Source of the DNA: Flavobacterium sp. KACC 22761
GTDB taxonomy: Bacteria > Bacteroidota > Bacteroidia > Flavobacteriales > Flavobacteriaceae
Direction: 5' to 3'
DNA: 64,000 nucleotides
Assembly (NCBI RefSeq): GCF_034058155.1
Contig: NZ_CP139148.1
Location: 1 to 64,000 of the forward strand
Shown piece by piece: positions 1 to 64,000 of the stretch. Within the stretch, counting starts at the first letter, position 1. Each line of letters begins with the position of its first letter. The translations under genes and the position numbers were made by a program. Below the pieces are notes generated by a model, which was not told where the DNA came from, did no database searches, and was given only the letters and a program-made list of their open reading frames with translations.

Positions 1-62
1 CGAAACTTGAAACTCGAAACTTGTCCCGATAGCTATCGGGATGAAACCTGAAACTTGAAACT
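1..62. repeat. GAAACTT-type short tandem repeat with a small palindrome
   Basis: Degenerate copies of a seven-base unit (GAAACTT and close variants) run up to seven bases before the start codon of the acetyltransferase at 69. A perfect 16-base palindrome of the form CCCGATAG/CTATCGGG sits in the middle (about 24-39). Similar heptamer runs lie at about 700-741 and 6148-6175, again just before start codons, so this is a dispersed repeat and not part of one gene. Confidence 0.7.
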
Positions 63-68
63 TAAAAA

Positions 69-593
69 ATGAACAATTATATCATACGAAACGCAAAACC
101 TTCAGAATTTGAGGAAATCGGGGAACTTTTAATTCGCGTTTATTCAGCTTTGGAAGGTTTTCCTAAAGAAGAGGAACAACCAAATTATTATAAAATGCTG
201 GCCAATATTGGCAATTTTACGCAATATCCAGAAACAGAACTTTTAGTGGCAGTTGATGAAAATAATACCATTTCTGGAGCAGTTGTTTATTTTAACGACA
301 TGCAATATTACGGCTCTGGTGGCATTGCGACTCAAGAAAAAGATTCGGCCGGATTTCGATTGCTTGGAGTTGATTCTCAAGCGAGAGGAAAAGGAATTGG
401 AAAGCTTTTGACTTTAGAATGCCTCAAAAAAGCACAAGATTCCAAAAGGAAACAAGTCATTATCCATTCTACTTTAGCAATGAAAACAGCTTGGAAAATG
501 TACGAAAATATCGGATTTAAAAGAGATGAAATTCTGGATTTTATGCAAGGAGAACTTCCTGTATTCGGATTCAGATATCCATTAATTTCATAA
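69..593 (+). CDS. GNAT-family N-acetyltransferase
   Basis: Predicted acetyl-CoA-dependent N-acetyltransferase of 174 residues, the normal size for a single GNAT domain. The acetyl-CoA binding motif A is visible as QARGKGIGKLL at residues 104-114, preceded by the strand LLGVD, and the C-terminal motif B region reads MYENIGF at 144-150. No signal peptide or membrane segment is seen, so it is cytoplasmic. The substrate cannot be told from sequence; GNAT proteins of this kind act on small molecules, antibiotics or protein amino groups. It stands alone on its strand; the next gene starts 155 bases on, after a palindromic repeat. The ATG start follows an A-rich stretch, as is usual in this phylum. 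Confidence 0.9.
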   Translation: MNNYIIRNAKPSEFEEIGELLIRVYSALEGFPKEEEQPNYYKMLANIGNFTQYPETELLVAVDENNTISGAVVYFNDMQYYGSGGIATQEKDSAGFRLLGVDSQARGKGIGKLLTLECLKKAQDSKRKQVIIHSTLAMKTAWKMYENIGFKRDEILDFMQGELPVFGFRYPLIS

Positions 594-619
594 AAAATAA
601 AAACTTTAAACATTTTCTA

Positions 620-687
620 TGTCACCCTGAGCGAAGTCGAAGGGCGCTGCAATTGGAAATGGGGCTTCGACTTCGCTCAGCCTGACA
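620..687. repeat. REP-like palindromic element (CTGAGCGAAGTCGAAG family)
   Basis: Two inverted copies of a unit reading TGTCA-CC-CTGAGCGAAGTCGAAG, with a variable dinucleotide after TGTCA, face each other across about 15 bases and would form a long hairpin. Other copies lie at 22653-22709 (inverted pair), 53211-53263 (direct pair) and, as a single half site, inside purL at 29525-29547. It may also act as a transcription end after the acetyltransferase. Confidence 0.85.
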
Positions 688-748
688 AAACAAACAAAAA
701 CTTGAAACATTAAACTTGAAACATTAAACTTGAAACAAAACAAAAGCC

Positions 749-1873
749 TTGAAACTAAAAACTATCCTTTTTATCGTTGCTTTTCTGGCAACTTTTAACC
801 TTTTCGCACAAAATACCTACGTTTTTCTAGGTTCCTATAATCGTGATAAATCGGCGGAAGCCATTCAAGTTTATCAATTGGATACGCTAAATGGAAAATT
901 GACAAAATTTGCTTCGGCAAAAAACATTGTAAATCCATCTTATTTGGCGGTTTCTCCAAATGGAAAATATGTGTATGCTTGTACCGATACTAAAACGCCA
1001 AACGCGGGAAGCATTAGCAGTTTTGAATTTAATTCTGAAAACAAAAGCCTGACTTTTTTAAACAGCCAAAGAAGTGGTGGTGAAAATCCAGTTTATGTTA
1101 CGATTCATAAAAGCGGAAAATGGATTGCCAATGCCAATTATACTGAAGGAAGCGTTTCTGTTTTTCCAATTTTAGAAAATGGCAAAATAGACTCGATTGC
1201 ACAAAATTTCCAATATATGGACGGAAGTACGCACAAAGAAAGACAAACCCGTTCACATGTACACTCGGCAGTGTTTTCGCCTGAATTTGATTATTTGTTT
1301 TTGCCCGATTTAGGTGCCGATAAAATTCGTTGTTATGCCTTTGATGAAAATCAGAAAAAACCTTTACTTGACACTAAAAATCCATTTACAAAGACTGATT
1401 TAGAAGCTGGTCCGAGGCATTTTACTTTTCATCCCAATCAGAAATTTGGGTATTGTATTGAGGAAATGGCTGGACAAATTAGTGTTTACAAATATGAAAA
1501 TGGTGTTTTGAATAAAATTCAGCGCATCGCTACGCATCCTGATAAAATAAAAGAAGGTTTTGAAAGCTCAGATATTCATATTTCGCCTGACGGGAAATTT
1601 CTGTATGCTACAAATCGTGGAAAAGAAAACAATATTGCCATTTTTGCAATTGATGAAAATGGACTTCTGAAAAATATTGGTTATCAATCTACTTTAGGAA
1701 AACATCCAAGAGTTTTTGCCATTGATGAAAGCGGAAAATTTTTAATTGCTTCAAATGTGAATACCGGAAATGTGGTTGTTTTTAAAATAAATCCAAAGAC
1801 TGGTCTTCTAAAAAAGGTCGGAAAAGAAATCAAAATGGAAAGTGTTTCCTGCGTTCAAATCCGAAAAATTTAA
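749..1873 (+). CDS. Secreted lactonase-family seven-bladed beta-propeller protein (6-phosphogluconolactonase-like)
   Basis: A 374-residue protein with an N-terminal signal peptide (about residues 1-20, ending LFAQ), so probably exported to the periplasm or beyond. The rest consists of repeated blades with motifs such as YLAVSPNGKYVY, FSPEFDYLF, FTFHPNQKFGY and IHISPDGKFLYATNRG, typical of the YbhE/Pgl lactonase family. That family includes 6-phosphogluconolactonase and muconate-cycloisomerase-like folds, but an exported copy is unlikely to serve the cytoplasmic pentose phosphate pathway and more likely opens sugar lactones outside the cell (inference). The start is TTG; it is chosen because the signal peptide begins exactly there and no ATG lies upstream in frame before the heptamer repeat. 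Confidence 0.85.
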   Translation: MKLKTILFIVAFLATFNLFAQNTYVFLGSYNRDKSAEAIQVYQLDTLNGKLTKFASAKNIVNPSYLAVSPNGKYVYACTDTKTPNAGSISSFEFNSENKSLTFLNSQRSGGENPVYVTIHKSGKWIANANYTEGSVSVFPILENGKIDSIAQNFQYMDGSTHKERQTRSHVHSAVFSPEFDYLFLPDLGADKIRCYAFDENQKKPLLDTKNPFTKTDLEAGPRHFTFHPNQKFGYCIEEMAGQISVYKYENGVLNKIQRIATHPDKIKEGFESSDIHISPDGKFLYATNRGKENNIAIFAIDENGLLKNIGYQSTLGKHPRVFAIDESGKFLIASNVNTGNVVVFKINPKTGLLKKVGKEIKMESVSCVQIRKI

Positions 1874-1902
1874 AAATAGAATTTTAATCTGTTACAAAAA
1901 AA

Positions 1903-2430
1903 ATGACTCCGAACAACTTTAATTTACAGCCTGATTTTCTCGAAAACGAAATCTTAAAATTGATTCCGTTGCAAGAAAATCATTTTGAAGCGCTTTATAA
2001 AGTCGCTTCAGATCCTTTAGTTTGGGAACAACATCCTAATAAAAATCGCTATGAACGAGACGTCTTCCGAAACTTTTTTGAAGGTGCGATGGAAAGCAAG
2101 GGCGCTTTTGTTATTTTGGACAAAACAACAAATGAAATTGCCGGCAGTACACGATTTTACGATTATGAACCAGAAAACAAAAGCATTTTTATAGGCTATA
2201 CTTTTTACGGCAGAAACTTCTGGGGAACTGGTTTTAATGCACAAGTAAAAAAAATTATGCTCGATTATGCGTTTCAGTTTGTTGATAACGTTCAGTTCCA
2301 TATTGGGGCAGAAAATTACCGTTCGCAAAAAGCAATAGAAAAATTAGGTGCCAAAAAAATAGACGAAATCAATGTTGCTTATTATAACGAACCTTCGCGT
2401 CATAATTTTGTTTACAGAATAAAAAAATAA
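1903..2430 (+). CDS. GNAT-family N-acetyltransferase (RimJ/RimL type)
   Basis: A 175-residue acetyltransferase of the RimJ/RimL subgroup. The N-terminal part (ILKLIPLQENHFEALYKVASDP, about residues 17-38) and the segment GSTRFYDYEPENKSIFIGYTF (about 81-101) match the usual layout, followed by the acetyl-CoA binding region GRNFWGTGFNAQVKKIML and the C-terminal QKAIEKLGAKK. The classical R/Q-x-x-G-x-G/A loop is represented by RNFWGTG. Proteins of this group acetylate N-terminal amino groups of proteins or small amines; the target is not predictable. It lies 29 bases after the lactonase gene and only three bases before the LOG-family gene, so the two downstream genes are probably cotranscribed. 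Confidence 0.88.
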   Translation: MTPNNFNLQPDFLENEILKLIPLQENHFEALYKVASDPLVWEQHPNKNRYERDVFRNFFEGAMESKGAFVILDKTTNEIAGSTRFYDYEPENKSIFIGYTFYGRNFWGTGFNAQVKKIMLDYAFQFVDNVQFHIGAENYRSQKAIEKLGAKKIDEINVAYYNEPSRHNFVYRIKK

Positions 2431-2433
2431 AAA

Positions 2434-3015
2434 ATGAAAAATATAACCGTTTTCTGCGGATCCAGTTTTGGAACCGATGAAATATTTAGAGAACAGGCAG
2501 AATTGCTTGGAAAAACTTTAGCCAAACAAAATATAGGTTTAGTTTACGGAGGCGCAAACGTAGGCTTAATGGGCGCTGTCGCAGATGGTGCACTGAGCGA
2601 AAACGGAACCGTAATTGGCGTTCTTCCAAATTTTCTAAGATCTAAAGAAATTGCACATTTGGGTTTGACCGAATTGATTTTGGTCGAAAGCATGCACGAA
2701 CGAAAAACCAAAATGAATGATTTATGCGATGGTGTAATCGCGCTCCCAGGTGGTTTTGGAACACTAGAAGAGCTTTTTGAAATGCTGACTTGGGCACAAT
2801 TAGGACTTCATAAAAAACCAATCGCGATTTTAAATACGAACGGTTTTTATGATTCGCTGATTGAATTGACAGAAACAATGGTTGAAAAAGGCTTACTGAA
2901 AGACGTCAATCAAAAAATGCTTTTGGTAAGCGACAATATTCCCGATTTGCTGGAAAAAATGAAAAACTACAATCCGCCAACGGTTGGAAAATGGATAAAT
3001 AAAGAAGAAGTTTAA
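2434..3015 (+). CDS. LOG-family protein (TIGR00730; nucleoside 5'-monophosphate phosphoribohydrolase)
   Basis: A 193-residue Rossmann-fold protein of the LOG family. The signature PGGFGTLEE is at residues 105-113, with SMHERKTKM at 86-94 supplying the conserved arginine and lysine, and GGANVGLMG at 39-47 forming the nucleotide-binding loop. Family members cleave the glycosidic bond of nucleoside monophosphates, releasing ribose 5-phosphate and a base; plant-type members make cytokinins, but bacterial homologues probably serve nucleotide turnover. It is cytoplasmic, of normal family length, and starts three bases after the preceding acetyltransferase gene, which suggests a shared transcript. 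The convergent AraC gene ends 12 bases beyond its stop. Confidence 0.92.
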   Translation: MKNITVFCGSSFGTDEIFREQAELLGKTLAKQNIGLVYGGANVGLMGAVADGALSENGTVIGVLPNFLRSKEIAHLGLTELILVESMHERKTKMNDLCDGVIALPGGFGTLEELFEMLTWAQLGLHKKPIAILNTNGFYDSLIELTETMVEKGLLKDVNQKMLLVSDNIPDLLEKMKNYNPPTVGKWINKEEV

Positions 3016-3026
3016 TGTGTTTCAGA

Positions 3027-3863
3027 TTATAAGTTTTTAAACTGCTTTTTATATGCACTCGGGTTTAGTCCTGTATATTTCTTAAATAATCGATTCAGAT
3101 GGCTTGCATCACTAAAACCAAATTCGTACACGATTTCATTAATACGCATATTGGTAAATTTTAATCGGGTTTCAATCAGCTTAATTTTATATGCGATACT
3201 ATATTCTTGTATATTCTGTCCTGTTTTGGTTTTAAAATACTCGCTTATATACGTTGGTGAAACATTAAAAGCTGTTGCCATTTTCGAAGATTTCAATTGA
3301 TCTGGCCGATAGATATTCTGATGAACATAATGTAATAAATCTAAATTTGGCATCGTGGTGGTCTGCTCAAAATTTATATTCGCCACAAGCGAAATATTTC
3401 TGGCAGCAATGGTTATTATAGTATTTAGAATTTGTTTTATTACTTCTTGTTGCTGCTGATCATGACTTTTTTCTTCTCTAATAAGGGCTTCGATCATTGC
3501 TCTTATTAATGGCTTGTCTGTCACTGTCTTTAATATACATCCCGGCAAATGATTATGATTGTGAAAAATAAATTCAAGTTTTTGAATCCATTCGCTGCTT
3601 TGAGTTTTAAGATAACTGTTATGAAATCTAATAAAGAAAAATTTCGTTTTCTCAGTAACTTCAAAACTGTGAGTATCTTCAGGAAAAATCAAAAATAACT
3701 TATCACTGCTGTAAGGTAATCGATGATCATTTATGATCTGAATTCCTTTTCCTTCCAATACAAAAACCATTTCAAAAAAAGTGTTTTTGCGCTCTTTCGC
3801 TTCATATTCTAAAACTTCTAAAAACTGAAGTTCAAATGGATGGTATAAATTTCTAATTTCCAT
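3027..3863 (-). CDS. AraC-family transcriptional regulator
   Basis: A 278-residue regulator with an N-terminal cupin-like sensing domain (about residues 1-150; FFEMVFVLEGKGIQII and LIFPEDTHSFEV) and a C-terminal AraC helix-turn-helix pair (about 175-275; KMATAFNVSPTYISEYFKTK and INEIVYEFGFSDASHLNRLF, ending KKYTGLNPSAYKK). It is divergent from the DoxX and polysaccharide-deacetylase genes across only 85 bases, so these are its most likely targets (inference). A good Bacteroidota promoter on the minus strand places its last G only five bases before the ATG, which implies a leaderless or nearly leaderless mRNA. The effector is unknown. Confidence 0.92.
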   Translation of the reverse strand: MEIRNLYHPFELQFLEVLEYEAKERKNTFFEMVFVLEGKGIQIINDHRLPYSSDKLFLIFPEDTHSFEVTEKTKFFFIRFHNSYLKTQSSEWIQKLEFIFHNHNHLPGCILKTVTDKPLIRAMIEALIREEKSHDQQQQEVIKQILNTIITIAARNISLVANINFEQTTTMPNLDLLHYVHQNIYRPDQLKSSKMATAFNVSPTYISEYFKTKTGQNIQEYSIAYKIKLIETRLKFTNMRINEIVYEFGFSDASHLNRLFKKYTGLNPSAYKKQFKNL

Positions 3864-3867
3864 CTTT

Positions 3868-3900
3868 CAAAAGTACAAAATATTCCAATGATTGTACAAA
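3868..3900 (-). promoter_or_regulatory. Promoter of the AraC regulator gene, possibly leaderless
   Basis: Read on the minus strand, TTTG at 3900-3897 is followed after 21 bases by TACTTTTG at 3875-3868, matching the Bacteroidota sigma consensus TTTG-N19-21-TAnnTTTG. The start codon at 3863 lies five bases downstream, so transcription would begin at or next to the ATG. A TTGTACAA palindrome at 3892-3899 overlaps the -33 box and could be an operator. Confidence 0.6.
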
Positions 3901-3925
3901 TTTAAAAAAGCAGATCTTCTCAACT

Positions 3926-3947
3926 TTGTTGTATAAAATTACAACAA
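3926..3947 (+). promoter_or_regulatory. Perfect inverted repeat directly before the doxX-like start codon
   Basis: Arms TTGTTGTA and TACAACAA are separated by six bases and end one base before the ATG at 3949. It could be the operator for the divergent AraC protein or, in the RNA, a hairpin that covers the translation start. AraC proteins more often bind direct repeats, so the RNA reading should be kept open. Confidence 0.45.
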
Positions 3948-3948
3948 T

Positions 3949-4341
3949 ATGGAAACAATTTCTTTTTTATTATTGCGCATTGCAATAGCAATCAGCATGT
4001 TTGGACATGGATTAGTACGACTACCAAAACTGGAAGCTTTTAGTAACTGGATGACCAATAGTTTTGAAAATTCTATGCTGCCAAAAATTCTTGTAACTCC
4101 TTTTAGTTACATCTTACCCGTAGCAGAATTTTCAATTGGCGTTTTATTATTACTGGGTTTATTTACAAAACCATCTTTAATTGCCGGAGCTGTAATTATG
4201 CTAATTTTATTATTTGGCACCTCAATGATTGAAAACTGGGAAGCCATTCCGTCACAACTAATGCACATTGCTTTTTTTGCTTTACTGTTACATTTTATAA
4301 ATGATAACAGTTGGGCTATTGATACATTAATTAAAAAATAA
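3949..4341 (+). CDS. DoxX-family membrane protein
   Basis: A 130-residue inner-membrane protein with four predicted membrane segments (about residues 4-22, 50-70, 75-92 and 102-120), the standard size and layout of the DoxX/MauE-like family. The N-terminal pattern LLRIAIAISMFGHGLVRL fits the family start. Members are linked to quinol-dependent redox processes and thiol stress, but most, including this one, have no assigned reaction. It is the first gene of a two-gene unit: the polysaccharide-deacetylase-like gene starts five bases after its stop. Control by the divergent AraC regulator is likely from position only. Confidence 0.85.
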   Translation: METISFLLLRIAIAISMFGHGLVRLPKLEAFSNWMTNSFENSMLPKILVTPFSYILPVAEFSIGVLLLLGLFTKPSLIAGAVIMLILLFGTSMIENWEAIPSQLMHIAFFALLLHFINDNSWAIDTLIKK

Positions 4342-4346
4342 GCATT

Positions 4347-5297
4347 ATGAGTTCAAGAAGAAATTTTATTAAACAAACCGGAATAATAGGAATGGTTGGC
4401 CTGATGAATCCTATTGAAACATTTTCTGAAGTTTCAAACAATGCTCCTGTTTTTTCTTCTAAAAAAACTAAATGGGCAGACGGCTCAAGATTAGTGGTTT
4501 CAATCTCTATGCAGTTTGAAGCCGGAGGACAACCGCTAAATGCCGAAAGTCCTTTTCCTCAAAATATGCAAAAAGGGTTTATTGATCTACCTGCTTCTAC
4601 CTGGTATGAATACGGATATAAAGAAGGAATTCCACGTATGTTGGACAATTGGGATAAACTTGGCGTAAAAGTAACTTCGCACATGGTTGGAACCGCTGTT
4701 TTAAAAAATCCGGAACTGGCAAAAGAGATTATACAAAGAGGCCACGAAGCCGCCGCACACGGAATGAGCTGGAGCACACAATATACAATGCCGTATGAAG
4801 AAGAAAAAAAGTTCATAAAAGATGGTATTGATGCTATAAAAAAAGTCACTGGTTTTACTCCTGTTGGTTATAATGCCAACTGGCTGCGCCGAGGACAAAA
4901 CACACTCAATATTTTACAAGAACTTGGTTTCAAATATCATATCGATGATCTTAGCCATGATGAACCTTTTATCATTCAGGTAAAAAATAAAGATTTTGCA
5001 GTAGTTCCATACACAATCAGATGCAACGACATAGTTCTGATTGAAGGGAAAAACTTTTCATCAGATCAATTTTTCCAACAAGCTAAAATGGAATTTGACC
5101 AATTATACGCCGAAAGTGAAACACAACGACGCCAAATGTCAATTAGTTTTCACGACCGCATTGGAGGAACTCCACAAATGGTAAAAGCCACAAATGATTT
5201 AATAAAATACATGCAACAACATCAGGGTGTGAGTTTCAAACGCAAAGATGAAATCGCCGAAATTGCACTTCACGACAAGACTACAATAAGAGAATAA
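4347..5297 (+). CDS. Polysaccharide deacetylase-family protein with Tat-like leader (NodB/PuuE type)
   Basis: A 316-residue protein. The N-terminus SSRRNFIKQTGIIGMVGLM has a twin arginine followed by a hydrophobic stretch, so it looks like a Tat-exported protein. The body matches the NodB-type carbohydrate-esterase fold: KEGIPRMLDNWDKLGVKVTS, the region ELAKEIIQRGHEAAAHGMSW with the conserved GHEAAAHG metal-site segment (about 131-138), and SISFHDRIGG near the C-terminus. Relatives include chitooligosaccharide deacetylases and the allantoinase-like PuuE group, so the substrate is uncertain. It follows the DoxX-like gene by five bases and is followed by a strong terminator at 5313-5347, which closes the unit. 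Confidence 0.83.
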   Translation: MSSRRNFIKQTGIIGMVGLMNPIETFSEVSNNAPVFSSKKTKWADGSRLVVSISMQFEAGGQPLNAESPFPQNMQKGFIDLPASTWYEYGYKEGIPRMLDNWDKLGVKVTSHMVGTAVLKNPELAKEIIQRGHEAAAHGMSWSTQYTMPYEEEKKFIKDGIDAIKKVTGFTPVGYNANWLRRGQNTLNILQELGFKYHIDDLSHDEPFIIQVKNKDFAVVPYTIRCNDIVLIEGKNFSSDQFFQQAKMEFDQLYAESETQRRQMSISFHDRIGGTPQMVKATNDLIKYMQQHQGVSFKRKDEIAEIALHDKTTIRE

Positions 5298-5312
5298 TCA
5301 ATTTAGAATTTG

Positions 5313-5347
5313 AAATCCATACAAGTTAAAACTTGTGTGGATTTTTT
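5313..5347 (+). terminator. Rho-independent terminator after the deacetylase gene
   Basis: A 14-base stem (AAATCCATACAAGT with ACTTGTGTGGATTT, one G-T pair) around a TAAA loop, followed by a T-run. It ends the DoxX/deacetylase transcript. Confidence 0.8.
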
Positions 5348-5465
5348 ATTTCTGGTAATTGGAATTTCTTTCTTAAATTAGGGCTTCAAAAAAAAATGTT
5401 TTGATTTTTCGTTTTTTTTTGAAGTATTTGCCTCTATTTTACAACGCACATTTTAGACATAAACC

Positions 5466-5933
5466 ATGAAAACAGAAAACAACAAATTTGCAAAAGCCGA
5501 AATGCTGATTAGAAAACCTGTTTCAGAAGTTTTTCAGGCTTTTATAGATCCAGAAATCACACGTAAATTTTGGTTTACAAAAGGTTCCGGAAAATTAGAA
5601 GAAAACCAAAAAACCGAGTGGACTTGGGAAATGTATGGTTTTTCATTGACGGTAACAACATTAGTATTGCAAGAAAATAAAAAAATTGTGATTGAATGGG
5701 GAAATCCAGACGAAATCACTTTGGTCGAATGGATTTTTAGTCCGCTGAATGAAAATGAGACCTTTGTAAGCATTACGAATTCGGGCTTAAAAGGTGATGC
5801 CGATAAAATAATTGACCAGGTTCGTAATTCTACTGAAGGTTTTACGTTGGTATTAGCGGGAGCAAAAGCCTATTTAGAACATAATTTAAAGCTGAATTTA
5901 GTTCTGGATAGATTCCCGAAAGGTCTTGCCTGA
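5466..5933 (+). CDS. SRPBCC (AHSA1-type) domain protein
   Basis: A 155-residue protein of the START/AHSA1 superfamily. Recognisable parts are the N-terminal strand and helix AEMLIRKPVSEVFQAFIDPE, the segment FWFTKGSGKLEENQKTEWTW and the C-terminal helix region EGFTLVLAGAKAYLEHNLKL. This fold binds hydrophobic ligands or, in Aha1-like proteins, HSP90; small bacterial copies have no established reaction. It is cytoplasmic and stands alone between repeat-rich spacers, with 168 bases upstream holding a terminator and AT-rich sequence. Confidence 0.87.
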   Translation: MKTENNKFAKAEMLIRKPVSEVFQAFIDPEITRKFWFTKGSGKLEENQKTEWTWEMYGFSLTVTTLVLQENKKIVIEWGNPDEITLVEWIFSPLNENETFVSITNSGLKGDADKIIDQVRNSTEGFTLVLAGAKAYLEHNLKLNLVLDRFPKGLA

Positions 5934-5939
5934 TAGTAT

Positions 5940-6120
5940 TTTAACCGCAAAGGTCACAAAGATTTACGCAAAGGTCACAAAGTTTTTTGAGAATCACTAA
6001 AGTGAAATGCCCACAAAACTTTGTGCAGAAAAAATGGTAGGCAAAGCTTTGCGAACTTAATATAGATTCTGCTTGCTCCAGCAACTAAAAATACTTAGCG
6101 CACTTTGCGTTAAAATAACA
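5940..6120. repeat. CGCAAAG/CACAAAG dispersed repeat
   Basis: The spacer holds several copies of the short unit A-CGCAAAGGTCACAAAG and, at its right end, the inverse form CTTTGCGTTAAA, giving an imperfect inverted repeat. The same unit makes up the tandem repeat at 51071-51798 and occurs at 57600-57820 and 60418-60550. No gene is seen here. Confidence 0.65.
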
Positions 6121-6180
6121 GATATGTTTTGATCGTAGTACAAGTTCAGCAACCTGAAACTTGAAACCTAAAACAAAAAA

Positions 6181-6549
6181 ATGGAAGTTAAAAAACCCGA
6201 AAATATCGACGAGTACATTGGCGGATTTCCAAATGATGTTCAAGAAATTTTGGAAAAAATCAGAATGACGATTCAGAAAGCAGCGCCCGATGCGAAAGAA
6301 AAAATCAGTTACTCGATGCCAGCTTTTGAGCAAAACGGAATTGTCGTGTATTTTGCTGCTTTTAAAAATCACATCGGACTTTATGCTTTACCAAGCGGAC
6401 ATGAAGAATTTAAGGATGAACTTTCAAAATATAAATCGGGAAAAGGTTCTGTTCAGTTTCCTATAAAAGAAAAGATGCCTTACGATTTGATCACAAAAAT
6501 TGTAAAATTTAGAGTTAAAGAAAATCTGGAAAAAGCAAAAAAGAAATAG
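6181..6549 (+). CDS. DUF1801 family protein (iron-chaperone-like annotation group)
   Basis: A 122-residue cytoplasmic protein of the DUF1801 family, whose fold resembles the frataxin-like iron chaperone group of Gram-positive bacteria. The family core is visible as IDEYIGGFPNDVQEILEKIR (about 9-28), the segment KEKISYSMPAFEQNG (about 40-54) and GLYALPSGHEEFKDEL (about 66-81), ending with the charged helix KFRVKENLEKAKKK. The name iron chaperone rests on structure comparison for a few members, so function here is unproven. A heptamer repeat (GAAACTT type) ends just before the ATG. Confidence 0.85.
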   Translation: MEVKKPENIDEYIGGFPNDVQEILEKIRMTIQKAAPDAKEKISYSMPAFEQNGIVVYFAAFKNHIGLYALPSGHEEFKDELSKYKSGKGSVQFPIKEKMPYDLITKIVKFRVKENLEKAKKK

Positions 6550-6590
6550 TTTTAGATTAATCATTACCGCCATTAACAAAGCATTATTCC

Positions 6591-7487
6591 ATGAAAAAAA
6601 TAAATCTTCTTTTTGTCATTTCTACCTTTTTTGTGAGTTTCTTTTGCAACGCGCAAGACGAAGCTTCAATTGAAAAAGAAATTCTTGAATTGCATAAACC
6701 AACAAAAATAGTTCATGATTCTATTTCAAAATTAATGAAAGAAGTTAATTTAAAAATAGAGACAGAAAAAGATTCTATTAAAAAAAATCAGCTTGCAATA
6801 CGTTTAGATACATTATGGAATGCATTAGATGAGAATGGGATAAATGAATTAAAGCTTGATTTTGATTTTGCCCGAAAACATCCAAATTCATTAAAGGCGC
6901 TCCGCTTAATTAGAATCTCCGTAGGTCGTTTTGTTGGAATGAATTTTTATGACACTTTTGTGGAGGTTTTCCAAAATTTTTCTCCAGAAATCAAAAATTC
7001 AGAAGAAGGAAAAGAGATGGCCGAGAAATTGAATTATTTTAAACAAAGCAAAGTAGGAAGCATCGCTCCAAATTTTAGCTTAAAAGATATCGACAATAAA
7101 ACTATTTCGCTCAGTGACTATAAAGGAAAATATATCTTGATTGATTTTTGGGCCAGCTGGTGTGCTCCTTGCAGAGAAGAATTGCCTTATATTAAAGAAT
7201 TATATAAAAAATATCAGCAACAAGGTTTAGAAATTATCAGTGTTACCAAAGATGAAAAATCAGATCTTTGGAAAAATGCGATCACAAAAGAAAAAATTCA
7301 ATCTTGGAAACACATTTCTATTTTAGAAAACAATAGCTCAATCGATAAAGATTACTTCGTAAATGGCATACCTCACAAAGTGTTAATCGATAAAAACGGC
7401 ATTATTATTGGGAAATGGAAAGGTAGTGGCGAAAACAATAAACACGACCTACAGCAACAATTAAAATCGATTCTTGAAGTACAATAA
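6591..7487 (+). CDS. TlpA-family thioredoxin-like protein, exported
   Basis: A 298-residue protein with an N-terminal signal peptide (about 1-20), a helical stretch (about 25-150) and a C-terminal TlpA/ResA-like thioredoxin domain (about 155-298). The active site reads WASWCAPCREELP with the redox cysteines at 191 and 194, and IAPNFSLKDIDNKTISLSDYKGKY style N-terminal strands precede it. Such proteins reduce disulphides in periplasmic targets, for example in cytochrome c maturation or in outer-membrane protein handling. The long helical N-terminal part is common in Bacteroidota (DUF4369-like layout) and may bind the partner. The next gene starts eight bases on, so the two are likely cotranscribed. 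Confidence 0.9.
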   Translation: MKKINLLFVISTFFVSFFCNAQDEASIEKEILELHKPTKIVHDSISKLMKEVNLKIETEKDSIKKNQLAIRLDTLWNALDENGINELKLDFDFARKHPNSLKALRLIRISVGRFVGMNFYDTFVEVFQNFSPEIKNSEEGKEMAEKLNYFKQSKVGSIAPNFSLKDIDNKTISLSDYKGKYILIDFWASWCAPCREELPYIKELYKKYQQQGLEIISVTKDEKSDLWKNAITKEKIQSWKHISILENNSSIDKDYFVNGIPHKVLIDKNGIIIGKWKGSGENNKHDLQQQLKSILEVQ

Positions 7488-7495
7488 TACGGCAA

Positions 7496-8179
7496 ATGAA
7501 TTTAACCGAACATTACAACCAACTTTATAAAACAGCTTCTGAAGCAATTTCGGCAGGAAAGTATGCAATTGATTCAGAGCTCAAAAACGAATCCGATTCA
7601 CGATTTGGAATAACATTATTAATTCGCCCAAGCGATGAAATAAAAGCAAAAATGGAGCTTTTTATCAATGAATTAAAAAAAGCCGAACCCGAGCAATATT
7701 TTTATCCAGATTCTGATATTCACATTACAGTACTGTCGATTATTTCCTGTTCGGAGAAATTTCAGTTAAATCAGATTGCACCAAATGATTATATTCAATT
7801 AATCTGCAAAAGTATGGTCGATGCTGACAAAATCAAAATTCATTTCAAAGGCATTACTGCTTCTCCTTCTGCCCTTATGATTCAAGGTTTTCCAACTGAT
7901 GAAACGCTGAACAATTTCAGAAACAAGCTTCGCGATAATTTCAAAAACTCAGATTTGCAACAAAGCATTGACAGCCGTTATTCGATTTCGACAGCGCATT
8001 CTACTATTATGCGTTTTCAAGAACCGCTTCAAAATCCACAGAAATTAATTGAAATTGCGGATAAATTTCGTGATTATGATTTTGGGGAACTTGATGTAAA
8101 AAACTTAGAACTTGTTTATAATGATTGGTATCAGCGTAAAAGTACTACGCGCGTTTTGGGAAATTTTGGTTTGAGGTAG
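7496..8179 (+). CDS. 2H phosphoesterase superfamily protein (2'-5' RNA ligase-like)
   Basis: A 227-residue cytoplasmic protein. Two H-x-T motifs, HITV at residues 76-79 and HSTI at 168-171, are about 90 residues apart, which is the hallmark of the 2H phosphoesterase superfamily that includes RNA 2',3'-cyclic phosphodiesterases (ThpR/LigT) and mutarotase-like members. The segments around them (SDIHITVLSII and STAHSTIMRF) are hydrophobic strands, as expected. It probably hydrolyses or transfers a cyclic phosphodiester on RNA or a nucleotide, but the substrate is not known. It follows the TlpA-like gene by eight bases; no functional link between the two is evident. Confidence 0.8.
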   Translation: MNLTEHYNQLYKTASEAISAGKYAIDSELKNESDSRFGITLLIRPSDEIKAKMELFINELKKAEPEQYFYPDSDIHITVLSIISCSEKFQLNQIAPNDYIQLICKSMVDADKIKIHFKGITASPSALMIQGFPTDETLNNFRNKLRDNFKNSDLQQSIDSRYSISTAHSTIMRFQEPLQNPQKLIEIADKFRDYDFGELDVKNLELVYNDWYQRKSTTRVLGNFGLR

Positions 8180-8187
8180 TTTATTTT

Positions 8188-8256
8188 GCCACAAATTTCA
8201 CTAATTCTACTAATTTTCATTCACTTAACAAAAATACAATTCGTGTAATTCGTGGC
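8188..8256. repeat. GCCACGAATT-type inverted repeat
   Basis: A GCCACAAATTTCACTAATT arm faces AATTCGTGTAATTCGTGGC across a short spacer. It belongs to the same dispersed family as 24386-24532 and 32359-32497 and lies between two convergent genes, where it may help end transcription. Confidence 0.7.
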
Positions 8257-8264
8257 GAAAAAAA

Positions 8265-8639
8265 TCATTTTATGAATGTTCCAAAATGCCATAAAACACC
8301 AGACGGATCAAGAAGAAAACATTCGCTTCCCCAATCTAAATATTTTACTGGAGTGAGTTTTACACCTTCATATTTTTCAGGAAGATTTAATGCTAAAAGC
8401 TCATTATAATATCTTTCTGGATCATCAACTTCTAGAAAAATCATAGTGTTTTCAATCCATTCTTTGGCATAATAATCCTGAAGATAAAAAGCAAATTCTT
8501 CGTTTTTAAAAACAGAAAAATTAGATTCTAAGACACCTTCTTCAAAACCTAAATCACGATAAAAACTTCTTGATATTTCAAAATTTTTGGATCCTATAAA
8601 GGGACGAATTGATTTTATATTATGGTTCATTTTTATCAC
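8265..8639 (-). CDS. VOC-superfamily (glyoxalase/bleomycin-resistance-like) protein
   Basis: A 124-residue protein with the paired beta-alpha-beta-beta-beta units of the vicinal oxygen chelate fold: SIRPFIGSKNFEISRSFYRDLGFEE (N-terminal unit), then IFLEVDDPERYYNELLAL and the end SECFLLDPSGVLWHFG. The C-terminal DPSGVLWH and the metal-site region are typical of small glyoxalase-like proteins such as bleomycin-binding or unassigned dioxygenase-like members. It is cytoplasmic with unknown substrate. The reading frame has two close starts (Met1 at 8639 and Met4 at 8630); either is possible. The antiporter gene lies 22 bases upstream on the same strand, so the two are probably cotranscribed. Confidence 0.85.
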   Translation of the reverse strand: MIKMNHNIKSIRPFIGSKNFEISRSFYRDLGFEEGVLESNFSVFKNEEFAFYLQDYYAKEWIENTMIFLEVDDPERYYNELLALNLPEKYEGVKLTPVKYLDWGSECFLLDPSGVLWHFGTFIK

Positions 8640-8661
8640 AGATTTAGTAAGTTGCGAAAAA

Positions 8662-10809
8662 TTATCCTTTCTTTAAAATATTCCCCAAACCACGACCAAT
8701 CTGCTCAATGGCTTCAAGACCTTTGGTTAAAGGCGTTGCCGTGAAATCTTCGTAGGCATCCATTGCGCTTTCTTTGCGGTCGTCTTGCGGATAAACCAAG
8801 AGAATATTATTGTCAGCAAACAATTTATCAAATTTTTGAGGCAGTCTGTCAAAAATAGACTGATACGAAACCGAACCTTTTCTAGATAAATTGAAAACAA
8901 TGAAATCGGTTGGCTTTATTTCGTCTGAAATCGATTCAAAATTATCCCATTCCATTACGCTTTTAAAACCAAATTTAGCATTCAGTCTCAAATTATTTGC
9001 TATTTCTTGAATCGTTTGATGCGTTTTATAATCGGCGTAAAGCACAATCGGAATACTTAATTCTTGAGATAACCTGCAGATCTTCTGTAATAAAAGATGG
9101 AAACCAATTCCTCTTTCAGAAAATGGCGGACAAATAAAAACCAGTCTTTTTTCTTCAACAAAATTAGTTGGAAACCTGCAAATGAATAAACTCTTATCAA
9201 CATTATTGATGATAGAATCAACATTTTCACCAAAAATTTTATCCAAGAATCCCGTTTTTTTTGGCCAGCCAATAATCACAATATCCGACATGATTTCTTT
9301 AGAAGTTCTTGCAATTCCGCTCGCCGGATTATGATCAATTCGGGCAATCGTATTAATTTTCACTTCTGAAGCCGATCCTTGAATCACAAATTTATCAACC
9401 GCTTTTTTATACTTCAGAATATTTTTTTCGGCTTGATCGTTATTCGGAACAATCGTCAATAAAGTCACAGGATTAGCTGATTTTTTATCTTTAATTAAAA
9501 GCGCGAAATCCAATAAACTTGCCGTCGCCGACGTTTTTGCCAATGGAATCAAAATATGTTCGTCTAAAATTTGATCATGCCCAGCATCTTCATGGGAGAT
9601 TTCTTCTTCACAAATCGCGATTTTTTTAGCCGCTTTTTCAGTTGCAAAAGAAGCGACAATACAAGTAATCAAAATCAGAATAATTGTTCCGTTTAGGATA
9701 TTTTCATCTAAAATTTTCGCTTTATAACCCACCAAAATTACAGCCAAAGTCGCTGCCGCATGCGCACTGCTTAATCCAAAAATCAATTGTCTTTCGGTTC
9801 TGGTATATCTAAAAACGACTTGTGTAAAAAAGGCAGCTGCCCATTTTCCAAAAATAGCCACAACACTCAAAGTTGCTGCTACAATTAAAGCTGTCGGTCC
9901 GCTTAAAATAACGCTTACGTCAACAAGCATTCCCACAGAAATCAAGAAAAAGGGAATAAACAATGAATTTCCAATAAATTCAATTCGGTTCATCAAAGCA
10001 GACGAATGCGGAATCAAAGGATTCAATGCCAAACCTGCAACGAAAGCACCAATAATAGGTTCTACTCCTGCAACTTCGGCCAAAAAGGCAGCGAAGAAAA
10101 CAACTGAAAGCACAAAAATATAATGTGCATGTTTTTCACTTTCTAATTTCTTGAAAAACCATTTGGCAATTCTTGGAATAAGCAAAAACATAATTGCTGA
10201 AAAAATGGCTAATGAAACGGTCAATTTGATCCAAAAAGCCTGATTTAAACTTCCTTGACTACTTCCCATAATTACGGCAAGAATAATCAAAACGGCAGTA
10301 TCAGTCAAAATTGTTCCTCCAACTGTTATGGCAACTGCTTGATTTTTTGCAATTCCTAATTTGCTCACAATTGGATATGCCACTAAAGTATGCGTTGCAA
10401 ACATACTCGCTGTTAAAAAACTGGCATTAAATTCATAATGCAACAAATAATAACAAACCGGAAAACCGATTGAAAGCGGAATTATAAAAGTGAAAAAACC
10501 AAATAATAAACTCTTGTTTCGATTCGCTTTAAATTCATTCATATCAAGTTCAAGTCCAGCAATAAACATGATGTACAAAAGTCCGATAGTTGAAAATAAA
10601 TTAACAGCTGAATTTTTTTCTAAAAGATGCAAACCATGTGGTCCTATAATAACTCCAGAAATGATCAATCCGATGATTCCGGGAATATTGATTTTTTTTA
10701 ATAAAATCGGCGAAAGCAGAATTATAAAAAGTATTAAGGAAAAAATCAATACTGGATTCGTAAGCGGTAATTCGAATTCGTGTAAAAAATGCCTGAAAAA
10801 TTCTATCAT
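8662..10809 (-). CDS. CPA2-family cation:proton antiporter with C-terminal regulatory domain
   Basis: A 715-residue inner-membrane transporter. The first 385 residues contain about 12 membrane segments with typical CPA2 features: GIIGLIISGVIIGPHGLHLL near the N-terminus, GLLYIMFIAGLELDMNEF (about 75-92) and EPIIGAFVAGLALNPLIP (about 250-267). The remaining 320 residues are soluble and contain two regions like universal-stress-protein folds (DEHILIPLAKTSATASLLDFAL and VFICPPFSERGIGFHLLLQKIC). It exchanges Na+ or K+ for protons to balance pH or salt, and the soluble tail probably senses a ligand. It is the first gene of a leftward unit with the VOC protein. A 304-base spacer separates it from the divergent sdaA gene. 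Confidence 0.92.
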   Translation of the reverse strand: MIEFFRHFLHEFELPLTNPVLIFSLILFIILLSPILLKKINIPGIIGLIISGVIIGPHGLHLLEKNSAVNLFSTIGLLYIMFIAGLELDMNEFKANRNKSLLFGFFTFIIPLSIGFPVCYYLLHYEFNASFLTASMFATHTLVAYPIVSKLGIAKNQAVAITVGGTILTDTAVLIILAVIMGSSQGSLNQAFWIKLTVSLAIFSAIMFLLIPRIAKWFFKKLESEKHAHYIFVLSVVFFAAFLAEVAGVEPIIGAFVAGLALNPLIPHSSALMNRIEFIGNSLFIPFFLISVGMLVDVSVILSGPTALIVAATLSVVAIFGKWAAAFFTQVVFRYTRTERQLIFGLSSAHAAATLAVILVGYKAKILDENILNGTIILILITCIVASFATEKAAKKIAICEEEISHEDAGHDQILDEHILIPLAKTSATASLLDFALLIKDKKSANPVTLLTIVPNNDQAEKNILKYKKAVDKFVIQGSASEVKINTIARIDHNPASGIARTSKEIMSDIVIIGWPKKTGFLDKIFGENVDSIINNVDKSLFICRFPTNFVEEKRLVFICPPFSERGIGFHLLLQKICRLSQELSIPIVLYADYKTHQTIQEIANNLRLNAKFGFKSVMEWDNFESISDEIKPTDFIVFNLSRKGSVSYQSIFDRLPQKFDKLFADNNILLVYPQDDRKESAMDAYEDFTATPLTKGLEAIEQIGRGLGNILKKG

Positions 10810-11113
10810 ATTGTAATTTTATGCTTTCTGGTATTGTAATCGTAAAAAGACATTTTTCAGAATTAAAATAAAATCCTTTGAAGTGATTTCGTAATTATAC
10901 CAAACAAATTAAGCGGTTTTAATAAAAGGCTCTCTACAAAAATACCGAAAAATAGCCAACTTTCTACGCAAACTACATATTAAACAATTAAATTTATTTT
11001 GTTGCCAAATTATTAAAATTTAATACCATTTTTAACAAAAGTGCAACATTCACAACCAAAATATAACTATCGTTGCATTATTCAATTATCTTTGTAATAA
11101 CAAAATTGTAACA
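10810..11113. other. Divergent intergenic region between antiporter and sdaA
   Basis: A 304-base AT-rich spacer with no gene. For the plus strand, TATCTTTG at 11087-11094 is a good -7 element 19 bases before the sdaA start, without a clear -33 box. For the minus strand, TATTTTTG (10944-10937) with TTTG (10972-10969) has a long spacing of 24 and is only a weak promoter candidate. Confidence 0.45.
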
Positions 11114-12541
11114 ATGGAAGAATGTATCTCTGTTTTTGATATGCTTAAAATTGGTGTTGGACCTTCATCCTCACATACTTTGGGTCCTTGGAGAGCCGCT
11201 GAACGTTTTTTGGAAGAGCTAAAAAACGAATCTATTTTAGACCAAATCAAGCGCGTAAAAGTCGATTTATATGGCTCGCTTTCTCTAACAGGAAAGGGTC
11301 ACGCTACAGATTTGGCTGTAATGCTCGGATTGAGTGGTCAAGATCCCGAATATATTCCTGTTGAAAATATTGCTGGAATTATCAAAAAAATTGAAGACCA
11401 AAACGAAATTATTTTGGCCAACCAATATACAATTCCGTTCTATTTTCTTCAAGATATTGTCTTCAATAAAGAATTCTTGCCTTTTCATGCAAATGGATTA
11501 AAATTTACTGCCTATAAAAATGATGATTCAGAATATGAGTCCACTTTTTATTCTATTGGCGGTGGTTTTGTGGTGAAAGAAGAACGCGAAAATGCCAAAA
11601 TTAAAGAAGTCATCAAATGCGCTTTCCCTTTCCCAATTCAAAATGCAGTTGAACTTTTAAATTATACGGTTTCTGAAAACAAATCGATTTCCGAGATTGT
11701 TTATGAAAACGAAAAATCAATGCGCTCTGAAGCTGAAATTCATTCTGAATTGATGCGCATTTGGAATACCATGCTGGAATGCATGTACATTGGTTGTCAT
11801 TCTGAAGGAATTTTGCCTGGCGGACTTCATGTTCGAAGAAGAGCTTTTGATATGCACCAAAATTTAATTGGTTTATCCAATTATACAGATCCGCAATCTT
11901 GGCTCGAAGAAATTAGAAAAACCGAAGTTAAATTCCGTCAAATCTTAAAATGGGTAAGCTGCTTTGCGCTTGCCGTAAACGAAGTAAACGCCTCGTTGGG
12001 GCGTGTTGTTACTGCGCCAACAAACGGAAGTGCCGGCGTTATTCCAGCAGTTTTAATGTATTATATGGTAATCGAAAACCATAATGCAGGCGAAAAAGAA
12101 ATCAAACAATTTTTGATGGTTGCCGGAGAAATTGGAAGCATTTTCAAAAAAGGTTCTACAATTTCAGCTGCAATGGGTGGCTGTCAAGCCGAAATTGGTG
12201 TTTCGTCATCAATGGCTGCAGCAGCACTTTGCGAATTAATGGGCGGTACTCCTGCGCAAGTTTTGATGGCCGCTGAAATTGCTATGGAGCATCATTTGGG
12301 TTTAACTTGCGATCCAATTGGCGGTTTGGTTCAAATTCCGTGCATTGAAAGAAATACTATGGGCGCTATAAAAGCCATAAATGCTGCAGAATTAGCTCTT
12401 GAAACCGATTCTAAAAATGCCAAAGTTCCATTAGATAAAGTAATCAACACGATGTGGGAAACGGCAAAAGACATGAATTCAAAATACAAAGAAACCTCAG
12501 AAGGCGGATTGGCAATTGCGGTAAATATGGCTGATTGTTAG
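11114..12541 (+). CDS. sdaA: L-serine ammonia-lyase (L-serine dehydratase), iron-sulphur type
   Basis: A 475-residue single-chain enzyme that deaminates L-serine to pyruvate and ammonia. The N-terminal beta domain (about 1-150) starts with [20 protein letters not shown], the hallmark of the family, and the alpha domain carries the catalytic region [19 protein letters not shown] (about 298-316) and the [4Fe-4S] ligand cysteines in [18 protein letters not shown] and [18 protein letters not shown]. Length matches the fused one-subunit form. It links amino-acid breakdown to central metabolism. It stands alone, with its own -7 promoter element, and is followed by panB after 90 bases with a separate -7 element. 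Confidence 0.95.
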
Positions 12542-12631
12542 AATATATTACTTAATTTTGCAAACAAAATATCACGTTTTAAAAGTATAATCTGCTTTTA
12601 AAATCATTAAAAAACTAAAATTTACTCATAA

Positions 12632-13450
12632 ATGTCAGTTGCTAAAAAAGATTATAAAAGAATCACTACCAAATCGTTAATTGAAATGAAAAGCAATGGA
12701 GAGAAAATCTCTATGCTTACTGCGTATGATTACACAATGGCCAAAATTGTTGATACTGCAGGTGTCGATGTGATTTTAGTAGGAGATTCTGCTTCAAATG
12801 TAATGGCGGGACACGAAACAACTTTGCCAATTACTTTAGACCAGATGATTTATCATGCTTCATCTGTTGTTCGCGCTGTCGAGAGAGCTTTAGTTGTAGT
12901 TGATTTGCCTTTTGGAAGCTATCAATCTGATCCTAAAGAAGCTTTGCGCTCTTCTATCAGAATTATGAAAGAAAGTGGCGGACATGCTGTAAAATTAGAA
13001 GGTGGAAAAGAAATTAAAGAATCTATCAAAAAAATATTAAACGCCGGAATTCCTGTTATGGGACACCTAGGTTTAACTCCTCAGTCGATCTATAAATTTG
13101 GAACTTATACTGTAAGAGCTAAAGAAGAGGAAGAAGCTGAAAAATTGATTGAAGATGCTAAAATGCTTGAAAAAGTAGGATGTTTTGCTGTAGTTCTTGA
13201 AAAAATCCCAGCTGAACTTGCTAAAAAAGTGGCGAACAGTATTTCGATTCCTGTGATTGGAATCGGTGCCGGCGGAGGTGTTGACGGACAGGTTTTGGTA
13301 ATTCATGATATGCTAGGAATGAACAATGAATTTAGTCCGCGTTTCTTGCGTCGTTACTTGAATCTTTATGAATTAATGACGAAAGCAATTGGTCAATATG
13401 CCACTGATGTGAAGTCGAAAGATTTCCCTAACGAGAAAGAACAATATTAA
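12632..13450 (+). CDS. panB: 3-methyl-2-oxobutanoate hydroxymethyltransferase
   Basis: A 272-residue TIM-barrel enzyme that transfers a hydroxymethyl group from methylene-tetrahydrofolate to 2-ketoisovalerate, giving ketopantoate, the first step of pantothenate and coenzyme A synthesis. Clear signatures are [18 protein letters not shown] (about 28-45), [19 protein letters not shown] with the metal-binding aspartate, [18 protein letters not shown] and [21 protein letters not shown]. Length is as usual. A -7 element TAATTTTG at 12553-12560 suggests its own promoter with a leader of about 65 bases. The pseudouridine synthase gene downstream is separated by a palindromic repeat. Confidence 0.97.
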
Positions 13451-13558
13451 CTCTCTAAGATACTAAGATGCTAAGTTACTAAGATCCTAAGTTTTTTTAG
13501 CTACAAAGGCTCAAAGCAACAAAGGTTTAAAAAAATATAAAATCTCAAAACTCAATTG

Positions 13559-13578
13559 CCTCCAGCTTTAGCTGGAGG
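13559..13578. repeat. CCTCCAGC-type perfect palindrome
   Basis: A perfect 20-base palindrome (CCTCCAGCTT then AAGCTGGAGG read with its central TTTA) followed by TTTATTTT, in the spacer after panB. A relative lies at about 53385-53402. It could serve as a terminator for panB. Confidence 0.6.
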
Positions 13579-13641
13579 TTTATTTTGAGGCCTGCAACAA
13601 GGCTTTAGCCAAACTTTCCTCTATTTAAATTTCGCTTCAAA

Positions 13642-14331
13642 ATGAAAATTCTTTCAGATAAAAACAACCTCCAAATACTTCATGAAGACAATCACATTAT
13701 TGTGGTCAACAAGCGTGTAGGAGATATTGTACAAGGAGACAAAACGGGAGACAAACCTTTATCTGATGTTGTAAAAGAATACATTAAGGAAAAATACAAT
13801 AAACCAGGCGATGTTTTTTTGGGTGTGATTCATCGTTTGGATCGACCTACTACCGGAATTGTAGTTTTTGCTCGAACCAGCAAAGCATTGTCACGAATGA
13901 ATGAATTATTCAGCAATCGTGAAACTAAAAAAACATATTGGGCTGTTGTAAAAAATAAACCTAGCGAGGCTTCGGCCAAATTGCTGCATTATTTAAAAAG
14001 AAACGAAAAAAACAATACTTCAAAAGCGCATTTAAAAGAAGTTCCTGATAGCAAACTGGCAAGTTTGGACTACAAAATTATTAAGGAACTCCAAAATTAT
14101 ACTGCTCTTGAAATCAATCTTCATACGGGGCGCCATCATCAAATTAGAGCACAACTTTCTGCAATTGGCTCACCAATAAAAGGCGATTTAAAATATGGTG
14201 CAGATCGCAGCAATCCTGATGGTGGCATTCATCTTCACGCCAGAAAACTGGTTTTCGTACACCCTGTTTCAAAAGAAAACATCACGATTATCGCGCCAAC
14301 TCCAGATGAAACAATTTGGAATGCGGTTTAA
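13642..14331 (+). CDS. RluA-family pseudouridine synthase
   Basis: A 229-residue RNA pseudouridine synthase. The catalytic motif HRLDRPTTG is at residues 64-72 with the active aspartate at 67, followed by FARTSKALSRMNELF; the later signatures are LHTGRHHQIRAQLSAIGSP and HARKLVFVHP, both standard for the family. There is no N-terminal S4 domain, which fits the short RluA/RluC-like forms found beside panB in many Flavobacteriia. It would modify a uridine in ribosomal or transfer RNA; the exact site cannot be named. The aldehyde dehydrogenase gene begins 46 bases on. Confidence 0.92.
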   Translation: MKILSDKNNLQILHEDNHIIVVNKRVGDIVQGDKTGDKPLSDVVKEYIKEKYNKPGDVFLGVIHRLDRPTTGIVVFARTSKALSRMNELFSNRETKKTYWAVVKNKPSEASAKLLHYLKRNEKNNTSKAHLKEVPDSKLASLDYKIIKELQNYTALEINLHTGRHHQIRAQLSAIGSPIKGDLKYGADRSNPDGGIHLHARKLVFVHPVSKENITIIAPTPDETIWNAV

Positions 14332-14376
14332 TTTTTTATGATATAATTGTTAATTTTTTAAATTTTATCGATTAAC

Positions 14377-15738
14377 TTGCATAGCCATAAAAAACAAGCT
14401 ATTCATAAAATGGACTACAAAAACGACATCGGATACAGAAAAGAAACGCTGAAAAAATTGTTGTATAACATTCAAAAAAGCGAAGATTTGATTGTCCAAG
14501 CTTTATACGATGATTTTAAAAAACCTGAATTTGAAGCTGTTTTGACGGAAACAAATTATGTCATTTCGGAACTAAAAGATACCATCAAAAATATTTATTC
14601 GTGGGCAAAACCCAAAAATATTTTTCCTTCGCTTCTCAATTTTCCTTCTACTGATTATATCTACAAAGAACCTTATGGAAAAGTTTTAGTTATTGCACCT
14701 TGGAATTATCCGTTTCAATTGGCATTATGTCCTTTGGTTGCGGCGGTTGCAGCAGGTAACAGAGTCGTTTTAAAACCATCGGAACTTACGCCTCATACTT
14801 CAGCAATTATCGCAAAAATCATTTCTAAGACATTCCATGTCAAACATGTTGAAGTTGTTGAAGGCGGTGTTGAAGCATCAAACAAACTGCTGGCAAAACG
14901 TTGGGATTATATTTTCTTTACAGGAAGTGTTTCTGTTGGAAAAATAGTCGCAAAAGCTGCCGCAGAAAATCTGACACCGGTTACATTAGAATTGGGAGGA
15001 AAAAATCCGTGCATTATTGACGAAACCGCAAATTTAAAATTAGCTGCGAAACGAATCGTTTGGGGCAAATTCATCAATGCGGGACAAACTTGCATTGCAC
15101 CAGATTATATTCTGATCCAAAAAAATATGAAGGTAAATTTTGTTAGTTTTTTGATTGACGAAATTTTAAATGCATACGGAAAAAAAATAGACAAATCGCC
15201 TGATTTTGCGCGCATCATCAATACAAAAAACTGGTTGCGTCTGGACAGTATGATAGAACGAGAAAAGGTGATTTTTGGAGGAGAAACTGATGCCGAGAAA
15301 TTATATATTTCGCCTACTTTGATTGAAGAACCAGCATTAGATAGTCCTGTAATGAAAGAAGAAATTTTCGGCCCAATTTTGCCAATTCTAACTTATGAAA
15401 ACGAGACAGACATCGAAAATGTAATCAGTCAATATGAAAAACCTTTGGCTTTTTATGTTTTTAGTGAAAATAACTCTTTTGCGAAAAAACTAATTACAAC
15501 ATATTCCTTTGGAGGCGGATGCATTAACGACACAGTAGTTCATTTCTCTAATAAAAGACTTCCTTTTGGCGGTGTCGGACATAGTGGAATCGGTGCTTAT
15601 CACGGGCAATTAAGTTTTGATATTTTCTCACATCACAAAGCTGTGGTAAAAAAAGCAAACTGGCTAGATCTTCCTATGCGATATGCTCCTTATAAGGATA
15701 AACTGACTTCTCTTAAACGATTACTAGACTGGCTTTAA
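14377..15738 (+). CDS. Aldehyde dehydrogenase (fatty-aldehyde type)
   Basis: A 453-residue NAD(P)-dependent aldehyde dehydrogenase of the short class-3-like group. Seen are the cofactor region PWNYPFQLALCPLVAAVAAG, the FTGSVSVGKIV loop, the general base in LELGGKNPC and the catalytic cysteine in NAGQTCIAPDY, plus LPFGGVGHSGIGAYHG near the end. Substrates of this group are usually medium- or long-chain aldehydes. The first possible start is a TTG at 14377; an ATG at 14410 is 11 codons later and would leave the conserved part GYRKETLKKLLYNI intact, so either start may be used. The family usually has a few more residues at the N-terminus, which slightly favours the TTG. Confidence 0.93.
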   Translation: MHSHKKQAIHKMDYKNDIGYRKETLKKLLYNIQKSEDLIVQALYDDFKKPEFEAVLTETNYVISELKDTIKNIYSWAKPKNIFPSLLNFPSTDYIYKEPYGKVLVIAPWNYPFQLALCPLVAAVAAGNRVVLKPSELTPHTSAIIAKIISKTFHVKHVEVVEGGVEASNKLLAKRWDYIFFTGSVSVGKIVAKAAAENLTPVTLELGGKNPCIIDETANLKLAAKRIVWGKFINAGQTCIAPDYILIQKNMKVNFVSFLIDEILNAYGKKIDKSPDFARIINTKNWLRLDSMIEREKVIFGGETDAEKLYISPTLIEEPALDSPVMKEEIFGPILPILTYENETDIENVISQYEKPLAFYVFSENNSFAKKLITTYSFGGGCINDTVVHFSNKRLPFGGVGHSGIGAYHGQLSFDIFSHHKAVVKKANWLDLPMRYAPYKDKLTSLKRLLDWL

Positions 15739-15857
15739 GCCTCAAAAAAATGTCGCTGATAATTTTGTAGAATATCATATGTAATTGATTAAAAATACTA
15801 TATTTACGTTTCAAATATGACCGTAAATTCTAAAAGTACAAACAATTCCATACCAAA

Positions 15858-16652
15858 ATGAAATCTACACTTGCCAAAATCGAAAACATTAAAAAAAATG
15901 GCTACACAATAGATTTTTCTACTGTCTTTGATCATGCTTTCGAAAACTTTAAAAAAATAACACTTTATTCTGCACTTATTCTATTGGTTTTCTCTTTTAT
16001 AGCCGCAGTTGTCGCAGTAACGGTTTTAGGCAATATTTATGGTTTTGAAAATGTAACAAAAGTAGTTCAAGAGAGTTTAAAACCAACAAAATTAACTTTA
16101 GACGAAGCTTTAATTTCTACAGTTGGAGTTTCATTCTTAAGCGCTATTCTTGCACCATTCAGTGCTGGTTTCTACAAAATGGCCGATGCTGCCGACAAAA
16201 ACAATGAATTTAAGGCTTCATACATGTTTAGTTATTATAAAACACCGTTTTTTGCGCCATTATTTGCTTCAACTTTAATTATTACAGCAGTCAATAATGC
16301 CATTGCAAACAGCCTTGAAATAGCTGGTTTTATATTCATTGGAGTAGCAGTTTCGATAACGATTAACTTCTTTATGTATTTTACTGTTCCGCTGATTGTG
16401 TTCGGAAATTTAAAAGCGATAGATGCAATTAAAGGAAGTATAACATTGGTAGCCAAAAATCCTTTATTGATTTTCGGGGTGTTCATTGTTGGAATAATAG
16501 GCTCAATTGTTGGCGTGTTTGCTTGCGGTGTAGGTTTTCTATTTACATACGTTTTTAATACATCTCTGAATTACGCAGCATATTACGATATATTTGACAT
16601 GGAACAAGAAGAAGATTCAATTGACTCTATTGGCCAATCAGATCAAATATGA
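15858..16652 (+). CDS. Multi-pass membrane protein of unknown function
   Basis: A 264-residue protein with about five or six hydrophobic segments (roughly residues 35-60, 95-115, 135-160, 165-190 and 205-235) and a short acidic tail rich in D, E and S. Conserved-looking stretches are TIDFSTVFDHAFENFKKI at the start and the glycine-rich segment GVFIVGIIGSIVGVFACGVGFLF near the end, which is typical of small-subunit-like membrane proteins often found in Flavobacterium without a named function. No catalytic motif is visible. It precedes the hybrid histidine kinase by 90 bases, which could indicate a shared transcript, but nothing ties their functions. Confidence 0.75.
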   Translation: MKSTLAKIENIKKNGYTIDFSTVFDHAFENFKKITLYSALILLVFSFIAAVVAVTVLGNIYGFENVTKVVQESLKPTKLTLDEALISTVGVSFLSAILAPFSAGFYKMADAADKNNEFKASYMFSYYKTPFFAPLFASTLIITAVNNAIANSLEIAGFIFIGVAVSITINFFMYFTVPLIVFGNLKAIDAIKGSITLVAKNPLLIFGVFIVGIIGSIVGVFACGVGFLFTYVFNTSLNYAAYYDIFDMEQEEDSIDSIGQSDQI

Positions 16653-16742
16653 AACTGAATTTCTGAACAAAAAAAAGAGCCTAACCTACTCTTTCAGAAA
16701 TTCGTAAAATGCTATTAACTAAACCGTATATTCCCAAATTTT

Positions 16743-19700
16743 ATGGTAGAAAACTACAGTTTTTATAGTACATTGGATTCAGGAATTGCTTTTATTGGCA
16801 ATACCCTGAAATCAATTATAACAAACTGGTTCGTTTTCAGCCCAGAAGTCATTTTCTATAACAATCCGAAACTTATAGTTTTAGGATTTTCCTTATTTGC
16901 CTTTTTAGGAATCTTAATTTATCAGTTCTTCAGAATCAAAGCTAGAATTGGTTATTTTATTCAGAAGAAAAAAGAGACTGAAACCCTTACCAAAGAATAT
17001 CAACTTTATATTCTCTTTTTTGGAATCGCCGTTATTGTTATTGAGATTATCAATGAAATTTTCAAGATACGACCAAAAAGCCTTTTGATAATAAACTTAA
17101 TCATCGGTTTCAGTGTTTTGGTGATTTACATGCTTACTGACAAAATCAAATATTTTCGCGACCGAATTCAGAACATTTTTATTGTTTCTTTCTTTTTTTA
17201 CATGTCCTATGTAATGCGCAATATCATTAATCTTCCAGATGATGTTCTGCCCATTATTACTTTTTTGATATCTTTTTTCTTTTCCTACAGCGTACTAAAA
17301 CCTATAAAAGTATATTGGGCTTTTGTTGGCTTGGCTTTTCTTTATTTGATATCGACAGTTATTTTTCAATTAATCCCAATAAGATCATCGGTTTTGTTGA
17401 TCAATTTCAGCATTGTCATTTTTATCATAAATCAAGTAAAATATGCTGTTTTGCAAAACAATAAAGACAATTACAGATTTACCAACGAAATTGTTCATAA
17501 AGGAAATTCGCTTACAATAGCAACAAACGAAAACGGAGAACTATTGTTTTGCAGCGAAACAATCACCTCTATTTTAGGTTATCATCCTGATGATGTTATG
17601 GCGCTGGAATTTTGGAAAGTTACCGAAGATTCAGAATTCAATAAAGATAATTATTACAAAAACTATATTGACAACAAGTTATATATCAGAAAATTAAAAA
17701 GTAAAAACGGCGAATACAAATACATACAGTGGAAAGACAAAAAATTTTCTAAAGATCTAATTATCAGTATCGGACAAGACGTTACAGAACAAATTATCGT
17801 TCAAGATCAGTACAAAAACCTGATTCAGACTGCTACTGACATTATTTTTGAAATCAGTATTAACGGCCATTTTACTTTCTTAAATGAATTTGGCTATTCG
17901 ATTTTAGGATATACCGAAAACGAAGTCATAATGCAGCATTATTCAAATTTCATACATGAAGATTACATTCGAAATGCTGTTGATTTTTATGAGAATTTAG
18001 AGAAAAACGAGCTTAATTATCCCACAATAGAAATTCCGATTTTGAAGAAAAACGGAGAAGAATTATGGATTTCTCAAAAAGTTATTGTTCGCAAAAATGA
18101 TTTAGGAACCACTGTAGGTTTTGCCGGAATTGCAAGAGATATTACCGAATTAAAAAATGTCGAAAACGAGAAAAAAAGACGTTTAGAAAAAATCGAATCG
18201 TATAATAATTCCACCAAAAAACTTTCTACAACAAACTTTACCGATTACGACAACATGCAAACCGTGATCGATTATGTAATCAAAGAGGCCGCTTTAGTAT
18301 CAAATGCCAATAGAGTAAGTTTTTGGAGGTTTTCAAATGACGTTATTACCTGTAAAAATTTATTTAGTCGCGACGATCAAACTTTGAGCGACAAAAACAT
18401 TCTCGATAAAGAATCGTATCCAATTTATTTTGAAACGCTTAAAAATAAAGCTATTATAAATGCTCCTGATGTTTTTGACAAACTAGAAACATCAGAATTT
18501 CAAGAAGGTTATTTCACGAAAAACAAAATAAAATCAATGCTTGATGTTCCAATTTTCCTTAACGGACAATTGGCAGGAGTTGCTTGCTTTGAAAGTACAG
18601 GCGAAAAAAGAGAATGGGACAATGAAGACATCAATTATGCCAAAACGATTTCAGATGTAATTTCATTAGCCATTTCTTCACAAATGAGGCTTAAAGCTGA
18701 GAAAAAACTAGAACTTAAAACCGATTTGCTATCTGCAATGGCACTTTGTACCGAAAAGTTTTTATCGAGCAAAGGGCCACAAAAAATGTTTCAGGAAACT
18801 TATGATATTATTGGAAAAGCATCAAAAGCCGATCATATTTTTTATTATGAAAAAGATTTTGAAACCAATACCATCAGCCAGCAATATAAATGGTCAAGAG
18901 AAGGCGTTGTTCACCAAATAACAGAACTTCAAAGATTTACAGATGAAAATCTGAAAGAGATTATTTTTCATTCACAAAGCAAAAGGGTTTTAAGCATGTT
19001 GACCAAAAATCTTGAAGAAACATTTTTCAAGAAATTGCTTGTTGCAAATGACATTAAATCAATTTTAATCCTTCCAATATTTTCAAATGATGTCTTTTCT
19101 GGTTTTATTGGTTTTGATGATTGCACAAAAGAAAGAAGATGGACTGATGATGAAATTTACATCTATCAAACATTAGCCAATAATATTTCCGCGGCTTTAG
19201 ACCGACATCGAAATCAGGCTAAAATCAAGGAAAGTGAAGATGCAATTAAAGCCAAAGAACTTGCCGAAGCAGCAAATAAATCAAAATCTGATTTCTTGGC
19301 CAATATGTCGCACGAAATCCGAACTCCGTTGAATGGAATCATTGGATTTACGCATTTGCTGATGAAAACCAATCTTGAAGAAATTCAGGAAAAATACATG
19401 ACAACCATTAATCAATCGGCACATTCGCTGCTTGAAATTATAAATGACATTCTTGATTTCTCAAAAATTGAAGCTGGAAAACTGGAACTTTATATTGATT
19501 TATATGATCTTCAAAAAATTCTCGGACAAATATTCGATTTAATTATATATGAATCAAATCAAAAAAACCTTCTATTGGAGCTTAACGTTGATCCTAACGT
19601 ACCCAAATACATCTGGACTGATATTGTTCGTTTAAAGCAAATTTTGATCAATCTGCTGTCAAATGCAGTCAAATTTACCAATGAAGGATCAATCAAATTA

Positions 19701-20426
19701 AATGTTTCGGTACTGGATCAAAAATACGACGATCAGTATCTGATTCGTTTTTCGGTTATTGATACCGGAATTGGAATTTTGGAAAAAAATCAGAAGAAAA
19801 TTTTCAAAGCATTTTCTCAGGAAGATAGTTCAACAACGAGAAAATTTGGAGGAACAGGTTTGGGGCTTACAATTTCAAATCAATTATTAGCGTTAATGGA
19901 AAGTCGTTTGCAACTGAAAAGCAAAATCGGCGAAGGAAGTACCTTTTATTTTGATTTGAATTTGAAAACAAGCGAAAATACCGTAAGCGAGAAACTAAAG
20001 GCGCTATCAAACGGACACGAGCCCGAATATGCGCTGAGCTACAATTCGAATGTCAAGAAAATTACCATTTTGATAGTTGAAGACAATAAAGTAAATATGC
20101 TTCTTTTGAAAACCATTGTCAAGAATCTCAATATGAATTCGATTATTTTTGAATGCGAAAATGGTTATGAAGCTGTAAAACAAATTGAAAATATCAATCC
20201 AGATTTGGTTTTCATGGACATTCAAATGCCAATAATGAATGGTTATGAAGCGACAAAAGCCATACGAATTACAGAAATTGGCAAAAATATTCCAATCATT
20301 GCTGTAACAGCCGGCGCAGAAAAAGAAGAAAAGAACAAGTGCATCGCTGCTGGAATGAACGATTATATTTCAAAACCTATTATCAGAGGCACTGTAGAAG
20401 AAGCGTTACGAAAATGGCTAAAATAA
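16743..20426 (+). CDS. Hybrid sensor histidine kinase with membrane, PAS, GAF and receiver domains
   Basis: A 1227-residue sensor. The first 240 residues hold about seven membrane segments; then come two PAS domains (about 245-350 and 355-475, [13 protein letters not shown] and [13 protein letters not shown]), two GAF domains (about 490-650 and 660-820, RVSFWRF and [19 protein letters not shown]), a HisKA domain with [14 protein letters not shown] and the phospho-accepting histidine at 857, an ATPase domain ([25 protein letters not shown]) and a receiver domain with the phosphorylated aspartate at 1159 in VFMDIQMP. No separate response regulator lies nearby, so output would go through an HPt or DNA-binding partner elsewhere. 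The signal is unknown. Confidence 0.94.
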
Positions 20427-20519
20427 TTCAAAACTTAATCGCTCTTATCGCCTCAATATTGGTAAAAAATATATAAATTCGTACTAATAAAAACATAATA
20501 AGTTTAAATCTAGCATACT

Positions 20520-21368
20520 ATGAAATGGCAAGGCAGAAGGCAAAGTGATAATGTTGAAGACCGAAGAGGAATATCTGGCGGAAAAGTCGCTATTGGCGGA
20601 GGAGTTATCGGAATCATTATTTTGCTATTAAATGTTTTTGGCGGCGAAACTGGTCAAGCTGTAGGATCAGCATTGGAACAAATGCAAGGCGGACAGCAGC
20701 AAACAGAAGCAGCAGCACCGTTAAGCAAGGAAGATGAGGAAATGGGAAATTTTGTAAGAACAATGCTTGCATACAATGAAGATACTTGGAACAAAATTTT
20801 TGAGGAACATGGAATGACATACAAAAATCCAAAATTAGTCCTTTTTAGAGGTTCTGTTCAAACAGCCTGTGGTGGAGCCTCATCTGCATCGGGTCCCTTT
20901 TATTGTCCCGGAGATCAAAAAGTTTATATGGATTTGGGGTTCTTTGAAGAACTTAAAAATAAGTTTGGCGCCAAAGGAGGCGACTTTGCCATTGCATACG
21001 TTATTGCGCATGAAATTGGTCATCACGTACAAACCTTGCTTGGCACTTCGGCAAAAATGCGTGAGGCGCAAGAAGGAAAAAGTGAAGTTGAAGCCAATAA
21101 ACTTTCTGTTGCTTTAGAACTTCAAGCTGACTTTTACGCGGGAGTTTGGGCTCATGATCACCAGCAAGAACTTGAAACTGGGGACATTGACGAGGCATTG
21201 AGTGCAGCGAATGCTGTAGGTGATGATGCCATTCAAAGCAAAATGCAGGGACACGTCGTTCCAGATTCCTTTACGCATGGATCGTCTGAACAAAGAATGT
21301 ACTGGTTTAAAAAAGGTTTTAAAACCGGAGACATTAGGCAAGGCACTACATTTGAAGAAATTCGATAA
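20520..21368 (+). CDS. Neutral zinc metallopeptidase (YpfJ/KPN_02809 family)
   Basis: A 282-residue protein with one N-terminal membrane segment (about 24-40) preceded by the charged family start KWQGRRQSDNVEDRRG, so the peptidase domain faces the periplasm. The zinc site HEIGHHVQ is at about residues 164-171, and the third ligand region is probably in LELQADFYAGVW. The conserved segments SGPFYCPGDQKVYMDLGFF and GSSEQRMYWFKKGF complete the family pattern. Substrates of this group are not known. It is separated from the kinase by 93 bases and followed by a strong terminator at 21401-21426. Confidence 0.93.
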   Translation: MKWQGRRQSDNVEDRRGISGGKVAIGGGVIGIIILLLNVFGGETGQAVGSALEQMQGGQQQTEAAAPLSKEDEEMGNFVRTMLAYNEDTWNKIFEEHGMTYKNPKLVLFRGSVQTACGGASSASGPFYCPGDQKVYMDLGFFEELKNKFGAKGGDFAIAYVIAHEIGHHVQTLLGTSAKMREAQEGKSEVEANKLSVALELQADFYAGVWAHDHQQELETGDIDEALSAANAVGDDAIQSKMQGHVVPDSFTHGSSEQRMYWFKKGFKTGDIRQGTTFEEIR

Positions 21369-21400
21369 TACGCAAACCAAATATAATAACCGCCCAAAAA

Positions 21401-21429
21401 AAAGCACAACTTTGCAGTTGTGCTTTTTT
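21401..21429 (+). terminator. Rho-independent terminator after the metallopeptidase gene
   Basis: An 11-base perfect stem (AAAGCACAACT with AGTTGTGCTTT) around a TTGC loop and followed by a T-run. Confidence 0.85.
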
Positions 21430-21703
21430 AATTTCCAAAAATTAAAAATCCAAATTCCAAATCTCTCAAGTCCATAAATTTGGACTATTGTAAAAGCAAG
21501 AATAAAAATCCATAATTAGAACCGTAGCCAGCGGTTTAAACCGCTGGAACGCAACGTTACAAAACGTTGCCACAACGAATATTCGTATCGTCCGTGCGGT
21601 TGAAACCGCAGGCTATATTTAAAATTGATTTTGGGTTTTGGAATTTTGGAGTTTGGATTTTGGATTTTAAAACTTGGAATTTCCCTAAAGGTATAAAACA
21701 AAA
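21430..21703. repeat. Repeat-rich spacer with GCGGTTT-type palindromes
   Basis: No gene is seen. The left part has repeats of the AAATTCCAAAT kind. The middle (about 21523-21615) has AGCCAGCGGTTTAAACCGCTGG, then CAACGTTACAAAACGTTG, then CGGTTGAAACCGCAGGCTA, three nested small palindromes that form one repeat element of about 90 bases. The right part carries TTTTGGATTTTGG-type low-complexity sequence. Confidence 0.6.
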
Positions 21704-21729
21704 AAAGCCTTGAATTTCTTCAAGGCTTT
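21704..21729 (-). terminator. Terminator of the tRNA-His gene
   Basis: Stem AAAGCCTTGAA with TTCAAGGCTTT around a four-base loop; on the minus strand it is followed by a run of T. It lies seven bases after the 3' end of the tRNA. Confidence 0.85.
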
Positions 21730-21736
21730 AAATCTG

Positions 21737-21810
21737 GGTGGCTGACCGGGTTCGAACCGGCGACCCGCGGCACCACAAACCGCTACTCTAACCAGCTGAG
21801 CTACAACCAC
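21737..21810 (-). tRNA. tRNA-His (anticodon GTG)
   Basis: Read on the minus strand, the acceptor arm GTGGTTG pairs with CAGCCAC, the D arm contains AGCTGGTTA, the anticodon arm is GCGGT-TTGTGGT-GCCGC with anticodon GTG, and the T arm is GCCGG-TTCGAAC-CCGGT. A G just before position 1 (21811) and a C at position 73 fit the extra G-1:C73 pair that is special to histidine tRNA. The CCA end is not fully encoded. Confidence 0.96.
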
Positions 21811-21887
21811 CATTTTTGCTTAGCGAGTGCAAATATAGAACAAAGGTTGAGTTCTACAAAGAAAAAAATGAAAAATTTTCATAAAAA

Positions 21888-22604
21888 TTAAATCAAATCT
21901 TCTAAACTATTGACTGCCAAACACCTTTCAACAGTAAATCCTTCAGCAAAATCTTTCCCAACTAATCTCCCTAAGTCCTGCGCGCGATAATTTAAACTTT
22001 CAAAGAAGTTTTTACTCGTAATTGGAGTTGCAGGTTCATTCGAATTTGGATCATAAAATTGGGTTTTATAAGCCATGATCGCTTCTACTTTCTTTTCTTC
22101 AAATCCTGTAATGTCAACTACAAAATCTGGAGTAATATTTTTCCACTGAATATAATGATATACCACTTTTGGCCTCCAAGCTTCTTGTGGCTCTCCATCA
22201 ATTGAAGTTTCGATTTTCATCAAGCCAGAAAGAAAACAAGCATCAGAAACTAATTTACTTCCTTTTCCATGATCAATATGGCGATCGTCGATTGCGTTGC
22301 ACAATACTATTTCCGGCTTGTACTTGCGAATCATTTTGATGACTTCCAACTGATGTTTTTCATCATTAACAAAAAATCCATCACGCATTGCCAGATTTTC
22401 ACGAACCAGAACTCCCAAAATCTTTGCGGCATCTTTTGCTTCCTGATCCCTAATTTCTGCTGTACCGCGCGTTCCTAATTCGCCACGAGTCAAATCGACA
22501 ATACCTACTTTTTTCCCAAGTGATACTTCTTTTAAAATTGTTCCAGCACAACCTAATTCTACGTCGTCTGGATGTGCGCCAAATGCTAATATGTCTAATT
22601 TCAT
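21888..22604 (-). CDS. bshB1: Bacillithiol biosynthesis deacetylase BshB1
   Basis: A 238-residue zinc-dependent deacetylase of the LmbE/PIG-L family. The start MKLDILAFGAHPDDVELGCA shows the AHPDD zinc motif at residues 10-14, and LTRGELGTRGT plus NAIDDRHIDHGKGSKL supply the further metal and substrate residues of BshB1. The enzyme removes the acetyl group from N-acetylglucosaminyl-malate in bacillithiol synthesis, a low-molecular-weight thiol that replaces glutathione in this group. An in-frame extension upstream to 22715 is not used: it reads through a palindromic repeat. The ATG at 22604 begins exactly at the conserved N-terminus. bshA and bshC are not in the window. Confidence 0.95.
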   Translation of the reverse strand: MKLDILAFGAHPDDVELGCAGTILKEVSLGKKVGIVDLTRGELGTRGTAEIRDQEAKDAAKILGVLVRENLAMRDGFFVNDEKHQLEVIKMIRKYKPEIVLCNAIDDRHIDHGKGSKLVSDACFLSGLMKIETSIDGEPQEAWRPKVVYHYIQWKNITPDFVVDITGFEEKKVEAIMAYKTQFYDPNSNEPATPITSKNFFESLNYRAQDLGRLVGKDFAEGFTVERCLAVNSLEDLI

Positions 22605-22652
22605 TTTTGTTTTTTGTTTGTTTTGTTTGTTTGAGGTTTCAAGTCGCTCATT

Positions 22653-22709
22653 TGTCAGGCTGAGCGAAGTCGAAGCCCTTTGCGCCCCTCGACTTCGCTC
22701 AGGGTGACA
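22653..22709. repeat. REP-like palindromic element (CTGAGCGAAGTCGAAG family)
   Basis: An inverted pair of the unit seen at 620-687, with a spacer of about 10 bases, sits just upstream of bshB1 and downstream of the isochorismate synthase gene on the same strand. It forms a long hairpin in RNA. Confidence 0.85.
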
Positions 22710-22734
22710 ACTCATAACTCATAACTCATAACTT

Positions 22735-23805
22735 TTAACTCATAACTCTCAAGACTCTTTTCATCGTCATTGATTTATTGACGCTTTCTTCCCATTCTTT
22801 TTCGGGAACGCTTTCTTTTGTGATACCGCATCCCATATATAAAATCGCTTTATCTTCCTGAATCTGCATGCAACGTAAATTTACAAATAAATCAGAACTT
22901 GCATTATTTCCTGCAAAAGAGCTGTTCAATTCGCCTAGAAAACCTGTATAGAAAGTTCTGTCGTAATTTTCTTTTTCTAGAATAAATACTTTCGATTTCT
23001 TTTTTGGAAGTCCGCAAACTGCAGGCGTTGGATGTAGCGTATCAATAACCTCTTCTAAAGTTGAGTTATCTTTCAAAACACCCGAAATATCAGTCTTAAT
23101 ATGCCAAATTGATCCTGCTTTTAAACTGTAAGGTTCAGAAACCACAACCGAAGCCGTAAATTCACGAAGCCTTTTCACAATAAAATCCGTCACAAATTGC
23201 TGTTCGTCTTTTTCTTTTTGCTGCCAAACAATTTCTACTTCCTGATTATCTTTTTGCGTTCCTGCCAAAGCCATCGTTTCAAAAACATTTCCGTTTGCTT
23301 TTAGCAGTTTTTCTGGTGTTGCTCCCATCCAAAGTCCAATTTTTGGATGAAAAAAACAATAACAAAAAGTGGCAGGATATAACTGAACCAAATGCTGAAA
23401 AGTTTCAATAAAATCAAATTCAGCCAAGGGAACTTCTTCACTTCGTGATAAAACTACTTTTTTGAATTCGTCATTTTTAATGGCTAGAATTCCCTGAGCT
23501 ACTAAATATTCATATTGAAATTTAGCTTCAGAATCAAAATTCATATCGTCAATTTCGACTGTTGCAAATGAAGTCGCTTCTTTTTCAGCAATAATAATTT
23601 CAGATTCATTCTCAGGAATCAGGATTAATTGTTTTTCATCAAAAGAAGCAAAAACAAATCCTTTTTCGCTGTAATCTGAAACGGTATTTAAAACATTATT
23701 TTGTTGTAAAATCCCAACATAGTTTTCTGAATTGGGTTTTGAATAAAGCACAAAGGGTAAATTTTGCTCTTTATGATTTTTAATTTTTAAGAAAAATGCA
23801 TTCAT
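22735..23805 (-). CDS. menF: Isochorismate synthase (chorismate-binding enzyme)
   Basis: A 356-residue chorismate-utilising enzyme, slightly short for MenF but normal for Bacteroidota. The C-terminal domain holds the key signatures KVVLSRSEEVPL, LWMGATPEKLLKANG, MALAGTQKD, and LHPTPAVCGLPKK with the conserved magnesium and substrate residues, then YTGFLGELN and CGITKESVPEKEW. It converts chorismate to isochorismate, the entry step to menaquinone (and sometimes siderophores). The hotdog thioesterase gene lies three bases upstream on the same strand; together they fit menaquinone synthesis, as the thioesterase could release dihydroxynaphthoate from CoA. Menaquinone would be the electron acceptor of the hydrogenase in this window. 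Confidence 0.9.
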   Translation of the reverse strand: MNAFFLKIKNHKEQNLPFVLYSKPNSENYVGILQQNNVLNTVSDYSEKGFVFASFDEKQLILIPENESEIIIAEKEATSFATVEIDDMNFDSEAKFQYEYLVAQGILAIKNDEFKKVVLSRSEEVPLAEFDFIETFQHLVQLYPATFCYCFFHPKIGLWMGATPEKLLKANGNVFETMALAGTQKDNQEVEIVWQQKEKDEQQFVTDFIVKRLREFTASVVVSEPYSLKAGSIWHIKTDISGVLKDNSTLEEVIDTLHPTPAVCGLPKKKSKVFILEKENYDRTFYTGFLGELNSSFAGNNASSDLFVNLRCMQIQEDKAILYMGCGITKESVPEKEWEESVNKSMTMKRVLRVMS

Positions 23806-23808
23806 AAT

Positions 23809-24240
23809 TTATTCACTTTTCTTTCTATCCAAAACCATATTCGTCAGTTTGCAAAGCGAAACCAAATTTCCTTCTTCGTCAGTAATTTTAATTTCCCAAA
23901 GATGAAGACTTCTTCCTTTGTGAATAATTCTGGCTGTTCCGAAAACATAACCTTCGCGAATACTTTTTAGATGATTTGCCGAGATTTCAATGCCTCTTAC
24001 CTCCTGTTCTTTCGGATTGATAAAAAAGAAAGAAGCTGCACTTCCAACACTTTCTGCCAAAGCTACTGAAGCACCACCATGCAATAATCCCATTGGCTGG
24101 TGAACACTTGGATTTACAGGCATTTTTGCAGTTAAAAAATCTTCTCCGGCGTCGATATATTCAATTTTGAGCGTTTCCATTAATGTGTTTTTAGAAAACT
24201 CATTACAGCGCGCCAAAATCTGCTCTTTTGTATAATTCAT
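23809..24240 (-). CDS. Hotdog-fold thioesterase (PaaI type, possible DHNA-CoA thioesterase)
   Basis: A 143-residue hotdog-fold protein of the PaaI/YdiI subgroup. The core segment HQPMGLLHGGASVALAESVGS (about residues 47-67) contains the HGG loop and the catalytic glutamate of the family, and GIEISANHLKSIREGYVFGT follows as the second strand set. It would cleave an aromatic acyl-CoA. Its position three bases before the isochorismate synthase gene makes 1,4-dihydroxy-2-naphthoyl-CoA, the menaquinone intermediate, a sensible substrate, but this is inference from context. It is the first gene of the pair; no clear promoter box is seen in the repeat-rich spacer upstream. Confidence 0.9.
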   Translation of the reverse strand: MNYTKEQILARCNEFSKNTLMETLKIEYIDAGEDFLTAKMPVNPSVHQPMGLLHGGASVALAESVGSAASFFFINPKEQEVRGIEISANHLKSIREGYVFGTARIIHKGRSLHLWEIKITDEEGNLVSLCKLTNMVLDRKKSE

Positions 24241-24385
24241 TAAAATAAACTTTAAAAACGTAAAATTAAAGAAAGATAAGACACAAATTGAAAAATCGGA
24301 TTCTAAAATTGAAAATCAACTTCAAACCTCTAGGTTTTTTGTTATTTTTACAAAAACAATCAAAACCAATCTTTGGCTATTTTTT

Positions 24386-24532
24386 GCCACAGATTACACA
24401 GATTAAAAGGATTTTGAAATACTTTGTATTGAGTTTTTCTGCCACGAATTCACTAATTTTTCTAATTTAAAAAACAAATAATTAGTGAATTCGTGGCGGA
24501 AAAAAATCATTCTAATCCTCTTAATCTGTGGC
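24386..24532. repeat. Nested inverted repeat (GCCACAGATT outside, GCCACGAATT inside)
   Basis: The outer arms begin GCCACAGATTACACAG and end TTAATCTGTGGC; the inner arms are GCCACGAATTCACTAATT and AATTAGTGAATTCGTGGC. The whole 147-base element lies in the 307-base spacer between divergent genes, which holds no other feature. It belongs to a family seen also at 8188-8256 and 32359-32497. Confidence 0.75.
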
Positions 24533-24547
24533 AAAAAAACTATTTAA

Positions 24548-26062
24548 ATGCGTCAATACTTTGCACTCTTCATTTTCGGAATAATTATAACTTTCAGTTC
24601 TTGCCGAACTGACTTTGAAACCGTTGCAAGCACTGGAGATTTAAAGTTCTCAAAAGACACTGTTTATTTGGACACTGTTTTTAAAAACATTGGTTCAAGC
24701 ACTTATCAATTGAAAGTGTACAATAAAAGCAAAAACGACATTTCAATTCCGATTATTCAGTTGAAAAAGGGATTGAATTCAAAATACAGAATGACCGTTG
24801 ATGGAATGGCCGGCAACAACGGAAAAATTTTTAAAGATGTTACGCTTTTAGCAAAAGACAGTTTGTACATTTTTATTGAAACTACTGCAGATATTACAGA
24901 TGCTAACCCGACTGATTTTCTATATACTGATGAAATTGAATTTGACAGTGGCGCCAATCTTCAAAAAGTAGCTTTGGTCACTTTAATTCAAGATGCTGTT
25001 TTTTTATATCCAAATCAAAATCCTGATGGAACAAAAGAGAAAATAAAAATCGACGGCAAAGATGTTGACGGATTTTACTTAAGCGAAAATGATCCCGCTA
25101 ACGGAAATGAACTTATTTTCACCAAACAAAAACCATATGTAATTTATGGATACGCGGGAGTTCCCGAAAATAAAACAGTAACTTTTGAAGCTGGTGCACG
25201 AGTTCATTTTCATGTCAATTCTGGGCTGTATGTTGCCAAAAATGCTTCACTTCAGATTAACGGAACAACCTCAACAACTGATAAACTTGAAAATGAAGTT
25301 ATTTTTGAAGGCGACCGTTTAGAGTCACTTTACTCTGACATTCCTGGACAATGGAATTCTGTTATTCTTGAAAATCAAAGTGGCACACATTCAATCAATC
25401 ATCTGACATTGAAAAATGCTGCTACAGGTTTAGAAATCAGAAACACAGCAAATACGATTCAAATCAAAAACAGTCAGTTTTATAATTTTGTTGAGCACGG
25501 AATTCTGACGAAAAATGGCCGAATCAACGGAGAAAATTTAGTCATAAATTACGCGGGAATCGCAAGTTTATCTTGTGTTTATGGCGGCAATTACAGTTTT
25601 GCGCATTGCACTTTTAATAACAATTGGCAAAACAGTTCGCATTTTGCAGTCAATTTGAGCAATAGTTTGGCTGGAGCAACGCCAGAAACAAATCCGCTTA
25701 CACAGGCAACTTTCAACAATTGTATTATTTACGGCTCAAATACAAACGAATTTAATTTGAGCAAAAATGCAAACACAGCATTTGTGCATCAATTAAATAA
25801 TTGTCTTTTAAAATTCAGCAGTTCGACAACAAATCCGGATTATCAATTCAAAACTGACACACAACATTATAACAATATCATTTTGAATGAAAATCCGAAA
25901 TTTTATAATGTTTCTCAGAATAAATTCAATATTGATAAAACTTCTGCCGCTTTTGCGAAAGGGAATCAGGCCTATATAATTCCGACAGATATTTTAGGAA
26001 TTACAAGAACTTCTCCTCCGGATTTGGGAGCTTATCAGAGTCAAGATTTCCCGAAGAAATAG
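24548..26062 (+). CDS. Putative lipoprotein with right-handed beta-helix repeats
   Basis: A 504-residue exported protein. The N-terminus MRQYFALFIFGIIITFSSC has a lipobox ending at Cys19, so it is probably lipid-anchored to the outer membrane. The N-terminal third is a beta-sandwich-like region (STYQLKVYNKSKNDISIPII), and residues about 220-460 contain parallel beta-helix-type repeats such as ASLQINGTTS, HLTLKNAATGLEIRNT and NSQFYNFVEHGIL. Such proteins bind or cut polysaccharides, but no catalytic residues can be named here. It lies alone, without a Sus-type neighbour, and is widespread in Flavobacteriia as a hypothetical protein. Confidence 0.82.
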   Translation: MRQYFALFIFGIIITFSSCRTDFETVASTGDLKFSKDTVYLDTVFKNIGSSTYQLKVYNKSKNDISIPIIQLKKGLNSKYRMTVDGMAGNNGKIFKDVTLLAKDSLYIFIETTADITDANPTDFLYTDEIEFDSGANLQKVALVTLIQDAVFLYPNQNPDGTKEKIKIDGKDVDGFYLSENDPANGNELIFTKQKPYVIYGYAGVPENKTVTFEAGARVHFHVNSGLYVAKNASLQINGTTSTTDKLENEVIFEGDRLESLYSDIPGQWNSVILENQSGTHSINHLTLKNAATGLEIRNTANTIQIKNSQFYNFVEHGILTKNGRINGENLVINYAGIASLSCVYGGNYSFAHCTFNNNWQNSSHFAVNLSNSLAGATPETNPLTQATFNNCIIYGSNTNEFNLSKNANTAFVHQLNNCLLKFSSSTTNPDYQFKTDTQHYNNIILNENPKFYNVSQNKFNIDKTSAAFAKGNQAYIIPTDILGITRTSPPDLGAYQSQDFPKK

Positions 26063-26064
26063 TT

Positions 26065-26250
26065 TTTGCCACGAAGGCGCTAAGGTGCAAAGGTTTCTTT
26101 TTGCATAAAGTACATTTGTAGAGACGCACTGCAGTGCGTCTACGCAACGAATACCTACCGTTACACGCACTGCAGTGCGTCTCTACGGAATATTGGAACG
26201 AAAATCTAATCTGCCGAAATAACCTTGCGTCTTAGCGCCTTCGTGGCAAA
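26065..26250. repeat. Composite palindrome: repeat within a repeat
   Basis: The outer arms TTTGCCACGAAGGCGCTAAG and CTTAGCGCCTTCGTGGCAAA face each other over 186 bases. Inside (26118-26187) lies a second element made of two copies of the palindrome AGACGCACTGCAGTGCGTCT in a hairpin. A diverged copy of the inner unit is at 57832-57857. Confidence 0.8.
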
Positions 26251-26403
26251 CAAAAACACCTCGTAAGAAAATATATCTAAAATTAAACTTCCCATAACAT
26301 TTTACATTCAAAAAAGTAGTAGTTTTGTTACAATACATTTTTAAAAATTTAATAATCAAGTTTTTAAAAATTTATTTTAAACCAAATCTTAAAACTATTA
26401 CTT

Positions 26404-28251
26404 ATGAAAAAAAACTACTTTTTACTATTATTGTTTCTTTCCACGATTGGTTTTGCCCAAATTCCTTCTGGATATTACAGTACCGCAACCGGAACAGGCT
26501 ATACCTTAAAAACACAATTGTACAACATTATTAAAGGTCATACCGACAATGGATATGCCGGATTGTACACAACCTATCAAACTTCTGACGTTGATAATTT
26601 TTATGAAAATGACGGAACTGTTTTAGATATGTATTCTGAAAATCCTTCTGGAACAGACCCATACAATTACAGCACTGGAACAACTCAAAGATGCGGAAGC
26701 TATTCTGTTGAAGGCGATTGCTATAATAGAGAGCATATCATACCGCAATCGGTTTTTAATGAACAGTCGCCAATGGTTGCCGATGCCCATTTCATAACTC
26801 CAACTGATGGAAAAGTAAATGGAATTCGTTCCAATTATCCGCACGGAAATGTAAGCTCCGCAACCTATACTACACAAAACGGAAGCAAATTAGGATCAAG
26901 TGCCGTTTCTGGATATTCAGGAACAGTTTTCGAGCCAATCAATGACTTTAAAGGCGATATTGCCAGAATGTATTTTTATTTTGCCACACGATACGAAAAC
27001 ACAGTTGCGGGCTATTCTTATGCTATGTTTAATGGCACAAGCAACCAAGTTTTTACAATAGCTTTCTTGAATCTGCTTTTGGCCTGGCATGCGCAAGATC
27101 CTGTGAGCGCAAGAGAAATCGCTAGAAACAATGCCGTTTATGCAAGACAAAACAATAGAAATCCGTTTATAGATCATCCTGAATATGTCAATCAAATTTG
27201 GGGCGGAACACCTTCTGGAGATACTCAAGCTCCGACGACACCAACAAGTTTGGCTTCAACATCTACAACAGCAACTTCAATTTCACTTTCGTGGACAGCT
27301 TCAACAGATAATGTAGCGGTTACGGGTTATGATGTTTATGCAAATAGTGTTTTAAAAACAACTGTTTCCAGCACAACAGCTACAATTACAGGTTTGATAG
27401 CTTCCACGGCATATTCTATTTATGTAAAAGCAAAAGACGCAGCCGGAAATACTTCTGCTTCAAGCAGTACTATTTCGGTTACAACCAACAGCAGTGGAAC
27501 AGGAACTGCAACAGATCTTCTTTTCTCTGAATACATTGAAGGTTCAGGAAACAATAAAGCATTGGAAATTGCTAATAATACAGGAAGTTCTGTGAGTTTA
27601 TCAGCTTATACTATAAAAAAACAAACAAACGGTGCAGGTTCCTGGAGTACAGGTTTGGCTTTAAGCGGAACATTAGCTTCAGGAAGTAAATTTGTAATTG
27701 TAAACAGCTCTATTTCTTCAACTTGCTTTTCTACGAGTGCTGCAAACATTTCGACAACGGCGACTGAACTGACTTTCAACGGAAATGATGCTGTAGGTTT
27801 ATTCAAAAATGGCGTTTTAATTGACATCATTGGAACTTTCAATGGTGGAACAGCCAATTTTGCAATAGATATGACTTTAAGAAGAAAATCGACTGTAACT
27901 TCTCCAAGCACCTCATTCAATTTAAGTGCGCAGTGGGATTCTTACACAACAGATACCTGCAACAACTTAGCGAGTAAAAAAGCATTGCCTTTAGAAGATG
28001 AAGAAATTGTTGAATTATCAGATGAAATTGTAATTTATCCAAATCCTTCTGATGGAAATTTCAATGTCGGCCTAAATGATTTTTCAACTCCTTATTCGAT
28101 AGAAATAATTTCGTTTTCTGGACAAAAAGTTTTCGAAAAACAAAACACAACTTCTTCTAAAATTTCGGTACAAAATTTATCGTCAGGAATCTATTTTATT
28201 AAAATTATCAAGGGAGAAAAAACAACTTTTAAAAGAATAATTATCAATTAA
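26404..28251 (+). CDS. Secreted endonuclease I with FN3, lamin-tail and type IX sorting domains
   Basis: A 615-residue modular secreted nuclease. After a signal peptide (about 1-18) comes an endonuclease I domain (about 20-270) with the active region YNREHIIPQSVFNEQSPM and DAHFITPTDGKVNGIRSN; then a fibronectin type III domain (about 275-362, TPTSLASTSTTATSISLSW), a lamin-tail domain (about 370-490, DLLFSEYIEGSGNNKALEI) and a C-terminal type IX secretion sorting tail (about 540-615, IYPNPSDGNFNV and SGIYFIKIIKGEKTTFKRI). It would degrade extracellular DNA for nutrition or to remodel biofilm. A TAGTTTTG box lies at 26320-26327. A terminator follows at 28271. Confidence 0.94.
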   Translation: MKKNYFLLLLFLSTIGFAQIPSGYYSTATGTGYTLKTQLYNIIKGHTDNGYAGLYTTYQTSDVDNFYENDGTVLDMYSENPSGTDPYNYSTGTTQRCGSYSVEGDCYNREHIIPQSVFNEQSPMVADAHFITPTDGKVNGIRSNYPHGNVSSATYTTQNGSKLGSSAVSGYSGTVFEPINDFKGDIARMYFYFATRYENTVAGYSYAMFNGTSNQVFTIAFLNLLLAWHAQDPVSAREIARNNAVYARQNNRNPFIDHPEYVNQIWGGTPSGDTQAPTTPTSLASTSTTATSISLSWTASTDNVAVTGYDVYANSVLKTTVSSTTATITGLIASTAYSIYVKAKDAAGNTSASSSTISVTTNSSGTGTATDLLFSEYIEGSGNNKALEIANNTGSSVSLSAYTIKKQTNGAGSWSTGLALSGTLASGSKFVIVNSSISSTCFSTSAANISTTATELTFNGNDAVGLFKNGVLIDIIGTFNGGTANFAIDMTLRRKSTVTSPSTSFNLSAQWDSYTTDTCNNLASKKALPLEDEEIVELSDEIVIYPNPSDGNFNVGLNDFSTPYSIEIISFSGQKVFEKQNTTSSKISVQNLSSGIYFIKIIKGEKTTFKRIIIN

Positions 28252-28270
28252 AAATACTTTTTCACATCTT

Positions 28271-28298
28271 AAAAAGCGGCTAATTGCCGCTTTTTTTA
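28271..28298 (+). terminator. Rho-independent terminator after the endonuclease gene
   Basis: Stem AAAAAGCGGC with GCCGCTTTTT around TAATT, followed by T. Confidence 0.88.
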
Positions 28299-28577
28299 TC
28301 TTAAAATGACAATTTTTACAAAAATTACATTTTCCATCTGTTTCAAGGTTTCGTAAATTTTGCAAAATCATTTTTATCCAGATGCTCAAAATCTAAACTT
28401 TCATTTTTGATTTTTTCCTTTCTAAAAGTTTAATATTACAGAACATATCAAAAAAGAAATTTTACTAAAACATTAAATTTCACCAAATACCGAAACCTCT
28501 TGATTTTGCGTCTTTTTGGTAGAAAAAATGCAAGAAAAAAGCAATTTCATTTTTTTTGAAAAGAGATCGTTTCCAAA
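28299..28577. other. AT-rich spacer upstream of purL promoter
   Basis: About 280 bases without a supported gene. A minus-strand reading frame runs through the terminator and has no recognisable product. A purine riboswitch was looked for and not seen. Confidence 0.5.
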
Positions 28578-28609
28578 TTTGCGCTTACTATTTATTTACA
28601 TTAAATTTG
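28578..28609 (+). promoter_or_regulatory. purL promoter
   Basis: TTTG at 28578-28581 and TAAATTTG at 28602-28609, 20 bases apart, match the Bacteroidota consensus closely. The expected transcript start is about 28616, giving a leader of roughly 20 bases before the ATG at 28635. Confidence 0.75.
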
Positions 28610-28634
28610 CAGCTCAATACAACAAACTACACAA

Positions 28635-31600
28635 ATGATCCATTTCTTTGAAAACCAAAGCAAAACTGTTTTTGCCGTACAAACGCAAAACGAAATTTCA
28701 GCTCAAGACATTTCAAAATTAAACTGGCTTTTTGCCGACGCGAATAAGATCGAGAAATCTGCATTACCAGGTTTTTTTGTTGGACCACGCGCAACTATGA
28801 TTACACCTTGGAGTACAAATGCCGTAGAAATTACTCAAAACATGGGAATTTCGGGCATTATCAGAATTGAGGAATTTCATCCTGCGATGGAAGATTTTAC
28901 TGATTTTGACCCAATGCTTTCTCAAAAATTCAACGAATTAGATCAAGAAATCTTCACTATCAACATTCAGCCGGAACCAATTCTGGAAATTGATGATATT
29001 GCTGCTTACAACAAAGTTGAAGGTTTAGCTTTAAGCGAAGAAGAAGTCGATTACTTAAACAATCTTTCAACTAAACTTGGAAGAAAATTAACTGATTCTG
29101 AAATTTTTGCTTTTTCTCAAGCAAACTCAGAGCACTGCCGTCACAAAATCTTCAACGGAACATTTGTGATTGACGGAGAAGAAAAAGAAACTTCTCTTTT
29201 CAAATTAATCAAAAAAACATCTCAGGAAAATCCTAACGATATTGTTTCTGCTTACAAAGACAACGTTGCTTTTGTAAAAGGACCAAAAGTGCAGCAATTT
29301 GCACCAAAATCGGCAGACAAACCTGATTTTTACGAAATAAAAGAATTTGATTCTGTAATCTCTTTAAAAGCAGAAACACACAATTTCCCAACTACAGTTG
29401 AGCCTTTCAACGGAGCTGCAACAGGATCTGGAGGAGAAATTCGTGACCGTTTAGCTGGAGGTCAAGGATCATTGCCATTAGCTGGAACTGCTGTTTACAT
29501 GACTTCTTACTCTCGTTTAAAGTCCTTCGACTCCGCTCAGGATGACAGAAAATGGGAAAATGCAGTGGAAGAAAGAAAATGGTTGTACCAAACACCAATG
29601 GATATTTTAATCAAAGCTTCAAACGGAGCTTCTGATTTTGGAAATAAATTTGGTCAGCCGCTTATTACAGGTTCTGTTTTGACTTTCGAGCACGAAGAAG
29701 AAAACAGAAAAATTGGTTACGATAAAGTAATCATGCAAGCGGGTGGAATTGGATACGGAAAATTAGATCAATCTATCAAACACAAACCAAAAGAAGGCGA
29801 TAAAATCGTAATTCTTGGAGGTGAAAACTATAGAATCGGAATGGGTGGTGCTGCGGTTTCTTCTGCAGATACAGGAGCTTTCGGTTCAGGAATTGAGTTG
29901 AATGCGATACAGCGTTCAAACCCAGAAATGCAAAAACGTGCTGCAAATGCTATTCGTGGTTTAGTAGAAAGCGACAACAATCCAATTGTTTCTATTCACG
30001 ATCACGGTGCGGGTGGACACTTAAACTGTCTTTCTGAATTGGTGGAAGAAACTGGAGGTCTAATCGATTTAGATAAATTACCAGTTGGAGACCCTACTCT
30101 TTCTGCAAAAGAAATTATCGGCAACGAATCTCAAGAAAGAATGGGATTGGTTATTGGTCAAAAAGATATCGATACATTACAAAGAATTGCCGACAGAGAG
30201 CGTTCTCCAATGTATGAAGTTGGAGATGTAACAGGAGATCACCGTTTTACTTTCCAATCAAAAACTAACGGTTCAAAACCGATGGATTATGCTTTAGAAG
30301 ATTTCTTCGGAAGTTCTCCAAAAACAGTTATGACTGATAGTACAGTTGACAGAAAATATGCTGATGTTGCTTACAACGCAGGAGATTTCGAAAGTTATTT
30401 AAAAGATGTTTTACGTTTAGAGGCTGTTGCTTCAAAAGACTGGTTAACAAACAAAGTGGACCGTTGCGTTGGAGGAAAAGTGGCCAAACAACAAAATGCA
30501 GGTCCGTTACAATTACCTTTGAATAATGTTGGAGTTATGGCTCTGGATTATTTAGGAAAAGAAGGTATTGCAACTTCTATCGGCCATGCTCCTATTGCTG
30601 CTTTGATTGACCCAGTTGCTGGATCTAGAAATGCAATTGCAGAATCGTTATCAAACATTATTTGGGCTCCGATTAAAGATCAGTTAAAAGGAATTTCATT
30701 ATCTGCAAACTGGATGTGGGCTTGTAAAAACGAAGGTGAAGACGCTCGTTTATACGCTGCTGTTGAAGGCTGTTCTGAATTTGCAATCGAATTGGGAATC
30801 AATATTCCGACAGGAAAAGATTCACTTTCGATGAAACAAAAATATCCAAATGACGAAGTGATCGCACCAGGAACGGTTATTATTTCAGCAGCTGGAAACT
30901 GTACCGATATCAGAAAAGTGGTTGAACCAGTTTTACAGAAAAACGGAGATTCAATCTATTATATCAATTTGTCTCAAGACGATTTCAAATTAGGAGGTTC
31001 ATCTTTTGCACAAATCAGAAATACAATAGGAAACGAAACTTCTACAATAAAAGATGCTTCTTTCTTCAAAAATGCATTTAATACGATCCAAGAATTAATC
31101 GGCGAAAGCCAAATCTTAGCGGGTCACGATATCGGAAGCGGCGGTTTGATCACTACTTTATTAGAATTGTGTTTTGCTGATGTAAATCTTGGTGCTAAAA
31201 TTGATTTGAGCGGTTTCGCCGAAAAAGACTTATTGAAAATCCTTTTCGCAGAAAACATCGGAATTGTATTCCAAGCTAAATCTGACGCAGCTGTTGAAGC
31301 TAAATTAAAAGCTAATAATGTTGAATTCTTCAAAATTGGTTCAGTTCAAGAAACTGCAATTTTGGAATTTGGTACTTATAAATTGGATATTCCAACCTAT
31401 AGAGATGTTTGGTTCGAAACTTCTTATTTATTAGATCAAAAACAATCTAAAAACGGAACAGCAAAAGCTCGTTTTGAAAACTATAAAAATCAGGTTTTAA
31501 ATTACACTTTCCCTGCACACTTTACAGGAAAGAAACCAGAAATCGACAATTCTAAGCCAAGACCGAAAGCGGCGATTATCCGTGAAAAAGGAAGTAACTC

Positions 31601-32306
31601 TGAACGTGAAATGGCAAATGCTATGTATTTAGCAGGTTTTGATGTAAAAGACGTTCACATGACTGATTTAATTTCTGGCCGTGAAACTTTAGAAGATATT
31701 CAGTTCATTGGAGCTGTTGGAGGTTTCTCAAATTCTGACGTTTTAGGTTCTGCTAAGGGTTGGGCTGGAGCTTTCTTATACAACGAAAAAGCAAAAACAG
31801 CTTTAGATAATTTCTTCAAAAGAGAAGACACTTTATCTGTTGGAATCTGTAATGGATGTCAATTGTTTATGGAATTGGAAGTAATTAATCCAGAGCACGA
31901 AGTTCACGGAAAAATGCACCATAATGAAAGTAACAAACACGAAAGTATCTTTACTTCTGTAACAGTTCAAGAGAACAATTCAGTTATGTTGTCAACTTTG
32001 GCTGGAAGCACTTTAGGAGTTTGGGTTTCTCACGGAGAAGGTAAATTCAAATTGCCTTATGCAGAAGATCAATACAATATTGTTTCGAAATATGCTTACG
32101 AAGGTTATCCAGCAAATCCAAACGGTTCTGATTATAACACGGCTATGATGTGTGATAAAACAGGAAGACATTTGGTTATGATGCCTCATATTGAGCGTTC
32201 GACTTTCCAATGGAACTGGGCTCATTATCCAAAAGACAGAAATGACGAGGTTACGCCTTGGCACGAAGCTTTTGTTAATGCCAGAAAATGGATTGAGAAA
32301 AACTAA
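28635..32306 (+). CDS. purL: Phosphoribosylformylglycinamidine synthase (large single-chain form)
   Basis: A 1223-residue enzyme of purine synthesis that converts FGAR to FGAM using glutamine and ATP. The N-terminal domain, the FGAM synthase core ([45 protein letters not shown], read in parts) and the C-terminal glutamine amidotransferase domain (from about 975; [33 protein letters not shown] with the catalytic Cys) are all present. Length is close to the family's. An odd block of about nine residues, SFDSAQDD and neighbours at about 297-304, is encoded by a REP-like half site at 29525-29547 and looks like an in-frame repeat insertion. Promoter and terminator are both strong, so purL is monocistronic. 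Confidence 0.97.
29525..29547. repeat. REP-like half site inside purL
   Basis: On the minus strand the sequence reads TGTCATCCTGAGCGGAGTC followed by GAAG, matching the intergenic repeat family at 620, 22653 and 53211. It is translated in frame as part of PurL (SFDSAQDD). Confidence 0.85.
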
Positions 32307-32322
32307 GAAATATATTTTTACT

Positions 32323-32354
32323 AAAAACGCCCGAATTTATCGGGCGTTTTTTTT
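32323..32354 (+). terminator. Rho-independent terminator after purL
   Basis: Stem AAAAACGCCCGA with TCGGGCGTTTTT around a short AT loop, then a T-run. Confidence 0.88.
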
Positions 32355-32358
32355 GATA

Positions 32359-32497
32359 GCCACGAATTACACGAATTTTCACAAATTATTTTTTTGCCAC
32401 AGATTTTCACAGATTTTTTTTACTTTATAAAAAAATCATTTTAATCATTTTAATCTGTGGCTATTTTTAATTCGTGCCAATTCGCGTAATTCGTGGC
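32359..32497. repeat. Nested inverted repeat (GCCACGAATT outside, GCCACAGATT inside)
   Basis: Outer arms GCCACGAATTACACGAATT and AATTCGCGTAATTCGTGGC; inner arms GCCACAGATTTTCACAG and TTTTAATCTGTGGC. The order of the two units is the reverse of the element at 24386-24532. It separates convergent purL and hypE. Confidence 0.75.
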
Positions 32498-32507
32498 TAA
32501 AAAAAAA

Positions 32508-33518
32508 TCAACAAATTCGTGGCAACTGTTCTCCAACCAAAGGATTCACCACTCTTTTGCCTCCAAAAGCGCTTTCAATAATTATTTTTGATGGATGTTC
32601 GGCAGTAACAAAACCAATTTCTGATGCATTTGGATTTATCTTTTGCAGAATCTCCAATACTTCATCTTTGATTTCGGGCGCTGTAACACAAACAAAAATT
32701 CCTTCATTAGCCACATACAGCGGGTCTAAACCTAATAATTCGCAGGCACTTTTTACCTGATTTTCGACTTTTATATTTTCATCCAAAAGCGAAATTCCTA
32801 AATTAATTTCTGTCGTTATTTCGTGTAGCACCGAAGCCAGTCCGCCACGGGTGGCATCTCTTAAAAAATGAATTTTATTTCCGAATCGCTCAATTAAATC
32901 TAAAACTGTATGGTTCAAACTGGTTGTGTCGCTCAAGATATCGCTTTCAAATTCCAATCCTTCGCGTTCCGACATTATTGCCATTCCGTGCGAAGCAATT
33001 GGGCCGTTTATGATTACAATATCATTTTCCTTAATGTTTTGAGTTTTAATGTTGGCTTTTTCATGAAGAACACCAATTCCCGAAGTGTTGATATAAATTT
33101 TATCGCCTTTTCCTCTTTCGACTACTTTTGTGTCTCCAGTAACGATTTGAACATTGGCTTTGTCTGCAGTTTGTTTTATTGATTTAATGATTTCTGTAAA
33201 CTCATCTAAACCAAAACCTTCTTCAATAATTAAAGCCAGCGAAAGGTATTTTGGAACTGCACCGCACATCGACAAATCATTTACAGTACCGTTTACTGCC
33301 AGCTCACCAATATTTCCGCCTTTAAAAAATACCGGCGAAATAACATAACTATCAGTCGAAAAAGCCAGATTTCCTTGTAAATTTAAAAATGCACCATCAT
33401 GGCGGACTTCTAAAATATCATTTTTCAGAATCTTAAAAATTACTTCATTGAGGAGTTTAGTCATATGTTCACCGCCACTTCCGTGGTGCAGATGAATTAC
33501 TTCCTGTTTTTTTTCCAT
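32508..33518 (-). CDS. hypE: Hydrogenase expression/formation protein HypE
   Basis: A 336-residue enzyme that, with HypF, builds the cyanide ligands of the [NiFe] active site: HypF puts a carbamoyl group on the C-terminal cysteine of HypE, which then dehydrates it to a thiocyanate. The C-terminus ends exactly in PRIC, with Cys336 as the acceptor. The N-terminus HLHHGSGGEHMTKLLNEV and the ATP-binding region (AFSTDSYVISPVFFKGGNIG, VTGDTKVVERG) match the AIR-synthetase fold. It is the last gene of the leftward hypA-hypB-hypC-hypE unit, nine bases after hypC. It is full length and should be active. Confidence 0.97.
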   Translation of the reverse strand: MEKKQEVIHLHHGSGGEHMTKLLNEVIFKILKNDILEVRHDGAFLNLQGNLAFSTDSYVISPVFFKGGNIGELAVNGTVNDLSMCGAVPKYLSLALIIEEGFGLDEFTEIIKSIKQTADKANVQIVTGDTKVVERGKGDKIYINTSGIGVLHEKANIKTQNIKENDIVIINGPIASHGMAIMSEREGLEFESDILSDTTSLNHTVLDLIERFGNKIHFLRDATRGGLASVLHEITTEINLGISLLDENIKVENQVKSACELLGLDPLYVANEGIFVCVTAPEIKDEVLEILQKINPNASEIGFVTAEHPSKIIIESAFGGKRVVNPLVGEQLPRIC

Positions 33519-33527
33519 CTCACAGTT

Positions 33528-33764
33528 TTAAATCTCTTCGCCCATTTGTTTTAAAACCTCCATTGTCCTTTTTGCTTCGGCTTCATCAATAATTCCAATC
33601 GCTGCGCCTACATGAACCAAAAGATAATCGCCCACTTTTGCTTCGGGAACCAAAGCTAAATTGACTTCTTTAATAATGCCTTCAAAAGAAACATTTCCAA
33701 TTCTAAAAGTTTCATCAAGCTCTGCTGTCACTTTTTCAAGTCGGCCGGGAACTGCTAAACACAT
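33528..33764 (-). CDS. hypC: HypC/HybG/HupF-family hydrogenase assembly chaperone
   Basis: A 78-residue chaperone that carries the Fe(CN)2CO unit with HypD and delivers it to the large subunit. The start MCLAVPGRLEKV is diagnostic: Cys2 binds iron, so the ATG at 33764 must be the true start, not the in-frame one 13 codons upstream. The second part contains VGDYLLVHVGAAIGIIDEAEA, as in all HypC proteins. hypB ends two bases before its start and hypE begins nine bases after its end, so translation is probably coupled. Confidence 0.96.
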   Translation of the reverse strand: MCLAVPGRLEKVTAELDETFRIGNVSFEGIIKEVNLALVPEAKVGDYLLVHVGAAIGIIDEAEAKRTMEVLKQMGEEI

Positions 33765-33766
33765 AC

Positions 33767-34615
33767 TTATTTTTTTATAGATTGGGTTAAATAATCGTAC
33801 CAAGCCGATAAGCCTTCGCCAGAAGTTGCTGAAACTTCAAAGAAAGTCAAATGCGGATTTACTTTTTTTGCATATTCTTTCAGTTTCTCCAAATCAAATT
33901 TCAAATACGGCAATAAATCAATTTTATTGATGATGCAGATTTGCGATCCCGAAAACATATCAGGATATTTCAGCGGTTTATCTTCGCCTTCGGTAACTGA
34001 AATAATCACGATTCGTTTTAATTCTCCTAAATCAAACATGGCAGGGCAAACCAGATTTCCAACATTTTCAATCATTAAAACAGAATCCTGAACCGGTTTT
34101 AGTTCTTTTACTGCTCTTGATATCATTTCGCTGTCTAAATGGCAACCTTTTCCAGTATTAATCTGAATTACGGGAACATTTAATTTATGAATCCTGTCGG
34201 CATCATTTGTGGTTTGCTGGTCGCCTTCGATTACAGAAAAAGCAATTTTATCTTTTAAATCAGAAATGGTTCTCTCTAATAAAGAAGTTTTTCCGGAACC
34301 CGGCGAGCTTACCAAATTGACAGAAAAAATATTCAAAGCTTCAAAAAAACCTCTGTTTCTCTCGGCAGTAAGCTGGTTTTTGTACAAAATATCTTTTTCA
34401 AGCTGTACTACGCTAATTTCATGAGAATGCGAATGATTATGGAAATGATCATGATGGTGTTCGTGATCATCGTGATCATGGTCATGGTCAAAATGATGAT
34501 CGTGATGGTGATCGTGGCTATGATAATGACCGGAATGAGAATGCAGTTGCTTCTCTCCTATTTTAGTAAACCTGATTTCGTTTTCATCAGAACTGCAACC
34601 GCAAGTGGTACACAT
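33767..34615 (-). CDS. hypB: Hydrogenase nickel incorporation GTPase HypB with His-rich domain
   Basis: A 282-residue GTPase that inserts nickel into the hydrogenase large subunit together with HypA. The N-terminus MCTTCGCSS carries the CxxCGC high-affinity nickel site. Residues 25-65 contain 22 histidines, a nickel-storage stretch. The GTPase domain starts with SSPGSGKTSLLE (Walker A, GSGKT at 106-110) and has the metal loop GKGCHLDSEM and the specificity motif NKIDLLPY. Length is normal for His-rich HypB. hypA ends six bases upstream. The His-rich form can store nickel by itself, which matters because no SlyD with a metal-binding tail is seen here. Confidence 0.97.
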   Translation of the reverse strand: MCTTCGCSSDENEIRFTKIGEKQLHSHSGHYHSHDHHHDHHFDHDHDHDDHEHHHDHFHNHSHSHEISVVQLEKDILYKNQLTAERNRGFFEALNIFSVNLVSSPGSGKTSLLERTISDLKDKIAFSVIEGDQQTTNDADRIHKLNVPVIQINTGKGCHLDSEMISRAVKELKPVQDSVLMIENVGNLVCPAMFDLGELKRIVIISVTEGEDKPLKYPDMFSGSQICIINKIDLLPYLKFDLEKLKEYAKKVNPHLTFFEVSATSGEGLSAWYDYLTQSIKK

Positions 34616-34621
34616 AACAAA

Positions 34622-34963
34622 CTATTTTATGATTATTTTCTTTATTTTTAATTCTTTGCCCGAGATTATCTCTTTAAACTGACTGTTGCAATTGGGGCAA
34701 CTATCAAAAGTTTTTTCGATATGAAATTCGGTTTCACATTCGGCACAGCGGGCTCGTCCGATTGGCTCTTCAACAAATAATTTTGTTTGGGCTAAAACAT
34801 TTCCATTAATACATTGTGGCCATACAAAATAAAAGGAATCCATTTCGACTCCTGATAATTTTCCTATCTCCAGATAAAGTTCCAGAACACTTTTCCCTTT
34901 TATTTTATCTACTTCTTGCTGGACAATTTTAACAATTGAAGTAACTACAGAAAGCTCATGCAT
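34622..34963 (-). CDS. hypA: Hydrogenase maturation nickel metallochaperone HypA
   Basis: A 113-residue nickel chaperone. The start MHELSVVTSIVK is required because His2 is the nickel ligand, so the ATG at 34963 is chosen over an in-frame ATG five codons upstream. The zinc site is formed by two CxxC pairs, CAEC and CPNC, in the C-terminal half. It works with HypB in the cytoplasm. It is the first gene of the leftward hyp unit and divergent from the structural genes across 169 bases that contain a Crp/Fnr-like palindrome. Confidence 0.96.
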   Translation of the reverse strand: MHELSVVTSIVKIVQQEVDKIKGKSVLELYLEIGKLSGVEMDSFYFVWPQCINGNVLAQTKLFVEEPIGRARCAECETEFHIEKTFDSCPNCNSQFKEIISGKELKIKKIIIK

Positions 34964-35018
34964 AATTTTTAATGTCATAAAAACTGCTAAAATTAAAATT
35001 AAATTCCTAAGAAAAAAC

Positions 35019-35030
35019 TGATAATTATCA
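35019..35030. promoter_or_regulatory. Crp/Fnr-like palindrome between hypA and the hydrogenase small-subunit gene
   Basis: The sequence TGAT-AATT-ATCA is a perfect 12-base palindrome and matches the core TGAT-N4-ATCA of Fnr/Crp-family sites (full consensus TTGAT-N4-ATCAA, outer bases differ). No TAnnTTTG box is seen on either strand of the spacer. Its centre is about 61 bases before hypA and 108 before the small-subunit gene, so it could activate both. Confidence 0.45.
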
Positions 35031-35132
35031 TCTTTTTAAAATAACCATTTAAATAATTTCGGTATTCGTTTCATAAAAAATTAGCCCTACTTTATAGGCT
35101 CTTTTCAATAAATCAAAGTTTCTTTAAACATC

Positions 35133-36266
35133 ATGAGTATGGAAGATAAAATAAAAGTCAATGAAACCTATTATAACAGTATTGAACGACAAGGCTATAG
35201 TAGGAGAGATTTTTTAAAATTTACAGCCTACATTGGAGCCTATATGGGAGTTCAAAGTTCTGCTATTGGCCAAATAGCTAAAGCGCTAGAAACAACTCCG
35301 CGTCTTCCGGTAATTTGGGAACACTTTCAGGAATGTACCTGCTGCAGCGAATCTTTTATTCGATCTGATCATCCTATTGTGGCTGATATTATTTTAGACA
35401 AAATATCTTTAGATTATACTTTAACCTTAATGGCTGCTTCTGGTCATCAGGCTGAAGCTGCTAAAAAAGCAACAATGGATAAATACAAAGGTGAATATAT
35501 CCTTTGTGTTGAAGGTTCTGTACCAATGGGAGCCGACGGAAATTATTGTTGTATAGGCGGAAGAAGCGCTATTGATATCCTAAAAGAATCTGCCAAAGGA
35601 GCAAAAGCTATCATTGCCTGGGGAAGCTGTGCTACAACCGGATGTGTACAGGCAGCAAAACCAAATCCTACTGGAGCTGTACCTATCAATAAAATTATTA
35701 CAGATAAACCTATAATAAATGTTCCGGGCTGCCCGCCAATTGGCGAAGTTATGGCCGGAATTATTGTACACGTGGTTGCTTTTGGAAAACTACCTGAATT
35801 AGACAGTTCCAACCGTCCTAAAGCTTTTTATTCTAAAAGAGTTCACGACAGCTGTTACCGAAGACCTTATTTTGATGCCGGATTATTTGCCGAAAATTTT
35901 GATGATGAAAACGCTAAAAAAGGGTATTGTTTATACAAAGTGGGCTGTAAAGGGCCAAGCACTTACAATGCCTGTGGCAATATGAAATGGAATGGCGGGG
36001 TTAGTTATCCAATTCAATCGGGTCACGGTTGTTTAGGATGTAGTGCCAAAGACTTTTGGGATGCAGGAAGTTTTTATTCAAGAGATGCTTCTATAAATGG
36101 AGGAAGCATCGAAGCAAATGCCGATACTCTTGGCAAAATCGCTCTTGGAGGGGTTGTTGCCGGAATTGGAGCCCATGCTATAATTTCGAATGTATCAAAA
36201 AGAAAAGAGCTAAAACACCGAATTAATCAGGGAACTGAAAACGAGAAACACTTAGAGGATTTATAA
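35133..36266 (+). CDS. hyaA: [NiFe]-hydrogenase small subunit, O2-tolerant group 1 type
   Basis: A 377-residue iron-sulphur subunit. A Tat signal SRRDFLK is at residues 23-29, and cleavage after AKA (about 51) would leave a mature chain beginning LETTPRLPVIW. Cysteines at 68, 70, 71, 166, 171 and 200 correspond at a constant offset of 51 to Cys17, 19, 20, 115, 120 and 149 of O2-tolerant membrane-bound hydrogenases (E. coli Hyd-1, Ralstonia MBH); the extra ones (70 and 171) mark a [4Fe-3S] proximal cluster. Ligands for the medial and distal clusters lie in HDSCYRR, GYCLYKVGCKGPSTYNACG and GHGCLGC. A C-terminal membrane anchor is at about 332-352. The enzyme oxidises H2 outside the inner membrane. 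Confidence 0.97.
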   Translation: MSMEDKIKVNETYYNSIERQGYSRRDFLKFTAYIGAYMGVQSSAIGQIAKALETTPRLPVIWEHFQECTCCSESFIRSDHPIVADIILDKISLDYTLTLMAASGHQAEAAKKATMDKYKGEYILCVEGSVPMGADGNYCCIGGRSAIDILKESAKGAKAIIAWGSCATTGCVQAAKPNPTGAVPINKIITDKPIINVPGCPPIGEVMAGIIVHVVAFGKLPELDSSNRPKAFYSKRVHDSCYRRPYFDAGLFAENFDDENAKKGYCLYKVGCKGPSTYNACGNMKWNGGVSYPIQSGHGCLGCSAKDFWDAGSFYSRDASINGGSIEANADTLGKIALGGVVAGIGAHAIISNVSKRKELKHRINQGTENEKHLEDL

Positions 36267-36283
36267 CCTATACAAAAAATAAA

Positions 36284-38020
36284 ATGGCAAAGAGAATAGT
36301 TGTAGACCCAATTACCAGAATAGAAGGACATTTAAGAGCTGAAGTTGAAATTTCAGACGGAACTATAAAAGAAGCCTTTTTATCATCGACAATGGTGAGA
36401 GGTTTGGAGAATATTGTTAAAGACAGAAATCCAAAAGATGTTTGGGCATTTGTACAAAGAACCTGTGGTGTTTGCACCTCAACTCATGCTACAGCATCTG
36501 TAAGAGCTGTTGAAGATGCACTCGGAATTGTTGTTCCGCCCAATGCAGAAATAGTTAGAAATATAATGCTTGGAGCTTTGTATTTACACGATCACGTAGT
36601 TCATTTTTATCATTTGCATGCTTTTGACTGGGTAGATGTTATAAGTGGTTTAAATGCTGATCCTGTAAAGACTTCACAACTGGCGCAATCTATTTCAAAT
36701 TGGCCAAAAAGTTCACCGGGTTATTTTTCTGATTTGCAAAAACGATTGAAAAAGTTCGTTGCCAGTGGTCAATTAGGGATTTTTGCCAATGGCTATTGGG
36801 GACATCCGCAAATGAAATTACCGCCAGAAGCCAATTTAATGGCTACAGCGCATTATCTTGAAGCTTTGGAATGGCAAAAAGAAATCGTAAAAGTACATGC
36901 TATTTTTGGAGGTAAAAATCCGCATCCTAACTTTTTGGTTGGTGGCATGGCATGTTCAATAAATCTGGATGATGCAAGCGGGCTAAATGCTGAAAGACTT
37001 GCCTTTGTAAGACAGCTTTTGGAGGACGGAAAACGTTTTGTAGAACAAGTTTATCTTCCGGATGTTCTTGCTATTGCAGGTTTTTATAAAGACTGGGGCG
37101 CTATTGGAGGCTTTCATAATTTTATGAGTTTTGGTGATTTCCCAACACAAGGGCATAATAATACTAATAATGACACTTTTAAATTTCCGTCGGGAGTCAT
37201 TTTAGACAAAGATTTGACAAAAGTCCATGATTTAGATTTAAGAGATTTAAAAACTGTCGAAGAATATGTAAACAACTCTTGGTATGATTATGAAGGCGAT
37301 GGAAATTCAGGAAGACAACCTTGGTCTGGAGAAACAAAAATCAATTATACTGGACCAAAACCGCCTTACACGCATTTAAATGTTGATGAAAAATACAGTT
37401 TTATCAAAACTCCAAGATGGAAAGGCCACGCTATGGAAGTTGGTCCACTGGCAAGAATGCTGGTTGGTTATGCATCCGGAAGGGAAGAATTTAAAGAAAT
37501 TGTCGATTCTACCTTATCAAAATTACAAATTCCTGCTGGAGCTTTATTCTCAACTTTAGGAAGAACTGCAGCACGAGCGCTCGAATCGCAATTGGTAGCC
37601 AACTGGAATCTTGAGTTTTTTGATGATTTGATTAAAAACATCAAAAACGGCGATACTAAAATGGCCAATATGGAAAAATGGGAAACAACAACTTGGCCAA
37701 AAGAAGCACAAGGTGTTGGTCTTGTAGAAGCTCCACGTGGTGCTTTAAGCCATTGGATTGTAATAAAAGATGCAAAAGTTGCCAATTATCAGCAGGTCGT
37801 GCCATCAACATGGAATGCTTCACCGAAAGATCCTAAAGGTCAGCGATCTCCTTACGAAAGCACTTTGTTGAATACTCCAATTGCAAATCCAGAATTGCCT
37901 TTAGAAATTATCAGAACCATACATTCCTTTGATCCATGCATTGCCTGTGCAGTGCATTTATACGATGAAAATGGCGACATTATTAAAGAAGTAAATGATA
38001 TAACAATCTGCACCGTTTAA
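36284..38020 (+). CDS. hyaB: [NiFe]-hydrogenase large subunit
   Basis: A 578-residue catalytic subunit with the nickel-iron site. The N-terminal motif RTCGVCTSTHA provides Cys61 and Cys64, and the C-terminal motif DPCIACAVH provides Cys552 and Cys555. After His558 a 20-residue tail remains, which the maturation protease would remove once nickel is in place. The N-terminus KRIVVDPITRIEGHLRAEVE is typical of group 1 enzymes. It has no signal of its own and would be exported bound to the Tat-targeted small subunit. The gene starts 17 bases after hyaA and ends six bases before the cytochrome gene. Confidence 0.98.
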   Translation: MAKRIVVDPITRIEGHLRAEVEISDGTIKEAFLSSTMVRGLENIVKDRNPKDVWAFVQRTCGVCTSTHATASVRAVEDALGIVVPPNAEIVRNIMLGALYLHDHVVHFYHLHAFDWVDVISGLNADPVKTSQLAQSISNWPKSSPGYFSDLQKRLKKFVASGQLGIFANGYWGHPQMKLPPEANLMATAHYLEALEWQKEIVKVHAIFGGKNPHPNFLVGGMACSINLDDASGLNAERLAFVRQLLEDGKRFVEQVYLPDVLAIAGFYKDWGAIGGFHNFMSFGDFPTQGHNNTNNDTFKFPSGVILDKDLTKVHDLDLRDLKTVEEYVNNSWYDYEGDGNSGRQPWSGETKINYTGPKPPYTHLNVDEKYSFIKTPRWKGHAMEVGPLARMLVGYASGREEFKEIVDSTLSKLQIPAGALFSTLGRTAARALESQLVANWNLEFFDDLIKNIKNGDTKMANMEKWETTTWPKEAQGVGLVEAPRGALSHWIVIKDAKVANYQQVVPSTWNASPKDPKGQRSPYESTLLNTPIANPELPLEIIRTIHSFDPCIACAVHLYDENGDIIKEVNDITICTV

Positions 38021-38026
38021 TTTAAA

Positions 38027-38800
38027 TTGAACAGTATGCCAACAAAAACTAACGATTATAAAAGAGCTTACATATGGCAGTTGCCCATACGAATTTTTCA
38101 TTGGGTAAATGCCTTGGCCATTACAGGACTTGTAGCTACAGGTTTTATTATTGGTGATCCGCCGGGAATTATTTCTAATAAAGAAGCTTCTGGACAATTC
38201 TGGTTTGGATACATTCGGGAGATTCATTTTATATGTGCTTACTTATTGGTTGCAGTTATGATCTTAAGAATATATTTTGCTTTCAAAGGAAATAAATATG
38301 CAAGCTGGCGTGTCTTTTTCCCTTTTAAAAAAAATGGATTTAAAAGAATGTGGCATGTAATTAAATATGATATTTTTCTGCAAAATGAACAATCGTCCGA
38401 TTCTCCTGTTGGCGCCGTAGGTCATAATAGCGTAGCGGCGGTATCTTATCTGGTCATGTTTTTTATGGCACTTATAATGATTGCTACAGGATTTGCAATG
38501 TACAAACCCAATTCTACTTGGTTTTTACCTAAAATGTTTGGGTGGGTTGTAAACCTGGTTGGAGGAGATTTAAATGTTAGAATGATCCATCATTTTACTA
38601 CCTGGACCTTTATTTTATTTGCAGTAGTACACGTTTATCTGGTTTTCTTTCATGATTGGCTGGAAGGCTTTGGAGAAACATCGGCTATGGTGAGCGGTTA
38701 CAAATTTGTTCCTACTGAAAGAGTCAAGAATGAAGAAATTGAACTTTCTGAAATAAAAACAATAAATCAAGATTCGCTGGAGACAAAAGATGTTAGTTGA
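38027..38800 (+). CDS. hyaC: Ni/Fe-hydrogenase b-type cytochrome subunit
   Basis: A 257-residue membrane cytochrome with four predicted membrane segments and histidines suitable for two b hemes: FHWVNALAITGL (first segment), HFICAYLLVAVMIL (second) and HHFTTWTFILFAVVHVYLVFFHDW (last). It anchors the hydrogenase and passes electrons from the distal iron-sulphur cluster to the quinone pool, here menaquinone. The family start YIWQLPIRIFHWVNA is clear. It is slightly longer than E. coli HyaC, with an acidic C-terminal tail of about 30 residues. Spacing to neighbours is six and eight bases, so this is one operon. Confidence 0.95.
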   Translation: MNSMPTKTNDYKRAYIWQLPIRIFHWVNALAITGLVATGFIIGDPPGIISNKEASGQFWFGYIREIHFICAYLLVAVMILRIYFAFKGNKYASWRVFFPFKKNGFKRMWHVIKYDIFLQNEQSSDSPVGAVGHNSVAAVSYLVMFFMALIMIATGFAMYKPNSTWFLPKMFGWVVNLVGGDLNVRMIHHFTTWTFILFAVVHVYLVFFHDWLEGFGETSAMVSGYKFVPTERVKNEEIELSEIKTINQDSLETKDVS

Positions 38801-38808
38801 AATAAAAT

Positions 38809-39315
38809 ATGGAAACAGAATTCAGTACAAGAAAAATAGACGAATTCCATTCTGATGGAAATACCATTTTAGTTCTCGGAATAGGTAACTATTTAATGGG
38901 CGACGAAGGTGTCGGTGTACATTTTATCAACAGAATAGATAAGACCCTATTTCCAGAAGGCATTTCCTTTGTTGATGGCGGAACTGGTGGTTTTACCTTA
39001 ATTCCATACATCGAAAGTCATCAAAAAGTAATTATTGTAGATGCTACAATGGATGGAAAAGAAGAAGGAACAATTTCACTTTTGAAACCACGTTTCTCAG
39101 AAGATTTTCCTATTTCGCTAAGCGGGCACAATTTTGGACTTAAGGATATGGTCGAAATCTTGTCGATGCTCGATACCATGCCCGAAATCTATTTATACAC
39201 CATTACCATTTTAAAAATGGAGCCAATGTGCATGCAACTTTCACCAAAAGTAGAAGCTTCAATAGAAAAAGTAACTGCTGAAATTATCCAACTGATAGAA
39301 AAAATTAAAATTTAA
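38809..39315 (+). CDS. hyaD: Hydrogenase maturation protease (HyaD/HupD family)
   Basis: A 168-residue endopeptidase that removes the C-terminal tail of the large subunit after nickel insertion. The start LVLGIGNYLMGDEGVGVHFI (about 21-40) contains the conserved nickel-sensing glutamate at 33, VIIVDATMDG holds the aspartate and SLSGHNFGLKDM the histidine, the three metal-binding residues known from HybD. It is cytoplasmic and specific for its large subunit, which fits its place directly after the structural genes. hypF starts 11 bases on. Confidence 0.95.
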   Translation: METEFSTRKIDEFHSDGNTILVLGIGNYLMGDEGVGVHFINRIDKTLFPEGISFVDGGTGGFTLIPYIESHQKVIIVDATMDGKEEGTISLLKPRFSEDFPISLSGHNFGLKDMVEILSMLDTMPEIYLYTITILKMEPMCMQLSPKVEASIEKVTAEIIQLIEKIKI

Positions 39316-39326
39316 TAATTCTTTTT

Positions 39327-41600
39327 TTGACACCTACATTTCAAATAACCATTTCAGGCATTGTACAAGGTGTTGGTTTTCGTCCTTTTGTATACAATTT
39401 AGCAATTCAATACAACTTGAAAGGATTTGTTTCTAATAATGAATTTGGTGTTGTCATAGTTATTCAAAAAGAGAAAAAAATAATAAACGAATTTATTTTT
39501 GATATAAAAAAAAGGCATCCTAAAAAAGCTAAAATTAATACCATACAGATTTCAGAAATCCAAATAGAGGAAAGATTTAACCTTTTTTTTATCAAAGAAC
39601 CAGAAAAAGGAATTTCAATCAATGCGCCTTTAACTCCCGATTTCGCTATCTGTAAAAACTGTAAAGAAGAGATTTTAAACCCGGAAAATAGTCGTTACTA
39701 CTATCCTTTTATTAGTTGCACTTCATGCGGACCACGCTATGCTATTGCTGAAAAATTTCCTTTTGAAAGAGAAAACACAAGCATGAACACTTTTAAAATG
39801 TGCGAAACTTGTCTGGAAGAATACAACAATCCTGGGGATATTCGGTTTCATTCTCAAACCAATTCATGTCCGGAGTGTGGAATTCAAATTTCATTTACAG
39901 ATCATAATGGAACCCATATTTCTGGAACAAACAAAGAAATTTTTGAATTTGTTTCGGAAAAATTAAACGAAGGAAAAATCATTGCCCTAAAAAATACTTC
40001 GGGTTATTTGCTTCTTTGCGATGCCACAAATGCCAAAACTGTTCAGGAATTACGAAACCGAAAAAAGCGTTCAACAAAACCTTTTGCCGTATTATTTCGC
40101 GATTTTAAACAAATTAAAAAACATTTATTTTGTCATAAAACCGAAAAAAAATGGCTAAAATCAACTCAGGCGCCCATTGTAATTTTACCTCTGAAAAATC
40201 AAAAAGATTTGGCGGTAAACCAAATAGCTCCAAACATGAAAACTATCGGAGCAATGTTGCCCAATTCAGGAATGTTGTATTTAATTTCTAATGAGTTTCA
40301 AAAGCCTTTAATTGCAACGAGTGGTAATTTTAATGGTTCGGCTATTTTTTCTGATCAAAATGAAGCTGTTGCATCATTAAATTCTATAGCCGATTATTTT
40401 TTGCATCATAACTTAGAAATTCAAAATTCGCAAGATGATTCGGTCATTCGTTTTTCGGGAAAACATAAGCAAAAAATTGTTTTAAGAAGTGCGCGAGGTT
40501 TTGCTCCAAATTTGGATTATTCCTATCCCGAAAAAACCTCTGAAAAAATACTTTGTTTGGGTGCGTCTTTAAAAAATACGATTACCATCACTTCAAATCA
40601 GCAGATTAACAAGAGTGAATATATTGGTAATTTATTTAATTATGATGCTTATAAACGGTTTGAAAAGAAGATAAAAAACTATCAACGCTTTTTTGATTTT
40701 GTTCCAAAAACCATTGTTTATGACCAACATCCAAATTACGAAAACAATAAAATTGTTTCTGAATTTCAAAAGGAAGATTCAACCTTAAACGCTATAAAAA
40801 TTCAGCATCATGAAGCTCATTTTTCTGCAATTTTGAGCGAAAAAAATCTTTGGCAAAAATCAAAAATATTGGGCGTTATCTGGGACGGAACCGGTTTTGG
40901 AAGCGAAAACCAAATTTATGGCGGAGAATTTTTTGAATACCATCACAAACAAATTACCCGAATAGGACATTTGGATTATTATTCCTGGATTTTAGGAGAT
41001 AAAATGCCCCAAAACCCTAAAATGACAGCACTTTCTATCAGCGAAAATGATACTTATTTTCAACAGTATTTCAGTCAAAATGAGTTGAAAATTTATCCAA
41101 ACCTCATTAAAAACAGCGCTATTAAAACATCTTCAATGGGAAGATTAGTCGATGCGGTGGCTTTTACACTTGGCTTTCAAGATGCTGTTTCGTTTGAAGG
41201 CGAAACTGGTATGTATCTGGAAAATCTGGCTCAAAAAGCATTTAATAAACCAAACTTGAAATTAAAGGATTATCTGAAAAACGAAAACATAACCAATATA
41301 ATCCCAACAAAAAAATTGCTTTTGCAGATTGTTAAAGCTGTAGAAAAGAATACCAAACCGGAAAAAGTGGCTTTAAACTTTCATTATACTTTGGTAAAGT
41401 GCATTGAAAAAGTGGCTTTATTTTCAAAATCAAAAGAAATTGCTTTTAGCGGAGGCGTTTTTCAAAACTCGGTGTTGGCTGATTTAATCATAGATTACCT
41501 GAAACCGAATTACAAATTACATTTTCATGAAATACTTTCTCCAAATGACGAAAACATCTCATTTGGACAGCTCAATCATTATTTACATCTAAAAAAATAA
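39327..41600 (+). CDS. hypF: Carbamoyltransferase HypF
   Basis: A 757-residue enzyme that makes the carbamoyl group for cyanide ligand synthesis from carbamoyl phosphate. Domain order is as usual: acylphosphatase (1-90, VQGVGFRPF at 13-21), two zinc fingers (about 105-190; CKNC, CTSCGPRYA, CETC, CPECG), a YrdC-like nucleotide-binding domain (about 200-385, GKIIALKNTSGYLLLCDA and RKKRSTKPFAVL) and a Kae1-like domain (about 405-757, HHEAHFSAIL, GVIWDGTGFG and AFSGGVFQN). The start is a TTG that directly precedes the conserved N-terminus; no ATG is available. The FKBP gene begins three bases after its stop. Confidence 0.96.
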   Translation: MTPTFQITISGIVQGVGFRPFVYNLAIQYNLKGFVSNNEFGVVIVIQKEKKIINEFIFDIKKRHPKKAKINTIQISEIQIEERFNLFFIKEPEKGISINAPLTPDFAICKNCKEEILNPENSRYYYPFISCTSCGPRYAIAEKFPFERENTSMNTFKMCETCLEEYNNPGDIRFHSQTNSCPECGIQISFTDHNGTHISGTNKEIFEFVSEKLNEGKIIALKNTSGYLLLCDATNAKTVQELRNRKKRSTKPFAVLFRDFKQIKKHLFCHKTEKKWLKSTQAPIVILPLKNQKDLAVNQIAPNMKTIGAMLPNSGMLYLISNEFQKPLIATSGNFNGSAIFSDQNEAVASLNSIADYFLHHNLEIQNSQDDSVIRFSGKHKQKIVLRSARGFAPNLDYSYPEKTSEKILCLGASLKNTITITSNQQINKSEYIGNLFNYDAYKRFEKKIKNYQRFFDFVPKTIVYDQHPNYENNKIVSEFQKEDSTLNAIKIQHHEAHFSAILSEKNLWQKSKILGVIWDGTGFGSENQIYGGEFFEYHHKQITRIGHLDYYSWILGDKMPQNPKMTALSISENDTYFQQYFSQNELKIYPNLIKNSAIKTSSMGRLVDAVAFTLGFQDAVSFEGETGMYLENLAQKAFNKPNLKLKDYLKNENITNIIPTKKLLLQIVKAVEKNTKPEKVALNFHYTLVKCIEKVALFSKSKEIAFSGGVFQNSVLADLIIDYLKPNYKLHFHEILSPNDENISFGQLNHYLHLKK

Positions 41601-41603
41601 ACT

Positions 41604-42230
41604 ATGGATATTCTTGAACTATTAGGACATGTTGGCAAAACAGAAGAAAAAGATAAAATTTCCTATTCGGCAGGAGTTGTAATGGCTTTAAGCCTGAAGG
41701 ACATTGGCTTTGAAGAAATTAAATACGAAGATTTTACAGATGGAATGAAATCTGTTTTTGAGAAATCGGGAGAGAAAATTTCGCCAAAACGTTCTATTGA
41801 TATTTTTAATAATTATGTGGCATTGCTACAGGAAGAATTAAAGGTTAAAAATGCTGAAATTGGAAGTGCGTTTCTAACTAAAAATGCCTTAAAAGAAGGA
41901 ATTAATGTTTTGCCAAGCGGTTTGCAATACGAAATCTTAACCGAAGGAAATGGCAAAAAACCAAAAATTACTGATACCGTAAATGTAATTTATGAAGGTT
42001 ATTTATTGAACAAAGATGTCTTTGATTCAACTAAAGATACAGGCCCTCAGACAATGAAAGTACTGCAAACCATAAAAGGCTGGCAGGAAGCACTGCAATT
42101 AATGCCCGAAGGTTCTCGCTGGAAAGTTTATATTCCGCATGATTTGGCTTACGCCGAAATGGGAGCTCCACCAGTAATTCAGCCCAACTCTACTTTGGTA
42201 TTTATAATTGAACTTTTAAATATTGTTTAA
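41604..42230 (+). CDS. FKBP-type peptidyl-prolyl isomerase within the hydrogenase operon
   Basis: A 208-residue protein with an N-terminal helical dimerisation domain like that of Mip/FkpA (about 1-90, KISYSAGVVMALSLKDIGF) and a C-terminal FKBP domain (about 100-208; VIYEGYLLNKDVFDST, IKGWQEALQLMPEGSRWKVYIPHDLAYAEMG, PNSTLVFIIELLNI). It lacks a signal peptide, unlike the periplasmic Mip/FkpA proteins, so it is cytoplasmic. It starts three bases after hypF and is followed by hypD, so a role in hydrogenase maturation is likely. In E. coli the isomerase SlyD assists HypB; this protein might replace it (inference), although it has no metal-binding His tail. Confidence 0.9.
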   Translation: MDILELLGHVGKTEEKDKISYSAGVVMALSLKDIGFEEIKYEDFTDGMKSVFEKSGEKISPKRSIDIFNNYVALLQEELKVKNAEIGSAFLTKNALKEGINVLPSGLQYEILTEGNGKKPKITDTVNVIYEGYLLNKDVFDSTKDTGPQTMKVLQTIKGWQEALQLMPEGSRWKVYIPHDLAYAEMGAPPVIQPNSTLVFIIELLNIV

Positions 42231-42421
42231 GAGCCATATACATAAAAACTATTTCCAGGAAAACTGTTTTAGCCTAAAGTGTTTTTATGTGCAAAAATTA
42301 AAAAATCCGCATAATCCGTGTTTTCGCGATAGCGAATCCGTATAATCCGCTTCTAAAATTATAGGTTTGATTATAAGGAAAGGTTAAGTGAATTAGTATA
42401 TAACTCGAAATGTAATTTAAA

Positions 42422-43498
42422 ATGAAATACCTGTCTGAATATCGAAATCCCGAACTGGTCAAACATTATATAAATGAAATCCATAAAATAACCACAAAGC
42501 CATGGAATATCATGGAAATTTGTGGTGGTCAGACACATTCATTGGTCAAAAACGGATTGCTGGATTTATTGCCAAAAAATATCAGAATGATCCATGGTCC
42601 AGGCTGTCCGGTTTGTGTTACGCCTATTTCGTTAATCGATAAAGCTATCGAGTTACTGAAACAAGATGTAATTCTTTGTTCATTTGGCGATATGATTCGG
42701 GTTCCCGGTTCCTCAAAAAGTTTACTGCAAGCCAAAGCCGAAGGAGGCGATTTGCGTATTTTATATTCGCCTTTGGAAGCTATAAATATTGCCACAAAAA
42801 ACCCGGATAAAGAAGTGGTGTTTTTTGCCGTTGGTTTTGAAACCACAGCGCCCAGCAATGCACTGGCAGTACTTCATGCGCAAAAACTGGGTTTGACTAA
42901 TTTTAGTTTATTGGTTTCGCATGTATTAGTTCCGCCAGCAATGGAAGCCATTTTATCAGATGAGTTTTGCAACATAAATGCTTTTTTAGGCGCCGGACAT
43001 GTGTGTACAATAGTTGGTCTGGAAGAATATTACCCGATTGCCGAAAAATATAAAATTCCGATTGTAGTTTCAGGGTTTGAACCTGCCGATATGGTTCAGG
43101 CTATTTATCATGCTGTTTTACAACTAGAACAAGGAAAATATGAGGTTGAAAACCAATATACCAGATTAGTAAAGGAAGAAGGAAATATTCGGGCAAAAGA
43201 GGTTGTAAATACTGTTTTTACAATAGGAAGTCAGGAATGGCGAGGCATTGGAGCAATTGAAAACAGCGGACTTGTATTGAGAGAAAACTACAAAATGTAT
43301 GATGCCAATACTAAATTTTCTATAGAAACTACTACTAGCAAAACCGACAATTTGTGTATTGCCGGTCAGATTTTAACCGGAAATAAAAAACCGAATGAAT
43401 GTCCTGAGTTCGGAAAAAAATGTAAACCTTCAAATCCGCTTGGAGCACCTATGGTTTCTTCTGAAGGGGCTTGTTCTGCTTACTTCAACTATTTATAA
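42422..43498 (+). CDS. hypD: Hydrogenase formation protein HypD
   Basis: A 358-residue iron-sulphur scaffold protein that, with HypC, assembles the Fe(CN)2CO unit. Seen are MEICGGQTHSLVKNG (about 30-44), the active segment IHGPGCPVCVTP with Cys residues, FFAVGFETTAPSNALAV, the regions LCSFGDMIRVPGS and ECPEFGKKCKPSNPLGA for the [4Fe-4S] cluster, and the C-terminus SSEGACSAYFNYL. It is full length. A 191-base gap with a small ATCCGTATAATCCGC repeat lies upstream, so it may have its own promoter although no clear box is seen. The nickel permease gene begins eight bases after its stop. Confidence 0.97.
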   Translation: MKYLSEYRNPELVKHYINEIHKITTKPWNIMEICGGQTHSLVKNGLLDLLPKNIRMIHGPGCPVCVTPISLIDKAIELLKQDVILCSFGDMIRVPGSSKSLLQAKAEGGDLRILYSPLEAINIATKNPDKEVVFFAVGFETTAPSNALAVLHAQKLGLTNFSLLVSHVLVPPAMEAILSDEFCNINAFLGAGHVCTIVGLEEYYPIAEKYKIPIVVSGFEPADMVQAIYHAVLQLEQGKYEVENQYTRLVKEEGNIRAKEVVNTVFTIGSQEWRGIGAIENSGLVLRENYKMYDANTKFSIETTTSKTDNLCIAGQILTGNKKPNECPEFGKKCKPSNPLGAPMVSSEGACSAYFNYL

Positions 43499-43506
43499 AA
43501 AATGAA

Positions 43507-44223
43507 ATGATTGGATTATTAATTACCATTTATGCCGGGCTCGAGCATGCTTTTGAAACAGACCATTTGCTGGCTGTCAACAATCTGGTTACGAACAGAA
43601 CCAAAATTAAAGACGCTTTAAAAGACGGAATGTTTTGGGGAATTGGCCATACTTCGACAATTTTTATTGTAGGCGTTATTATGATTGGTTTTAAGATTTC
43701 GATAAGCGAAAACATTTTTAATTATCTCGAAGCGGTTGTTGGTTTGATGTTAATTATTTTAGGAAGCTATCGTTTGTTTAAATTATTATACAAAAAAAAA
43801 CATTCCCATACTTATTATCACAGTCACGAACACACGCACAGCAACGGGGTCACCCATACGCACATGCACGCACACACCTATTTTCATTCACATCCTATTG
43901 CTTCCTTTGAACATTCTCATTTTGACGAATCAACAAATTATAAAACTGCATTTGGTGTAGGCCTCGTTCATGGATTGGCCGGAAGCGGGTCTTTAGTCGT
44001 TTTGGTTATTTCGCAAATGAAAACACCTTTGGAAGGTTTGCTTTATATTTTAATTTTTGGAATTGGATCGATAATAGGAATGTTTATAGCGTCAGGATTG
44101 TTTAGTATTCCTTTTACTAAGAGTATTCTAAAATCTCAAAAATTACAGTATGTTTTAATTATAATTTCTTCTGTAATATGTATCGTTTACGGAGCCAAAA
44201 TTATTTATAACAATTTGTTTTAA
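43507..44223 (+). CDS. Nickel permease (NiCoT/RcnA-like) with His-rich loop
   Basis: A 238-residue inner-membrane transporter with about six membrane segments. The first has the nickel/cobalt signature HAFETDHL (H-x4-D-H, about residues 13-20), and VHGLAGSGSLVVLVI (about 156-170) is a second conserved membrane motif. A cytoplasmic loop at about 98-140 is packed with histidines (HSHTYYHSHEHTHS and on). It would supply nickel for the hydrogenase. The ATG at 43507 follows the hypD stop; an in-frame ATG 12 codons upstream would overlap hypD and add a non-family N-terminus, so it is rejected. Confidence 0.88.
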   Translation: MIGLLITIYAGLEHAFETDHLLAVNNLVTNRTKIKDALKDGMFWGIGHTSTIFIVGVIMIGFKISISENIFNYLEAVVGLMLIILGSYRLFKLLYKKKHSHTYYHSHEHTHSNGVTHTHMHAHTYFHSHPIASFEHSHFDESTNYKTAFGVGLVHGLAGSGSLVVLVISQMKTPLEGLLYILIFGIGSIIGMFIASGLFSIPFTKSILKSQKLQYVLIIISSVICIVYGAKIIYNNLF

Positions 44224-44241
44224 ACTTAATTTTGTTTTTAC

Positions 44242-44285
44242 CATTAAGAGATTAAGCCCCGTTTTATAACCTTAATCCCTTAATG
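44242..44285 (+). terminator. Imperfect hairpin after the hydrogenase operon
   Basis: CATTAAGAGATTAAG pairs with CTTAATCCCTTAATG around a 14-base loop, one mismatch. There is no clean T-run, so it may be a weak or factor-assisted terminator. Confidence 0.35.
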
Positions 44286-44365
44286 CGAAAAAATTTTATA
44301 TAATTGCTAAGTCTAATTTAATGATATCTTAAGGCCTTTTAAAAAGCTTCATTTGATGAGATAAA

Positions 44366-44373
44366 TATCTTTG
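44366..44373 (+). promoter_or_regulatory. -7 element directly before the outer-membrane receptor gene
   Basis: TATCTTTG ends four bases before the ATG at 44378, which implies a leaderless mRNA, as for the AraC gene at 3863. No TTTG box is seen at the right distance upstream, so this is weaker than the AraC case. Confidence 0.45.
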
Positions 44374-44377
44374 TCTC

Positions 44378-46783
44378 ATGAAAAAAATGATGCAAAAATT
44401 ATCCGCCTTTCTTCTCTTATTTTTAATGAGCCAGTTTTCTTTTGGCCAAACAAATCCTTCTATAAAAGGAAATGTTTCTGACGGAAAACTGCCTGTAGAA
44501 TTTGTCGACGTCCTTTTGAAAAAAACAACCGATTCAACTAAAGTTGCAAGTTTTGCCGTAACAGATGCTTCCGGAAATTTTGCTTTAGAAAATGTAAATT
44601 CGGGGGAATATCAATTGCAATTCAAACTAATTGGATTCAAAACCATAACGCAGCGAATCAAAGTTTTAAACACACCCATTTCTGTTGGAAATATTGTTTT
44701 GCAAAACGACACTAATTTATTGAATGACGTTGTAGTGACATCTCAAAAAAAGCAAATTCAAAAAACAGAGGGAGGATTTGTATTTAATGCAGCTTCAAAT
44801 ATTTCTCAAACGGGCGGAACAGCGACAGATATGCTTAAAAGTATCCCAACTGTAGCCGTTGACGCTGAAGGCGGTATAACTTTGCGAGGAAAGTCGCCTA
44901 TGATTTTGATTAATGGCAAAAATTCGACTATTACCAACATGGATCAGATTGCGGCAAGTAGTATTGAAAGCATTGAAGTAATCAGCAATCCGACAGCTAA
45001 ATATGATGCAAATGCCGAAAGCGGGATCATCAATATCAAACTTAAAAAGAACAATCAAAGCGGTCTTAACGGAGCTGTTGTTCTCGGCGCTGGTTTTGGT
45101 GCAAAAGGAAGAATGAACAGTTCGGTTCTTTTAAACAATAAAACGGACAAATGGAATATTGGTTTGGGTTACGATAATCGTTTTGCGGGCCGAACAAAAG
45201 AAGTAAACAGCCAAAGAACGAATTATTTTGTTGATGATGAGCACTACATCAATCAGCATAGAAGTGACGAACGTACTGAAGGATTGCAAAACCTAAAATT
45301 CAATGTTGATTTTACACCGAACGAAAGAAATAGTTTTTCGTTTGAAGCGATTGGAAATATGGAAAGTCAAGATAATGACGAAACATTGTACACTCAGGTA
45401 AACACCCATACAAATGACTTTTTCTCTAAAAACAAAAGACATTCTTTAGAATTAGAACGCTCAAAAGTAGCCGAATTTGCTTTCAACTATGACCGAAAAT
45501 TTGATGACAGCCGAAAGTCTTTAAACGCCAGCATTACCTCATCATTTAATCACGATCGAGAAAACACAGATATTGACACCTATAATTACGACCAATACAA
45601 TCAGCAAATTGGTGATGTTTTATGGCAGCGCACACACAATTATGAGCATGAAAACATCACAAATGCGATTTTAAATTATGCTACACCGCTTTCAACTAAA
45701 ACAATTCTCGAAACAGGTTACAAAGGAACATATCGCTTTTTTAATTCAGAATTTCAAACGGCAACTTTAATCAATGGTGATTATGTCGTAAATCCCATTG
45801 CGAGCAATACATTCGATTATAACGAACAAATAAATGCCTTTTACGGAATGCTGAATTCTTCTATTGGCGAAATCGAAAATCCAAAATGGAAATACAATCT
45901 AGGCTTGCGTGCCGAAAATGTTTCTAACACTGGAGCAACTCAAAATAACAGCGATCGCTTTAGCAATAATTATTTAAAACTTTTTCCGTCGGCTTCGTTG
46001 CAACTAAATTTAGCTACAGACGAATTTGTAAAAATTGGCTACAGCAAACGCATCAACCGACCAGATTTAGACGAATTGAATCCGTTTGTGGATATTACAG
46101 ATGCCTTGAATCCGCATAGTGGAAATCCGTATTTGAAACCAGAAATTATTCACATTGCCGAAATGAGCTATAGCCATGATTGGGATAAATACTCATTTTC
46201 TACAAATGCTTTTTATAGAAATGCCACAAATACGATCAGGCAATATGCAGAACTTTTAGACAATGGTGTAGTTTTATTAATGCCAAAAAACATTGGAAGC
46301 ACTATTACGTATGGCTTAGAAACTATTTTCACGCTAAAACCTTTAAGTTTTTATGATGCTAATATCAGTTTGACTGCTTTTCAGCAAAACATCAACTCAT
46401 CAAATTTGGGCGAAGATATTGTGAACAATGCTTTTAGCTGGTACGGAAAAGTAATTAATAATTTTATTCCTTGGAAAGGCGGAAAACTTCAAATTATTGG
46501 AAATTATAATTCGGCTTTGGCAACTCCTCAAGGAAAACGTATTCCTGTTTATAATGTCGATATGGGATTTCAGCAAAAACTCGGAAAAGGAAATGCTCGT
46601 TTGGGATTAGTCGTAACCGATATGTTTAACACGCTTGAAAGCGGCTACAAAAACAACACGGCACTTTTTTCTAATCAAAGAACCAATAAATCAGATACAC
46701 GTGCCTTGATGGTAACTTTTGCTTATACTTTTAAATCTGATTTTAAAGAAAAACTATTAGAAAATCAGTTTTCAGCTGAGTAA
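44378..46783 (+). CDS. Outer-membrane beta-barrel protein, TonB-receptor family with CarboxypepD-like N-domain
   Basis: An 801-residue protein. After a signal peptide (about 1-23, ending FSFGQ) come a carboxypeptidase-regulatory-like domain (about 25-110, IKGNVSDGKLPVEFVDVLL), a plug domain (about 115-225, MLKSIPTVAVDAEGGITLRGKS and IESIEVISNPTAKYDANAES) and a C-terminal beta-barrel of the OMP_b-brl_3 group, ending in DTRALMVTFAYTFKSDF. No SusD-like partner follows, so it is not a polysaccharide system. Its place after the nickel permease hints at metal uptake, but 154 bases and a terminator-like hairpin lie between, and this family is widespread. Ligand unknown. Confidence 0.88.
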   Translation: MKKMMQKLSAFLLLFLMSQFSFGQTNPSIKGNVSDGKLPVEFVDVLLKKTTDSTKVASFAVTDASGNFALENVNSGEYQLQFKLIGFKTITQRIKVLNTPISVGNIVLQNDTNLLNDVVVTSQKKQIQKTEGGFVFNAASNISQTGGTATDMLKSIPTVAVDAEGGITLRGKSPMILINGKNSTITNMDQIAASSIESIEVISNPTAKYDANAESGIINIKLKKNNQSGLNGAVVLGAGFGAKGRMNSSVLLNNKTDKWNIGLGYDNRFAGRTKEVNSQRTNYFVDDEHYINQHRSDERTEGLQNLKFNVDFTPNERNSFSFEAIGNMESQDNDETLYTQVNTHTNDFFSKNKRHSLELERSKVAEFAFNYDRKFDDSRKSLNASITSSFNHDRENTDIDTYNYDQYNQQIGDVLWQRTHNYEHENITNAILNYATPLSTKTILETGYKGTYRFFNSEFQTATLINGDYVVNPIASNTFDYNEQINAFYGMLNSSIGEIENPKWKYNLGLRAENVSNTGATQNNSDRFSNNYLKLFPSASLQLNLATDEFVKIGYSKRINRPDLDELNPFVDITDALNPHSGNPYLKPEIIHIAEMSYSHDWDKYSFSTNAFYRNATNTIRQYAELLDNGVVLLMPKNIGSTITYGLETIFTLKPLSFYDANISLTAFQQNINSSNLGEDIVNNAFSWYGKVINNFIPWKGGKLQIIGNYNSALATPQGKRIPVYNVDMGFQQKLGKGNARLGLVVTDMFNTLESGYKNNTALFSNQRTNKSDTRALMVTFAYTFKSDFKEKLLENQFSAE

Positions 46784-47058
46784 TCTTTTTAAAAACAAGA
46801 AAGACTATCACTAGACGGATTAAAAAAACAACAACAAATTAGCACAAATTAAATCTTTGAAAAACAAAAATAGGATTTGCGCAAATTTGCGAAATTTGCG
46901 GTTATTATTAGTTCGGTACAAATTCCGGATGGTCATTAAACAAAAACATCATTCTTCTAATTGGGATTCATTTTTTATTGAAATTTGAACTATATTCGCC
47001 AAAAAGTTCCTGCCACAGAATTTTTTACGAACCCCAAAAACACTTAATCCTACATAGA

Positions 47059-47511
47059 ATGAAAGCAATTCGTTTAGTTTTTTTTGCTCTAGTATTTTTT
47101 ACTGCAAAATCGTATTCACAAGTTGAAGTAAACCCAATCACTTATAGAGATAAGGAACGCTTTATCACCACCACTATTGGTTATCCAGCACCGGGAACTT
47201 ATACTCCTGCAGGAAAAAAAGAGCCTGTTTTTATCTTAAATCCAGACGGAACGGGAGTTTACCAGTACGAAGATTTGAGCAAAAAAAAGATCAACTGGGG
47301 AATTGAATGTACCGAAGAAGGTATTCCTGTTTTTAAAGAAGGTTTCAACAGTGCTTCATATACACTTTGGTACAGAACCAATGATAGCGAAGAATGGAAC
47401 TATACACAGTTTTCTATTCATTTTGCGAAGAAAAAAATGTTCATTATGGGCGAAAGAGTGAAAGATTACGAAGACTATAACGACCTTGGAAAAAACGCAT
47501 CAAATAAATAA
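47059..47511 (+). CDS. Secreted small protein of unknown function
   Basis: A 150-residue protein with a clear signal peptide (MKAIRLVFFALVFFTAKSYSQ), so exported. The mature part contains YPAPGTYTPAGKKEPVFIL, NPDGTGVYQYEDLSKKKINWGIE and WYRTNDSEEWNYTQFSIHF, which look like a compact beta-barrel of the lipocalin-like type, but no family is recognised. The ATG at 47059 is used because it begins the signal peptide; the open frame extends 27 codons upstream without support. The 275 bases before it hold only AT-rich repeat-like sequence. Confidence 0.75.
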   Translation: MKAIRLVFFALVFFTAKSYSQVEVNPITYRDKERFITTTIGYPAPGTYTPAGKKEPVFILNPDGTGVYQYEDLSKKKINWGIECTEEGIPVFKEGFNSASYTLWYRTNDSEEWNYTQFSIHFAKKKMFIMGERVKDYEDYNDLGKNASNK

Positions 47512-47659
47512 TTTGTAATTTTTTCGAAAATTTACTACAAAAAAGAAAACGTTTTCGTTGATTTTTAGGAGTCCATATAAATTTTCCCATAAAATTCCAC
47601 AAAATTAAAAATTATACCTATTTTTTATTTAATTTGCGATAAAATTCAATATATTAAAC

Positions 47660-49438
47660 ATGGTTTCAATCACACGCCTTTTTGATTTTCCCTATTATCA
47701 ACAAGAAACTTATAACCTTCCAGTTGCTTTGGCAACTAAAAAAAATGGAGTCTGGGAAAAAACATCTAGCCAAGAATATATTGCAAAAGCAAATGCAGTT
47801 TCGAGAGCATTATTGAGAATGGGCATTCAGAAAGATGACAAAATTGCCCTGATTACATCAAACAACCGCACCGAATGGAATATCATGGATATTGGTATTC
47901 TACAAACTGGCGCGCAAACTGTTCCTATTTATCCAACAATTTCTGAAGAAGATTACGAATACATATTAAATCATAGCGGCAGTATGTACTGCTTTGTTTC
48001 TGATGAAGAGGTGCTTCGCAAAGTAAACCTTATCAAAGCAAATGTACCAACATTAAAAGAAGTATATTCTTTTGATGAAATCCCGGGTTGCAAACACTGG
48101 ACAGATTTATTGTTGGCAGGTGAAGACGAAAGCAATCAAAGCGAAGTTGAAGCGCGAAAAGAAAGTATTCAAACAGACGATTTAGCAACTATTATTTATA
48201 CTTCTGGAACAACAGGAAGACCAAAAGGCGTTATGCTTTCGCACAAAAACATTGTTTCAAATGTTTTAGACAGTGCTCCAAGAATTCCGTTTGATCCAGG
48301 AAAAAGCACTGCTTTGAGCTTCTTGCCTATCTGCCATATTTTTGAAAGAATGATTTTGTACATCTATCAATATTATGGTGTTTCGGTTTATTTTGGAGAA
48401 TCAATTGACAAAATAAGTGATAACTTAAAAGAAGTACGTCCAACTGTAATTACAGCTGTACCAAGGCTTTTAGAGAAAGTTTACGATAAAATTTACGCAA
48501 AAGGAGCTGAATTAACTGGCATCAAGAAAAAACTGTTTTTCTGGGCTATTGATTTAGGTTTGAAATACGAGCCATACGGAGCCAATGGAGCTTGGTATGA
48601 GTTCCAATTAAAAATTGCTCGAAAACTGATTTTCAGCAAATGGAAAGAAGGTTTGGGAGGAAATTTAGATTTGATGGTTTCTGGAAGTGCCGCTTTACAG
48701 CCACGTTTGACTAGAGTTTTTGCTGCTGCAGAAATTCCGGTTATGGAAGGCTACGGTTTATCTGAAACTTCTCCGGTAATTGCAGTAAACGATCAAAGAA
48801 ACAGAGGTTTCAAAATTGGAACTGTTGGAAAAGTAATTCGCAATGTAGAAGTTAAAATTGCCGAAGATGGAGAAATTCTTTGCAAAGGACCAAACGTAAT
48901 GCTAGGTTATTACAAAGATCCAGAAAAAACAGCTGAAGCTTTACAAGATGGTTATTTCCACACGGGAGATATTGGAGAAATCGACAGCGAAGGTTTCTTG
49001 AAAATCACCGACCGTAAAAAAGAAATGTTCAAGACTTCTGGAGGTAAATATATCGCGCCACAAATGATCGAAAATGCTATGAAACAGTCTCGTTTTATTG
49101 AGCAGATTATGGTTATTGGCGAAGGAGAAAAAATGCCAGGCGCTTTTATTCAGCCTAATTTTGAATTTGTAAAAGAATGGGCAAAAATTCATAAAATAAC
49201 TTTAGGAAGCACTGACAAAGAAATCAGTGAAAATCCAGACGTTATTAAACGTATCGATGAAGAAGTAGAAAGCATAAACAAGAAATTTGGGCACTGGGAA
49301 CAAGTGAAACGATTTGAGCTTACTCCAGATGTTTGGTCGATTGACGGCGGACAGCTTACTCCTACCCTAAAATTAAAACGTAAAATCATTAAAGAAATCT
49401 ACAAAGATCTTTACGCTAAAATCTATGGTCATAATTAA
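47660..49438 (+). CDS. Long-chain acyl-CoA synthetase (AMP-forming)
   Basis: A 592-residue ligase that activates fatty acids with ATP and CoA. The AMP-binding P-loop reads YTSGTTGRPKGVMLSHKN (about 178-195), the adenine motif GYGLSETSPVIAV is at about 363-375, and the hinge region YFHTGDIGEIDSEGFLKITDRKKEMFKTSGGKYIAP follows in parts. Size and order match FadD15-like enzymes of Bacteroidota. It would feed beta-oxidation, for which a gene lies at the right end of the window. A strong terminator follows at 49463, so it is transcribed alone. Confidence 0.95.
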   Translation: MVSITRLFDFPYYQQETYNLPVALATKKNGVWEKTSSQEYIAKANAVSRALLRMGIQKDDKIALITSNNRTEWNIMDIGILQTGAQTVPIYPTISEEDYEYILNHSGSMYCFVSDEEVLRKVNLIKANVPTLKEVYSFDEIPGCKHWTDLLLAGEDESNQSEVEARKESIQTDDLATIIYTSGTTGRPKGVMLSHKNIVSNVLDSAPRIPFDPGKSTALSFLPICHIFERMILYIYQYYGVSVYFGESIDKISDNLKEVRPTVITAVPRLLEKVYDKIYAKGAELTGIKKKLFFWAIDLGLKYEPYGANGAWYEFQLKIARKLIFSKWKEGLGGNLDLMVSGSAALQPRLTRVFAAAEIPVMEGYGLSETSPVIAVNDQRNRGFKIGTVGKVIRNVEVKIAEDGEILCKGPNVMLGYYKDPEKTAEALQDGYFHTGDIGEIDSEGFLKITDRKKEMFKTSGGKYIAPQMIENAMKQSRFIEQIMVIGEGEKMPGAFIQPNFEFVKEWAKIHKITLGSTDKEISENPDVIKRIDEEVESINKKFGHWEQVKRFELTPDVWSIDGGQLTPTLKLKRKIIKEIYKDLYAKIYGHN

Positions 49439-49462
49439 AATTCCAAAATAGTTAACCAAAGG

Positions 49463-49495
49463 AAAAGGCTGTCTTTATCGAGACAGCCTTTTTTT
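49463..49495 (+). terminator. Rho-independent terminator after the acyl-CoA synthetase gene
   Basis: A 12-base perfect stem (AAAAGGCTGTCT with AGACAGCCTTTT) around TTATCG, followed by T. Confidence 0.9.
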
Positions 49496-49548
49496 GTATT
49501 AAAAACAGGTATTTCTACTTTGAATATCAATTTATAAATCCTTTATTT

Positions 49549-50487
49549 TTGATTTATCCTAAATACAAAACCATGCCTTGGACAGTCCTTGAACAATTAT
49601 GGAAATGTGCTGTTGATCCTAAAAATGCTGATTTGAGCAATTCAAACTGGAACAACGAAATTAAAACTCTATATCTGTTAGGTATTGGCATGGAAGATGC
49701 TTTACAGTTTTTACATTCAGAAAAACCAGATTTTGAATCTTTTAAAGCATGGATTTACAGTAGAAAACAAGATGCTGTTGCCGAAACTGACGATTTAACA
49801 GAAAATGTTTTATCTGAAGAAGATATTAAATTCTGGAATCAAAATGGTTATATAGTAGTTAAAAATGCAATCTCAAAAGAAGCTTGCGAAAACACACAAA
49901 AAGCCATTTGGGAATATTTGAAAATGGATCCTGAAAACCAAGAAAGCTGGTACAATCGTCATGAAAATCAAAAAGGGCTTATGCTTAATTTTTCTAATCA
50001 CGAAACTTTAAACCAAAACCGCTTTTCTCCAAGAGTTAAAAAAGCATATGAACAGCTCTATAAAACCTCTAAAATTTACAAAACAATTGACAAGGTAAGT
50101 TTCAATCCGCCTGAAACAGAGAATTTTAATTTTCTGGGAAGTCCACTTCATTGGGATATGAGTTTAAAAAAGCCTTTAACTTTTGGTCTGCAGGGATTGC
50201 TTTACTTAACCGATTGTGGGCCAAATGATGGTGCTTTTCATTGTGTTCCGGGTTTTCATAACCAAATTGATCAATGGCTTGACGAACTTGAGCCTTATGA
50301 AAATCCAAGAGAGAAAGCATTGCAGACATTGCAACCAAAACCAATTACGGGACAAGCTGGAGATTTTATTATTTGGAATCAAGCACTTCCGCACTGCGCT
50401 ACCCCAAACAAAGGAAAAAAACCGCGAATGGTTCAATATCTTACGTATCTTCCAGATGATTATAATACAGCTGGAGAGTGGATTTAA
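49549..50487 (+). CDS. Phytanoyl-CoA dioxygenase-family protein
   Basis: A 312-residue Fe(II)/2-oxoglutarate dioxygenase-like protein. After an N-terminal helical part (1-95), the double-stranded beta-helix domain begins FWNQNGYIVVKNAISKEAC (about 97-115). The iron-binding HxD is in LHWDMSLKKP (about 203-212) and the distal histidine and arginine are probably in PHCATPNKGKKPRM (about 283-296). Substrates of such bacterial PhyH proteins are diverse, from lipids to secondary metabolites, and cannot be named. The open frame begins with TTG at 49549; an ATG at 49573 (Met9) is equally likely as start. The exonuclease gene converges on it with six bases between the stops. Confidence 0.88.
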   Translation: MIYPKYKTMPWTVLEQLWKCAVDPKNADLSNSNWNNEIKTLYLLGIGMEDALQFLHSEKPDFESFKAWIYSRKQDAVAETDDLTENVLSEEDIKFWNQNGYIVVKNAISKEACENTQKAIWEYLKMDPENQESWYNRHENQKGLMLNFSNHETLNQNRFSPRVKKAYEQLYKTSKIYKTIDKVSFNPPETENFNFLGSPLHWDMSLKKPLTFGLQGLLYLTDCGPNDGAFHCVPGFHNQIDQWLDELEPYENPREKALQTLQPKPITGQAGDFIIWNQALPHCATPNKGKKPRMVQYLTYLPDDYNTAGEWI

Positions 50488-50493
50488 ACCATT

Positions 50494-51039
50494 CTAGTTT
50501 TTCAGACACCAATTCAAAATCTTAGCGATATTTTTAGCATCGTCAATGCCTCTGTGATGCGTTCCTTCCAACGGAATATTAAGCAGTGCCAAAGCACCAT
50601 TCATTCCGGTTGGTTTTACCAAACCAAATTTTTCGGCAAAATGAGTTTTTACATTAATATGTTCATCTCCCATTGGATATGAAATACCGAACGATTTACA
50701 CTGCTTTTTAAGCATATTCAAATCGTATTGACCGTAACTTGCCCAAGTATATAAATCGGGATTGTATTGATCGATTAACAAATCAACAGCTTCTTCAAAA
50801 CTAACGCCGTTTTCATCCAGTAAATCCTGAGTTATTGTTGTCAATTCTGTACAAAACGTACTTACGTTTGAGCGTTGCGGTTTTATTAATATTCCTTTAT
50901 TCTTGGAAATTTCGCCGGTTTCAGTATCTAATACGGCCAAACCAATTTCAATAATTTCATTTTCCTGACCCTTCGGGACTACGCCTTGCCAACATGTGGC
51001 TTCTAAATCGATAATAATAATTTTATCTGTTGTTTTCAT
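50494..51039 (-). CDS. 3'-5' exonuclease of the DEDDh (ERI1-like) family
   Basis: A 181-residue nuclease. The first motif IIIDLEATCW (about 8-17) gives the Asp and Glu of the DEDDh set, the second region SYGQYDLNMLKKQC holds the next Asp, and HRGIDDAKNIAKIL near the C-terminus supplies the His and last Asp. The ATCW version of motif I is typical of the ERI1/KapD group, which trims small or structured RNAs. It is cytoplasmic and full length. The gene starts just after a large tandem repeat, which occupies the region where its promoter would lie. Confidence 0.92.
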   Translation of the reverse strand: MKTTDKIIIIDLEATCWQGVVPKGQENEIIEIGLAVLDTETGEISKNKGILIKPQRSNVSTFCTELTTITQDLLDENGVSFEEAVDLLIDQYNPDLYTWASYGQYDLNMLKKQCKSFGISYPMGDEHINVKTHFAEKFGLVKPTGMNGALALLNIPLEGTHHRGIDDAKNIAKILNWCLKN

Positions 51040-51070
51040 TTTTTTAAATTTTTAATAATTATGTGTGTTT

Positions 51071-51798
51071 AACCGCAAAGAGCGCAAAGGTTTACGCAAA
51101 GGAACGCTAAGATTTTTTCTCTCGCAGATCAAGCAGATTTCAGCAGATTTTTTTAATAATCCTTTTAATCCTTCAATCTGTGGCTAAAAACTTTGCGTCT
51201 TTGCGACTTTGCGAGATTTTTTAAACGCAAGGAGCGCTAAGGTTTACGCAAAGGAACGCTAAGATTAGTTTCTCGCAGATTCAGCAGATTCAGCAGATTT
51301 TTTTAATAATCCTTTTAATCCTTCAATCTGTGGCTAAAAACTTTGCGTCTTTGCGACTTTGCGAGATTTTTTAAACGCAAGGAGCGCTAAGGTTTACGCA
51401 AAGGAACGCTAAGATTTGTTTCGCGCAGATTGAGCAGATTTGAGCATATTTTTTTAATAATCCTTTTAATCCTTCAATCTGTGGCTAAAAACTTTGCGTC
51501 TTTGCGACTTTGCGAGATTTTTTAACCGCAAGGAGCGCTAAGGTTTACGCAAAGGAACGCTAAGATTTGTTTCGCGCAGATTGAGCAGATTTGAGCATAT
51601 TTTTTTAATAATCCTTTTAGTCCTTCAATCGGTGGCTAAAAACTTTGCGTCTTTGCGACTTTGCGAGATTTTTTAAACGCAAGGAGCGCTAAGGTTTACG
51701 CAAAGGAACGCTAAGATTAGTTTCTCGCAGATTCAGCAGATTTAGCAGATTTTTTTAATAATCCTTCTAATCTGTGAAATCTGTGGCAAAAAAACTTT
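51071..51798. repeat. Five tandem copies of a repeat of about 151 bp
   Basis: Units begin at about 51071, 51223, 51373, 51524 and 51675, with periods 152, 150, 151 and 151; the last is shorter and diverged at its end. Each unit starts AACGCAAGGAGCGCTAAGG, contains GCAGATT and AATCTGTGGC in inverse orientation, and ends CTTTGCGACTTTGCGAG, so every unit is itself a nested inverted repeat. Single copies of the same parts occur at 5940, 57600 and 60418. It has no spacer of CRISPR type and no coding frame with support. Confidence 0.92.
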
Positions 51799-51839
51799 GT
51801 CTCCTAGTTCCGATAGTTATCGGGATTGTGGTAAAAGCC

Positions 51840-52325
51840 CTAGAAAAAGAAACTTTTAAAATCTCGGAAGAAGTTTCCTTTCTTAGACTTTTTTTCAGCG
51901 CTCTTCTTTTCGAAAAAAGCTTTCGCTTTCTCTATTCTTTCTTTTGGTTTTGCTTTCTCAGTTTTAGAATTTTCGTAAAACTTTTTGAAAGGACGCAATT
52001 CAAAATCAACCAAAATTGCAGCCATATTGATAGCGTCAATGTTTGACGGATCTGTTTCGCCTTTGAAGAACGTTTCGATAGGTCGGAACTTATCTTTTTT
52101 CTCCTTAAACTTATTCTTTTTGGTGTGATCGAAATCTAAGCCCAAAAGATTACTGAAGACATTCAAGTCATCCTTTGTTGGGTTATTTTCGAAAATCAAC
52201 CAGCACAAATCACGAAGTTTTCCACGAGAAGGTTGGTACAAATAATCAAAGTATTTCCCTTCTTTTTCGATTTCGTATTTTTTTCTAATTGCGTTTTTAT
52301 ATTGTTGTAATGTATTGTTTTGCAT
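51840..52325 (-). CDS. Lysine-rich hypothetical protein
   Basis: A 161-residue protein with no recognised family. The N-terminal 120 residues look like a compact alpha-helical domain (YKNAIRKKYEIEKEGKYFD, LRDLCWLIFENNPTKDDL, FSNLLGLDFDH, DAINMAAILVDFELRPF), and the last 45 are strongly basic (KAKPKERIEKAKAFFEKK), so nucleic-acid binding is possible. No signal peptide or membrane segment. It lies between the tandem repeat and the small-peptide region, all read leftwards. A structure search is the best way to place it. Confidence 0.75.
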   Translation of the reverse strand: MQNNTLQQYKNAIRKKYEIEKEGKYFDYLYQPSRGKLRDLCWLIFENNPTKDDLNVFSNLLGLDFDHTKKNKFKEKKDKFRPIETFFKGETDPSNIDAINMAAILVDFELRPFKKFYENSKTEKAKPKERIEKAKAFFEKKSAEKKSKKGNFFRDFKSFFF

Positions 52326-52434
52326 GGTATTTTGATTTTGTAATTCTTGGGAATCTCAGGAAATCGAAGGCTTTTCTAAGAAAACCCATATCACAAAACT
52401 TCAAAAGCACCAATGCTTTACCAGAGAAATATCT

Positions 52435-52593
52435 CTAAATGATATATATAATTTTCCTAAAATTCACCTTTCCATTCCATAGGTTAATAAGCTCTAAATC
52501 CATTTTTCCGCTCGAGGCAAATGGAGGCTCATTAAATTCCACTTTATCTGTTTGACCACTATAGTCTGACCTAAGTCCTATTTTTTGATTCAT
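52435..52593 (-). CDS. Possible small protein of 52 residues
   Basis: An open frame on the minus strand from an ATG at 52593 to TAG at 52437-52435. The product starts MNQKIGLRSDYSGQTDKV and contains FNEPPFASSGKMDLEL and a C-terminal basic and hydrophobic end (NFRKIIYII). Composition is protein-like, with few rare codons and a charged first half. AAGG lies a few bases upstream of the ATG, which may aid initiation. No family is recognised, and without conservation data it could be chance. It lies 170 bases downstream of the 31-codon peptide gene on the same strand. Confidence 0.35.
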   Translation of the reverse strand: MNQKIGLRSDYSGQTDKVEFNEPPFASSGKMDLELINLWNGKVNFRKIIYII

Positions 52594-52709
52594 CCTTATT
52601 TTTTTTAGTTTCTGAGAGACTAAGATGCTAAGCTTCTAAGCTTTTTCTTGTAGCACTTTGTTTCTTTGTCACTTTGTTTCTTTGTTCCTTTTTCACTTGC
52701 CGTTAAGGC

Positions 52710-52738
52710 ATAAAAAAAGCACCCAATTAAAGGTGCTT
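52710..52738 (-). terminator. Terminator after the 31-codon peptide gene
   Basis: Stem AAGCACC with GGTGCTT around an eight-base loop; on the minus strand it is followed by seven T. It lies 25 bases after the stop codon of the peptide. Confidence 0.75.
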
Positions 52739-52762
52739 CATAACAGATACGATATAACTATC

Positions 52763-52858
52763 CTATTGCTTATATTGATGCACCGACATGTAAAAGCTTT
52801 CACGACTTGAAATCGAGGCTGCTAATCCTGGGTTGTGTATGTATAATTTAAAACTCAT
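52763..52858 (-). CDS. Putative 31-residue peptide in its own transcription unit
   Basis: From the ATG at 52858 to TAG at 52765-52763, the frame encodes a peptide starting MSFKLYIHNPGLAA and ending SVHQYKQ. It is flanked by a consensus promoter (TTTG-N21-TATCTTTG, minus strand, 52978-52946), a leader of about 80 bases rich in AACAA repeats, and a strong terminator. This complete architecture speaks for a real transcript. Whether the product is the peptide or the RNA itself is open. The peptide is short, has no Cys, and no GG leader cleavage site, so a classic bacteriocin is not evident. Confidence 0.5.
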   Translation of the reverse strand: MSFKLYIHNPGLAASISSRESFYMSVHQYKQ

Positions 52859-52945
52859 TTTATTTATTTTTTATAATTGTTGTTGTTGTTATTATTTTTT
52901 ATTGTTATTGCTATTGTTATTGCAATTTGTTTCAATTTTGTTGGG

Positions 52946-52978
52946 CAAAGATATGATGAAAAAAATCATACTTCCAAA
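52946..52978 (-). promoter_or_regulatory. Promoter of the 31-codon peptide unit
   Basis: On the minus strand TTTG (52978-52975) and TATCTTTG (52953-52946) are separated by 21 bases, a full match to the Bacteroidota consensus. Confidence 0.7.
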
Positions 52979-53280
52979 TATTTTTTAAGATTATTTTTCT
53001 GATTATCAAATAGTTAATATAAAATAAAAGCAAAGAAATTCCTGTCCGCATACTGGTGCAGATTTATCTTTTTAGCAAATGACTGTAGCTCATCAGATTA
53101 CTTTCCAAGACTATATCTTTCTATTTTTATTAATCATTAAACATTTTGGTCAATTATTTTTTTAGTTTTTTTAGTTATGGTTTGGTTTTCTATCATTTTG
53201 AACATTTTTTTGTCACACTGAGCGAAGTCGAAACATCTTTTTTGTCACACTGAGCGAAGTCCAAGTGGCTCCAAAACAAA
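52979..53280. repeat. Spacer with direct pair of REP-like half sites (53211-53263)
   Basis: AT-rich sequence without a gene. At 53211-53232 and 53242-53263 the unit TGTCACACTGAGCGAAGTC occurs twice in the same orientation, unlike the inverted pairs at 620 and 22653. Confidence 0.7.
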
Positions 53281-53308
53281 AAAAGCGTCCTGAAATGAGG
53301 ACGCTTTT
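53281..53308 (-). terminator. Terminator after the 34-codon peptide gene
   Basis: Stem AAAAGCGTCC with GGACGCTTTT around TGAAATGA; on the minus strand it is followed by a T-run. It lies 22 bases after the peptide stop. Confidence 0.85.
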
Positions 53309-53330
53309 CTGTTTTATGATGAGTTTGACT

Positions 53331-53435
53331 CTAAATTTTATATTTCAATTTCACAAAAACACACACGCATCCTGAGCTTACAGCTGGAGAATCTCCGGCT
53401 AAAGTTTCAAAATTTTGGTTTGCTGAAAGTATCAT
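53331..53435 (-). CDS. Putative 34-residue cysteine-containing peptide in its own transcription unit
   Basis: From the ATG at 53435 to TAG at 53333-53331, the frame encodes a peptide starting MILSANQNFETLAG, with a GDSPAVSSGCVCVF centre and the basic end VKLKYKI. A TACATTTG box lies about 30 bases upstream and a strong terminator follows. The two cysteines in C-V-C after a Ser- and Gly-rich stretch recall precursors of modified peptides, but no modification enzyme is in the window. Part of the frame (about 53375-53402) overlaps a CAGCTGGAG-type palindrome, so a repeat-derived chance frame cannot be excluded. Confidence 0.4.
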   Translation of the reverse strand: MILSANQNFETLAGDSPAVSSGCVCVFVKLKYKI

Positions 53436-53465
53436 TTGTGTTTTTATTGTTTTTAATTACAGATA

Positions 53466-53473
53466 CAAATGTA
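53466..53473 (-). promoter_or_regulatory. -7 element of the 34-codon peptide unit
   Basis: On the minus strand TACATTTG, about 30 bases before the ATG. No clear TTTG lies at the expected -33 distance. Confidence 0.5.
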
Positions 53474-53614
53474 GTATATTTTGTGATAATTTAACATATA
53501 TTGGTTAAAATAAAATTTTTATAACAAATGCTATGAGTTGATATTTATAAGGTTTATTGATGTGATTGTTCTCAGATTCACTATTAAGGCTCGAATTACT
53601 TTTCATCATGTGCA

Positions 53615-53629
53615 CGAGCGGGACGCTCG
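53615..53629. repeat. CGAGCG-GGA-CGCTCG hairpin downstream of the PHP-ATPase gene
   Basis: A perfect six-base GC-rich stem in an otherwise AT-rich region, followed by GCGCCAGC. It lies 35 bases beyond the stop codon on the downstream side and may end its transcript. Confidence 0.6.
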
Positions 53630-53663
53630 CGCCAGCAAGGGAAATAACTTATATTTTTTTTAG

Positions 53664-56579
53664 TTAGAATCCATATTTTTCTTCACGTTTTTTAAAAGCT
53701 TCTCTTCCTCCTTCAACTATATCGGCAATATGCTCTCTAATTCCCATACTTTTCAAAAGATCTTCCTCAGTTTCAATTTTGACAAAAGAATTCTCTAAAG
53801 CTCCATTTATATAATCAAATTGATATGGACTACTTGACTTTGTATCATTTTGACCTATTTGATTAGCTATAATTATATTTTCAGCATCAGCATTTACAAC
53901 TATATTAGGATTGTGCGTAACTAAAATAATTTGTCTCTCTAATTTTTTATTCTTTAAATAGTCAACTAAATCTTTTGATACCGAACGATTATCAAGATTA
54001 TCTTCGGGTTGATCAATAAGGATCGGTGCTTTAGATTTGCTAAGTCCTATAATTAACATTAAAATTACAAAACTAGCCTTTCCTGACGACATCTTTCCTA
54101 ATTTATCTCCTTTATATTCAATCTCCCAATAATCAAAGAAATAGTCATTCAATAATACTTTAATTGCATGTGGTTTTGTAATATTTTTTAATAATTTATA
54201 TTCATCATTCTCTATTTTAAAGAACATATCTTTTAAATCTTTCATCAAAATCTGAACATCAAAATCATCTAAAGCTTTTTTAGATTCATCACAGATATCA
54301 AATTCCATATAGGATTTTGAACCTCCATGACTTATTTCCAACATATAATTTCTAAACTTAGAAAAATTAAATTTTTCTAGTCCTTTTATATCTAATTGAT
54401 CCTTTTTTAAATCTTCTACTCGTGGTCTCAGATTGTGCAAAACACTTAAATATTGATTAAAGGTCTCTTGATAAAGATCAAATAACTTTGTTTTCTCTTC
54501 TGCCAAAGCTCTTTCGTATTCTTTAATTTCCTTGTTTAATTGAATAATTGCATTTAGACTTTTCTTGTCTTCATTAATAGATTCCTCCAACGTCTTTATT
54601 ATCTTTTCAGTTACTTTATTTTTGTTCAAAGGTTCTAATTCTTTCTCTTTTGCTTCTTTTTCTTTTATCTTATGAGATAATAATTGTCTAAAAAGATTAT
54701 CATTTTTAAATAAAGTCTTTCCATTATCATCTTGCGTAGTTTCATAAGAAATAATAAAATTATTTATGGAATTTATTAAATCATCCAATTTAACATATTG
54801 GCTTTCAAACTCTGCTTTAAGTTCAGGATTTTCGAGAGACAACTGAATTATATCTTTTTGTCTCTTTAATTCACTAAGTACTTTTTCCGATTCAAAATTA
54901 AATTTTACTATTTTTTTATAATCATTTCTAATTTTCTCAATTTCAAGATTTATCGCTTCTAAATCTTTTTGAAGCAATTCATATTGTTTTATTTGTGAAT
55001 CATTTAAACCAATACTTTTATTTAACTCCGTTATTTTTTCAGAATTTCTTTTTATATTTTGTTCTAATACATCTTTATTGTTTTTAACTTTTAATGTTTT
55101 CTCTAAATCTGTTATACTATCTTTAATATTGAAATAACTGTCAATAATTCTTTCCCTCTCCTTATCATGTGCTTTGACAGTTTGTATAAATACATCTTCA
55201 TATTGATAAAATGAATTTTCATCTTCAATAATTAAATCTCTAATTACTTTATTTAAAGCCCTCCCCTTTTTATTAACTTCAGGTTCAGCAAGTTTGATTA
55301 AATAATTTTGAGGTAAATATTTTATATCTGGCAGTACACTATTTTCAGAACTATCCCTAAACATCAATTGAGAGATATTTCCTTTCGTCTTTATTTCAAA
55401 ATTAAAGGAATCATCATATTCTCTAAAATCATATTTATTTTCGATATTCTCATTTTTAAAAAAAATTATATCTGGGTGTAGAGTTTTTGCTATGTTATAA
55501 AGTAAGATTGACTTACCAGATGATTTACCACCAACAATAACATTTAAATTTTTGTTTAACTTTATAGGTAAAGGAGTGAATCTATCGTCCGAGGTAATAA
55601 ATCTAACTTCATCAATAACAAGTTTATCTTCTTTAAAATCAGGTTCATTTTCTTGAATTCTAACTCTTTGTGTTGGTTCAAAAATAATTTGTTTTAATCC
55701 TTCAAATGTTGGATCAGCTTTTATCCAAGTCGCTTTTTTAGAAGGAAATTTTCCATAATCCGAATACTTATGCGCATCACTCCCCGCAACACAAGGCTTT
55801 GGTTTACTTCCTAACGTTTTGAAAAAATTTTCAAAAAAAGCCTTATTTTCCTCTGTCAATTTTCCACCAATTAAATCAATGTTAGTTTGATCTCTCGATT
55901 CAAATATATCAGCAGTTTGCATAAAATAGTTATCAGCATGAGGATACTTTTTCCAGTCCAACTCTAACAATCCATCGCTAGTATCGTACGGTAAAAAAAC
56001 AAAACCTGATGCACTTGGAATTTGCTTAAAAGCATCATGAAGTGATTCTTTTGTTATTTCAGCCGTTTGTGAACCTAATAATAAAAGTTTATCATCATCT
56101 AAAGTTTTAGGATCCTCAAAACTATGATGTTTTGCTTTACTAGCATCTAAACTTTTAGCTAATTGAATTAATGAATCGTCTGAAAGTTTTTTATTTATTG
56201 ATCTAATATATAATTCAGACTTAAAATCAATCAATTGTTGTCTTGATAATTTATCTGAAAGTATAAAGTGAATATTTAATCTGTAACTAGTTGGGCTTTC
56301 AACGCGAAGTTCCATACCAGGCAAAACTGTTTTTTTAAGTTCATCAGGATTTTTAATTAAATAATCTTGAAGTTCTAAATACCAATCAAATGTCCAATAA
56401 TCCATCAAACAAAAAACTGCAACATCACTTTCATTAATTATTTTAATAAAATTTTTAATCTCAGCATTAATTTCTTCTTTAGACATTTCTTTATACTTTT
56501 TTGTTCCTGTCCAATAAAATGATGCTGGAGTGTGAATATGCAAATCCCATTTTCTCCATTCTGAACCTCGATTACTCAT
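53664..56579 (-). CDS. PHP-domain phosphoesterase fused to an SMC/Rad50-like ATPase (TrlF-like)
   Basis: A 971-residue protein. The N-terminal PHP domain (about 8-310) has HIHTP at 14-18, GMELRV, NIHFIL and GSDAH at 266-270, the metal-binding sites of this phosphoesterase fold. The ATPase half starts with Walker A GGKSSGKS at 350-357; a coiled-coil region rich in K and E runs from about 460 to 740; then follow an ABC-type signature MSSGKAS (830-836), Walker B ILIDQPED (853-860) and the switch THN (888-890). It probably cuts or processes nucleic acid or a nucleotide in an ATP-dependent way. Base composition is visibly more AT-rich than neighbours. A role in phage defence is inference from architecture and location. 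Confidence 0.88.
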   Translation of the reverse strand: MSNRGSEWRKWDLHIHTPASFYWTGTKKYKEMSKEEINAEIKNFIKIINESDVAVFCLMDYWTFDWYLELQDYLIKNPDELKKTVLPGMELRVESPTSYRLNIHFILSDKLSRQQLIDFKSELYIRSINKKLSDDSLIQLAKSLDASKAKHHSFEDPKTLDDDKLLLLGSQTAEITKESLHDAFKQIPSASGFVFLPYDTSDGLLELDWKKYPHADNYFMQTADIFESRDQTNIDLIGGKLTEENKAFFENFFKTLGSKPKPCVAGSDAHKYSDYGKFPSKKATWIKADPTFEGLKQIIFEPTQRVRIQENEPDFKEDKLVIDEVRFITSDDRFTPLPIKLNKNLNVIVGGKSSGKSILLYNIAKTLHPDIIFFKNENIENKYDFREYDDSFNFEIKTKGNISQLMFRDSSENSVLPDIKYLPQNYLIKLAEPEVNKKGRALNKVIRDLIIEDENSFYQYEDVFIQTVKAHDKERERIIDSYFNIKDSITDLEKTLKVKNNKDVLEQNIKRNSEKITELNKSIGLNDSQIKQYELLQKDLEAINLEIEKIRNDYKKIVKFNFESEKVLSELKRQKDIIQLSLENPELKAEFESQYVKLDDLINSINNFIISYETTQDDNGKTLFKNDNLFRQLLSHKIKEKEAKEKELEPLNKNKVTEKIIKTLEESINEDKKSLNAIIQLNKEIKEYERALAEEKTKLFDLYQETFNQYLSVLHNLRPRVEDLKKDQLDIKGLEKFNFSKFRNYMLEISHGGSKSYMEFDICDESKKALDDFDVQILMKDLKDMFFKIENDEYKLLKNITKPHAIKVLLNDYFFDYWEIEYKGDKLGKMSSGKASFVILMLIIGLSKSKAPILIDQPEDNLDNRSVSKDLVDYLKNKKLERQIILVTHNPNIVVNADAENIIIANQIGQNDTKSSSPYQFDYINGALENSFVKIETEEDLLKSMGIREHIADIVEGGREAFKKREEKYGF

Positions 56580-56781
56580 AATTATTTTATTTTATGTTAG
56601 TTAGCTTATGTTCTATTTAAAAATCTAGTCATCAAAAATGCATAAAATTCAAGTAGCTATTTTACGGTTTTCCATAAACACAGAAATTGAACAACTCTCA
56701 AATATATATAAACAAAAAACTCTCAAACCAAGTACAAACACCTGATTTAAAAGCCAACAAATAATCTTTATAAATTAAAAC

Positions 56782-57582
56782 CTAAATCCCAAAAAAGCTC
56801 TTAGTATTTTTAGTCGTCTCCTCCGCTACCTTATCTAAAGTAATTCCTTTAAACTGTGCAATTGTTCCGGCAACATACGGCAGAAAAGCAGGTTCGCAAC
56901 GGCGTTCGTGGTATTTATTCAAGAGACTGTTCGGGACATTTTTAGGAAGCATAAACGGCGCATCGGTTTCAATCATCATTCGGTCGAGCGGTACGTACTG
57001 AATCACTTCTTTTAAATGACTATAACGTTTGGCATCTGAAATCGCTCCCGTAAAACCCAAATAAAATCCGTTATCGAGATAGGTTTTGGCTTCTTGCAAT
57101 GTTCCCGTAAAACAATGTACAACGGCTTTTGGCAATTGCGGTAAATAGTCTTTCGTGATATTCATAAAAGAATTGAAAGCGCTTCTTTCGTGCAAAAACA
57201 AAGGTTTCTGAACTTCGATCGCCAATTCTAATTGGGCTTTATAACATTCTTCCTGTTTGTTTCGGGGCGAAAAATCACGATCAAAATCGAGTCCGCATTC
57301 GCCAACCGAAACCACGTTTTTCAGTTCTAATAATTTCCTGAGTTTCGAAATACTCTGCGCATCAAAACTTTTCGCATCATGAGGGTGTATGCCCGCCGTC
57401 GAATATAATATTCCCGGATATTGTTTTGCGATTTCTAATGAAGTTTCGCTGTTTCGTACGCTTGTTCCCGTTAGGATCATTTGCGATACATCGGCGTCGA
57501 GCGCGTCTTGTACGACATCGTCTATGTCGTTTTGGAATTGTTTGTTGGTTAAATTAATTCCGATATCTATATATGTTTTCAT
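56782..57582 (-). CDS. tatD: TatD-family metal-dependent deoxyribonuclease
   Basis: A 266-residue TIM-barrel hydrolase of the TatD family. The N-terminus MKTYIDIGINLTNKQFQND carries the first metal-site region (with D-I-G-I-N-L in place of the usual D-x-H-x-H), GECGLDFDRDFS the glutamate, LFLHERSAF and VVHCFTGTL the histidines, and MMIETDAPFMLP the catalytic aspartate. These proteins act as 3'-5' exonucleases on DNA or RNA and may help with DNA repair. The ATG at 57582 is chosen since it begins the conserved part; the open frame goes 12 codons further. It lies leftwards, downstream of rtcB with a 308-base repeat-rich spacer. Confidence 0.93.
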   Translation of the reverse strand: MKTYIDIGINLTNKQFQNDIDDVVQDALDADVSQMILTGTSVRNSETSLEIAKQYPGILYSTAGIHPHDAKSFDAQSISKLRKLLELKNVVSVGECGLDFDRDFSPRNKQEECYKAQLELAIEVQKPLFLHERSAFNSFMNITKDYLPQLPKAVVHCFTGTLQEAKTYLDNGFYLGFTGAISDAKRYSHLKEVIQYVPLDRMMIETDAPFMLPKNVPNSLLNKYHERRCEPAFLPYVAGTIAQFKGITLDKVAEETTKNTKSFFGI

Positions 57583-57890
57583 GTTTTTGTTTTTTGCCAC
57601 TAAGGCACTAAGACACAAAGTTTTTTTCTTTGGTCTGGTTATTATTTTATTAATCTCGCAATCCCGATAGTTATCGGGAGCAGAGTCGCTAAGTTTTTTT
57701 TAGCCACAGATTATTAAGATTAAAAGGATTATTTTAAAATCTGTTGAATCTGCAAAATCTGCGTGAAAAAATTCTTTGCGAACCTTGCGTAAATCTTAGC
57801 GAACTTTGCGGTTAAAATTATCATAAAGCGTTAGACGCACTGCCGTGCGCCTCTACACTGAAAACTGCGACCGCGACTGAACACTAAAAA
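57583..57890. repeat. Repeat-rich spacer between rtcB and tatD
   Basis: No gene is seen. It holds GCCACTAAGGC, the palindrome ATCCCGATAG-TTATCGGGA (about 57660-57679), GCCACAGATTATTAAGATT with AATCTGTTGAATCTGC, CGCTAAG/CTTAGCG forms and a diverged copy of the AGACGCACTGC palindrome (57832-57857). All are members of repeat families found elsewhere in the window. Confidence 0.65.
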
Positions 57891-59312
57891 TCAATCCTCA
57901 CGGCTTCCGTCATCAGCCATTCTCACTAATTTCGGTGTAAACTTCGCTATAACATCCACTAAATCCTGTTGTGCTTCCATCACCTGATTGATATCTTTAT
58001 ACGCCATTGGGGCTTCGTCCAGACCAGCTCCGATAAGCGTAACGCCATGATCTTTCAGAATCGATTTCATTTCGTTTTGTGTGATGTTTTTTATCGCTTG
58101 GGTTCTGCTCATTTGTCTTCCTGCTCCATGCGAAGCCGAATTAATGGCGTTCTCCTCGCCTTTTCCTCTCACCAAAAATCCCGGTGCGGTCATACTTCCC
58201 GGAATGATTCCCATAACGCCTTTTCCGGCTGGGGTTGCTCCTTTTCTATGTACGATCACTTCTTCGCCGTTCCAGATTTCTTTCCAGGCAAAATTATGGT
58301 GGTTTTCGACTTTGGCTAAAATCGTCGCACCCAAAGCACGTTCCATTTTGTTATGGATAATCTCGTGACAAGCCGAAGCGTAATCTCCCGCCAAATTCAT
58401 CGCCAGCCAGTATTCCTGACCTAATTGCGAATTCATATCTAAATATGCTAAGTTTTTTGCTACTTCTGGAAGTTTACACTCATCTTTGGCGATTTTAGTA
58501 TAATGTCCCGCAATTGTTGCTCCCATTCCGCGTGAACCGGAATGCGTTAACAAAGTGACGTATTTTCCTTTTGGGATATTCAAAACCGCATCGTCTTGCG
58601 CAAATTCCATGATTCCGAATTCCACAAAGTGATTTCCACCGCCTGAAGATCCTAATTGCGACCAGGCTTTATCTTTCAATTTCTTCACAAACGGATTCAT
58701 ATTGAAAGTTTCGTTCTCCAAAACCGCATGATCTGATTTGTACTGACCGTGAAATCCGTGACCTGCTCCAAAAATAGAATTCGCGATTAATTCTTTTTTG
58801 AATTTTGCTTCGTTTTCAAAGTAAAAATCTTCGGGAATATCATAGACCGACAACGCCATTCTACATCCAATATCAACTCCAACACCATACGGAATAATGG
58901 CATTTTTTGTGGCTAAAACGCCGCCAATTGGTAATCCGTAACCTTGGTGCGCGTCCGGCATTAAAGCTCCGGCAACTGTAACAGGCAATTTCATGGCAAC
59001 TTCCATTTGTTTTCTAGCTCCGTCTTCAATATGATCCAATCCGTAAGCCGAATACGCATTTGGATTTTCATTTAAAGCGATGAAATCTTCTGGTTTTTCA
59101 TTCGATTTTTCGATTAAAGCCACAGCCAGTTTGCTGAAGATTTTATCGTCGATATAATTTTCTGGAGTTTCTAAGACGTTTTTATAATGAGCAATCATTT
59201 CGTCACGTTTAAATCCGTGTCTTTTGCTGTTTATTTTTAAGGCAATTCCAATTATTTTTCCTTCTGGAAATCCTAATTCTAATATATCTGTTCCGTTTAT
59301 TTGTGTTTTCAT
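57891..59312 (-). CDS. rtcB: RNA-splicing ligase RtcB
   Basis: A 473-residue GTP- and Mn-dependent RNA ligase that joins 2',3'-cyclic phosphate or 3'-phosphate ends to 5'-OH ends. Signature regions are GVGVDIGCRMALSVYD (metal-binding Cys; about 137-152), SSGGGNHFVEFG, THSGSRGMGATIAGHY, and SASHGAGRQMSR with the histidine that accepts GMP. In many bacteria RtcB repairs RNAs damaged by toxins or stress. The ATG at 59312 begins the protein after a repeat-derived in-frame extension that is not counted. No archease or RtcA is found nearby; an HD-domain gene and a WYL regulator lie on the other side of a divergent spacer. Confidence 0.96.
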   Translation of the reverse strand: MKTQINGTDILELGFPEGKIIGIALKINSKRHGFKRDEMIAHYKNVLETPENYIDDKIFSKLAVALIEKSNEKPEDFIALNENPNAYSAYGLDHIEDGARKQMEVAMKLPVTVAGALMPDAHQGYGLPIGGVLATKNAIIPYGVGVDIGCRMALSVYDIPEDFYFENEAKFKKELIANSIFGAGHGFHGQYKSDHAVLENETFNMNPFVKKLKDKAWSQLGSSGGGNHFVEFGIMEFAQDDAVLNIPKGKYVTLLTHSGSRGMGATIAGHYTKIAKDECKLPEVAKNLAYLDMNSQLGQEYWLAMNLAGDYASACHEIIHNKMERALGATILAKVENHHNFAWKEIWNGEEVIVHRKGATPAGKGVMGIIPGSMTAPGFLVRGKGEENAINSASHGAGRQMSRTQAIKNITQNEMKSILKDHGVTLIGAGLDEAPMAYKDINQVMEAQQDLVDVIAKFTPKLVRMADDGSRED

Positions 59313-59399
59313 TTTTTTGTTTTTAAGAGACATTGCCAAGCGTAGGCATATTTCTCGCAAAGTCGCTAAGACGCAAAGTTTTTATTTATTAACACGCCG

Positions 59400-59507
59400 T
59401 TTGTCATTTCGACGTAAGGAGAAATCTTCGCAAGTAACTCCGCAATCAAAATCGCCAATCTTTGTAGAGTTTCTCGTAGAGATTTCTCGTTCCTCGAAAT
59501 GACAAAC
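59400..59507. repeat. GTCATTTCGA-type palindromic element
   Basis: Arms TTTGTCATTTCGACGTAAGG and its approximate inverse ending TCGAAATGACAAA enclose about 50 bases, with inner AGAAATCT and AGATTTCT. It is a REP-like element distinct from the CTGAGCGAAG family. It lies in the 368-base spacer between rtcB and the HD-domain gene, which holds no gene. Confidence 0.75.
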
Positions 59508-59623
59508 TTTGTGTTTAAACCTAGCAATGCCTCATAAATTTACATTATTTAAATAGCGTCTAATTAATATGCTTTAAAAATTAAATTATTAATTCGTTTT
59601 AACATTACAAAGATTTCAAAACC

Positions 59624-59646
59624 ACTACGCAATTATTTTGCGCAGT
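59624..59646. promoter_or_regulatory. Inverted repeat overlapping the -33 box of the HD-domain gene
   Basis: Arms ACTACGCAA and TTGCGCAGT (one mismatch) flank TTATT. The TTTG of the promoter lies within its right half, so a bound protein would block the polymerase. The WYL regulator encoded downstream is a natural candidate (inference). Confidence 0.5.
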
Positions 59647-59667
59647 AAAAAAAGAATTTTAAATTTG
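59637..59667 (+). promoter_or_regulatory. Promoter of the HD-domain gene
   Basis: TTTG at 59637-59640 and TAAATTTG at 59660-59667 with 19 bases between, an ideal Bacteroidota promoter. The ATG lies 14 bases after the -7 box. Confidence 0.75.
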
Positions 59668-59680
59668 AGTAAAAAACAAA

Positions 59681-60295
59681 ATGAATTTAAAGGAAATTTA
59701 TTCTGAATTACTCTCAAAAATTGGCTTTTCGGCAAATGAAATTCAGCAAAACTGGTTGGATTTAGAAAAGGCATATTCCCATAAATCAAGGCATTATCAC
59801 AATCTCACGCATTTAAAAGAAATGATTGCCAGTTTTGAAACGTATCGCGGTAAACTTCAAAATCCGAATGAAATAATATTTTCTATTTTTTATCATGATT
59901 TTGTTTATTCGGCTTCTAAAAAAGATAACGAACTCAAAAGTGCTGAATATGCTTTATCTATATTACCAAAAAATAGCGATCTGAATAAACAATTAGTTTT
60001 TGATGCGATCTGCGCAACACAACAGCATCAGCAAAATGAAATTGAAGACATTAATTGGTTAATCGATTTTGATTTGAAAATCCTCGCTAAAGATTGGGAA
60101 GATTATAAAATCTATTTTGAACAAATTCGGAAAGAATATCGCATTTATCCTGATTTTCTATACAAACCCGGACGCGCAAAAGCGTTGAAACATTTTCTGG
60201 AAAATGAGTTTATTTTTCAAACGGATGAGTTTAGGAGTTTGTATGAAGAAAAAGCTCGGGCTAATATTGAAAAAGAGATTGCATTATTAACGTAA
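59681..60295 (+). CDS. HD-domain protein (predicted metal-dependent phosphohydrolase)
   Basis: A 204-residue cytoplasmic protein of the HD superfamily. The metal-binding motif set is seen as RHYHNLTHLKEM (about 37-48), FYHDFVY (about 67-73, the HD pair) and later IDFDLKILAKDW (about 127-138) with the final aspartate. The C-terminal part, KEYRIYPDFLYKPGRAKALKHFLEN, is conserved in this group. Related proteins are thought to act on nucleotides, but no substrate is proven. It lies divergent to rtcB and before the WYL regulator gene, with a strong promoter under a likely operator. Confidence 0.88.
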   Translation: MNLKEIYSELLSKIGFSANEIQQNWLDLEKAYSHKSRHYHNLTHLKEMIASFETYRGKLQNPNEIIFSIFYHDFVYSASKKDNELKSAEYALSILPKNSDLNKQLVFDAICATQQHQQNEIEDINWLIDFDLKILAKDWEDYKIYFEQIRKEYRIYPDFLYKPGRAKALKHFLENEFIFQTDEFRSLYEEKARANIEKEIALLT

Positions 60296-60559
60296 ATGCG
60301 TGAGGGATTGAGGCGGTATCCTTTTGTGAAATGAAATGGAACAAAAGATATAGCCGAAAGCCCGACCCGCCTTTTTCGGCGGGGCACGCCCAAAATATAC
60401 AACGCAGAATTAATCTCGCAAAGACGCGAAGTCGCAAAGTTTTTTATTTTTTGCCACAGATTAAAGGATTAAAATGATTAAAAAAAATCTGCCAAATCTG
60501 CCAAATCTGCGGGAAACAAAAACTTAGTGCCCTCGCGCCTTTGTGGCAAAACAAAAACA
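60296..60559. repeat. Spacer with GC-rich hairpin and GCCACAGATT repeats
   Basis: A hairpin CCCGCC-TTTTT-CGGCGGG at 60366-60383 follows the HD gene. Then CGCAAAGACGCGAAGTCGCAAAG and GCCACAGATTAAAGGATT repeats run to the WYL gene. No coding frame is supported. Confidence 0.65.
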
Positions 60560-61597
60560 ATGTCACAAAACAAAAACGCCTTAATACGCTACAAAACCAT
60601 CGACAAATGTCTTCAGAATAAATACCGGCAATGGACATTAGAAGATTTAATCGAATGTTGTTCTGAAGCTTTATTTGAATACGAAGGACGACCAAATCCA
60701 ATCAGCAAGCGAACCATTCAAATGGATATTCAACTCATGCGAAGTGAAAAATTGGGTTATAATGCGCCAATCGTGGTTTACGATAAAAAGTATTATAAAT
60801 ATGAAGACGAAGATTTTTCGATAACCGATATTCCGCTGACGGAAACCGACATGAATGTTTTGACCGAAACTGTTTCGATGTTAAAGCAATTTAAAGATTT
60901 CTCTTTATTCAATGATGTATCGGATATTCTACAGCGATTGGAAGATAAAATCTATGCCGAGAAATCGCATACCAAACCTGTTATTTATTTGGATAAAAAC
61001 GAAAAATTAAAAGGGCTTCATTACCTGGATGAAATTTATCAGGCGATTATCAAGAAAATGGTTCTAATTATTACTTACAAATCTTTTAAATCTGCTGAAG
61101 AAACGAAATTTCATTTTCATCCATTTATATTAAAGGAGTTTAATAATCGCTGGTTTTTGATTGGAAAGAGAAAAGAATCGCAACCCATTACTAATTTGGC
61201 ATTAGATAGAATTATTTCAATTGATTACGATTTCAACCTTCCTTATATAGAAGAAGATTTTGATGCAGATACTTATTATAAGAATGTAATTGGTGTTACT
61301 GTCAATTCAGGTTTGCAACCAAGGCGAATTGAACTTTGGGTTGATGCCAAAAATGCTCCTTATGTACTTACAAAACCTTTGCATTCGTCACAACGCTTAA
61401 TTAAGGAAAATGAAGATCAAAGCATTATTGTTCATATTTTTCTTTTGCCTAATTATGAAATGGAACGCATTCTCTTAGGCTTTGGAGACGGAATCGAAGT
61501 GCTCCGACCCGATTATTTAAGAAATCGGATGAAAATGATTCTGCAAAAGGCACTTAATAAATATGAAACCGAAAATAAATCCGAAATAAATCCGTAA
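60560..61597 (+). CDS. WYL-domain transcriptional regulator
   Basis: A 345-residue regulator. The N-terminal part (1-80; NALIRYKTIDKCLQNKYRQW, ISKRTIQMDIQLMRSEKLG) is a winged helix-type DNA-binding domain with the helix TIQMDIQLMR. The WYL domain follows (about 150-235; VLIITYKSFKSAEETKF, HPFILKEFNNRWFLIGKR), which in other proteins binds single-stranded or damaged nucleic acid or cyclic nucleotides, then the C-terminal extension. The ATG at 60560 fits the family start; the upstream frame reads through a repeat. It probably controls genes nearby, such as the HD gene or rtcB, possibly in response to broken RNA or DNA. Confidence 0.92.
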   Translation: MSQNKNALIRYKTIDKCLQNKYRQWTLEDLIECCSEALFEYEGRPNPISKRTIQMDIQLMRSEKLGYNAPIVVYDKKYYKYEDEDFSITDIPLTETDMNVLTETVSMLKQFKDFSLFNDVSDILQRLEDKIYAEKSHTKPVIYLDKNEKLKGLHYLDEIYQAIIKKMVLIITYKSFKSAEETKFHFHPFILKEFNNRWFLIGKRKESQPITNLALDRIISIDYDFNLPYIEEDFDADTYYKNVIGVTVNSGLQPRRIELWVDAKNAPYVLTKPLHSSQRLIKENEDQSIIVHIFLLPNYEMERILLGFGDGIEVLRPDYLRNRMKMILQKALNKYETENKSEINP

Positions 61598-61764
61598 TTC
61601 ATTACAGAAAACTGAAATAAAGCTGTTTTAAAAACGAGAAACCCTTTTTTAAAGCATGAAAAATGTTAAAATCTCAAAAAAGAATAGTATATTTCAGTTA
61701 AAATTTAACCGCAAAACCCTAGAAACCAAAGACATTTTTTAATTAACCAAAAATTTATTTAAAA

Positions 61765-61784
61765 ATAATATGCATGCATAGTAT
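61765..61784. promoter_or_regulatory. Palindromic operator before the MarR gene
   Basis: A 12-base perfect palindrome TATGCATGCATA (61769-61780) extends to 20 bases with one mismatched pair. It lies in the -33 to spacer region of the promoter whose -7 box TATATTTG is at 61793-61800. This is the usual place of a self-repressing MarR operator. Confidence 0.6.
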
Positions 61785-61792
61785 TTTTTAAT

Positions 61793-61800
61793 TATATTTG
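61793..61800 (+). promoter_or_regulatory. -7 element of the MarR gene
   Basis: TATATTTG, a full match to TAnnTTTG, 17 bases before the ATG at 61818. The -33 position coincides with the palindrome at 61765-61784. Confidence 0.6.
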
Positions 61801-61817
61801 AAATCGATATAGTTACT

Positions 61818-62276
61818 ATGAAAGATAAAACGATAGATTATATTTTGAGAGCAACATGGCAAGCTGTTTCAAGAATGTATAATGAAGAAGCTGCAAAGTA
61901 TGATGCCACAATGGCCACAGGATTTGCGCTTTTGAGCATGGACAAAGAAGAAGGAACGCCATCAACTGCTTTAGGGCCTAGAATGGGCATGGAAGCAACA
62001 AGCTTGACCAGAACCTTAAAATCTATGGAAGAAAAAGGCTTGATTGTTCGCAAAAAAAATCCAAGCGACGGAAGAGGCGTTTTGATCTATCTGACCGAAT
62101 TTGGAAAAGAAAAAAGAGATTTATCTAAAAATACAGTTCTGAAATTTAATGAATCGGTAAGAAAACATGTTTCGGACGAAAAGCTGAATCATTTTATCGA
62201 AGTTGCTGAAATCATCAACGAGTTAATTCAGGACAAAAACATATTTAATCAAACAGAAAACGCAGAAAACGAATAG
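61818..62276 (+). CDS. MarR-family transcriptional regulator
   Basis: A 152-residue regulator with the MarR winged helix: TMATGFALLSMDKEEGTPSTALGPRMGMEATSLTRTLKSME (recognition helix region, about 31-71, read in parts) and the wing GLIVRKKNPSDGRGVLIYLTEFGKE (about 75-99). It dimerises through the terminal helices. It precedes the 3-hydroxyacyl-CoA dehydrogenase gene by 58 bases, so it probably controls fatty-acid breakdown, with an acyl-CoA as likely effector, and represses its own promoter via the palindrome at 61765. Confidence 0.92.
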   Translation: MKDKTIDYILRATWQAVSRMYNEEAAKYDATMATGFALLSMDKEEGTPSTALGPRMGMEATSLTRTLKSMEEKGLIVRKKNPSDGRGVLIYLTEFGKEKRDLSKNTVLKFNESVRKHVSDEKLNHFIEVAEIINELIQDKNIFNQTENAENE

Positions 62277-62334
62277 TATTTCATAAGATCAGAAATAATT
62301 CAAAAACTGCAAAAAAACAAACAAGTAACAAATT

Positions 62335-64000
62335 ATGAAACGCACAATTAAAAAAGTTGCTGTAATTGGATCCGGAATTATGGGTTCAGGTATAGCTTGT
62401 CATTTTGCCAACATTGGTGTTGAAGTTTTACTGCTTGACATCGTGCCTCGCGAGTTGACAGAAGCTGAAGCTAAAAAAGGATTAACGCTTGAAAGCAAAG
62501 CCGTTCGCAACCGTGTGGTAAATGACCATTTGGCGAACTCATTAAAATCAAAACCATCTCCTATTTACAGTCAGAAATTCGCCAACAGAATTACGACTGG
62601 AAATACTACAGATGACATGGCAAAAATTGCTAATGTTGATTGGATTATCGAGGTTGTTGTAGAGCGTTTGGACATTAAGAAATTAGTTTTTGAACAAATC
62701 GACAAATTTCGTAAACCGGGAACTTTGGTTACTTCGAACACTTCTGGTATTCCAATTCATTTTATGAGTGAAGGAAGAAGCGAAGATTTTCAACAGCATT
62801 TCTGTGGAACACACTTTTTTAACCCTGCGCGTTACTTAAAATTATTTGAAATCATTCCTGGCCCAAAAACTTCAAAAGAAGTATTGGATTTCTTAAACGA
62901 TTACGGATCTAAATTCTTAGGAAAAACTTCGGTTGTTGCTAAAGATACTCCAGCGTTTATTGGAAACAGAATTGGTATTTACGGAATCCAAAGTTTATTC
63001 CACCTTGTAAAAGAAATGGGATTGACTATCGAAGAAGTTGATAAATTGACAGGACCAGTTATCGGTCGTCCAAAATCAGCTACTTTCCGTACGGTTGACG
63101 TTGTTGGTTTAGATACTTTGGTACACGTTGCCAATGGTATTTACGAAAACTGCCCGAACGACGAACAACACGAATTGTTCAAACTTCCTGATTTCATCAA
63201 CAAAATGATGGAGAATAACTGGTTAGGAAGTAAAACGGGACAAGGTTTCTATAAAAAAGTAGATAAAGATATTCTTTCTTTAGACTTAGATACATTAGAA
63301 TATAGAGCGGCAAAAAAAGCAAATTTTGCAACTTTAGAATTAACTAAAACTATCGACAAACCAATCAATCGTTTTAAAGTTTTAGTAAAAGGAACTGATA
63401 AAGCAGGTGAATTCTACCGTAAAAGTTTCGCTGGAATGTTCGCTTACGTTTCAAACAGAGTTCCTGAAATCACAGACGAATTCTACAAAATTGACGACGC
63501 TATGAAAGCTGGTTTCGGATGGGAAAATGGTCCATTCGAAATCTGGGATGCTATTGGTGTTGAAAAAGGAATTGAAATCATGAAAGCGGAAGGTTTAGAG
63601 CCTGCTGCATGGGTAAACGAAATGTTAGCTTCTGGAAGCAAGAGTTTTTATACTGTAAAAGAAGGAGCAACTTATTTCTATAACATTCCAACAAAATCAC
63701 AAGAAAAGGTTCCTGGACAAGATTCATTTATTATTCTGAACAACATTCGCGAAAGCAAAAAAGTTTGGAGCAATAGTGGAGCCATCATTCAGGATTTAGG
63801 AGACGGAATCTTAAACTTAGAATTCCAGTCTAAAATGAATACAATTGGTGGTGATGTACTTCAAGCCATCAATAAAGCAATCGACTTATCTGAAAAAGAA
63901 TATCAAGGTTTAGTTATTGGTAACCAAGCGGCGAATTTCTCTGTTGGAGCTAATATCGGAATGATTTTCATGATGGCTGTTGAGCAGGAATATGACGAAT
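62335..64000 (+). CDS. 3-hydroxyacyl-CoA dehydrogenase/enoyl-CoA hydratase, partial at window end
   Basis: The first 555 codons of a beta-oxidation enzyme; the gene continues beyond the window. The N-terminus MKRTIKKVAVIGSGIMGSGI is the NAD-binding Rossmann motif (GSGIMG at 12-17). Further signs are VERLDIKKLVF, HFFNPARYLKLFEIIPGP, and DTPAFIGNRIGIYG for the dehydrogenase domain, then GKTGQGFYKK-like and a C-terminal part with VGANIGMIFMM where the hydratase domain begins. This arrangement, dehydrogenase first and hydratase second, is the type found in Bacteroidota. It oxidises 3-hydroxyacyl-CoA; the rest of the operon (thiolase, acyl-CoA dehydrogenase) is probably downstream. Confidence 0.94.
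   Translation, partial: MKRTIKKVAVIGSGIMGSGIACHFANIGVEVLLLDIVPRELTEAEAKKGLTLESKAVRNRVVNDHLANSLKSKPSPIYSQKFANRITTGNTTDDMAKIANVDWIIEVVVERLDIKKLVFEQIDKFRKPGTLVTSNTSGIPIHFMSEGRSEDFQQHFCGTHFFNPARYLKLFEIIPGPKTSKEVLDFLNDYGSKFLGKTSVVAKDTPAFIGNRIGIYGIQSLFHLVKEMGLTIEEVDKLTGPVIGRPKSATFRTVDVVGLDTLVHVANGIYENCPNDEQHELFKLPDFINKMMENNWLGSKTGQGFYKKVDKDILSLDLDTLEYRAAKKANFATLELTKTIDKPINRFKVLVKGTDKAGEFYRKSFAGMFAYVSNRVPEITDEFYKIDDAMKAGFGWENGPFEIWDAIGVEKGIEIMKAEGLEPAAWVNEMLASGSKSFYTVKEGATYFYNIPTKSQEKVPGQDSFIILNNIRESKKVWSNSGAIIQDLGDGILNLEFQSKMNTIGGDVLQAINKAIDLSEKEYQGLVIGNQAANFSVGANIGMIFMMAVEQEYDE

Follow-up and report, generated by a model that had tools for sequence, protein, structure and literature searches.

Introduction

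Hydrogenase operons with a six-cysteine small subunit carry additional accessory genes, HyaE/HoxO and HyaF/HoxQ. The FKBP described in this study resembles these in being an extra accessory gene of such an operon (compare the E. coli hya operon), but belongs to a different protein family. Mip is, like this protein, a two-domain FKBP, yet it is exported, whereas the protein studied here is cytoplasmic by sequence and linked to a hydrogenase.

FKBPs are already known in hydrogenase maturation through SlyD (parts of PMC10653786 and PMC7055735 concerned with this protein), which in Helicobacter pylori is also described as binding the Tat signal peptide of a hydrogenase subunit (respective parts of PMC11198818 and PMC10653786). 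Both SlyD and the present protein are of the FKBP family and linked to NiFe hydrogenase maturation, but in SlyD a chaperone domain is inserted and a metal-binding tail is frequent, though many SlyDs lack the tail, whereas in our protein the dimer domain is separate and N-terminal and the gene is part of the hyp operon. Closer in architecture are FklB/FKBP22 of E. coli and Shewanella SIB1, which combine FKBP_N and FKBP_C in 206-208 aa, likewise have no signal peptide, and share the conserved dimer tyrosine and the catalytic W and F; the hydrogenase-linked protein differs from them by a conserved 14-residue extension, a highly conserved N-domain, relaxed groove residues and its location in a hydrogenase operon. 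The FklB results given in PMC7353009 ascribe a part in partner binding to the N-domain tyrosine of the E. coli protein and a part in its activity to W158 and F198, mutants of Y15, W158 and F198 having lost partners and/or activity, and the part of PMC3179164 on Shewanella FKBP22 states that its N-domain dimerises and is required for full activity on proteins.

Little is known about which proteins bacterial FKBPs act on, and for a dedicated FKBP the pathway is evident when its gene lies in a hydrogenase operon. Two questions can thereby be put to the test: which targets an FklB-type dimer binds, and at which stage folding limits the maturation of an O2-tolerant-type hydrogenase. The gene is also a candidate for co-expression when these hydrogenases are produced in other hosts. 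A full-text search of the open literature, with most subscription journals outside it, did not find a dedicated operon-encoded FklB-type FKBP; while FKBPs aiding hydrogenase maturation are known, a dedicated FklB-type FKBP of the hydrogenase operon appears to be new. Here we propose, with a probability of roughly 0.6, that an FKBP of FklB/FKBP22 type was captured between hypF and hypD and then became a dedicated biogenesis factor of a six-cysteine uptake hydrogenase.

Results

An FklB-type FKBP in the hydrogenase locus

The window, the whole stretch of 64,000 nucleotides that was analysed, contains a locus that reads hypE-hypC-hypB-hypA on the minus strand and small subunit, large subunit, cytochrome b, protease, hypF, FKBP, hypD and NicO-like permease on the plus strand (Table 1). 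The name hypE is presumed from family knowledge and operon position, and the six-cysteine signature of the small subunit (CTCC, GSCATTGC) is taken to be the mark of O2-tolerant enzymes.

Table 1 Features of the hydrogenase locus in the window.
Feature	Coordinates	Strand	Remarks
AIR-synthase-like protein, hypE position	32508..33518	-	AIRS domains
hypC	33528..33773	-	
hypB	33767..34615	-	histidine-rich N-terminus (22 His in first 75 residues)
hypA (nickel chaperone)	34622..34963	-	relatively faster evolution in FKBP-bearing loci
Hydrogenase small subunit	35133..36266	+	twin-arginine signal; six-cysteine proximal-cluster signature
Hydrogenase large subunit	36284..38020	+	
b-type cytochrome subunit	38027..38800	+	
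Large-subunit maturation protease, HyaD/HybD type	38809..39315	+	
hypF	39327..41600	+	directly upstream of FKBP; gap 0-119 bp in 17 fetched loci with both
Hydrogenase-linked FklB-type FKBP	41604..42230	+	residues 1-14 conserved extension, ~15-100 dimer domain, ~101-208 catalytic
Spacer	42231..42421	.	191 bp, AT-rich (30% GC), 15-nt inverted repeat and short repeat-like stretch
hypD	42422..43498	+	parted from hypF by FKBP in source genome
Probable nickel permease, NicO-like	43507..44223	+	below Pfam cut-off

The FKBP ORF starts with ATG and encodes 208 aa, which match FKBP_N (E 1.2e-16) and FKBP_C (E 1.8e-23), both exceeding the curated cut-offs and the only Pfam matches at E<=0.001. Among relatives of solved structure, full-length Mip chains top the list (E around 1e-39, best 1.2e-39, residues 14-207), while the best NCBIfam model is NF008602 (PRK11570), which we take to be FklB, with 128.5 bits and therefore under the curated cut-off of 198. 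Neither a signal peptide nor a lipobox was seen on inspection by eye of the N-terminus MDILELLGHVGKTEEKDKISYSAG, which is not odd, FklB of E. coli being cytoplasmic with the same architecture, and the C-terminus (...IIELLNIV) is without a His/Cys-rich metal-binding tail. The protein is classed here as a predicted cytoplasmic two-domain prolyl isomerase of FklB/FKBP22 type. An earlier sequence-only reading of this DNA had described an FKBP with a dimer domain and without a signal peptide between hypF and hypD, and the ORF, the Pfam domains and the N-terminus agree with this; its designation as Mip/FkpA-like is understandable from the best solved relatives, but FklB/FKBP22-like is the better description, and the three-base spacing that it gave is correct on the hypF side (3 bp) but not on the hypD side, where the source genome has 191 bp.

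The core catalytic residues Y130, F140, D141, W160, Y183 and F200, presumably Y26, F36, D37, W59, Y82 and F99 in FKBP12 numbering, are invariant in 41/41 aligned rows and in the whole subfamily set (23/23), and the dimer tyrosine Y21 of the N-domain is likewise invariant in all 41 rows; in the alignment Y21, W160 and F200 correspond to Y15, W158 and F198 of FklB. The linked subfamily has drifted at four groove positions (151, 156, 159 and 184) at which 36-37 of 37 relatives carry F, V, G and G; with several groove residues relaxed in this way, the protein may not be a fully active isomerase.

In five near relatives (L008, L009, L010, L011 and L013) the hypF-FKBP gap is 3 bp and the FKBP-hypD gap 1 bp. 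The FKBP-hypD spacer of the source genome holds AATCCGCATAATCCGTGTTTTCGCGATAGCGAATCCGTATAATCCGC, which is single copy in the window and whose core is absent from the fetched loci of every other organism. As a further observation, the protease contains LSGHNFG, against LSVHDVG in the rows viewed from FKBP-free sister loci, defining two subtypes with the same split as the FKBP.

Position across loci and a probable single insertion

Loci were fetched by large-subunit similarity, taking the best 80 of 518 matches. The large subunit reaches at least 82% identity in 22 of the 80 loci, and 17 of these 22 carry the FKBP right behind hypF. The genome of L012 has it on a separate contig ahead of hypD, and that of L029 (G704, a metagenome-assembled genome, MAG) at 8966-9595 of L205, a 12-kb stretch without a hyp gene; for L014, L022 and L027, whose contigs end before or inside hypF, a close FKBP was not found genome-wide. 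The hydrogenase of G704 lies on the other contig (L029), where the fetched locus is without hypF, hypD and the protease, and its FKBP is a copy kept without linkage, though the genome is a MAG.

The 58 loci with a large subunit of at most 76% identity showed no FKBP match at E<=1e-4, and for 40 of them a genome-wide FKBP search gave a best full-length match of 45% identity. In all 43 FKBP-free sister loci showing both hypF and hypD the two genes are 0-288 bp apart, too close to accommodate the FKBP, and an insertion of the gene between them is the simplest account; 15 of the 58 do not show both, and the genome-wide search covered these 15 except L032, L062, L075 and L079. The FKBP stays beside hypF where hypD is 2.9-5.2 kb off (L024, L025 and L028) or 0.9 kb off (L026), all of these being Cloacibacterium/Chryseobacterium loci. 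In L025 (Cloacibacterium rupense) the FKBP-hypD interval, 16154-20658, contains the nickel regulator NikR (profile match) after the FKBP, followed by a TonB-type receptor and a gene resembling a chloride channel (both by eye).

In a tree of FKBPs (quick method, no bootstrap) the linked proteins form one clade with SH-aLRT 100 and a long stem. The large-subunit tree, also obtained by a quick method and including 7 of the 19 phylum-sample sequences (11 others are on the minus strand and L167 has an in-frame stop), unites the FKBP-bearing loci in one clade with SH-aLRT 100, into which L014, L022 and L027 also fall, and a single change of FKBP state suffices, those three loci being uncounted. The FKBP is one subfamily, which would most simply have been gained once between hypF and hypD.

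Co-occurrence with the hydrogenase in surveyed genomes

Genome surveys were carried out at three levels; genus (Flavobacterium) and family names of the surveyed genomes are inferred from named relatives, and the samples overlap with the 80 fetched loci and are not independent of them. Among 299 genomes of the genus the large subunit was present in 15, and the FKBP, at 65-100% identity, in those same 15, compared to 0 of 284 genomes without the large subunit (Fisher p 1.4e-25, kinship disregarded). After the fifteenth FKBP the E value falls from 2.7e-85 to 5e-31, with the other listed matches at 52% identity or less, while FKBP-type proteins as such are widespread in the genus (match at E<=1e-15 in 284/299 genomes). 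The survey of the order (395 genomes) yielded the FKBP at 63% identity or more in four genomes, hydrogenase genes adjoining in 4/4, and relatives at only 42-47% identity in a further 25; an FKBP of at least 60% identity without hydrogenase was found in none of the 299 genus and 395 order genomes. Across the phylum (395 genomes), 99 have the large subunit at E<=1e-60, in loci of less than 5 kb that leave the hyp region outside, but a high-identity FKBP occurs solely in the source genome and G499, both having a large subunit of at least 94% identity, so that the FKBP implies this hydrogenase type and not the reverse. The FKBP protein search itself gave 1325 homologues, of which the best 120 were listed, 34 of these 120 constituting set A1. 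The FKBP lies in the hydrogenase gene set and, across the genomes searched, was confined to those possessing the hydrogenase genes, so that a specialised role in assembling the enzyme is probable; the co-occurrence is partly the inheritance of one cassette, given close linkage and one common origin.

Selection and domain conservation

The dN/dS of the FKBP against five near relatives is 0.07-0.10, compared to 0.11-0.18 for hypF in the same pairs, and exceeds that of the two catalytic subunits and of hypD and hypE in these five pairs; values of 0.03-0.13 in other pairs also denote purifying selection. Comparing the two domains at similar catalytic-domain divergence, the alignments indicate that the N-terminal dimer domain of the linked FKBP is about twice as conserved as that of other FKBPs: among pairs with catalytic-domain identity of 0.5-0.7, mean identities are 0.61 (N) and 0.64 (C) for linked pairs (n=181), but 0.32 and 0.60 for unlinked pairs (n=613). 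In the linked subfamily overall both domains are conserved alike (0.68 and 0.69), whereas the N-domain was more conserved than the catalytic domain in 0/666 pairs of unlinked FKBPs of the same architecture (means 0.33 and 0.61). The comparison covers 37 of 55 unlinked FKBPs (full-length), with the L122 and L189 rows representing a neighbouring paralogue, and 23 linked rows that include the standalone G704 copy. Unlinked FKBPs free of a signal peptide (n=4) also have N below C in 6/6 pairs, with a smaller gap in the close pair L120/L121 (0.67 and 0.81). Of the 24 subfamily-specific residues, 17 fall within the first 74 positions.

Discussion

A dedicated role of the FKBP, which the sequence-only reading had proposed as a possible hydrogenase maturation factor, is well supported by its co-occurrence in the genus (15/15 versus 0/284), its conserved position, the single subfamily and purifying selection. 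We propose that the ancestor of the Flavobacterium-Cloacibacterium six-cysteine uptake hydrogenase type would have acquired the FKBP, most simply once; that the protein may form the V-shaped dimer of its family, the dimer tyrosine being conserved; that the conserved N-terminal domain may dock on one fixed partner in the hydrogenase maturation machinery; and that the C-terminal domain would supply chaperone and isomerase help. More specifically, we tentatively picture a hydrogenase-specific factor that came once to an already complete HypA-F set, acts at nickel insertion into the large subunit and owes its specificity to a fixed N-terminal docking surface, not to the isomerase groove.

As family members, HypA and the maturation protease have their roles at nickel insertion and directly afterwards, and because their rates differ in FKBP-bearing loci, the client is tentatively placed around this step. 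Relative to the large subunit, HypA evolves at 3.39 in FKBP-bearing and 2.71 in FKBP-free loci (interval 0.41-1.00, which disregards relatedness and is too narrow) and the protease at 2.58 versus 2.28, while HypF, HypD, HypE, HypB, HypC and the small subunit showed no difference; in the rows viewed the faster HypA still keeps its MHE start and the cysteine pairs. We regard this rate shift as a lead only. The client would most likely be the large-subunit precursor or the HypA/HypB complex around nickel insertion, an assignment that we make with low confidence; the Tat small subunit and HypF/HypD are less probable clients. Clade-specific prolines in ten hydrogenase and Hyp proteins (one gained, in the large subunit, and two lost among 61 fixed differences) did not indicate a client.

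The sequence-only reading had suggested that the FKBP may replace HyaE/F at the small subunit. That it substitutes for HyaE/HyaF in assembling the six-cysteine small subunit, or in its Tat proofreading, is unlikely. The premise is correct: neither HyaE (PF07449) nor HupH_C/HyaF (PF04809) has a match at E<=0.001 in the complete, single-contig 5.04-Mb source genome, so that no copies exist elsewhere by this search, and both models detected their targets in the E. coli control. In favour of such a role, SlyD is likewise an FKBP and recognises Tat signal peptides (PMC11198818 and PMC10653786, in the parts dealing with SlyD). SlyD binds these signals via its inserted domain, not seen in the FKBP. 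In the genomes of 50 of the 80 loci, FKBP-bearing and FKBP-free alike, HupH_C was found in 0/50, and HyaE gave eight weak matches, four above the family cut-off, all confined to one shared C-terminal section of the model and in ORFs of 107-128 aa; the five available as loci each contain a thioredoxin WCGPC protein. HyaE/F are thus generally missing from these loci, whether or not the FKBP is present. The small subunit is of the six-cysteine type in 57/57 FKBP-free sister loci with a readable small subunit, and because such loci are without HyaE, HyaF and FKBP alike, a replacement is unlikely; the unchanged relative rate of the small subunit in both clades also argues against it. Judging from the surveys, these Bacteroidota assemble their six-cysteine hydrogenases without HyaE/HyaF. 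That the FKBP acts in the place of SlyD at the nickel step of HypB, also raised in that reading, is doubtful. Pointing towards it, SlyD is an FKBP that binds HypB (PMC10653786, in its part on SlyD), and the source genome, FKBP gene included, has no match to the SlyD profile (NF008008) at E<=0.001. HypA, which evolves faster in FKBP-bearing loci, is the partner of HypB. In a search of the source genome and the genomes of 31 of the 80 loci, SlyD-like proteins are rarer with the FKBP (3/15 versus 11/17; Fisher p 0.016, kinship disregarded; none over the curated cut-off, one further borderline FKBP-free match left out). This hint is weak and confounded by genus, which SlyD absence follows, and three Cloacibacterium-group genomes carry both a SlyD-like protein and the FKBP. 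For its role E. coli SlyD is furthermore reported to rely on the chaperone domain and on a C-terminal region that binds nickel (PMC10653786 and PMC7055735, in the relevant sections), whereas the FKBP matches FKBP_N and FKBP_C only and has no His-rich tail; HypB at this locus has its own His-rich region, and an H. pylori slyD mutant is described as retaining hydrogenase activity (PMC10653786, same part).

A general-purpose FKBP that only happens to lie in the cassette and is passed on with it would fit the single subfamily, the tight linkage and the frequency of FKBP-type proteins in the genus, but is unlikely in view of the purifying selection, the subfamily-specific constraint on the N-domain, the absence of copies of at least 60% identity from the hydrogenase-free genomes among the 299 of the genus and 395 of the order, the persistence beside hypF in the Cloacibacterium/Chryseobacterium loci with a distant hypD, and the one genome that retains the FKBP unlinked. 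A counter-point to the dedicated factor that we favour is that the sister six-cysteine hydrogenases manage without the FKBP. Clustering of the ORFs common to FKBP-free loci revealed, by eye, no candidate for a missing maturation factor; the commonest extra clusters, TPR-like (22 loci) and aminoacyl-transferase-like (21 loci), lie outside the hyp genes.

Seven FKBP-free loci (L041, L042, L045, L046, L054, L080 and L085) contain, at about 2000-8300 between hypB and hypA, what seems to be a second hydrogenase set of NAD type, with distant large-subunit matches on the minus strand and diaphorase-like and protease-like ORFs; in the clustering this set comprises eight loci. In L167 (G636) the large subunit has one in-frame stop and the genome an unlinked FklB-like FKBP, and this hydrogenase is possibly decaying.
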